Shown here piece by piece: positions 1-26,044 of a DNA stretch of 26,044 nt. A program made the translations under genes and the position numbers. The first letter of the stretch is position 1. Each line of letters starts with the position of its first letter. The notes under the pieces were generated by a model, which made no database searches, was not told where the DNA came from, and saw only the letters and a list, made by a program, of their open reading frames with translations. The stretch is from a virus: positions 1 to 26,044 of IMG/VR virus record IMGVR_UViG_3300020467_000041, one strand, 5' to 3'.

Positions 1-12
1 TCATCTGCTCTT

Positions 13-576
13 ATGGAGTATTCCCAAGTGGAGCAGCAGAGAATCCTTTTAGCGTTGGAAGAAGGAGCAACCCCTCCAACCCCACGTATCAAGAGAGGAC
101 TTGAGAAGGTGATGGAAGTCTTCAATACATGGGAGCCTATCGTAGAAGGATATGCTGGTTTCCCTGTAGAAAGAGATCATATCGATAAGAAGAAGCGAGA
201 GCACGACAAGGATAGAAACATTGGACGTGTTGTACGTGACTTCGTTATCACTGGTAAGAAAGCTGACGGACGCTACATTGTTGTCGGCAAAAAAGGAGAG
301 AAAACTGCTAAAGCACCAGAAGATATGGGCTTGACTGCTGTTAAAGAAGGTGTAGGTATCGATATAGAGATACTTCATCAACAGATGTTAACTGAAGCAA
401 AGAAAGCCAAGAAGGTGAAGAGATGGTGGGATGATGACGGAGATGGCAAGGGCTATGAGAAGCATGAAGTCAAAAAAGAATCCGTAACAGACCCAGATCT
501 TATAAATAAACTACGTGCCTCTGGTATATTCACCGAAGAGGAGCTTAAAAAGATAGCGGAGACTGACTATGAGTAA
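13..576 (+). CDS. Unknown charged protein with DxDxDG motif, possibly 5'-partial
   Basis: I do not recognise a function. The 187-residue product is rich in Lys, Asp and Glu and has no membrane segment. Residues 140-145 follow the calcium-loop pattern D-x-D-x-D-G (D140, D142, D144, G145) in a Trp/Asp/Gly-rich stretch, but the acidic residue expected at loop position 12 is His, with Glu following. The frame stays open back to base 1, so the ATG at 13 may be internal and the gene may begin outside the window. Its last 8 bases overlap the next gene. A T4-type late promoter sequence lies inside it at 501. Position ahead of a virion-type gene suggests a late or structural role, which is inference. 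Confidence 0.7.
   Translation: MEYSQVEQQRILLALEEGATPPTPRIKRGLEKVMEVFNTWEPIVEGYAGFPVERDHIDKKKREHDKDRNIGRVVRDFVITGKKADGRYIVVGKKGEKTAKAPEDMGLTAVKEGVGIDIEILHQQMLTEAKKAKKVKRWWDDDGDGKGYEKHEVKKESVTDPDLINKLRASGIFTEEELKKIAETDYE
501..508 (+). promoter_or_regulatory. T4-type late promoter (TATAAATA), intragenic
   Basis: An exact TATAAATA, the consensus recognised by the gp55 late sigma factor of T4-like phages, in the wider context CTTATAAATAAA. The copy at 1147 shares the same 12-base context. It lies about 60 bases before the ATG at 569, inside the preceding gene, as is common for T4 late promoters. Confidence 0.6.
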
Positions 577-919
577 TCCCAATGGGAAGTCTGCACAGGA
601 TAGCTATCTGAAAACCAAAAAGAAGGGTAACGTCACAGTTAACCCAAAGAAGGAGGATCTAATGTCCGAATTGTATTCAAAGAATTTAAAATCTGCACTT
701 CAAGAGATAAAAGAGAAGGCAGTTACAGCAGCAAATACAACAAAGCAAAAAGAAAAAGTCAAAGGTCAAGAGAAGGTACAGCCTGCTACACCATGTGCTG
801 AAACCAAGGAACCTATTGATGATAGTGCTACTAGAGCAGAGATACAGGAGCGAATGCGTCAGCGTTTACTTCAGTTAACTCAAGAGCATGACAGTAAGTA
901 TATGATTGACCCTAAGTAA
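569..919 (+). CDS. Unknown Lys-rich protein
   Basis: A 116-residue, strongly charged protein of unknown function. It has many Lys and Glu residues, a low-complexity Lys/Gln/Glu middle (about residues 55-75) and a predicted helical C-terminus rich in Arg, Gln and Leu (about residues 88-105). There is no signal peptide or membrane segment. The ATG overlaps the stop region of the preceding gene by 8 bases, suggesting translational coupling, and a late promoter sits about 60 bases upstream. Probably expressed late; a role in assembly is possible but not shown by the sequence. Confidence 0.65.
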   Translation: MSNPNGKSAQDSYLKTKKKGNVTVNPKKEDLMSELYSKNLKSALQEIKEKAVTAANTTKQKEKVKGQEKVQPATPCAETKEPIDDSATRAEIQERMRQRLLQLTQEHDSKYMIDPK

Positions 920-953
920 GGTTATATATAGAGTAACCTACTCATAGTTGATC

Positions 954-1142
954 ATGATTAACTTTTTAATGCCTATCGCTATTAGCATAATAAACAAGGC
1001 TATCGATAGAATCCCAGAAGATCTGGACTCAGTAATAAAAGATTTTGTTATTAAGATACTTAAGAAGGCAGCTGCCAAGACAGACAACAAAGTGGATGAC
1101 GAGCTAGTCGCTGCTGTTGCTAAGGCACTGCTTGAATCTTAG
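954..1142 (+). CDS. Small protein with hydrophobic N-terminus, unknown function
   Basis: A 62-residue protein starting at ATG 954; an in-frame TTG at 948 is a less likely start. The first ~20 residues are hydrophobic (a Phe/Leu/Met/Ile run), followed by an amphipathic Asp/Lys/Ile/Val region and an Ala-rich end. It could be a small helical membrane-associated protein. No convincing Shine-Dalgarno sequence precedes it. A weak inverted repeat GGTTA...TAACC (920-938) lies just upstream. Function unknown. Confidence 0.55.
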   Translation: MINFLMPIAISIINKAIDRIPEDLDSVIKDFVIKILKKAAAKTDNKVDDELVAAVAKALLES

Positions 1143-1146
1143 TGCT

Positions 1147-1154
1147 TATAAATA
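1147..1154 (+). promoter_or_regulatory. T4-type late promoter (TATAAATA)
   Basis: Exact TATAAATA within CTTATAAATAAA, 36 bases before the ATG of the virion-type gene at 1190, in the short gap after the preceding stop codon. This spacing and context are typical of T4-like late promoters. Confidence 0.75.
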
Positions 1155-1189
1155 AATTATAGGAAAAATTATTCTCAGAGGAGAAACAC

Positions 1190-2011
1190 ATGGCAGTCTT
1201 TGGTACAATAGACGCTGCTACGTTTGGCAATACTGTTGCTGTCACAAATGGTGATGCTACTGTTACCAAGAATGCAGCTGATAGTGTTAACGTAGGAGAT
1301 ATCTTAGTATTAGATAGCGTTAACTATCTCGTAAGAGAGGTAACAAGCACAACATCAATCGAATTACATAAAGTATATGCAGGGAGTACCGCAGGATCCC
1401 TTGCAGGTGCTGTCAGACGTACTGCTCCTAAAGCAGTCGCTGAATATGTAGTTAAGGGTGGTGACAGTGTAAGTTACGACCTAGTATTTGTTGATACTAC
1501 AGAGCAATCAATCGCATCAAACAAGACACGTGGAATCACTGGTCCTGGTTGGTGGCAGTATCGCACATACCAGTCACACAATGGTGACACTAAGCATAAG
1601 GCAGAATACATAGCACCTGCAAAGGCAGCTGCTGGATCTTCTGGAGACTTCACTGATGATACAGTGGTAGCAGATGTATTAGAAGTCATCACAGTTGGTA
1701 CACAACCTGCAAACTCTACTTCTTCTAGTGGAGCTGGAACATTCGTTGCTGCTGCAACAGTGGATCAGTCAGGTACCATCACATACAAGTGGCAACGTCA
1801 AACAGCAAGTGCTACTACTCGTTGGGTAGACATCACTGCTTCACTTGATACAGGTGTCACATATGCAGACTTCACTACAGCAACACTTGCTTACAGTAGT
1901 CTTGGCGATGATTCACTAGATGGATACAAGTATCGTTGCGTGTTTAACACAAGCAAGGGTGCAGCAACCAAGAGAACAAACGGAGCTGCCACAATTACAT
2001 TCGGTAGTTAA
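1190..2011 (+). CDS. Putative virion structural protein with C-terminal Ig-like domain
   Basis: A 273-residue Ala/Thr/Ser/Val-rich protein with the beta-rich composition of phage capsid-decoration or tail proteins. The C-terminal part (about residues 165-273) looks like an immunoglobulin-like fold: a tyrosine-lysine-Trp strand (YKWQRQ) followed about 50 residues later by a YKYRCVF strand, the Trp/Cys spacing of phage Ig-like domains. The N-terminal half is unrecognised. The start is supported by GAGGAG at 1178-1183, seven bases before the ATG, and by the exact late promoter at 1147. Hoc-like decoration and a tail-associated role are both possible; the sequence does not separate them. Confidence 0.7.
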   Translation: MAVFGTIDAATFGNTVAVTNGDATVTKNAADSVNVGDILVLDSVNYLVREVTSTTSIELHKVYAGSTAGSLAGAVRRTAPKAVAEYVVKGGDSVSYDLVFVDTTEQSIASNKTRGITGPGWWQYRTYQSHNGDTKHKAEYIAPAKAAAGSSGDFTDDTVVADVLEVITVGTQPANSTSSSGAGTFVAAATVDQSGTITYKWQRQTASATTRWVDITASLDTGVTYADFTTATLAYSSLGDDSLDGYKYRCVFNTSKGAATKRTNGAATITFGS

Positions 2012-2028
2012 TTAAATTATAATTTGTA

Positions 2029-2397
2029 ATGCATTTTGAATCACTTAATGAAAAAAACTATTTGATGTTCGCTATTAAACACTACAATAACCCTCAGTCG
2101 GTTACTGTAGATGACTTCATGGAGGATATGAAGAAGTTTAAGTACCTTAAGAGACTGCTCAAGAGGTACTTAAAGACTGGCATCCTCCGAGTCAATTTGA
2201 TATTGAATCATTTGATAATTCTTTTTAATGTGTTTAATGATGCGACCATACCTTTACTAATGTATAAGTTAGAGAAAGAGTATTGGTCTCTTATTAAAAC
2301 CTTTCTCATCTACTTGAATAGATACCCTGAAAACCCAGCGTTTCTAAGAGATGTAGATATAGACGAAGACGTAGAGTCTCTCCTTAAAGATATATGA
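2029..2397 (+). CDS. Conserved-type cyanophage protein, unknown function
   Basis: A 122-residue, Leu/Lys/Tyr/Phe-rich, probably all-helical protein. Two hydrophobic helices (about residues 55-75 and 85-98) look amphipathic rather than strictly membrane-spanning, and the C-terminus is acidic. From memory it resembles a family present in many T4-like cyanophages with no known function; I could not check this. The stop codon overlaps the next ATG (ATGA), so the two are probably translationally coupled. No clear promoter precedes it, so it may be read from the late promoter at 1147. Confidence 0.7.
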   Translation: MHFESLNEKNYLMFAIKHYNNPQSVTVDDFMEDMKKFKYLKRLLKRYLKTGILRVNLILNHLIILFNVFNDATIPLLMYKLEKEYWSLIKTFLIYLNRYPENPAFLRDVDIDEDVESLLKDI

Positions 2398-2771
2398 TTA
2401 ATGAAGATGCCCCAACAATGAGTGCTGGTAACGGTGGATTCTCTGGATCTGCTGCTGCCACTGGTCCTGTTGCGGGTTTCGATCCACTGCTAGGTAGTGG
2501 TAAGGTGAAGAAGCGTAAGTATAAAAGGAAAGAAGTAAAGGAGGATGCCTCCGACAGGTATGGTAAGTCAAACTACCTGCCTTTTTTAATATCTTATGAT
2601 GGTGCAGAAGCATATGTATTATATGGTAAGTCACCAGCAGAGATTAAGATACAACTAAGAAAGATTTACAGACCAGAGAATCATAGTAAGATAAAAGTCA
2701 AAAGATTATATCCTAATGAAGTCATTCAGTGGTACTGGAAGAAGAGACAACAGGCACTAACAGACCAATGA
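2394..2771 (+). CDS. Conserved-type cyanophage protein, unknown function
   Basis: A 125-residue protein with a Gly/Ala/Ser-rich disordered N-terminus (residues 8-35), a highly basic segment (KKRKYKRKEVK, about residues 39-49) and a mixed C-terminal domain with several Tyr and Lys residues (about residues 58-122). The basic patch suggests nucleic-acid or protein contact, which is inference. It starts in an ATGA overlap with the preceding stop, and its own stop overlaps the next start the same way, so three genes in a row are coupled. No membrane segment. Confidence 0.7.
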   Translation: MINEDAPTMSAGNGGFSGSAAATGPVAGFDPLLGSGKVKKRKYKRKEVKEDASDRYGKSNYLPFLISYDGAEAYVLYGKSPAEIKIQLRKIYRPENHSKIKVKRLYPNEVIQWYWKKRQQALTDQ

Positions 2772-3205
2772 GTGAGACAACTAACACTGCAATACTGGAG
2801 AGACTGGAGAAAGTAGTCACCACTCTACAGGACAACTCTATTAAGATGGGTGAGTTGCTTGCTGTACATAATGAGAAATTAGACAAACAGGATCAGATAG
2901 ATGGGATACTCTTTGAAAAATTGGAGAGTCTTCATAAAGACCTCAATAGAGAAACAGAACTTATTAAAGCAGGTTGTGAGAGGGACATCAGAAAGGTTGA
3001 TGAACGCCTACGCACAATGGAAAAGAAAATGTGGTCTATTTTTGGTGCTCTTTCTATTATATCTTTCCTCGTTAGCATACCAGGCCAATCTATATTAAGA
3101 AACTTGACAAGACCAGAACAACCTGCTACACTAAGTCCATCACAATATGATACTGCATGGACTACGTTGAGGACAAGTACATCCGTTTCCTCAATACCAG
3201 ACTAG
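2768..3205 (+). CDS. Coiled-coil protein with one C-terminal-half membrane segment
   Basis: A 145-residue protein. The chosen ATG at 2768 overlaps the preceding TGA as ATGA; an in-frame GTG at 2729 lies inside the previous gene and is less likely. Residues ~1-85 are heptad-rich (Leu, Ile, Glu, Lys, Asp) and look like a coiled coil. About residues 85-108 form one hydrophobic helix (W-S-I-F-G-A-L-S...). The tail is Ser/Thr-rich. Coiled coil followed by a membrane anchor recalls XhlA-type phage membrane proteins, but there is no lysis gene nearby, so lysis is not claimed. Its 3' end overlaps the primase gene by 49 bases. Confidence 0.65.
   Translation: MSETTNTAILERLEKVVTTLQDNSIKMGELLAVHNEKLDKQDQIDGILFEKLESLHKDLNRETELIKAGCERDIRKVDERLRTMEKKMWSIFGALSIISFLVSIPGQSILRNLTRPEQPATLSPSQYDTAWTTLRTSTSVSSIPD
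3104..3132 (+). promoter_or_regulatory. Candidate sigma70-type promoter before primase
   Basis: A perfect -35 TTGACA (3104-3109), a 17-bp spacer and a weak -10 TACACT (3127-3132, four of six matches), 24 bases before the primase ATG and inside the preceding gene. It would let the host polymerase read primase, nrdA and nrdB separately from the late genes upstream. The weak -10 keeps confidence low. Confidence 0.35.
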
Positions 3206-4155
3206 ACAAGTTTAAAAACGTAAAGACAGGACTATACAACTTCCGTTGTCCCTACTGTGGTGATTCACAAAAACATCGCAACAAGGCTCGGGGGTATTTT
3301 TTTCTGAAGAAGTCTGAGTATATTTTCAAATGCCACAACTGTGGCATGGGAAGGTCTCTTGGTAACTTCTTAAAAGATCACGCACCTGATCTATATGACC
3401 AGTTTATTCTGGAAAAATATAGGTCAGGTGCTACTGGTAAGGGGAGGTATACTCCTAATTTCAAACCTAAATCTGCTAAGCCTAACTTTGTTAGCAAGGC
3501 TATAGATTTGGAATCCATCGCTGATCTAAATAGAAAACATGCAGCAAGAGAATACTTAGAGTCACGACAAATCCCACAGGAAAAGTTATCCTCTTTGTAC
3601 TATACTGAAAGGTTTAAAACTTGGATTAATTCTAAGAAACCTGGTACTTTTCAAAGTCTTCAGAATGATAGAGGACGTATCATAATTCCTTTGACAGATA
3701 AGGAAGGCAAGTGGTTTGGTGTGCAAGGTAGATCCCTTCTACCTAACGCAACGATGAGGTATATAACTATCATCTTTGATGAGGATAAACAAAAAGTATT
3801 TGGACTTAATCATGTTAAAGAAGACAAACCAATCTACATCGTGGAAGGACCGATTGACTCGCTCTTCCTGGATAATTCCGTTGCGATGGTTGGGAGCGAC
3901 TTTGATCCTAGGTCGCATCATTGGAGCGATTATATTTGGGTTTATGATAACGAACCTCGTAACCGACAAATCGTCGAGCGAATCTCCAACTCAATCGATA
4001 GAGGAGATAAAGTAGTCATATGGCCATCAAACGTGACAAAGAAAGACATTAATGATATGATATTGATTGGGTTAGATCCCCAGAAGATCATAGAAACCAA
4101 TACCTATAGTGGTATACAAGCAAAAATAAAACTAACCGAATGGAAACGAGTATGA
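3157..4155 (+). CDS. 61: DNA primase subunit (T4 gp61-like)
   Basis: A primase that would make RNA primers for lagging-strand synthesis with the gp41-type helicase. The N-terminus carries a zinc-binding domain with two Cys pairs (C31-P-Y-C34 and C59-H-N-C62) around a basic stretch (H40-R-N-K-A-R). A Toprim-type motif follows: IYIVEGPIDSLF with E230-G231 and D234, and a Gly/Ser/Asp motif (VGSDFD) shortly after. The length of 332 residues matches the gp61 family (T4 342). The start overlaps the preceding gene by 49 bases, and the stop overlaps the nrdA start as ATGA. Position directly ahead of nrdA is usual in T4-like cyanophages. No helicase domain is fused. Confidence 0.92.
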   Translation: MDYVEDKYIRFLNTRLDKFKNVKTGLYNFRCPYCGDSQKHRNKARGYFFLKKSEYIFKCHNCGMGRSLGNFLKDHAPDLYDQFILEKYRSGATGKGRYTPNFKPKSAKPNFVSKAIDLESIADLNRKHAAREYLESRQIPQEKLSSLYYTERFKTWINSKKPGTFQSLQNDRGRIIIPLTDKEGKWFGVQGRSLLPNATMRYITIIFDEDKQKVFGLNHVKEDKPIYIVEGPIDSLFLDNSVAMVGSDFDPRSHHWSDYIWVYDNEPRNRQIVERISNSIDRGDKVVIWPSNVTKKDINDMILIGLDPQKIIETNTYSGIQAKIKLTEWKRV

Positions 4156-6512
4156 CAGAGATCAGGGTAAAGAAACGTAATGGTAGAAGTGATGAAAACT
4201 TAAGACTAGAAAAGATACACAAGATTGTAGAGTATGCATGTGAAGGTCTTGCAGGTGTATCTGAATCCCAGATTGAAATGAATGCTAACTTTCAATTCTA
4301 TGATGGTATTGCTACACAAGATATCCATGAGATATTAATAAGGTCTGCTAATGATCTGATCTCTCTTGACAATCCTAACTACCAGTATGTTGCAGCAAGA
4401 CTGTTACTATATGGTCTAAGGAAGGGTGTCTATGGAGGACATCCAGACTACCGTCCATTCACTCACGACCATGTAAAGAATTGTGTTGAGAAAGGTGTCT
4501 ATGATGAGACTATCTTAGATGCATACAGTGAGGAAGAGTGGGTCACTATGGATAGTTACATAGTGGATGACAGAGATAATCTATTTACCTATGCAGGTCT
4601 CCGTCAGGTGGTAGATAAATATTTGGTACAAGATAGGAGTAGTGGAGAGATATTTGAGACACCGCAACAAATGTATATAATGATTGCGGCTACTCTCTTT
4701 CAACGTTATCCTACAGACACCAGACTTTCCTACGTTAAGAAATACTATGACGCAATCAGCAAGCACAAAGTCAACATCCCAACACCAGTCATGGCAGGGG
4801 TCAGAACACCCATTCGTCAATTTGCATCTTGTGTTTTGGTTGATGCTGATGACACCCTCGATAGTATCTTTAGCAGTGATATGGCTATTGGCAAATACGT
4901 CGCACAACGTGCTGGTATCGGTATTAACGCAGGAAGGATCCGTGGCATCAACAGTAAGATCCGTGGAGGAGAAGTTCAACACACAGGTGTTGTCCCCTTC
5001 CTTAAGAAGTTTGAATCAACTGTCAGATGTTGCACTCAAAACGGGGTCCGAGGCGGCTCAGCAACTGTCCACTTCCCTATCTGGCATAAGGAAATTCAAG
5101 ACATCATTGTTCTCAAAAACAACAAGGGGACAGAAGACAACAGAGTAAGAAAGTTAGACTACAGTATACAAATATCCAAATTATTTTATGAGAGATTCAT
5201 TCGCAATGAGAATATTAGTTTATTCAGTCCTCACGATGTCCCTGGTCTCTATGATAGCTTTGGTAGTGGGTCTTTCGACGACCTCTACACCAAATACGAA
5301 CGGCAGAGCGAGATTCCAAGAATATCTGTACCTTCGCAAGAACTCATCCTCGATTTATTAAAGGAGAGAGCAGAGACAGGTCGTATATACATCATGAATA
5401 TCGATCACTGTAATGATCATTCATCCTTTAAGGATCCGATATACATGAGTAACCTCTGTCAGGAGATCACTCTACCCACAGATCCTATTCATCATATAGA
5501 TGATGAGGATGCTGAGATAGCATTGTGTATACTATCTGCTATCAATGTAGGTAAGATTAATAAGTTAGAAGACATGGAAGAGTTGTGTGACCTCTCTGTC
5601 CGTGCATTAGAAGAGTTGATTGACTATCAGAGATACCCTGTGGCAGCAGCAGAAAGGTCTACAAGGGCACGTAGGTCATTGGGAATAGGTTTCATTGGTT
5701 TAGCACATTATTTTGCTAAGAATGGTGTGAAGTATGATGACCCTGCCTGTTGGCAACTGACTCATGAATTGACTGAGGCATTCCAATACTATCTACTCAA
5801 AGCATCTAATCAATTAGCAGTTGAAAGAGGTCCATGTGATGCATATGAAAGGACAAAGTATCACGATGGGATACTACCAATTGATACATATAAGAAGGAC
5901 GTAGATTCAATAGTAACACAGGAATTAAAGTATGATTGGGATGGTCTTAGGTATGATATCGCCACCTACGGTCTTAGGCACTCAACACTGTCCGCACAGA
6001 TGCCTTCGGAGAGCAGTTCCGTTGTGTCAAATGCAACCAATGGAATCGAACCACCTAGAGACTACTTGTCCATTAAAAAATCAAAGAAGGGACCTCTTAA
6101 GCAGATTGTACCATCCTACCAGTCATTAAAGAATAATTACACACTACTATGGGATATGCCATCCAACGAGGGTTACATCAATGTCGTAGCAGTGATGCAG
6201 AAGTTCTTTGATCAAGCAATCAGTGGTAACTGGGCATATAATCCAGAGAATTATCCTGATGGTGAGGTACCAGTAAGTGTGATGGCAAACGATCTTCTTA
6301 CCACATATAAAATGGGATGGAAGACATCTTACTACCAGAATACATATGATGGTAAGAAGGAAGAAGAACCAGCACATTCAATAGGATGGCATGAGGGTCA
6401 GTATCCTTTAGAAGATCTAAGTGAAGGTAGAGGAGAGGGTAATGATATCAATAAACTTATTGATGACCTAATGAATGCAGACGAATCGGAGTGTGATGGT
6501 TGTTATGTTTAG
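4152..6512 (+). CDS. nrdA: Ribonucleotide reductase class Ia, large subunit
   Basis: Catalytic alpha subunit that reduces ribonucleoside diphosphates to deoxy forms with the NrdB radical subunit. Numbered from ATG 4152, an N-terminal ATP-cone (about residues 3-95, opening EIRVKKRNG) gives allosteric control. The active-site pattern is complete: C227 in ASCVLVD, N434-L-C436-Q-E438, and C459 in ALCILSAIN, matching E. coli C225, N437/C439/E441 and C462. The phosphate-binding SESSS stretch is also present. The C-terminus ends E-C-D-G-C-Y-V, so the redox cysteines are CxxC spaced rather than CxxxxC as in E. coli. I chose the start overlapping the primase stop (ATGA); ATG 4140 in frame is the alternative. 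The length, 786 residues, is normal. Confidence 0.95.
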   Translation: MTEIRVKKRNGRSDENLRLEKIHKIVEYACEGLAGVSESQIEMNANFQFYDGIATQDIHEILIRSANDLISLDNPNYQYVAARLLLYGLRKGVYGGHPDYRPFTHDHVKNCVEKGVYDETILDAYSEEEWVTMDSYIVDDRDNLFTYAGLRQVVDKYLVQDRSSGEIFETPQQMYIMIAATLFQRYPTDTRLSYVKKYYDAISKHKVNIPTPVMAGVRTPIRQFASCVLVDADDTLDSIFSSDMAIGKYVAQRAGIGINAGRIRGINSKIRGGEVQHTGVVPFLKKFESTVRCCTQNGVRGGSATVHFPIWHKEIQDIIVLKNNKGTEDNRVRKLDYSIQISKLFYERFIRNENISLFSPHDVPGLYDSFGSGSFDDLYTKYERQSEIPRISVPSQELILDLLKERAETGRIYIMNIDHCNDHSSFKDPIYMSNLCQEITLPTDPIHHIDDEDAEIALCILSAINVGKINKLEDMEELCDLSVRALEELIDYQRYPVAAAERSTRARRSLGIGFIGLAHYFAKNGVKYDDPACWQLTHELTEAFQYYLLKASNQLAVERGPCDAYERTKYHDGILPIDTYKKDVDSIVTQELKYDWDGLRYDIATYGLRHSTLSAQMPSESSSVVSNATNGIEPPRDYLSIKKSKKGPLKQIVPSYQSLKNNYTLLWDMPSNEGYINVVAVMQKFFDQAISGNWAYNPENYPDGEVPVSVMANDLLTTYKMGWKTSYYQNTYDGKKEEEPAHSIGWHEGQYPLEDLSEGRGEGNDINKLIDDLMNADESECDGCYV

Positions 6513-7194
6513 TAAAGAGTTGAAAGAGGGAACTAAGAAGTCCCATAACGCAGCAGAGAATACTAAGTTTGTATCACAATTTCTCAAGGGAGTATTAAAT
6601 CCTGATGAGTATGTAAAGTTATTGACTGACTTCTGGTACGTGTATAGCACGATGGAAGAGTGTGTCAGTTCATCAACTGACCCCAAGGTTAAGAATTTAC
6701 AGCGATGGTCTGCTATACTGAACCGCACATCCTTCATTGAACGAGACTTGAGATACTTCAAGGGTCCAATGTGGAGGAATGATCTGCATCCTTCTGAAGC
6801 ATGTAACACATACTGTTACAGAATTCGTGAGGTAGCAGAGCAAGATCCATACTTATTAATAGCACACCACTACACACGTTACATAGGTGACCTGTCTGGT
6901 GGACAGATACTAAAAGGCATTGCTCAGAAGGCACTTCAACCACCAGTGGGTGAAGGTCTACACTTCTATGACTTCCCCAGTATTGAGGACTCTAAGGCAT
7001 GGAAGACTGAGTATCGCACAGTATTGGACGGTTTAAATTTTGATGAGCATCAAAAGAATGCTCTTATTACTGAAGCAAACTATGCTTTCCGTCTAAACAT
7101 GTATGTGTTTGATGAGTTGCAGTCTACAGATCCTTATCCTGTAGTGACTGCACTATGGAGAATATTAAAAAACACTATCCGAGGTTCTAAATGA
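6496..7194 (+). CDS. ho1: Heme oxygenase
   Basis: Opens heme to biliverdin IX-alpha, CO and iron using reduced ferredoxin. It is the entry step to the bilins used for phycobilisomes and phytochromes. Two family signatures are clear: the proximal-heme region LKEGTKKSHNAAEN, with ligand H17, and the distal-helix motif GDLSGGQILKGIAQ. A FWYVYSTMEE segment lies between them. The length, 232 residues, fits cyanobacterial HO1 (about 240). Start choice: ATG 6496 follows GGAG (6488-6491) and gives the same N-terminal length as cyanobacterial HO1; ATG 6475 and 6505 are alternatives. It overlaps the end of nrdA and sits between nrdA and nrdB. No pcyA or pebS is seen here, so later steps must come from the host or elsewhere in the phage. 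Confidence 0.95.
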   Translation: MVVMFSKELKEGTKKSHNAAENTKFVSQFLKGVLNPDEYVKLLTDFWYVYSTMEECVSSSTDPKVKNLQRWSAILNRTSFIERDLRYFKGPMWRNDLHPSEACNTYCYRIREVAEQDPYLLIAHHYTRYIGDLSGGQILKGIAQKALQPPVGEGLHFYDFPSIEDSKAWKTEYRTVLDGLNFDEHQKNALITEANYAFRLNMYVFDELQSTDPYPVVTALWRILKNTIRGSK

Positions 7195-7427
7195 CACAAC
7201 TTCCACAGGAAGATGATCCTCATGCATGGCGACTAGAATATCTGGAGATGAAAGTCCTCAGTAAACAACAACGAGAATTACTTGAGTATGGACCTAAGAG
7301 TCTGTCTCAATCATGGTTACTCGGTGCTATGCATAATGATTACAAAAGGAAGAAGGGGATTAAGGATCCACCAGTAGGTAAGGGAACTCCAAGCAACATA
7401 ACAGAGGCATTGAAGAGATGGGATTAA
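7191..7427 (+). CDS. Small unknown protein between ho1 and nrdB
   Basis: A 78-residue soluble protein, rich in Lys, Leu and Pro, with a helical centre (about residues 14-52) and no recognisable motif. It starts in an ATGA overlap with the ho1 stop and overlaps the nrdB start by 10 bases, so it is translated as part of the nrdA-ho1-nrdB unit. Function unknown. A role linked to either neighbour would be guesswork. Confidence 0.65.
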   Translation: MTQLPQEDDPHAWRLEYLEMKVLSKQQRELLEYGPKSLSQSWLLGAMHNDYKRKKGIKDPPVGKGTPSNITEALKRWD

Positions 7428-8554
7428 GTGTATTCAACTGCGAAAAGGTAGACACCAAGAAGCAACCAATGTTTTTTGGTAAACCTCTAGGAATGCAGAG
7501 GTATGATGAATACAAGTATCCTGACTTCGACAAGTTAACTCAGACACAACTGGGTTACTTCTGGAGACCCGAAGAGGTATCCCTTCAGAAAGATAGAGCT
7601 GATTACAAGACTCTATCTGAACAACAAAAGCATATCTATACTTCAAATCTGAAGTATCAAATACTCCTAGACTCTGTGCAAGGACGTGGTCCTGGCATGG
7701 CATTTTCACCTTACTGTAGTCTTCCAGAATTGGAAGGGTGCATGGGTGTCTGGGAATTCATGGAGCAGATCCACTCTCGCTCCTACACTCACATAATAAA
7801 AAATGTATACTCTGATCCATCGGATGTATTCGATGCAGTATTAGATGATGATAAGATCATGGCTCGTGCAGAGTCAGTGACTAAAGCATACAATGATTTC
7901 ATTGAGTATGCTGGTCAGTATGCTAGTGGTAACCTATGGGCTAAAGATGCCAGGTCATCACCAAGTCATCAGTGGACAATAAAAGATCTTAAACGTCAAT
8001 TATACAGGGCAATATTAAATGTTAACATCTTAGAAGGCATTCGTTTCTACGTCTCCTTTGCTTGCTCCTTTGCTTTCGGTGAGTTAAAACTCATGGAAGG
8101 TAGTGCTAAGATCATCTCACTCATAGCAAGAGATGAGTCACAGCACCTTGCACTTACTCAGAAAATAATCTATAAGTGGAGGAAGGGTGATGATCCTATG
8201 ATACAGGAGATTCATGAGGAAGAAAAGGATAATGTTATCCAAATGTTTAGGGATGCAGTTGAAGAAGAGAAGGACTGGGCTAACTACCTATTCTCTCAAG
8301 GTCCTATGATTGGTCTTAATGAAAGATTACTTTGTCAATATGTTGAGTGGGTTGCTAATAGAAGAATGAAAGCAATAGGTATAGATCCCATCTATGATAT
8401 AGCCGCCAAGAACAATCCATTGCCTTGGACGGAGCACTGGCTAAATAGTAAAGGTCAACAAAATGCTCCTCAAGAAACTGAGATTGAGTCCTATATCGTT
8501 GGAGGGATTAAACAAGATGTCGAATCTAATACCTTTAGTGGATTTAAGCTCTAA
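7418..8554 (+). CDS. nrdB: Ribonucleotide reductase class Ia, small subunit
   Basis: Radical-generating beta subunit partner of NrdA. The diiron and tyrosyl-radical residues can be read directly: D62 (KDRADYKTL), then E116-Q-I-H119-S-R-S-Y123, matching E. coli D84, E115, H118 and Y122. Later come the glutamate in SFACSFAFGE and the pair in ARDESQH (E. coli E204, E238, H241). The radical Tyr is present, so this is the classical type rather than a Phe variant. The length of 378 residues agrees with E. coli (376). The C-terminus ends in a hydrophobic and basic tail as needed for NrdA docking. It starts 10 bases inside the preceding small gene. A 7-bp perfect inverted repeat spans its stop codon. 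Confidence 0.96.
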   Translation: MGLSVFNCEKVDTKKQPMFFGKPLGMQRYDEYKYPDFDKLTQTQLGYFWRPEEVSLQKDRADYKTLSEQQKHIYTSNLKYQILLDSVQGRGPGMAFSPYCSLPELEGCMGVWEFMEQIHSRSYTHIIKNVYSDPSDVFDAVLDDDKIMARAESVTKAYNDFIEYAGQYASGNLWAKDARSSPSHQWTIKDLKRQLYRAILNVNILEGIRFYVSFACSFAFGELKLMEGSAKIISLIARDESQHLALTQKIIYKWRKGDDPMIQEIHEEEKDNVIQMFRDAVEEEKDWANYLFSQGPMIGLNERLLCQYVEWVANRRMKAIGIDPIYDIAAKNNPLPWTEHWLNSKGQQNAPQETEIESYIVGGIKQDVESNTFSGFKL

Positions 8555-8768
8555 CCTCTGGCGAAAGGTTAGGGATCGATGGTTTGGAAAATTGAATGAG
8601 AAGAAGGACTCAGCAGGAGAAAGTGATTTCCTCGCTGAAAGACCAGAGAACTGGTATAAAGGACCACTTATATTTCCTAAAATCTTTGAAGAGGGATTTG
8701 AAAAGGAAACCGCACAACCTTATAGGACAAAAAAGGTTGGACTCTATAATGAAGAATGGTCTGACTGA
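8517..8768 (+). CDS. Small unknown protein overlapping nrdB
   Basis: An 83-residue protein starting at ATG 8517, preceded by GGAGG (8501-8505), with a 38-base overlap with the end of nrdB. It is charged, with Trp/Arg/Lys in the first half (L-W-R-K-V-R-D-R-W) and Pro/Phe/Glu/Tyr in the second. No membrane segment and no recognised domain. The overlap and the hairpin at 8549-8574 inside it leave some doubt, but most of the frame lies beyond nrdB with no competing gene. Confidence 0.55.
   Translation: MSNLIPLVDLSSNLWRKVRDRWFGKLNEKKDSAGESDFLAERPENWYKGPLIFPKIFEEGFEKETAQPYRTKKVGLYNEEWSD
8549..8574 (+). other. Inverted repeat / RNA hairpin at the nrdB stop codon
   Basis: CTAACCT (8551-8557) and AGGTTAG (8566-8572) pair perfectly around an 8-base loop. 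A G-U pair and a C-G pair can extend the stem to 9 bp. The nrdB TAA lies in the 5' arm. There is no T-run, so it is not an intrinsic terminator; it could affect mRNA stability or re-initiation. Confidence 0.5.
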
Positions 8769-8803
8769 TGATAAGAAATGTAACAAGTAATACATTTTTA
8801 TTG

Positions 8804-8811
8804 CATAAATA
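8804..8811 (+). promoter_or_regulatory. Candidate late promoter (CATAAATA)
   Basis: One mismatch at the first base from the T4 late consensus TATAAATA. It lies in the gap after the 8517-8768 gene, just upstream of the hairpin and leader at 8817-8878. It is the best visible promoter for the microprotein unit ending at the terminator at 9240. Confidence 0.45.
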
Positions 8812-8816
8812 GTTAG

Positions 8817-8832
8817 GGTATGATAACATACC
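8817..8832 (+). other. Perfect 6-bp leader hairpin
   Basis: GGTATG-ATAA-CATACC forms a perfect 6-bp stem with a four-base loop. If transcription starts from the CATAAATA element just upstream, it would sit at or very near the 5' end of the mRNA, where T4-like phages often place stabilising stem-loops. The stem includes the ATG of the small frame at 8820. Confidence 0.5.
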
Positions 8833-8906
8833 TATACGTTCATCCCAGAAGGGACGCAAGTAAGCCGACACGGAACGGACATCGTTCATCTCAATGGAAT
8901 TCCTAA
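8820..8906 (+). CDS. Possible 28-residue basic leader peptide
   Basis: A short frame from ATG 8820 to TAA 8904-8906. The product is basic and carries the stretch RRDASKPTRNGHRSS. Its stop lies 13 bases past the start of the 58-residue gene at 8894, which has no Shine-Dalgarno sequence, so coupled translation would explain how that gene is read. Against it: no well-spaced ribosome site of its own, and a start buried in a hairpin stem. The same DNA contains the first copy of the 28-nt repeat, so the conserved unit may be RNA or DNA rather than peptide. Confidence 0.3.
   Translation: MITYLYVHPRRDASKPTRNGHRSSQWNS
8851..8878 (+). repeat. 28-nt structured repeat, copy 1
   Basis: Three conserved blocks, GGGACGCAA, GCCGAC and GGAACGG, in 28 bases. 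The second copy at 9051-9078 has the same three blocks, with the outer two at identical positions. Copy 1 precedes the 58-residue gene. GAACG-GACAT-CGTTC (8873-8887) can form a short stem at its 3' end. Function unknown. Confidence 0.6.
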
Positions 8907-9070
8907 TTGCCACCGCCTTAAGTTGTGCAGATATATCAGAAATGGTAGATCGAATCAACAAAAACACAACGGTATCTGGTGCTGAAAAGCAGGAGATAGT
9001 TGACATCTACAAGGTTCACCTAGTAGAGGCAACAGGTTTGGAATGTAATTGGGACGCAAATGCCGACTGA
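8894..9070 (+). CDS. 58-residue microprotein ending WDANAD
   Basis: A 58-residue protein with a hydrophobic N-terminus resembling a signal or anchor sequence (MEFLIATALSCADIS), a helical middle and the C-terminus ECNWDANAD. From memory, small proteins with a hydrophobic start and a D-A-N-A-D type end are frequent in cyanophages; I could not verify this. C11 and C51 could form a disulfide if exported. No Shine-Dalgarno sequence precedes the ATG, which overlaps the possible leader peptide. Its final codons and stop are part of the second 28-nt repeat. Function unknown. Confidence 0.6.
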   Translation: MEFLIATALSCADISEMVDRINKNTTVSGAEKQEIVDIYKVHLVEATGLECNWDANAD

Positions 9071-9078
9071 AGGAACGG
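9051..9078 (+). repeat. 28-nt structured repeat, copy 2
   Basis: The second copy of GGGACGCAA...GCCGAC...GGAACGG, exactly 200 bases downstream of the first. It spans the stop codon of the 58-residue gene and lies 31 bases before the start of the DUF4278-type gene, so each copy precedes one small gene. Confidence 0.6.
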
Positions 9079-9109
9079 GTTTTATCCACCCTAACTTCGG
9101 AGAAAGCCA

Positions 9110-9232
9110 ATGGCACAAGTTACTTACAGAGGTGTCAAGTACGACACTGACCGAGTACAACCTTCTAACAAGAAGGAAGTATCCCTCACATACAGAGGGG
9201 TCAAGCTTGTTAAACAGTTACAAGCAGTTTAA
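9110..9232 (+). CDS. 40-residue DUF4278-type protein with two TYRGVK repeats
   Basis: Two copies of a short motif, VTYRGVKYDT near the N-terminus and LTYRGVKLVK near the C-terminus, joined by a polar linker. This is the hallmark of the DUF4278 family of cyanobacteria and their phages, whose function is unknown. The start is supported by GGAGA at 9099-9103, six bases upstream. It is the last gene before a strong intrinsic terminator, so it closes a short transcription unit with the 58-residue gene. Product is basic and soluble. Confidence 0.75.
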   Translation: MAQVTYRGVKYDTDRVQPSNKKEVSLTYRGVKLVKQLQAV

Positions 9233-9239
9233 TAAATAG

Positions 9240-9265
9240 TGGGGAGTTAACGCTCCCCATTTTTT
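9240..9265 (+). terminator. Intrinsic terminator
   Basis: TGGGGAG and CTCCCCA form a perfect 7-bp GC-rich stem with a six-base loop, followed by TTTTTT. It lies 8 bases after the DUF4278-type stop codon. Confidence 0.85.
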
Positions 9266-9273
9266 ATGAACTT

Positions 9274-9567
9274 ATGAAGATAGATACCCAAGGGATGAGT
9301 GGTCCTGCTGACCCTAACTATAAAGGGAAACCTTTAGCAGAGCAGCAAGAGAACCTTCCCAAAGCAATCATCACACCTAGAAGATTATTTACTGAGAGTT
9401 ATGTTAAGGAGATGAAGATCCTTATCAATGAAGTGTTGGATGAAAGACAATACCGAAAGGAATTGTCACAAGCGGTTGACAACCCCACACCTCCTCGAAT
9501 ATCATACTTTGATGTAGATCATTTTAAACATAGAATTGATGAACCAGAACCTCCCTACGAAGCGTAA
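9274..9567 (+). CDS. Unknown protein upstream of purN
   Basis: A 97-residue polar protein beginning just after the terminator at 9240-9265. It is Pro-rich at both ends with a helical, charged centre (about residues 38-70: Leu, Glu, Lys, Arg). No recognisable domain and no membrane segment. Its 3' end overlaps purN by 29 bases. A sigma70-like sequence (TTGACA 9476, TATCAT 9500, 18-bp spacer) occurs in its 3' half but is not called as a promoter. Function unknown. Confidence 0.65.
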   Translation: MKIDTQGMSGPADPNYKGKPLAEQQENLPKAIITPRRLFTESYVKEMKILINEVLDERQYRKELSQAVDNPTPPRISYFDVDHFKHRIDEPEPPYEA

Positions 9568-10222
9568 ACGCATCGGTGTTATGTGCTCTGGTAAGGGCAC
9601 CAACTTTGAAAACATCGTTACCTCATGCAATAGGCACGAAGTTGTGCTTATGATACATGATAAAGAAAAGTGTGGAGCAGCAAAGAGAGCAGAGAAGTGG
9701 GGAATTCCACACGTAAGAATTAAGCACGACAGAGAAGACGAGATGATTGCACTCTTCCAGTCATGGAGAGTAGATCTAATAGTCTTAGCGGGGTACATGA
9801 GAATACTGAAGAGACCTTCAGACTTTCACTGCCCCATTATTAATGTACACCCATCACTGCTACCAAAGTATAAAGGATTACACGCAGTTGAAAGAGCCCT
9901 AGATAGTAATGATACCATAACAGGATGTACTGTACACTATGTGAATGAAGAGTTAGATGGTGGAGATATAATAGCTCAGAATAAAGTAGATATACTACCT
10001 GATGATACTGTTGACACACTGACCAGACGCATTCAACTACAAGAGTATGCACTGTTACCTTATGTGATTGAACATTATGAAACCCCAGTCAGCAAAAGCG
10101 AAAGGAAGACTCTTTCAGCAGTGGGTGCGAGACATGCTTATAGAGGAGAGGAATATACATCCAGAGGACATCGAGTCGAGATCGATGGGGGCGGGTGGAG
10201 AAGACTTGATTATGGCTCGTGA
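9539..10222 (+). CDS. purN: Phosphoribosylglycinamide formyltransferase
   Basis: Third step of purine synthesis: transfers formyl from 10-formyl-THF to GAR. The N-terminal phosphate-binding loop is CSGKGTNF (residues 16-23). The catalytic core reads I-N102-V-H104-P-S-L-L-P-K-Y-K-G and later H-Y-V-N-E-E-L-D140-G-G-D, matching E. coli N106, H108 and D144. Start: ATG 9539, with an in-frame TTG at 9536; it overlaps the preceding gene by 29 bases. At 227 residues it is somewhat longer than many PurN proteins (E. coli 212). The extra C-terminal ~45 residues are read from DNA that also encodes the next gene in another frame, and they look unlike a normal PurN tail. It would supply purines for phage replication together with NrdA/NrdB. 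Confidence 0.93.
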   Translation: MNQNLPTKRKRIGVMCSGKGTNFENIVTSCNRHEVVLMIHDKEKCGAAKRAEKWGIPHVRIKHDREDEMIALFQSWRVDLIVLAGYMRILKRPSDFHCPIINVHPSLLPKYKGLHAVERALDSNDTITGCTVHYVNEELDGGDIIAQNKVDILPDDTVDTLTRRIQLQEYALLPYVIEHYETPVSKSERKTLSAVGARHAYRGEEYTSRGHRVEIDGGGWRRLDYGS

Positions 10223-10412
10223 TGCTAGACAAAAGTTTCCTTTTAGTATAGAATGTAAGAACCAAGAGAAGTTAAATGTATATGATGCTTATGCTCAGGC
10301 AGAAGCAAACTCAGGAGACCACGAGCCTATCCTGTTTATGAAAAAGAATCGTAAGAAAGCTCTTGCTGTTGTTGATGCCGAGTGGTTTATAAAAAATTAT
10401 GGCAGTCCATAG
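10077..10412 (+). CDS. PD-(D/E)xK-like nuclease / resolvase-type protein
   Basis: A 111-residue protein that fits small phage nucleases of the PD-(D/E)xK superfamily. It has a basic N-terminus (KPQSAKAKGRLFQQWVRD), a Gly-Gly-Glu-Asp turn (about residues 40-43, S-M-G-A-G-G-E-D) and a strand ending F-S-I-E-C-K-N, which gives the E-x-K pair. A later strand, ALAVVDAEWF, could complete the fold. ATG 10077 is chosen over an upstream in-frame TTG at 10068. The first 146 bases overlap purN in a different frame, an unusually long overlap, while its own conserved motifs lie in that overlap. A Holliday-junction or repair role is possible. The catalytic assignment is by eye only. Confidence 0.65.
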   Translation: MKPQSAKAKGRLFQQWVRDMLIEERNIHPEDIESRSMGAGGEDLIMARDARQKFPFSIECKNQEKLNVYDAYAQAEANSGDHEPILFMKKNRKKALAVVDAEWFIKNYGSP

Positions 10413-11004
10413 TATGTTTGAAGTCCCTATCGTTCACTACGAGATAGCGAATTGGGATTTGAATAAGAAGAAGATATTAGATGCACTCCCACCAGAGTGT
10501 GAAGAGCATGCAGATGCTCAGGACAATGGATTGTTCACAGATTTCTTTGTGAATGCTAAGGAAGGATCAACTGATCTACCTGAGTATGGAGAGACAATAA
10601 TCAGTGTGATTAAACCATACCTTGCTGACTTCTCTAGTCAGAGGAGGGTAGAGTTTACTGACATGTGGTACCAAAAGTATTACAAAGGGGTACAACATCA
10701 GGTGCACACTCATGGGCACAGTGGATGGTCCTGTGTAATGTATGTGGAGTTTGATCCACAGGTTCATGAACCTACTCAATTCTATTCACCATTTAAGAAT
10801 CCTTGGAATGGTAACCTAGAGACCTTCCAACCTCCTGTAAATGAGGGAGACATGGTAATCTTTCCTGCAACTGTAATGCATGAGGCACCTGCAAATAGAT
10901 CAGAGAAGAGAAGGACTATAGTATCATTTAATATCAGAGGTCATGTAGATGTAGTGAAGTATAAGTTATGGGAAGGTGATCCTATCAGGGTGGTGTCCTC
11001 ATGA
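10399..11004 (+). CDS. Putative 2OG-Fe(II) oxygenase (1 of 7)
   Basis: Member of the cupin-fold 2-oxoglutarate/iron oxygenase group common in cyanophages (PF13759-like). The metal-site pattern is H103-T-H105 followed by a Ser-Cys-Val-Met-Tyr-Val strand. A Gly-Asp-Met-Val-I-F-P strand then leads to H161. R171/R172-T-I-V-S-F follows and would bind 2OG. The first motif is HxH where the classical triad has HxD. The start overlaps the preceding stop by 14 bases; ATG 10414 is an alternative. It is the first of three oxygenase-like genes in a row. Substrate unknown; 201 residues. Confidence 0.75.
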   Translation: MAVHSMFEVPIVHYEIANWDLNKKKILDALPPECEEHADAQDNGLFTDFFVNAKEGSTDLPEYGETIISVIKPYLADFSSQRRVEFTDMWYQKYYKGVQHQVHTHGHSGWSCVMYVEFDPQVHEPTQFYSPFKNPWNGNLETFQPPVNEGDMVIFPATVMHEAPANRSEKRRTIVSFNIRGHVDVVKYKLWEGDPIRVVSS

Positions 11005-11555
11005 CATTCAATTTATTCCCTGTGCCTGTAGAGTATATTCCTAACGCAGTAACAGACTTAGAGATCTTTTACTTGCAGAAAAAGATTAAAGAAATTAAGC
11101 ACATACATCATCAATCTATTAAGGGTAATGGTTTCAGCACTCATAATCCTCATGAGACATATCCATTACTCAGTCAGGACATACACATTAAACTACAGTC
11201 CTATCTTGATGAGTATAATAATAAGGTAGGCAACGTCCCTAGTCTTATAACATATACTTGGTCTAACATACAGCACAGGGATAGTATACTTAAGGAGCAC
11301 TGTCATCCACAGTCTCTTGTATCGGGTGCTCTCTATATAAATGTAGATGATAAGCAAAAGATATATTTCCATAACCCTAACCCATATGTTTACTCCTCAC
11401 CTAGAGAGAAGATCACTCCATATAATATGGAGCATCAATTTATTAAGGTTAATAAGGGAGACCTACTATTGTTTCCAAGTTGGTTGAGACATGGTAAGGA
11501 TGATGAGGTAAACAATATGGATGATAGAACAGTAATTAGTTTTAATGCGACATGA
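11001..11555 (+). CDS. Putative 2OG-Fe(II) oxygenase (2 of 7)
   Basis: A 184-residue protein of the same PF13759-like group. It opens with the N-L-F-P-V-P-V start typical of the family. The first metal motif is H100-C-H102-P-Q-S-L-V-S-G-A-L-Y, followed by the Gly-Asp-Leu-Leu-Leu-F-P-S-W strand, the distal H164-G, and R176 in R-T-V-I-S-F-N for 2OG binding. The start codon overlaps the preceding stop (ATGA), and the stop overlaps the next start, so it is translationally coupled on both sides. It differs strongly in sequence from its neighbours, so it is an old paralogue rather than a recent duplicate. Substrate unknown. Confidence 0.8.
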   Translation: MTFNLFPVPVEYIPNAVTDLEIFYLQKKIKEIKHIHHQSIKGNGFSTHNPHETYPLLSQDIHIKLQSYLDEYNNKVGNVPSLITYTWSNIQHRDSILKEHCHPQSLVSGALYINVDDKQKIYFHNPNPYVYSSPREKITPYNMEHQFIKVNKGDLLLFPSWLRHGKDDEVNNMDDRTVISFNAT

Positions 11556-12166
11556 GTATACCCGAAGAGTTTACAGTTTATAAAGAGTTACTTTGTAAGA
11601 AGGGCACAGACTTTGTATGGGGTAGACAGATACCTGACGAGGTATGCGATCACCTCATAGAATTTTGGGAAAACCAAAAATTCTTACGTGTCCAACCAGG
11701 ACAGGTGTATGCTCAAGGTGATGTTACTACTAACCATGAGCTCAAAGAGTCTATGGATTGTATAATACCTCATCAGGTAGCAATGCCTCACATCCAAGAC
11801 TACCTTACTGAATTGCAGGGAGTGTTGGAGGACTATATAAAAGAGTTTCCTTTCTGTAATACTTCTAGGTTTCAAATCGTTGAACCTTTGAGTATGCAAT
11901 GGTATCCTAAAGGTGGTGGGTTTAAAGAGTGGCATACCGAGAGGTTGAATGCTCTACCTGGTACTGCCTTTAGACACCTAGTCTTTATGACATACCTTAA
12001 TGATGTACCCGATGGTGGTACAGAATGGTATCATCAAGACCTTTACGTACCAGCAAAAAAAGGTTATACTGTTATATGGCCTGCTGATTGGACTCATTTC
12101 CATCGTGGAAGAGTTAGTCACACGTCAGAAAAGCAAATCATAACTGGTTGGTTTGCTTATGTCTGA
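11552..12166 (+). CDS. Putative 2OG-Fe(II) oxygenase, prolyl-4-hydroxylase-like (3 of 7)
   Basis: A 204-residue protein from the prolyl-4-hydroxylase-like branch rather than the PF13759 type. Its core reads E-W-H128-T-E130, then the hallmark strand FMTYLNDVPDGGTEW. The distal motif follows in W-T-H-F-H184-R-G and K194 in E-K-Q-I-I-T-G-W, where a Lys or Arg binds 2OG in P4H enzymes. The acidic ligand of the triad is Glu (H-x-E) rather than Asp. It is coupled to the preceding gene by ATGA. The next gene follows after 9 bases. The substrate is unknown; hydroxylation of a protein or small molecule would fit the family. Confidence 0.85.
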   Translation: MSIPEEFTVYKELLCKKGTDFVWGRQIPDEVCDHLIEFWENQKFLRVQPGQVYAQGDVTTNHELKESMDCIIPHQVAMPHIQDYLTELQGVLEDYIKEFPFCNTSRFQIVEPLSMQWYPKGGGFKEWHTERLNALPGTAFRHLVFMTYLNDVPDGGTEWYHQDLYVPAKKGYTVIWPADWTHFHRGRVSHTSEKQIITGWFAYV

Positions 12167-12175
12167 GGAAGTACT

Positions 12176-12370
12176 ATGAAAGACCAAGGGGCAATCCCAA
12201 AAGAGGGACAGGATGAATGTTTTAATCGAGCACTCGATATCTTCATTGAATCTGTCCATAAACCTGACGATTCACTACGCTCTTGTGCACACAACCAAAA
12301 GTGCTATAATGAACTGATGTGGATTCGAGATGACATTATCGATCACTTAAACACACTACGGAGAAAGTAA
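12176..12370 (+). CDS. Small unknown protein
   Basis: A 64-residue soluble protein preceded by GAGGAAG (12164-12170), five bases before the ATG. It has two Cys residues in a Ser-C-A-H-N-Q-K-C spacing (about residues 36-43) and charged helices before and after (about residues 16-30 and 46-62). The Cys/His arrangement could bind a metal, but there is only one such group. Its stop codon abuts the next ATG. No family recognised. Confidence 0.6.
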   Translation: MKDQGAIPKEGQDECFNRALDIFIESVHKPDDSLRSCAHNQKCYNELMWIRDDIIDHLNTLRRK

Positions 12371-12706
12371 ATGACTTGTGGATTACATGGAAAATTAGAT
12401 ACTGCTATCACAGCAGTAAAGGAAGCACTAACAGCAGCACTGGACGGTGACTTCACGGATAAAGACTTAGAGGATATCCTCTCAGCATATAATACTCTTA
12501 AGTCTGTTAACAAAGGACTAGGGCATCATGATACAGGTATCACATTCACACCTGACTCTACGTTAGAAGATGCAATAACATTCAATGATGATATCAATAT
12601 TGATACAAGCAATGCGACATACGCAGCAGGACCAGTAAATTTTGACCTCGCATCCTATGGGAATGATGTCATAACTTTTGGTGATGACATTAATAACGAT
12701 TCCTAA
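12371..12706 (+). CDS. Unknown acidic protein
   Basis: A 111-residue acidic protein starting directly after the preceding TAA. The N-terminal half is helical and Ala/Leu/Lys-rich (residues 8-50). The C-terminal half contains imperfect repeats with the pattern (D/V)-A/V-I-T-F-(N/G)-D-D-I-N at about residues 66-76 and 98-108. The repeat is short and could be a beta-type unit, but the function is unknown. It is the last gene before the sigma70-type promoter at 12737. Confidence 0.6.
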   Translation: MTCGLHGKLDTAITAVKEALTAALDGDFTDKDLEDILSAYNTLKSVNKGLGHHDTGITFTPDSTLEDAITFNDDINIDTSNATYAAGPVNFDLASYGNDVITFGDDINNDS

Positions 12707-12709
12707 TGG

Positions 12710-12729
12710 AGGTGTAGGTATCAACACCT
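12710..12729 (+). other. Weak hairpin before the hli promoter
   Basis: AGGTGT and ACACCT form a 6-bp stem with an 8-base loop just after the preceding stop codon. No T-run follows, so it is at most a weak or factor-dependent transcript end. Confidence 0.35.
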
Positions 12730-12736
12730 AGTGGGC

Positions 12737-12765
12737 TTGACGGAATTTTATCTTTGCTATATAAT
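12737..12765 (+). promoter_or_regulatory. Sigma70-type promoter for the hli cluster
   Basis: -35 TTGACG (12737-12742), a 17-bp spacer and a perfect -10 TATAAT (12760-12765). This is one mismatch from the host-type consensus, with ideal spacing, 31 bases before the hli start. It would allow early expression by the host RNA polymerase. The transcription start would fall near the palindrome GTAACGTTAC (12769-12778), a possible operator-like site. Confidence 0.8.
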
Positions 12766-12796
12766 TATGTAACGTTACTTAACATAAGTTAACACG

Positions 12797-13006
12797 ATGA
12801 CACAATCAGTGGCAAAACGGTACACAACTACCGAATCAGGTGGAAGGCAAAACATCTTCCCAACTGAACCAAGAATCGAAGTCGATTACGACGCAGACTA
12901 TTGGAAAAATGCTGAGTTACTCAATGGTCGCCTTGCGATGATTGGACTAGTAGCAGCAGTAATCAACTACTCCATCTTTGGATGGATCATACCTGGATTT
13001 GCGTAG
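12797..13006 (+). CDS. hli: High-light-inducible protein (Hli/Scp)
   Basis: A 69-residue single-helix protein of the chlorophyll a/b-binding family. It binds chlorophyll and carotenoid and protects photosystem II and new D1 from excess light. The pigment-binding motif is E-L-L-N-G-R-L-A-M-I-G (about residues 39-49), followed by the hydrophobic helix and a typical end (F-G-W-I-I-P-G). The first ~35 residues form a polar leader. No Shine-Dalgarno sequence is visible, so initiation probably depends on the short leader. It is the first gene behind the promoter at 12737, and a second hli follows after 47 bases. Confidence 0.93.
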   Translation: MTQSVAKRYTTTESGGRQNIFPTEPRIEVDYDADYWKNAELLNGRLAMIGLVAAVINYSIFGWIIPGFA

Positions 13007-13053
13007 TCGAACGCAGGTCTCTTTAAATTTCTACCCCTAACAATCTAAGAAAA

Positions 13054-13161
13054 ATGACACCAGAAGCAGAAAAGTTTAACGGATGGGCAGCCATGATTGG
13101 TTTTGTCGCAGCAATAGGTGCTTACGTTACCACAGGACAAATCATTCCTGGAATCTTCTAA
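13054..13161 (+). CDS. hli: Short high-light-inducible protein (second hli)
   Basis: A 35-residue minimal Hli consisting of little more than the pigment-binding helix: E-K-F-N-G-W-A-A-M-I-G-F-V-A-A-I-G-A-Y and the end I-I-P-G-I-F. The canonical N-G-R is N-G-W here, so the Arg that normally pairs with the motif's Glu is replaced. Such very short Hli proteins are usual in marine picocyanobacteria and their phages. It would act in the thylakoid membrane, perhaps as a dimer with the longer Hli upstream. Too short to be found by length-based gene calling, but unmistakable by motif. Confidence 0.92.
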   Translation: MTPEAEKFNGWAAMIGFVAAIGAYVTTGQIIPGIF

Positions 13162-13163
13162 AG

Positions 13164-13171
13164 TATAAATA
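13164..13171 (+). promoter_or_regulatory. T4-type late promoter (TATAAATA)
   Basis: Exact TATAAATA, within the near-palindrome AGTATAAATACT, 26 bases before the ATG at 13198 and directly after the second hli stop. It would give the small membrane-protein chain late expression in addition to readthrough from the early promoter at 12737. Confidence 0.7.
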
Positions 13172-13197
13172 CTTATTCACAAAAGTTAACAATACAA

Positions 13198-13371
13198 ATG
13201 AGCGACTTTACAGCCGCAACAGACAGTATATCACCACTAGTAGCACTCCTCTGGGTATTTTATCCGATGGGTGCTTTAGTCGTAGTTGAACTACTTCTCC
13301 GTGCCATCAACAATGATGATGACGACGATAGAGATGGTGGTAAAATGATACCAGCAACATTACCTACTTAA
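13198..13371 (+). CDS. 57-residue single-span membrane protein
   Basis: A small protein with one hydrophobic helix (about residues 11-35, with an Arg at the helix end) and a sharply acidic tail containing five Asp in a row (residues 40-44), then Arg/Asp/Gly/Gly. By the positive-inside logic the tail orientation is unclear. It follows the late promoter at 13164 and has no strong Shine-Dalgarno. From memory similar short proteins with a poly-Asp tail occur next to hli and psbA in other cyanophages, which I could not check. A role in the thylakoid or cell membrane is inference. Confidence 0.6.
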   Translation: MSDFTAATDSISPLVALLWVFYPMGALVVVELLLRAINNDDDDDRDGGKMIPATLPT

Positions 13372-13375
13372 TACT

Positions 13376-13450
13376 ATGCCTTTTATAGTTTTTGGTTGCG
13401 TCTTAGCCGCAACTGCATTCACTGACTTATCTTGGATGGTAATCCAATGA
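13376..13450 (+). CDS. 24-residue hydrophobic peptide
   Basis: A very short frame encoding an almost wholly hydrophobic peptide (I-V-F-G-C-V-L-A-A-T-A-F core) ending in W-M-V-I-Q. It starts 4 bases after the preceding stop, and its TGA overlaps the next ATG as ATGA, the same arrangement as its neighbours. That supports translation. Size and composition recall the smallest photosystem or cytochrome subunits, but no specific family signature is present. Function unknown. Confidence 0.4.
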   Translation: MPFIVFGCVLAATAFTDLSWMVIQ

Positions 13451-13686
13451 TCTTCCTAGCAAAACCATCCGTGTATACCTTACCAGGTACATGGGAGAAG
13501 CAACCTTTGATTGAACCTGGTCTTGCTATACCTATAATAATTGGAGTAATTGTTATAGGACTACTAGGTTATGGAATTTACATGACATTCGGTAAAGGTA
13601 AGGAAGGACTCAGAGATGAGATCGATGAGCATTCTAAGATGCATGAGCTAGGCATAGCACATGGTCATAAACCTAAGAAGACATGA
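13447..13686 (+). CDS. PsbN-like single-span membrane protein
   Basis: A 79-residue protein with a polar N-terminus, one membrane helix (about residues 26-47) and a C-terminal stretch strongly resembling cyanobacterial PsbN. Residues 41-64 read G-Y-G-I-Y-M-T-F-G-K-G-K-E-G-L-R-D followed by an E-I-D-E-H end, against G-F-(A/G)-(L/I)-Y-T-A-F-G-x-x-x-x-x-L-R-D-P-F-E-E-H in PsbN. PsbN is needed for assembly or repair of photosystem II but is not a core subunit. Here the N-terminus is ~20 residues longer than normal and there is a His-rich tail. It lies between hli genes and psbA. It starts in an ATGA overlap; an in-frame TTG at 13432 is less likely. Confidence 0.6.
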   Translation: MIFLAKPSVYTLPGTWEKQPLIEPGLAIPIIIGVIVIGLLGYGIYMTFGKGKEGLRDEIDEHSKMHELGIAHGHKPKKT

Positions 13687-13835
13687 AACTTCGTCTCCCA
13701 CGAAAGAAATTATGGTTAGCTGCCTTGAAACTTCAAAGGTGGCCTGTCAAGTGGTGGGATGAGAAGGTGGAAGAGAGAAGAAATAAAGAAAAGATTCGTA
13801 AAGAAAAAGTAGCGAGACTTTATCCTAAAAAATGA
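13683..13835 (+). CDS. 50-residue highly basic protein
   Basis: A small Lys/Arg-rich protein with several Trp residues: K-L-R-L-P-R-K-K-L-W near the start, R-W-P-V-K-W-W in the middle and a charged Arg/Lys/Glu helix at the end. No transmembrane stretch. It begins in an ATGA overlap with the PsbN-like gene and ends in an ATGA overlap with the next gene, so it belongs to the coupled chain. Nucleic-acid or membrane-surface binding is possible; function unknown. Confidence 0.5.
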   Translation: MKLRLPRKKLWLAALKLQRWPVKWWDEKVEERRNKEKIRKEKVARLYPKK

Positions 13836-14110
13836 CTTTTATTATAGCAGTAATGTCCTTTGCAAACTTTGTATTCTATCCTCTAGTGATAGGCACAATC
13901 ATTGCAGTAATTATTGAGCAAATCTTTAGAGCAACAGGTAACCAAGATGACCCTAACGCAGTACGAAATGTTATACTCTCTATGGGAATTAGAAAGTACC
14001 TTTATCGCCAAGCATGGCTCTTTAATATTATTTGGTTTGTCGGCTATGCGATCCTTTTATTTGTAGTAAGACCAGGGCAGGGAATGCCTGATATGATATG
14101 GCAGGGTTAG
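13832..14110 (+). CDS. Two-span membrane protein, unknown function
   Basis: A 92-residue protein with two hydrophobic helices (about residues 3-30 and 62-79) joined by a charged loop with Asp/Asn and Arg/Lys residues. No conserved redox or pigment ligands stand out. It starts in an ATGA overlap and contains the start of the next tiny gene in its last 13 bases. Being downstream of hli and a PsbN-like gene suggests a membrane role during infection, but a holin-like role cannot be excluded from topology alone. Confidence 0.65.
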   Translation: MTFIIAVMSFANFVFYPLVIGTIIAVIIEQIFRATGNQDDPNAVRNVILSMGIRKYLYRQAWLFNIIWFVGYAILLFVVRPGQGMPDMIWQG

Positions 14111-14196
14111 AAACAACATTAATAACAATTCCTCAAGGGTGGCATCCCCTTCTAGAGCTTGCTCTTATAATTACTATTGGAGTAACGTTCGGATGA
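14098..14196 (+). CDS. 32-residue hydrophobic peptide
   Basis: A short frame starting inside the end of the preceding gene (13-base overlap). The product has a polar start followed by a hydrophobic helix (L-L-E-L-A-L-I-I-T-I-G-V) and ends at an ATGA overlap with the next short frame. The repeated junction style favours real translation, but length and composition alone are weak evidence. Function unknown; a minimal membrane peptide. Confidence 0.4.
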   Translation: MAGLETTLITIPQGWHPLLELALIITIGVTFG

Positions 14197-14264
14197 GTCG
14201 TGTACCGTTTAGAGCAATGTATCAAGGAGGAGTGGATCCCCTTGCAAAAATACAGGAACCTTAG
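14193..14264 (+). CDS. 23-residue peptide frame, doubtful
   Basis: A short frame from the ATGA junction at 14193 to TAG 14262-14264, encoding a basic start and a Gly/Val/Asp/Pro middle. The arrangement (coupled start, next ATG five bases after its stop) matches the chain, but nothing in the peptide is recognisable. GGAGGAG at 14226-14232 inside it might instead serve a downstream start, although it is 37 bases from the nearest ATG at 14269. Confidence 0.25.
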   Translation: MSRVPFRAMYQGGVDPLAKIQEP

Positions 14265-14268
14265 TAGA

Positions 14269-14361
14269 ATGAAAGCTGACTTTCTCATGAGCATCAGTAA
14301 GATGATGAAGAGAGAGGAAATATTATTGAGAATGGTTGATGAAACTAATCAGATTCACTAG
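14269..14361 (+). CDS. 30-residue peptide frame, doubtful
   Basis: A short helical, Met/Lys/Glu-rich frame. Its stop lies 23 bases inside the following oxygenase gene. It fills the only gap between the small membrane-protein chain and the next 2OG oxygenase, and its translation could hand ribosomes to the start at 14339. No recognised family. Confidence 0.3.
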   Translation: MKADFLMSISKMMKREEILLRMVDETNQIH

Positions 14362-14986
14362 TGGTGAGACTTATACTCCTTTCGCAGCTGCGTGGGAGTA
14401 TTTCTTTTGTGAAGATGATCTTAAGATACCCCTAGAAGAATTAAAGAAAGAGATATTAGATAAAGAGAAGGGTATAATAGATCAGTATGAGTTTGAGGAT
14501 GACTGGGGTACCAAACTAGGTTCCAAGAGTCTTACTGCTAGATCAAATAAATATAATCTACTCAACTTTGATAGTGCTTTACCATTAAAGATTGCTATCA
14601 AGAAGACACATGATAAATTTATCACAGAGTTGGGTGCACCTGAGATACCTCCAATATATGTCCAGTGTTGGGCTAATGTTATGAGAGAGGGTGATCAGAT
14701 AGCAGTCCACTCACATGGTAAGGATCCATATGGATACCTGAGTGGTCATGTGTGTGTCCAAGTTACTGATACTAATACAAACTATTATAATCCTTATGGT
14801 GGAGACCCTTGGTCATCATCTAACAGTGCAGGTAAGATCACACTCTTCCCTAGTTGGGTTAGTCATGGTACTGATAAGGTAGTGGACAATAAAGAAAGGG
14901 TCACAATAGCATTTGACATACTAACTGAAGATGGTTACAATAAGATTGTAAAAGATGACATGAAGGAGCACTGGGTTAAGGTATGA
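14339..14986 (+). CDS. Putative 2OG-Fe(II) oxygenase (4 of 7)
   Basis: A 215-residue PF13759-like oxygenase. The metal-site pattern is V-H124-S-H126-G, then after a 3-residue insertion relative to its paralogues L-S-G-H-V-C-V. The Gly-Lys-I-T-L-F-P-S-W strand, distal H176-G and R187-V-T-I-A-F follow. ATG 14339 is chosen; an in-frame TTG at 14336 would add one residue. It opens the second oxygenase triplet and is coupled to the next gene by ATGA. The first motif is HxH instead of HxD. Substrate unknown. Confidence 0.8.
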   Translation: MKLIRFTSGETYTPFAAAWEYFFCEDDLKIPLEELKKEILDKEKGIIDQYEFEDDWGTKLGSKSLTARSNKYNLLNFDSALPLKIAIKKTHDKFITELGAPEIPPIYVQCWANVMREGDQIAVHSHGKDPYGYLSGHVCVQVTDTNTNYYNPYGGDPWSSSNSAGKITLFPSWVSHGTDKVVDNKERVTIAFDILTEDGYNKIVKDDMKEHWVKV

Positions 14987-15255
14987 ATGAAGACTATCGA
15001 ATGGAGCAGAGACTAAACGAGAGGAAGATCTGTTTAGGATGCTTCGCTTCAAAACATATACCTATAACATCAGAGGTCTACCAATTTTCACACGACTTTG
15101 TAGAGAGTGGTCAACTTGATAAGTATATACCTACCAGAGAAGACCCATTACAAGACGAAGTTAATAAGTATGGTGGAGATTATTTCCAGATGGCATGCCA
15201 AGCAATACTAGAAGGGTGGGAGGAGCATAAGAAACGCTTCCCCAATAGAGTATGA
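14983..15255 (+). CDS. Unknown small protein inside the oxygenase cluster
   Basis: A 90-residue charged protein. It has a C-L-G-C pair near the N-terminus (about residues 17-20) and another Cys (about residue 77), many Tyr and Glu residues and no membrane segment. The C-x-x-C could bind a metal or be redox-active. It is joined to the oxygenases on both sides by ATGA overlaps, so it is probably made in step with them; whether it is an accessory or carrier protein is not known. Confidence 0.65.
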   Translation: MNEDYRMEQRLNERKICLGCFASKHIPITSEVYQFSHDFVESGQLDKYIPTREDPLQDEVNKYGGDYFQMACQAILEGWEEHKKRFPNRV

Positions 15256-15860
15256 AAGTTATAGTACCTAAAAACTATGGTTGGATAGAGCATAAACTAT
15301 ATGAGCAGGAGTTTGATCATGTTAAGAGTTGTATTGATATACCATCAGAGTCTAGGATATCTCTTGCAGGTAATATAAAGGAGAGTATTCTTCTACAAGA
15401 TAAGGACAATTGGTTCTTTAATAATACTATTGTCCCATTAATTCAGACTTATACCCAAGAGTTTGGTAACCTAGGTAATAATATACCTCTTAACCAACAC
15501 CATCCATATCGTATGAGTGATTGGTGGGTTAACTATCAGAAGCAACATGAGTTTAATCCATTACATTTTCACACTGGCATCTTTAGTTTTGTGATATGGA
15601 TTAAGATACCTATTGATTGGGAAGAGCAGAATAAAGATAACCCAAGCAACATGCCATCTAAATCATCCTTTAAGTTTGTTTATACAGATAACCTAGGAGA
15701 AATTAGATACTATGACTACAACCTAGATGCTAAGGCAGAGGGTGTGATGTTATTCTTCCCAAGTAAACTAAATCATATAGTATATCCTTTCTACAACTGT
15801 GAGGAGGAGAGAGTAAGTGTCTCAGGTAACATCGGAGTTGATACCACTATTAAATTATGA
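15252..15860 (+). CDS. Putative 2OG-Fe(II) oxygenase (5 of 7)
   Basis: A 202-residue protein with the oxygenase core in divergent form. W-W-V-N-Y-Q-K-Q leads to P-L-H105-F-H107-T-G and an S-F-V-I-W-I strand in place of the usual S-G-V-Y-Y. A long insertion follows, then G-V-M-L-F-F-P-S-K-L-N-H175, and R187-V-S-V-S-G-N-I. All key positions are present, so it is probably active. It starts and ends in ATGA overlaps. The long insertion between strand and distal His (about residues 122-160) may shape a distinct substrate pocket. Confidence 0.75.
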   Translation: MKVIVPKNYGWIEHKLYEQEFDHVKSCIDIPSESRISLAGNIKESILLQDKDNWFFNNTIVPLIQTYTQEFGNLGNNIPLNQHHPYRMSDWWVNYQKQHEFNPLHFHTGIFSFVIWIKIPIDWEEQNKDNPSNMPSKSSFKFVYTDNLGEIRYYDYNLDAKAEGVMLFFPSKLNHIVYPFYNCEEERVSVSGNIGVDTTIKL

Positions 15861-16387
15861 TCACAGATTTATTCCCGACTAAAATATATGAGGCCAAGAT
15901 CTCAAACTATGACATCATACAGGATGAGTTTGAGACTGTAGAGAAGGGTATCAACTGGCAAAACCTATGGGATACTCATTTTATATCTGATCCAAATTTT
16001 GAAGAGAATATATTACCTTATCATTTCTCACGAGAGTTAAGGAATCATTTATACAATTACACAGGGAGTGATGGTTGGAGTCAACAAGCATCTTGGATGG
16101 CATGTCTGGAACCAGGACACTATGCTCATGCACATCATCATGGACATGCAGATCTATCTGGTGTATACTATTACAAGACTACAGGAGATGATGGAGATCT
16201 ATTCTTCCAGACACCTAACCTAGCATCAACTACTAGTGTATGGTCTAACCAACCACATACTATCTCAATGAAACCAGAGCAAGGCAAGATAATATTATTT
16301 CCAGGTTACTTAATGCATGGTATACGTACCAATACAACACCACATACACGACTGAGTGTATCATTTAATATGAGGTTTGATAGATGA
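15857..16387 (+). CDS. Putative 2OG-Fe(II) oxygenase (6 of 7)
   Basis: A 176-residue protein that is the clearest PF13759-type member here. It has an N-terminal D-L-F-P-T-K-I, then the His-rich H91-A-H93-H94-H95-G-H97 leading to L-S-G-V-Y-Y-Y. The G-K-I-I-L-F-P-G strand, distal H154-G and R165-L-S-V-S-F-N follow. By spacing to the Ser-Gly, H93 and H95 align with the metal pair of the paralogues. It is coupled by ATGA to the preceding oxygenase and to the halogenase that follows, which suggests a shared pathway. Confidence 0.85.
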   Translation: MITDLFPTKIYEAKISNYDIIQDEFETVEKGINWQNLWDTHFISDPNFEENILPYHFSRELRNHLYNYTGSDGWSQQASWMACLEPGHYAHAHHHGHADLSGVYYYKTTGDDGDLFFQTPNLASTTSVWSNQPHTISMKPEQGKIILFPGYLMHGIRTNTTPHTRLSVSFNMRFDR

Positions 16388-17847
16388 AGATTGTTATTGT
16401 AGGTGGAGGTACTGCTGCATGGATGGCAGCAGCAGCACTCGCTAAGACATTCCCAGAGTATGATATCACCTTGGTAAAGGGTGGTGATCCTATTGGGGTG
16501 GGTGAATCTACAACACCACACATCAATCAATACCTAAAGTATATGGGTATAGATGACAAGACATTCCTTACAGCAGCGAGAGCAACATACAAATCTACTA
16601 GTAGGTTTGAAAACTTTACTGAGTTAGGTCATGTCTTCCACTATCCTAATGGTCAAGCACCTGCTTTGAATCTAACTGATGCTACATTCCATGACTGGAT
16701 GTGTGCAAAGGCATTCGGTCAGGATCCACCTCCATTTGCTGATGTCTTTATGCCATTCGTAACGGTGGCAGAAGAGAAGAAGATGCCATTAAATAACTCG
16801 TTGCTTATTCCATATGATTTATCTAAAGACAGATCGTTTCACATCGACGGAAGTAAATTCTCTGCCTATCTACAAGAAACTTTTTGTAGTAATGTTAGAG
16901 TGGTCGATAGTCAGGTTAAGTCAGTTGGTTATGACGGACAAAGAATATCAGGTGTCTTTCTGGAGAGAGGGCCGTACGATCTCAGGGCACCGTCAATTGA
17001 TGCAGATCTCTATCTCGACTGTACTGGGCAAGCATCTACACTAGGTGGTGCTATGACTAGTTGGATGCCATTTGAATCTATTCCAACAGACACTGCTATC
17101 GTAAGGAAGAGAGATTATATTGATAAAGATAAGGAGATGGTACCATACACCAACGCAAGGGGTATGAGTAGTGGATGGCAGTGGACTATCCCAACGTGGG
17201 AATATATTTCAGAGGGATATGTATTCTCTAGTAAGTTTCAGACTGAAGAGGAAGCAAAGAAAGAGTTTGGTGAAGGTAAAGTAATTAAGTTTAGAAATGG
17301 TAGACAGAAGGAAGCATGGGTAGGTAACTGTGTGATGATTGGTCTAGCATATAGTTTCATTGAACCATTAGAATCTACCTCATTATTCTCAGCACATCAT
17401 GGTATCCTTGCTCTTGTTGATAGTTTGAAGGAGGAACCTGGTATCAATCAGTTTATGAGAGATAGATTCAATCACAATATGAATGAGCACTGTGATGGAT
17501 GGAAAGAGTTTGTTGAAGCACACTATTATTATTCTCGTAGGATAGACACACCATTCTGGGAGCATGTGACACAGAATACAAGGTATGAACTTCAAGGTGC
17601 TCACGATCTAGTCCAGTTTCACATGGTAGGGGGTGATCCAGTTCAACATGAGGCACACCCCATACTTTACATTTTGGGCGGAGCAGGGTATACTAGTGTT
17701 AGGAGGAGATCATATCAGTACTTCAACTACCCATCAGTACCCTCTAGTAAGGTTGACGGATGGAAACATCTTTACAATAAGAGAAAGAAGTTAGCTGAGT
17801 CTCTACCTACAATGTATAAATATCTAAAAGAAAACTACTTCTCATGA
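16384..17847 (+). CDS. Flavin-dependent halogenase (tryptophan halogenase family)
   Basis: A 487-residue PrnA-type halogenase that would use FADH2, O2 and halide to halogenate an electron-rich ring. It has the FAD-binding V-G7-G-G-T-A-A-W, the flavin loop G-V-G-E-S-T-T-P, and the catalytic-lysine motif A-T-Y-K70-S-T-S-R-F-E-N-F, corresponding to PrnA K79. The family hallmark W265-Q-W267-T-I-P270 is intact, and F-I-E-P-L-E-S-T (E327-E330) matches the region of the conserved glutamate. All catalytic marks are present. Related cyanophage enzymes are known; VirX1 of cyanophage Syn10 is a characterised iodinating halogenase. It is coupled by ATGA to the oxygenase upstream and to a small gene downstream. 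No flavin reductase is seen, so FADH2 must come from the host. Confidence 0.93.
   Translation: MKIVIVGGGTAAWMAAAALAKTFPEYDITLVKGGDPIGVGESTTPHINQYLKYMGIDDKTFLTAARATYKSTSRFENFTELGHVFHYPNGQAPALNLTDATFHDWMCAKAFGQDPPPFADVFMPFVTVAEEKKMPLNNSLLIPYDLSKDRSFHIDGSKFSAYLQETFCSNVRVVDSQVKSVGYDGQRISGVFLERGPYDLRAPSIDADLYLDCTGQASTLGGAMTSWMPFESIPTDTAIVRKRDYIDKDKEMVPYTNARGMSSGWQWTIPTWEYISEGYVFSSKFQTEEEAKKEFGEGKVIKFRNGRQKEAWVGNCVMIGLAYSFIEPLESTSLFSAHHGILALVDSLKEEPGINQFMRDRFNHNMNEHCDGWKEFVEAHYYYSRRIDTPFWEHVTQNTRYELQGAHDLVQFHMVGGDPVQHEAHPILYILGGAGYTSVRRRSYQYFNYPSVPSSKVDGWKHLYNKRKKLAESLPTMYKYLKENYFS
17815..17822 (+). promoter_or_regulatory. Possible late promoter (TATAAATA) at halogenase end
   Basis: Exact TATAAATA, 21 bases before the ATG at 17844. 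It lies in coding sequence where it reads Tyr-Lys-Tyr, so chance is possible, and the spacing to the start is short. Confidence 0.35.
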
Positions 17848-18137
17848 ACATCCTGCCAGAAATCTTTGACAAGCAAGCTAGGTTTAAACCTTGGTTGTGG
17901 GAGAAGTATGGCGATACTTTTGACGATGAAAAGAATCGTCAGAAGACTAAAGAAAAGGAAGCAGAGTTGAAGTATAAAAAAGATCGTATGATGCACGGTA
18001 AGAAGAAGACTGGGCACTCAAAAGATTCTCCAACCTACAAACAGTTTGTTGCTAAAGCAAAGGAGACAGGACTGAAGAGAGGAGAGGTCAAGAGATACGA
18101 TAAAGATAAAAAGAAATGGATCTCTAATAAAAAGTAA
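17844..18137 (+). CDS. Highly basic Lys-rich unknown protein
   Basis: A 97-residue protein, strongly Lys-rich throughout, with an N-terminal Trp/Phe segment (F-K-P-W-L-W-E-K) and a C-terminal G-E-V-K-R-Y-D-K-D-K-K-K-W. No membrane segment; probably nucleic-acid or protein binding. It starts in an ATGA overlap with the halogenase and its TAA overlaps the next ATG by one base. Function unknown. Confidence 0.7.
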   Translation: MNILPEIFDKQARFKPWLWEKYGDTFDDEKNRQKTKEKEAELKYKKDRMMHGKKKTGHSKDSPTYKQFVAKAKETGLKRGEVKRYDKDKKKWISNKK

Positions 18138-18472
18138 TGTATATCATCTTCCTCATCTGTAGTTGCTACTTATTCTATCAAGCATTTAGATTGATGTCGA
18201 TGGGATGGAAAACAGCAAGTGAAGTTGCAGGACCAGTTAGGGTAGAAGAGAAGAAGAAACAGATCACTAGACCTCCTCACCCAGAGATGGCAGATGTGAA
18301 ACATGGTGATGAACTTCTTGTTGTTAATTTCAAGAGAGAAGTACCAAAAGACCCATTGCTTAAGGCATTGGATGAAAGAATATATAATGGGCAAGAGATC
18401 GACGACCCTTGGGACGACGATGAAGATGATGGAGATGGTGACGTACCAGCACTACTAAAACCTAGAGTATAA
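18137..18472 (+). CDS. Membrane-anchored protein with very acidic tail
   Basis: A 111-residue protein with one N-terminal membrane helix (about residues 1-22, I-I-F-L-I-C-S-C-Y-L-F), a Lys/Pro-rich linker and a C-terminus with a long run of Asp and Glu (about residues 89-103). It starts in a TAATG overlap and ends in another. The tail would face one side of the membrane and could bind cations or basic proteins such as the preceding Lys-rich product. That link is inference. Confidence 0.65.
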   Translation: MYIIFLICSCYLFYQAFRLMSMGWKTASEVAGPVRVEEKKKQITRPPHPEMADVKHGDELLVVNFKREVPKDPLLKALDERIYNGQEIDDPWDDDEDDGDGDVPALLKPRV

Positions 18473-18597
18473 TGGAAAGAGAACCTTGGGAATCACCTTT
18501 AGATGATGAAGAATGGTCTACTTCACAAGAGAGTGGAGACATTCTATTCGATGATGAACCTGTATTAAAACTAGACTTTCACGACTACAAAGGATGA
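18472..18597 (+). CDS. 41-residue acidic protein
   Basis: A small protein, mostly Asp/Glu/Trp/Ser/Leu, linked to the preceding gene by TAATG and to the next by ATGA. It contains a D-D-E-E-W stretch and another F-D-D-E-P, with no membrane segment. Junctions on both sides favour real translation despite its size. Function unknown. Confidence 0.5.
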   Translation: MEREPWESPLDDEEWSTSQESGDILFDDEPVLKLDFHDYKG

Positions 18598-18818
18598 CTT
18601 ACTTCGCACCAGACAAAGTACCTTACGATGAATGGTTTGATCCTGATTACAAATACGAACCACACCCTTATGATAATTGGCCCATGGCAAAAGATAAAGA
18701 CAAAGAATTAGAAGAAGAGGAAACTATACACGAGAAAATGTATAAGATTGCTACCTCTAAGTATAATCCCTTCGCAGTAGGTGGGTCAGAAGAGTGGCAC
18801 GATTCTAAGCCAGGTTGA
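18594..18818 (+). CDS. Small acidic Tyr/Pro-rich protein upstream of psbA
   Basis: A 74-residue protein with a Tyr/Pro/Asp/Trp-rich N-terminus (D-E-W-F-D-P-D-Y-K-Y-E-P-H-P-Y) and a Glu-rich helix (about residues 35-50). No known domain. It starts in an ATGA overlap and is the last gene of the coupled chain that began at 14339. The psbA promoter follows its stop. Confidence 0.6.
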   Translation: MTYFAPDKVPYDEWFDPDYKYEPHPYDNWPMAKDKDKELEEEETIHEKMYKIATSKYNPFAVGGSEEWHDSKPG

Positions 18819-18835
18819 TAACTGGCACACACAGC

Positions 18836-18864
18836 TTGACAAGAAACAAAACTTCATATATAGT
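18836..18864 (+). promoter_or_regulatory. Sigma70-type promoter for psbA
   Basis: A perfect -35 TTGACA (18836-18841), a 17-bp spacer and -10 TATAGT (18859-18864, five of six matches), giving a predicted leader of about 95 bases before the psbA ATG. It is the strongest host-type promoter in the window and fits early, host-polymerase transcription. Confidence 0.82.
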
Positions 18865-18905
18865 AATAGTGTCTTCATTTTAAGACATTCATCTTACTCC
18901 TGACC

Positions 18906-18942
18906 AGGACTAAACGGAGATATCAGTCCTTATTATACCGTT
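18906..18942 (+). other. Possible pseudoknot in the psbA leader
   Basis: Two inverted repeats interleave. AGGACT (18906-18911) pairs with AGTCCT (18925-18930), and AACGG (18913-18917) pairs with CCGTT (18938-18942), the pattern of an H-type pseudoknot with stems of 6 and 5 bp. The GGAGA at 18916-18920 would be partly paired. Alternatively the two stems are competing folds of an RNA switch. No other Shine-Dalgarno lies close to the psbA ATG. Confidence 0.4.
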
Positions 18943-18965
18943 CACTTTAACGTTCTATTAATTAG

Positions 18966-20048
18966 ATGACAACTCTAACTCGTAAAGAGCAAGGATTGCT
19001 GTCAGGATGGACCGAGTTTTGTGAGTGGGTTACAAGTACAAACAACCGCATTTATGTTGGTTGGTTTGGAGTTCTTATGATTCCTTGCTTGTTAGCTGCT
19101 GCTACTTGCTTCATCGTGGCATTTATTGCTGCTCCTCCCGTAGATATCGACGGGATTCGTGAACCAGTTGCTGGTTCATTCTTATATGGTAACAACATCA
19201 TCTCTGGTGCTGTCGTTCCATCTTCCAACGCTATTGGATTACATTTCTACCCTATATGGGAAGCTGCCACACTAGATGAGTGGTTGTATAATGGTGGTCC
19301 TTATCAGTTGGTTATCTTCCACTTCCTTATTGGAATCTCTGCCTACATGGGTAGACAGTGGGAGTTATCATATCGTTTAGGTATGAGACCTTGGATCTGT
19401 GTTGCATATTCTGCACCAGTATCTGCTGCGTTTGCTGTATTCTTAGTCTATCCATTCGGACAGGGGTCATTCTCTGACGGAATGCCACTAGGTATATCAG
19501 GTACATTCAACTTCATGTTTGTATTCCAAGCAGAGCACAACATATTAATGCACCCCTTCCATATGGCAGGTGTAGCAGGTATGTTTGGTGGGTCACTCTT
19601 TAGTGCTATGCACGGTTCTCTTGTTACTTCTTCTCTAATCAGAGAGACAACAGAAACTGAGTCACAGAACTATGGTTACAAATTTGGTCAAGAAACAGAG
19701 ACCTACAACATCGTTGCTGCTCATGGATACTTCGGTAGATTAATCTTCCAGTATGCATCATTCAACAACTCAAGAAGTTTACACTTCTTCCTTGCTGTAT
19801 TCCCTGTGGTCTGTGTATGGTTAACCTCTATGGGTATCTGTACAATGGCATTCAACCTTAATGGATTTAACTTCAACCAAAGTGTCGTAGATGCTAACGG
19901 TAAAGTTGTTCCTACATGGGGTGACGTGCTTAACAGAGCAAACTTAGGTATGGAAGTAATGCACGAGCGTAATGCTCATAACTTCCCACTTGATTTAGCA
20001 TCTGCTGAGTCAACTGAAGTTGCATTAACCGCACCTAGTGTTGGCTAA
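18966..20048 (+). CDS. psbA: Photosystem II reaction centre protein D1
   Basis: D1, the core subunit that is lost most quickly to light damage; phage copies sustain photosystem II during infection. The full length, 360 residues, is intact, without intron or frameshift. Key residues are visible: redox Tyr in [12 protein letters not shown] region, [10 protein letters not shown] chlorophyll/iron region, and the manganese-cluster end [14 protein letters not shown]. Processing would follow that Ala, removing a 15-residue tail. The N-terminus is one residue longer than in Synechocystis. Position 131 (standard 130) is Gln in M-G-R-Q-W-E-L-S, the low-light (D1:1) form. A sigma70-type promoter precedes it and an intrinsic terminator follows it. 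No psbD is seen here. Confidence 0.98.
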
Positions 20049-20071
20049 TTCCTATACATATGTTATAGTTG

Positions 20072-20096
20072 GAGGGTCTAACGACCCTCTTTTTTT
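20072..20096 (+). terminator. Intrinsic terminator after psbA
   Basis: GAGGGTC and GACCCTC form a perfect 7-bp stem with a TAAC loop, followed by TTTTTTT. It separates psbA from the halogenase-like gene starting at 20099, only 3 bases beyond. Confidence 0.88.
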
Positions 20097-20098
20097 AT

Positions 20099-21271
20099 AT
20101 GAAAGTAGCAATCATCGGAAAAGGATTAGCAGGTATACTAACTGCAATGGCATGGAAAGCACACGTCCCTTCCTCCGAGATAGAAATTTATTACGACCCC
20201 GATGCACCTATTGAACCTGTAGGGTCGGGGTCATGGCCTAATCTGTTAGATCTTATCACACAGTTTGAAGAGAGATCACCAGAGTCTTGGTCATCTATTG
20301 GTCCTATGTTGTATAATAATTGGCGAGATGCCAAGTGGGATCAAACAGTTAAGACAGGTATAAGTTACAGTGGATGGGGTGGTAAGGATTGGTTCCATGA
20401 CTTCGGTATTAACAGAGTGGCAATGCACTTTGATCCTAAGATGTTTTGTGATGACATGTCACAATACTTTAAGTGCATCCCTAAGAAGGTAGGATATAAT
20501 ATTGATGCTGATTACATCTATGATTGTGGAGGGTCACCCTTCAGTGGAAGGGAGTGTTCAAGTGAGTCATGGGATCGTTATACACTGCTGCAAAATCCCC
20601 TCAACAGAGTACTACTGGCCGAAACTGACCCATATACTAGAGTCTATTGCACCACTGATAATGTTGCCACTAAAGATGGTTGGTGTTTTGTTATCCCACT
20701 ACAGAGTAGGACATCAATGGGATATCTTTTCAACAGTGACATCACAACTGATGAAGAGGCACTAGAGAATTTTCATGAGCAGTTTGGTGAAGCAAAGGTA
20801 ACTGGTTGGAGATCATTCCATAACTATTGTGCAAAGAATCCTGTCATGGATGGTAGGATCTTTATGAATGGAAACAAATACTTCTTTATTGAACCACTAG
20901 AAGCAACAAGTATTACAGGATATATGGTGTGGATTGAGAGAACCTTGCGTTATATTATGCAAGGTGCTAGTATACAAGAGATGGTTGCAGATAATCAGCG
21001 AGACATCTGTGAGAATGCTAACTTCCTTCTCTATCATTATGCACATGGATCTAAGTATGACACACCCTTCTGGGACTATGCTAAGAGTCTTTGGAAACCT
21101 ACTGATACTTGGAATAATATATTAAAGGATGCAAAGCAAGGTAACTGGAAGCATAGGGTGCAAGGCACAGCATATAATTACAGTTACTTTAGTTTCTTAT
21201 CAGTCATTGCTACCTACTGCAACATGGAAACACAACAAGACTTCAAGTCTTTATTAAGGAATAATTGGTAA
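20099..21271 (+). CDS. Divergent flavin-dependent halogenase-like protein
   Basis: A 390-residue protein of the same family as the halogenase at 16384, but about 100 residues shorter and divergent. Residues 7-12 give G-K-G-L-A-G for FAD, and V-G-S-G-S-W-P-N-L-L stands in for the usual G-V-G-E-S-T-x-P. The lysine motif T-V-K85-T-G-I-S-Y-S-G-W aligns with the PrnA K79 pattern. The hallmark WxWxIP is W195-C-F197-V-I-P200, with the second Trp replaced by Phe, and F-I-E-P-L-E-A-T replaces the usual EPLEST. It may be active on another substrate or act as a flavin monooxygenase. ATG 20099 follows the terminator directly; an in-frame TTG at 20069 would run through the terminator hairpin. Its promoter is not visible, so expression probably depends on partial readthrough from psbA. 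Confidence 0.8.
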   Translation: MKVAIIGKGLAGILTAMAWKAHVPSSEIEIYYDPDAPIEPVGSGSWPNLLDLITQFEERSPESWSSIGPMLYNNWRDAKWDQTVKTGISYSGWGGKDWFHDFGINRVAMHFDPKMFCDDMSQYFKCIPKKVGYNIDADYIYDCGGSPFSGRECSSESWDRYTLLQNPLNRVLLAETDPYTRVYCTTDNVATKDGWCFVIPLQSRTSMGYLFNSDITTDEEALENFHEQFGEAKVTGWRSFHNYCAKNPVMDGRIFMNGNKYFFIEPLEATSITGYMVWIERTLRYIMQGASIQEMVADNQRDICENANFLLYHYAHGSKYDTPFWDYAKSLWKPTDTWNNILKDAKQGNWKHRVQGTAYNYSYFSFLSVIATYCNMETQQDFKSLLRNNW

Positions 21272-21351
21272 TGATTCATTCAATAGCATTAATTTTAATC
21301 GTAGTTTTATCAGTAACTATAATAGTATTAAAGGTATACAACCCTCACTAA
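21271..21351 (+). CDS. 26-residue hydrophobic peptide
   Basis: A short frame starting in a TAATG overlap with the preceding stop. Its product is a single hydrophobic helix (A-L-I-L-I-V-V-L-S-V-T-I-I-V-L) ending in K-V-Y-N-P-H. The coupled start supports translation. Size and composition resemble the smallest photosystem II or b6f subunits and also phage membrane peptides, without a deciding signature. Function unknown. Confidence 0.45.
   Translation: MIHSIALILIVVLSVTIIVLKVYNPH
21344..21351 (+). promoter_or_regulatory. Weak late-promoter-like sequence
   Basis: The end of the 26-residue gene reads CACTAAATAAAG, two mismatches at the first bases from TATAAATA but sharing the AAATAAA part of the two strong late promoters at 501 and 1147. 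It is 24 bases before the structural-type gene at 21376. A weak candidate. Confidence 0.3.
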
Positions 21352-21375
21352 ATAAAGTGTAGGTGTATGTAATGC

Positions 21376-24300
21376 ATGGCTGGCGAAACCATAAGAGATA
21401 TAGTAGAGAGGTGTTACTCAACACCGAGTGGGATACTGGCAGCGAATCCATTAGACCAGTTAAATCCTAGTGTACCTACTTCTGGATCGTCAGGTAATGT
21501 TGTACCTCCTGTCAATCCTGGTGATGCAATAAGAAATATAGTTGGGAGATGTTACAGTGTCCCAGTTTATAACCTACCTAACGTATTGGATGAACAGAAT
21601 CCAATACCAGTACAGATCCCTCCTACGGTACCACCCGACCCTAAACCTGGTGATGTCATAAGAAGGATAGTTGAGAGATGTTACTCTACTCCACCAGAAT
21701 TACCACAAATAATAGATCCACCAACACCCCCTGATATTGGATGGGGTTGGGAGTTACCTCCTTGGGGACCGTGGATGCACAGAGAGTTTGGATGGCTCCC
21801 TCCAATAAAAATAACACTTCATCCACCATACAAAGGTGGGTCAGCAATCATAGTCAAGACTGGACCTGAAGACCAGTGTGATAAGGTTAGGAAGTTATTA
21901 GAATTAAATTTACTCAGAGCATTAAAAGATTACAGTGAACCTGGATTCCCTTCACCTGGATGGTGGGAGCACATAGAAACTGGTGAGAAATATTATTGTG
22001 ATTTAGATCAGGGATTACCTGGTGACCCATTCAAAACTTGTGTTAGGAATGCATTAGACTGTCTCTTTAGACCTTACCTTGGTGGTCAATGGGAACCACC
22101 CAAGGCAAACTGTGATGCTTACTGGCCTAATGGATGGAGTGGTAACCAGACTGAGGTATGTGTAGAGAATTGTTATCCAGATAGGATACCAATCTATGAA
22201 TCAACCATGTCCACAGGGACATTAGCATTCTCATTTGATGGGTCGGGTAATCTAGTTGCTACTGGTAGTGGTACTGCTGTTGCGGTACTAAAACTACAGT
22301 GGAATGATAACCCCAACACATATAATGTTGCCATCAATAATATTCAGATGGGAGGACAGCAGTGGACAAGGACAGGTAGATCTGGTGAAGAGATTCATAC
22401 ACTTAATATTACTGGTGCTGGTACCACATCTATCACTATGAATGGTAACTCTGGTGGGTTTACTATCGTTGATAACAACACCAGAATATGCATGAAGGAT
22501 CTGGATGGTAATGATTGTAATGCTAACTTCAGTATCGTATCTATTAACACTGGTTCTGACCATGCATACGATCCTAATGGTGCCAAGTCAGGTTACACTT
22601 TAACTAATTCTAAACCAGCATTCTATATCCTTGCACAACCTATAGAAAATGTAACTGTCCCACTGTTTAGATTCTACTCAACAACACAGCAAGATACATT
22701 CTTAACTACTAACCCAGGTCAACCTGATACTGCTGGTGCAGGTGAGAGAGCAACCATGAATGCTTCAGGTATGGCAGGTGGTGAAGTCTTAGGACATGTA
22801 TTCCCAACTGCTAGTGCAATGAGAAGTTATCTACATGATGATGAGCAAGCAGAGGCACTCCATAGATTCTGGAGTACTAGTCCTTTCGATCACAAGTATA
22901 CTATTGATGGTGAGATAGTAGGTGGTAACCCTCAGAAGATACCTAAGAGGTGGTGCTATCGTATACCTATAGAATCTAAGGCAGACCTTAACATCTCTAT
23001 GGATGTTGAGAAAGGAGGAGCAGGATATGATAATGCACTTGGATTCTACCTAGCAGATGCTACTGGTCCTAAGTATGGACGCATCGTTGTAACTAGTGCT
23101 AGGAATGGTACCAATCTATACAACGCATGGATGACCAGTCTAAAACTCAACGAGTATGCTGGAGGGACGATGGGATTTTTCCTCATCCCTAATGGTGGTG
23201 GCCAGAATTCACTCAGCATCATGCAAGAGGTAACATTCAGTCCACTTAACTCTCCTTACTCAGGTGGTTTCAGTGCAGTAGGTATCAATACAGCACAGAA
23301 TAATTACTGTCTCTTCAGTGATAAGACATGGAATCCTATGCAGAAGGATCAAACTAAGTGGCAAGGAAAGAACAATCAATTCTGGGAAGACCTTATCGCT
23401 GGTGACGATGACTATGATGATCTAAGACTATGGCACAGGTTAGGGTGGACGTATGGTGGTTACACCTACGAGGGTATCCAATGCTATTTGTATGAGGGTG
23501 CTGCACCAGAGAAGGTGATGAGAAAGATAGACCCTACTACAAAATGCGATGCTAGAATATTAAAGGCCAGCTTTAAGGATGTAATTATGAGACGCATGGA
23601 CTGTGGTAACAAAGTCCCTGCTGTCTTTGGTAACGATGTGGAATGGGAGTGTGGCACATGTAATGGTGAATACTCAGTCAAATTAAATACCAACCAGAGT
23701 ATTAAAGCAGCAGTCGGTGGTACCTTTAGGTTTGTATCTATGGGTGGTATTAATGGTGGTCTCTTCGGAGCATGTATGAAATTTACTGTGGAGATGAGGA
23801 AGAAGGACAAGGATGATGTTGTTACAACTCTATTCAATAAACAGTTTGAAGCACAGTATTGGCCTGCAATAGGTAGAGACTTATACGATCAGGATATTAT
23901 TTTAGAACCAACTGATGAGTTAACCTTTGAGGTAGTAAGTATTGATACAGGTGCAGTTACAGGTGACATATCACTAGAGGCAGCACTCTATGCTCTTGAC
24001 ACTACTATGTTTGAGGGTGCATTCAAGATCATGCTTGGCACTCAGTCACATGACAGTGTGATAGCAGCTCAAACAGGTAACCCAACACTTAACCCAATTA
24101 CTAAAGAGGGTGGACTGATAGAAGGATTTGCATTCTCATATAATCCTACCAACAGACTAGAGTTTGAGTGGGAAGCAGGTAGTAAACTGTCTGAGACATG
24201 GAGTGAGGACAACGTGCCTGATCCAGGAGATCCATACACATATGTCTGGGCAAATAATATACCAGTGGCAATGCATGGATCACTCCAAGCAAACCCAGAG

Positions 24301-25170
24301 ATACCAGGACAGAGTAGGATCATAGGTAACACTGCGATGCCTACATTACCTGGTGCTTACATAGACACAGGATATCTTTATGATGTTGAGTCTAACTATT
24401 TCTCTGCTACAGTACTAGAGTCTTATAACTATAGGAATCTCTCAGGAGTATACAATCACCTTGTTGAGGACTATCTCTTCACTAGGTTTGAAACTCTGAG
24501 TGGTACCAATATATCACAGGGATACAGAGACATCCTCAGTGAAGCAGCCCCCACCACGTTTGCAAGAGGAAGCAAACCGTGGTATACTATTGGTGCTAAC
24601 TCTGTTGGCAGTCATTACCTCACTGTGGTGAATAATATATGGGATGGTGCAGCACAAGCACCACAAAGAGATACATACTTCTCTCCTATCACATTCATAC
24701 AGGACTACACCCTTGATAACTATCATGGTACAGGTGGTGGTAACTATGCTGACGCTGCTAAGATACGTGTAGGTATCACATTCTACCCAGTTATCTTTGA
24801 TCAGACTACCTCATCTAAACAGGTACACTACTGGCAAGCAATGATACATGTCATTGATGTTATAGATCAGGGTAAAGGATACACTAAAGGGTCAGAGTTT
24901 GTGTTAACATGGCCTCCGATGAGAGATAGAGCGAGTGAGGATCCCTCACAGACACCATACTATCCTGATCAGGAAGCAGGTTTCTCATTCCCATTAGGTA
25001 AACAACTAGCATGGTGGGAGAATGAAGACCTAGTAAGAAGAAGTCTTAAGGAAGCCTTCTATCAAGAGTCACACAATAAAGACTCAGTTGTATGGTATTC
25101 AGGTACCGACAAAGCAAAATTCAGAGTTAGATTTAAAGTAACTCTCACACAATGTACAGATCCACCTTAA
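21376..25170 (+). CDS. Large structural-type protein with three Cys-containing N-terminal repeats
   Basis: A 1264-residue protein, probably a virion or tail-fibre component, rich in Gly, Asn, Thr, Ser and Tyr as usual for such proteins. The first ~110 residues carry three copies of a G-(E/D)-x-I-R-x-I-V-x-R-C-Y-S-(T/V)-P motif (about residues 3-17, 49-63, 92-106) separated by Pro-rich linkers. A segment at about residues 430-520 has two F-R-F-Y-S-T / H-R-F-W-S-T type units resembling the DUF5648 repeat. Beta-rich stretches and several paired Cys residues follow (for example C-D-A-R, C-G-T-C around residues 730-770). No hydrolase or host-receptor signature is recognised. It is one uninterrupted frame. 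The start ATG 21376 is the only close candidate before the first repeat. Confidence 0.75.
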   Translation: MAGETIRDIVERCYSTPSGILAANPLDQLNPSVPTSGSSGNVVPPVNPGDAIRNIVGRCYSVPVYNLPNVLDEQNPIPVQIPPTVPPDPKPGDVIRRIVERCYSTPPELPQIIDPPTPPDIGWGWELPPWGPWMHREFGWLPPIKITLHPPYKGGSAIIVKTGPEDQCDKVRKLLELNLLRALKDYSEPGFPSPGWWEHIETGEKYYCDLDQGLPGDPFKTCVRNALDCLFRPYLGGQWEPPKANCDAYWPNGWSGNQTEVCVENCYPDRIPIYESTMSTGTLAFSFDGSGNLVATGSGTAVAVLKLQWNDNPNTYNVAINNIQMGGQQWTRTGRSGEEIHTLNITGAGTTSITMNGNSGGFTIVDNNTRICMKDLDGNDCNANFSIVSINTGSDHAYDPNGAKSGYTLTNSKPAFYILAQPIENVTVPLFRFYSTTQQDTFLTTNPGQPDTAGAGERATMNASGMAGGEVLGHVFPTASAMRSYLHDDEQAEALHRFWSTSPFDHKYTIDGEIVGGNPQKIPKRWCYRIPIESKADLNISMDVEKGGAGYDNALGFYLADATGPKYGRIVVTSARNGTNLYNAWMTSLKLNEYAGGTMGFFLIPNGGGQNSLSIMQEVTFSPLNSPYSGGFSAVGINTAQNNYCLFSDKTWNPMQKDQTKWQGKNNQFWEDLIAGDDDYDDLRLWHRLGWTYGGYTYEGIQCYLYEGAAPEKVMRKIDPTTKCDARILKASFKDVIMRRMDCGNKVPAVFGNDVEWECGTCNGEYSVKLNTNQSIKAAVGGTFRFVSMGGINGGLFGACMKFTVEMRKKDKDDVVTTLFNKQFEAQYWPAIGRDLYDQDIILEPTDELTFEVVSIDTGAVTGDISLEAALYALDTTMFEGAFKIMLGTQSHDSVIAAQTGNPTLNPITKEGGLIEGFAFSYNPTNRLEFEWEAGSKLSETWSEDNVPDPGDPYTYVWANNIPVAMHGSLQANPEIPGQSRIIGNTAMPTLPGAYIDTGYLYDVESNYFSATVLESYNYRNLSGVYNHLVEDYLFTRFETLSGTNISQGYRDILSEAAPTTFARGSKPWYTIGANSVGSHYLTVVNNIWDGAAQAPQRDTYFSPITFIQDYTLDNYHGTGGGNYADAAKIRVGITFYPVIFDQTTSSKQVHYWQAMIHVIDVIDQGKGYTKGSEFVLTWPPMRDRASEDPSQTPYYPDQEAGFSFPLGKQLAWWENEDLVRRSLKEAFYQESHNKDSVVWYSGTDKAKFRVRFKVTLTQCTDPP
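21385..21693 (+). repeat. Three-copy coding repeat in the large structural gene
   Basis: Copies at about 21385-21426, 21520-21564 and 21649-21693 encode the same Arg-x-Ile-Val-x-Arg-Cys-Tyr-Ser motif. The DNA copies are clearly related (each contains ATAAGA...ATAGT...GA...TGTTAC) but have diverged, so this is an old duplication. Confidence 0.75.
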
Positions 25171-25173
25171 ATT

Positions 25174-25542
25174 ATGGCAGGTTTTAATCCAAGAGAGGTC
25201 AATGCAGAAAGATCTCTAGAGAAATCATCAAAAGAGTTAAGGACTCTTAAGAAGGTCATCGAAAAGTATAAGGATGATCCGAAGGGTAAGAAGAAGATGC
25301 TCAAACAGATGCAGAAGTACTGGAGGAGTCCTCTAGCAGAGGTAAGGTCTCTCGACTACAAACCGAAGGGACCTAACTGGACACCGCCTAAAGATCTTGA
25401 GGCAAATCTGGAGGCAATGGCCGAATATGTTGACCCACGTAAGGAATGTGATGAAACCGAGATAAATAACAGTTCGTTAACACCTGACCAAGAACAGGAG
25501 TTACGTGCTAAACTGTCCAAAACAAACAAAACCGATGATTAA
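25174..25542 (+). CDS. Charged helical protein, unknown function
   Basis: A 122-residue, Lys/Glu-rich protein directly after the large structural gene (3-base gap). Residues ~8-50 form a likely coiled coil (Arg/Ser/Leu/Lys/Glu heptads), followed by a Pro-rich middle (P-K-G-P-N-W-T-P-P-K) and an acidic, disordered end. No membrane segment. The position suggests an assembly or scaffolding partner of the structural protein; this is inference. Its last 8 bases overlap the next start. Confidence 0.65.
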   Translation: MAGFNPREVNAERSLEKSSKELRTLKKVIEKYKDDPKGKKKMLKQMQKYWRSPLAEVRSLDYKPKGPNWTPPKDLEANLEAMAEYVDPRKECDETEINNSSLTPDQEQELRAKLSKTNKTDD

Positions 25543-25786
25543 TCTGGAGGAGAAGTATGGGTCTTACATAGGAAGCAGTAAGACTTTTAAAATTGATGGA
25601 GTAAGAGAACCAGTAACAGGGTATGGATACCACTGTGATGGGTCAGATATAAAAGGTTACTGGGTTAACACTCGTAACTATAAATTATTCTACAATTTGA
25701 ATGAACAATTCATTAAGATGGTACCATTAAATGACGTGGAATATACAGAACCTATTTCCAAAGCCCCTAGCATCGTCGAAGATTAA
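25535..25786 (+). CDS. Small unknown protein
   Basis: An 83-residue, Tyr/Gly-rich protein of probable beta structure (K-Y-G-S-Y-I-G-S-S-K-T-F-K, then G-Y-G-Y-H-C). ATG 25535 overlaps the preceding stop by 8 bases; a GTG at 25505 inside the previous gene is less likely. No domain recognised. Its end overlaps the start of the last oxygenase-like gene by 56 bases. Confidence 0.6.
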   Translation: MINLEEKYGSYIGSSKTFKIDGVREPVTGYGYHCDGSDIKGYWVNTRNYKLFYNLNEQFIKMVPLNDVEYTEPISKAPSIVED

Positions 25787-26044
25787 TCCAGAGGTCTGTG
25801 ACATTCTTACTGAGATGTTACAGGACTATGATTTCTCAGAGGATGAGGGTGGACTGAGTGCTGTTACTGTTAATAAGCATGTCTTACAAAACAAAACAGC
25901 AGTCCACGACTACCTTTATAGGAAGGTGCGACAGGTTATATGTGAGTTAGGATATCATTGTGATGTCCAGATCACTACCTCTTGGTTTACTGCTACACTT
26001 AGTGGTGGGTCAGCAGATGAGCATGCACATTGCAACTCTTGGTT
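25731..26044 (+). CDS. Putative 2OG-Fe(II) oxygenase, 3' end outside window (7 of 7)
   Basis: A frame opening with M-T-W-N-I-Q-N-L-F-P-K-P-L, the N-terminal N-L-F-P-x-P pattern of the PF13759-type oxygenases, and reaching a first metal motif D-E-H-A-H-C-N-S-W at the very end of the window. The preceding strand I-T-T-S-W-F-T-A-T also fits. The distal His and 2OG-binding Arg lie beyond base 26044 and cannot be checked. The start lies 56 bases inside the preceding gene; internal ATG 25815 is an alternative. It is far from the other six, next to structural-type genes, so it may act on virion proteins (inference). Confidence 0.65.
   Translation, partial: MTWNIQNLFPKPLASSKINPEVCDILTEMLQDYDFSEDEGGLSAVTVNKHVLQNKTAVHDYLYRKVRQVICELGYHCDVQITTSWFTATLSGGSADEHAHCNSW

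Follow-up and report, generated by a model that had tools for sequence, protein, structure and literature searches.

What do the enzymes of a tightly packed run of oxygenase-like genes that ends in a halogenase do for a virus, and do they form one pathway? The question is raised by a 26,044-nucleotide stretch of DNA from a marine cyanobacterial virus (IMG/VR record IMGVR_UViG_3300020467_000041, positions 1 to 26,044; referred to here as the window). A first-pass annotation had read six 2OG-Fe(II) oxygenase-like genes and a complete flavin-dependent halogenase in this stretch, and had inferred one multi-step route from the size and the coupling of the set.

Searches with Pfam and PHROGs confirm these seven genes, all on the + strand. 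The first block contains OxA (10399..11004; PF13759, 48 bits), OxB (11001..11555; PF13759, 59 bits) and OxC (11552..12166; PF13640, 31 bits). The second block contains OxD (14339..14986; PF13759, 45 bits), OxE (15252..15860; PF13759, 39 bits), OxF (15857..16387; PF13759, 69 bits) and the halogenase HalA (16384..17847; PF04820, 273 bits). All seven are above the curated cut-off of their Pfam family (27 bits for PF13759). PHROGs concurs, with five matches to phrog_81 (OxA, OxB, OxD, OxE and OxF), OxC in phrog_61 and HalA in phrog_2928. The pairwise identity among the six oxygenases is 19–29%, and the description of them as highly diverged, different enzymes and not fresh copies is therefore correct.

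Two more enzyme genes in the window, both on the + strand, were absent from that account. HalB (20099..21271; PF04820, 96 bits) is a second halogenase-like protein, shorter and diverged. It is located directly upstream of the gene for a 1264-aa fibre-like or virion protein (21376..25170, +), which has three IRxIVxRCY repeats at its Pro-rich N terminus. The 5′ part of a seventh phrog_81 oxygenase (25731..26044; 45.6 bits) is an open frame from 25731 that is cut by the window end; its neighbour in contig L012 was matched at 22%.

All six junctions within the two blocks are exact 4-base ATGA overlaps. Such overlaps are found at 12 of the 40 junctions in the gene list, 6/6 in the blocks compared to 6/34 elsewhere (Fisher p = 2e-4), and coupling is therefore frequent in this phage and still more so in the two blocks. 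The second triplet does have three oxygenase-like genes. However, it also holds sDE (14983..15255, +), a 90-aa helical protein with a CxxC motif, between OxD and OxE, and it is with this non-oxygenase that the exact overlaps at 14983 and 15252 are formed. sDE matches no family in Pfam, PHROGs or NCBIfam, nor any PDB fold at an E value below 0.001. The gene is kept in the block before HalA across contigs L004–L025, with no tblastn match in L026 or S-MbCM6. The triplets were also thought to flank an hli cluster, which is reduced here to one hli-type gene, as only 12797..13006 among the eight inter-block ORFs scanned matches PF00504. Another ORF between the blocks (13432..13686) matches PsbN.

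OxC is the only one of the six with the canonical 2-His-1-carboxylate site (H-T-E...H...K). The equivalent residues are H-T-H in OxA, H-C-H in OxB, H-S-H in OxD, H-F-H in OxE and H-H-H in OxF, each followed by the distal His and an Arg. These five proteins thus have H-x-H...H at the aligned site, compared to H-x-D/E in the classical enzymes, and they are therefore named PF13759-family oxygenase-like proteins. The residue in the 2OG-carboxylate column is Arg in the five and Lys in OxC. Among 186 aligned oxygenases, the first His is conserved in 185, the distal His in 182 and the Arg/Lys in 179, and H-x-H...H is present in 107. The common phage oxygenases might employ a three-histidine iron site. 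If H-x-H is the iron site, a common phage enzyme family departs from the textbook site of 2OG oxygenases.

With the stricter family model TIGR02466 (cut-off 62.5 bits), OxF is barely over the cut-off (62.9 bits), OxA, OxB, OxD and OxE are under it, and OxC has no match. OxF is the protein for which a structure was predicted (pLDDT 87), and the model has the double-stranded β-helix fold of 2OG-Fe(II) oxygenases. The closest structures are 2rg4 and 3bvc (Z scores of 17.5 and 17.2), which share the PF13759/TIGR02466/phrog_81 family score and the H-x-H motif, but both are titled 'uncharacterized' and OxF alone among the six passes TIGR02466. The Z scores to the remaining 2OG oxygenases listed are 14.2–15.7. 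Protein hydroxylases, AlkB and small-molecule enzymes are all found among these neighbours, the protein hydroxylases scoring level with AlkB. They include vCPH of Paramecium bursaria chlorella virus 1 (PDB 5c5t; Z score 14.5), another virus-encoded 2OG enzyme. The identity between vCPH and OxF is 16% in the structural alignment. The iron site of vCPH is a classical H-x-D, unlike the H-H-H of OxF.

HalA has the features of a PF04820 halogenase, including the profile score, the flavin/FAD motif, the catalytic Lys, the WxWxIP motif and the catalytic Glu (in FIEPLEST). The top-scoring solved structure for it is VirX1 of cyanophage Syn10 (PDB 6qgm; E = 3e-72), with the Lys, the WxWxIP-type and the EPLEST motifs in common. 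In the phylogeny, HalA and the VirX1-type enzymes form one clade (support 100/99), so that, among flavin-dependent halogenases, HalA belongs with VirX1; within this clade, HalA forms a separate subclade, and the tree does not resolve the order in which the two groups branch. There are also differences. HalA is 32.5% identical to VirX1 and lies by psbA. The VirX1 type is defined here by its subclade and by a position downstream of phrog_863 and phrog_1787 genes, and HalA has neither feature. These neighbours are present at 0/5 HalA loci, one of which is a near-copy of the window.

Do the oxygenases and the halogenase travel together? HalA was compared over 21 related rows (the window, 19 contigs and S-MbCM6). 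Just before HalA, OxD, OxE and OxF are all present in 7 rows, OxD and OxF in 1, OxD only in 7, OxF only in 2, and none in 4; in S-MbCM6, the nearest oxygenase is more than 6 kb from HalA. OxD, OxE and OxF thus vary between HalA clades. All 25 T4-like phage genomes checked contain oxygenases, 6–19 each, and seven of them have no halogenase; tandem runs of 4, 6 and 7 oxygenases are found in the halogenase-free P-SSM7, S-SM1 and S-RSM4. Conversely, G003 and G004, contigs of 140 and 104 kb, have a halogenase and gave no match in a search for PF13759 and phrog_81. Joint gain and loss, as in a fixed biosynthetic cluster, is not observed, and the proposed single route largely fails. Independent gain and loss, which the annotation itself had named as refuting that route, is largely borne out by the variation in OxD, OxE and OxF, but it is not complete. 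Rows with like oxygenase content group together on the HalA tree (at least 5 changes, compared to 11.4 in shuffles), 41 of 211 oxygenases lie within 6 kb of a halogenase (18 expected under random placement), and OxD–sDE–HalA was exchanged as a cassette in contig L024. With a halogenase that relatives retain and oxygenases that vary among them, the block resembles a loose kit and not one fixed pathway.

The neighbours of the VirX1-type halogenases offer a lead on the target. In seven of the eight cyanophages examined, with S-B64 as the lone exception, a gene for a glycine-rich tail fibre (phrog_863) and a phrog_1787 gene lie just upstream of the halogenase. Of the 13 contigs that have 3 kb of upstream sequence, 12 show the same arrangement. 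This synteny is new here, as a lead. HalB retains the catalytic Lys and Glu, the other motifs being degenerate (GKGLAGI, PVGSGSWP, GWCFVIP). Among 14 HalB loci, 11 have the fibre homologue next to HalB on its downstream side, and two others have GC344-like structural genes there; the 1264-aa fibre-like protein is a candidate substrate of HalB. Halogenases of other types have different neighbourhoods, such as the sugar/LPS-like cluster of S-SSM7. Overall, 13 of 16 halogenase loci are within 6 kb of an ORF of at least 900 residues, compared to 6.2 by chance; no such signal is seen at 2 or 4 kb, several distance thresholds were tried, and the genomes are related to each other. Oxygenases overall show no enrichment near such ORFs at 3 kb (33/180 compared to 188/832 size-matched controls, p = 0.94) or 6 kb (66/180, p = 0.36), with p = 0.009 at 8 kb only, and oxygenase arrays show no significance below 7 kb.

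The explanation that we prefer, with a probability of roughly 40%, is a parallel tailoring kit that acts on proteins, chiefly surface and tail-fibre proteins of the phage, late in infection. The block would be a local cluster drawn from a genome-wide, changing pool of oxygenase-like genes, with the halogenase as a partner that is not fixed. The oxygenases would most likely work in parallel, one site each, and not one after another on a single molecule. Most likely, the set would hydroxylate proteins and chlorinate, brominate or iodinate their aromatic residues, the phage's own surface and tail-fibre proteins being the first targets. The genes, with their intact active-site residues and varying content in relatives, and the fibre linkage of HalB and the VirX1-type enzymes are the observations from which we infer the activity, the protein substrate and the timing. 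HalA, beside psbA with no fibre gene adjacent, would do the same job as its VirX1-type relatives. Among the substrates suggested earlier (a host pigment, a metabolite or a phage protein), one, the phage protein, gains indirect support. In cyanophage S-TIM4 evolved on several hosts, 20 genes were mutated, including a 2OG gene, and 14 of them are found in the particle; the authors link the 2OG gene to nutrient limitation, not fibres (PMC6224464). We counted this mutation in favour of protein tailoring, together with the first His (185/186), the HalA motifs, the fibre synteny and the protein-hydroxylase fold neighbours of OxF. Counted against it were the lack of enrichment of the oxygenase class near virion genes, the setting of HalA by psbA and its missing phrog_863/phrog_1787 neighbours, the unsettled branching order inside the HalA–VirX1 clade, the limits of the halogenase distance signal, the settings of the other halogenases, the AlkB and small-molecule fold neighbours, and the S-TIM4 authors' view.

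The surroundings of the block would also fit a different explanation, with HalA and the oxygenases as part of a photosynthesis island, modifying a host pigment, a photosystem protein or a photosynthesis-linked metabolite. The block is set among genes for heme oxygenase, the hli-type and psbN-like proteins, and psbA. HalA is upstream of psbA in those close relatives whose contigs reach it, and likewise in S-MbCM6, its nearest cultured relative by HalA (52% identical), where psbD then follows. However, adjacency to psbA could be mere position, and the VirX1-type halogenases and arrays examined in Syn10, P-TIM40, S-RSM4, S-SM1 and P-SSM7 are located elsewhere, which leaves this explanation rather unlikely. 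A single hydroxylation and halogenation route for one substrate, its genes gained and lost as a unit, would account for the tight ATGA coupling, the proximity of oxygenases to halogenases, the clustering on the HalA tree and the L024 cassette. It is improbable and largely refuted by the differences between HalA clades, the arrays without a halogenase and the halogenases without phrog_81 oxygenases. The chances are equally small for modification of cell-surface or virion glycans or lipids. In S-SSM7, genes for carbamoyltransferase, heptose and nucleotide sugars accompany a halogenase and oxygenases, and OxB and OxF have a weak match, far under the cut-off, to the 'sporadic carbohydrate cluster' oxygenase TIGR04324, but no sugar gene was found among the scanned window genes, and the substrates of this halogenase family are aromatic rings (PMC8407142).

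Two earlier proposals concern the oxygenases alone, and both appear very unlikely for this block. Based on the numbers of 2OG oxygenases and on NtcA sites in 16 genomes, Sullivan et al. 2010 proposed that the main effect of these enzymes is a shift in 2-oxoglutarate and in the NtcA nitrogen response, with the individual substrates of lesser importance (PMC3037559). This would leave the many diverged enzymes with conserved active sites, the array structure and the halogenases unexplained. Repair or modification of nucleic acid by AlkB-like oxygenases was proposed for Syn9 by Weigele et al. 2007 (as told in PMC2984593). AlkB is indeed among the fold neighbours of OxF, and DNA methyltransferase genes follow the arrays of Syn10 and P-TIM40. 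On the other hand, the top fold matches of OxF are uncharacterised TIGR02466-like proteins, protein hydroxylases score as well as AlkB, and we know of no role of a halogenase in nucleic-acid repair. The oxygenases of S-SZBM1 are also not between its uvsY and uvsW (PMC9146016).

Returning to protein tailoring, the fibre synteny offers the oxygenases and VirX1 one concrete target, the glycine-rich tail fibre. It is possible, though on balance doubtful, that T4-like phages halogenate and hydroxylate their own receptor-binding tail fibres with VirX1-group enzymes, with or without oxygenase arrays of fast-changing content, the common oxygenases perhaps using a three-His iron site. If so, the natural substrate of VirX1, which is not named in the available text of PMC8407142, would be the product of the gene just before it, the glycine-rich fibre. 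The host-binding surface would gain chemistry absent from the twenty amino acids, and phages would diversify their adhesins by enzymatic chemistry, not by mutation alone.

Cyanophage oxygenases and halogenases of these kinds are already known. The annotation had spoken of single oxygenases in cyanophages, an understatement given the 24 2OG-Fe(II) oxygenases of S-SCSM1 (PMC9602691) and the ten of S-CREM1 (PMC9964418). These genomes have many diverged PF13759/PF13640 copies, as here. The available portions of the two accounts cover numbers, subfamilies and general functions, and do not discuss a link to tail-fibre genes. In phage ms29, oxygenase genes have the highest copy number of all auxiliary genes (PMC10436341), and at the 6–19 copies per genome counted here, few auxiliary genes of marine T4-like phages are as numerous as the oxygenase-like ones.

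All seven enzyme genes of the oxygenase/halogenase block reported in the first-pass annotation are present in the window, as judged by Pfam and PHROGs. OxA, OxB, OxD, OxE, and OxF (starting at 10399, 11001, 14339, 15252, and 15857) match PF13759 above cut-off as well as phrog_81, OxC (11552–12166) matches PF13640 and phrog_61, and the full flavin-dependent halogenase HalA (16384–17847) matches PF04820 with 273 bits. The six oxygenases are indeed highly diverged, with pairwise identities of 19–29%. The translational coupling noted earlier also stands, as each of the six within-block junctions is an ATGA overlap, compared to 6 of the 34 other junctions in the window (Fisher p = 2e-4). The second block also contains sDE (14983–15255; 90 residues), with no family match in Pfam, PHROGs, or NCBIfam. 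Two genes had been overlooked, a second and shorter halogenase-like gene (HalB, 20099–21271) and a seventh oxygenase (starting at 25731). The window is an IMG/VR virus record of 26,044 bases; its genes, among them ribonucleotide reductase, heme oxygenase, and psbA, and its database matches are of the T4-like cyanophage type. A PsbN-like gene (13432–13686; PF02468, above cut-off) lies inside the region previously termed an hli cluster.

The oxygenases and the halogenase had been expected to be gained and lost together, and mostly they are not. Among 21 mutually related HalA rows, the oxygenases directly before HalA are OxD, OxE, and OxF in seven, OxD and OxF in one, OxD in seven, OxF in two, and none in four. 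The complete set and its absence both occur within one HalA group with 100/100 support. This content is nonetheless inherited within HalA clades, requiring 5 changes on the tree (which omits the near-copies L005, L012, L014, and L016) versus 11.4 for shuffled labels. OxA and OxC are present in every contig relative reaching that far, while OxB is found in some and is absent or beyond detectable divergence in others. In S-MbCM6, the nearest cultured relative, the 6 kb on either side of HalA contain no oxygenase; the gene upstream, considered as a candidate, belongs instead to phrog_512, with weak endolysin similarity.

The contig L024 offers a close comparison. Nine upstream genes share 98–100% identity with their counterparts in the window, and the gene that follows HalA shares 97%. 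Between these, OxD, sDE, and HalA show 65–73% identity, and OxE and OxF are absent. Near-identical flanks around diverged genes show that the OxD-sDE-HalA cassette was exchanged as one piece, its content changing as well. Farther downstream, divergence is also seen in two small genes (61 and 56% identity), with psbA at 95%.

Oxygenases number 6–19 in each of 25 genomes (the 199-kb contig G001, possibly partial, and 24 named phage records, including one Pelagibacter phage). These counts are minima: S-CREM1 has at least 6 here, and ten are counted in its published description (PMC9964418). Seven of the 25 genomes (P-SSM7, P-SSM4, P-HM1, Syn33, S-SM1, Syn19, and S-RSM4) have no PF04820 match, and runs of four, six, and seven oxygenases without a halogenase are found in P-SSM7, S-SM1, and S-RSM4, respectively. 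The contigs G003 and G004 (140 and 104 kb) carry a halogenase and have no match to PF13759 or phrog_81, the two profiles searched. Within 6 kb of a halogenase there are 41 of 211 oxygenases, versus 18 by rotation (p = 2e-4), in 18 non-independent halogenase genomes that include S-PM2 with its broken halogenase and leave out the window, a 74-kb contig, G003, and G004. Halogenase-bearing genomes do not have significantly more oxygenases (p = 0.11). The pieces are therefore separable, with a tendency to cluster. The S-PM2 halogenase (NC_006820, 121319–122608) has an internal TAA stop in that record.

The active sites of the oxygenases were compared in an alignment of 186 phage sequences, the six from the window and 180 from 16 genomes. 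Conserved residues are the first His (185 sequences), the distal His (182), and the Arg/Lys (179). Classical 2OG-Fe(II) oxygenases have Asp or Glu two residues after the first His. In this alignment, that position is occupied by His (107 sequences), Asp (60), Glu (17), or Val (1). Among the six in the window, OxC alone has H-x-E, and the other five have H-x-H, as do the solved PF13759-family members 2rg4 and 3bvc when aligned. The second His of this motif may be an iron ligand. The predicted structure of OxF (pLDDT 87) has the expected 2OG-oxygenase fold, with Z scores of 17.5 to 2rg4 and 17.2 to 3bvc. The next matches, with Z scores of 15.7 to 14.2, are 2OG enzymes as different as protein-acting prolyl hydroxylases, AlkB, and small-molecule enzymes, and the modeled likeness is no proof of function. 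In the literature searched, as far as its texts were accessible, no assayed TIGR02466 protein was found, and the sole match for three-histidine 2OG oxygenases concerns EgtB.

HalA retains the flavin motif, the catalytic Lys, WxWxIP, and FIEPLEST. In HalB, the Lys and Glu are retained, and the flavin and WxWxIP motifs are degenerate. Weak matches of HalA to QhpG and LodB, monooxygenases that modify protein tryptophan, cover its first 73 residues only and were given no weight. The best solved relative of HalA is VirX1 of cyanophage Syn10, which prefers iodide and accepts many aromatic substrates in vitro (PMC8407142). HalA forms its own subclade within one clade (100/99 support) that also holds the VirX1-type halogenases and the partners encoded in tandem with them; the tree does not settle the branching order of the three groups. 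G001, a close relative of the window, has HalA, HalB, and a VirX1-type pair followed by oxygenases, so the phage of the window may have further such genes beyond the fragment.

The VirX1-type halogenases have a remarkably constant position, downstream of tail-fibre genes at most loci examined. In Syn10, P-TIM40, P-RSM6, S-RIM44, Sf-FP1, S-CREM1, and S-WAM1, the order is phrog_863, phrog_1787, one or two halogenases, and oxygenase-like genes, in a survey that omits S-SZBM1 and most other records with database matches. S-B64, outside the halogenase tree and classed as VirX1-type by full-length match only, is an exception. The phrog_863 proteins, labelled tail fibre assembly, have 22–28% Gly and a Gly_rich_2 domain in all three tested, the candidates having been picked because their position suggested fibre genes. 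In S-CREM1, the fibre gene before the halogenase (L087, 4624–5427) is annotated as collagen-like, and the halogenase is followed by seven annotated 2OG oxygenase genes (the last one cut) and one annotated JmjC gene.

The same arrangement is found in 12 of 13 IMG/VR contigs having a full-length HalA-like match at 31–34% identity and at least 3 kb of upstream sequence, with phrog_1787 about 1.7–2.3 kb and phrog_863 about 2.4–3.1 kb before the halogenase. The locus profiles were built from four of the 12 and the seven cyanophages, which match by construction, and near-copies by spacing are included (L029/L042/L044/L047, L035/L046, and L038/L039/L049). The remaining contig, L027, does not share this arrangement. 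Head-tail genes (gp13, gp14, and gp15) come directly next in L046. A gene of about 415 residues (phrog_1458; L046, 8733–9980; L042, 8742–9986), with no Pfam match, lies between phrog_1787 and the halogenase. HalA differs from this group, as it precedes psbA in the window and in S-MbCM6, and phrog_863 or phrog_1787 neighbors were found in none of five HalA loci.

Large genes were used for a broader comparison in 16 genomes, with distance thresholds of 2–8 kb scanned for halogenases, oxygenases, and arrays. An ORF of at least 900 residues lies within 6 kb of 13 of 16 halogenase loci versus 6.2 expected (p = 2e-4), and the proximity is not significant at 2 or 4 kb. A general location of oxygenases beside virion genes was rejected, with no excess over size-matched genes at 2–6 kb (180 of 183 oxygenase places matched to ORFs). 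Oxygenase arrays are significantly near such ORFs only from 7 kb. The halogenase-free arrays of S-RSM4, S-SM1, and P-SSM7 are located by tail-fibre genes.

At 11 of 14 loci, the gene after HalB is fibre-like. L070 and L071 have structural genes resembling S-ShM2 ones there, and in L069 no ORF of at least 250 residues is found after it within the available stretch. In the window, HalB lies directly before a 1264-residue fibre-like gene (21376–25170), whose product has three IRxIVxRCY repeats in Pro-rich linkers at its N terminus (Pro makes up 20% of residues 1–150). All seven relatives compared, and G001, show three RCY motifs. The idea that they are a HalB-specific target is weakened, as P-RSM6 and S-WAM1, where no HalB-type match was obtained, have the motif in genes of fibre size, and L070, L071, and L077 lack it despite having HalB.

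The reading best supported by these observations, to which we tentatively give a probability of about 0.4, is a kit of parallel tailoring enzymes. They would most likely act on proteins, and the first substrate candidate would be the surface proteins of the phage itself. Genes, motifs, varying gene content, and synteny are seen directly; enzyme activity, a protein substrate, and a carry-over from VirX1-type enzymes to HalA we infer. A hint from outside comes from S-TIM4 evolved on several hosts, where one 2OG gene is among 20 mutated genes, 14 of which were found in the particle; the authors of that study see it as connected with nutrient limitation, speaking here of the 2OG gene (PMC6224464).

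The first-pass annotation proposed instead a single fixed multi-step pathway of hydroxylation and halogenation on one substrate. The clustering of oxygenase content on the HalA tree speaks for it, but the differing gene content, the halogenase-free arrays, and the halogenases of G003 and G004 make it improbable. Other rival explanations turn on a pigment or photosystem, the 2-oxoglutarate level, nucleic acid, or glycans. Cyanophages are already known to carry multi-copy oxygenases and halogenases (PMC3037559, PMC9602691, PMC9964418, PMC10452541), and the functions suggested in these reports and in PMC2984593 include DNA repair, 2-oxoglutarate control, general protein modification, and antibiotic protection. 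No proposal of fibre modification was found in the literature searched, which covered few subscription journals. Two features deserve following up, namely the tail-fibre position of the VirX1-type halogenases and the H-x-H motif in the oxygenases.

The small protein sDE is helical, with a CxxC motif. It is kept before HalA in L004–L025, even where adjacent oxygenases are missing (L013–L017). A tblastn search gave no match in L026 or S-MbCM6, and no PDB fold match was found below E = 0.001. Homology to GC860, a small protein encoded ahead of the S-PM2 and Syn1 halogenases, was dismissed, as the sequences look unrelated in a by-eye comparison.

Genes at L096, 10219–11209 (S-RSM4) and L084, 3435–3989 (S-SSM7), in or beside oxygenase arrays, are annotated as DNA endonuclease V/denV or DNA endonuclease (phrog_274, phrog_2297). 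The denV name is probably wrong, because one of two such S-RSM4 genes tested also matches phrog_61 (56 bits) and the one from S-SSM7 has H-x-D when aligned with the oxygenases.
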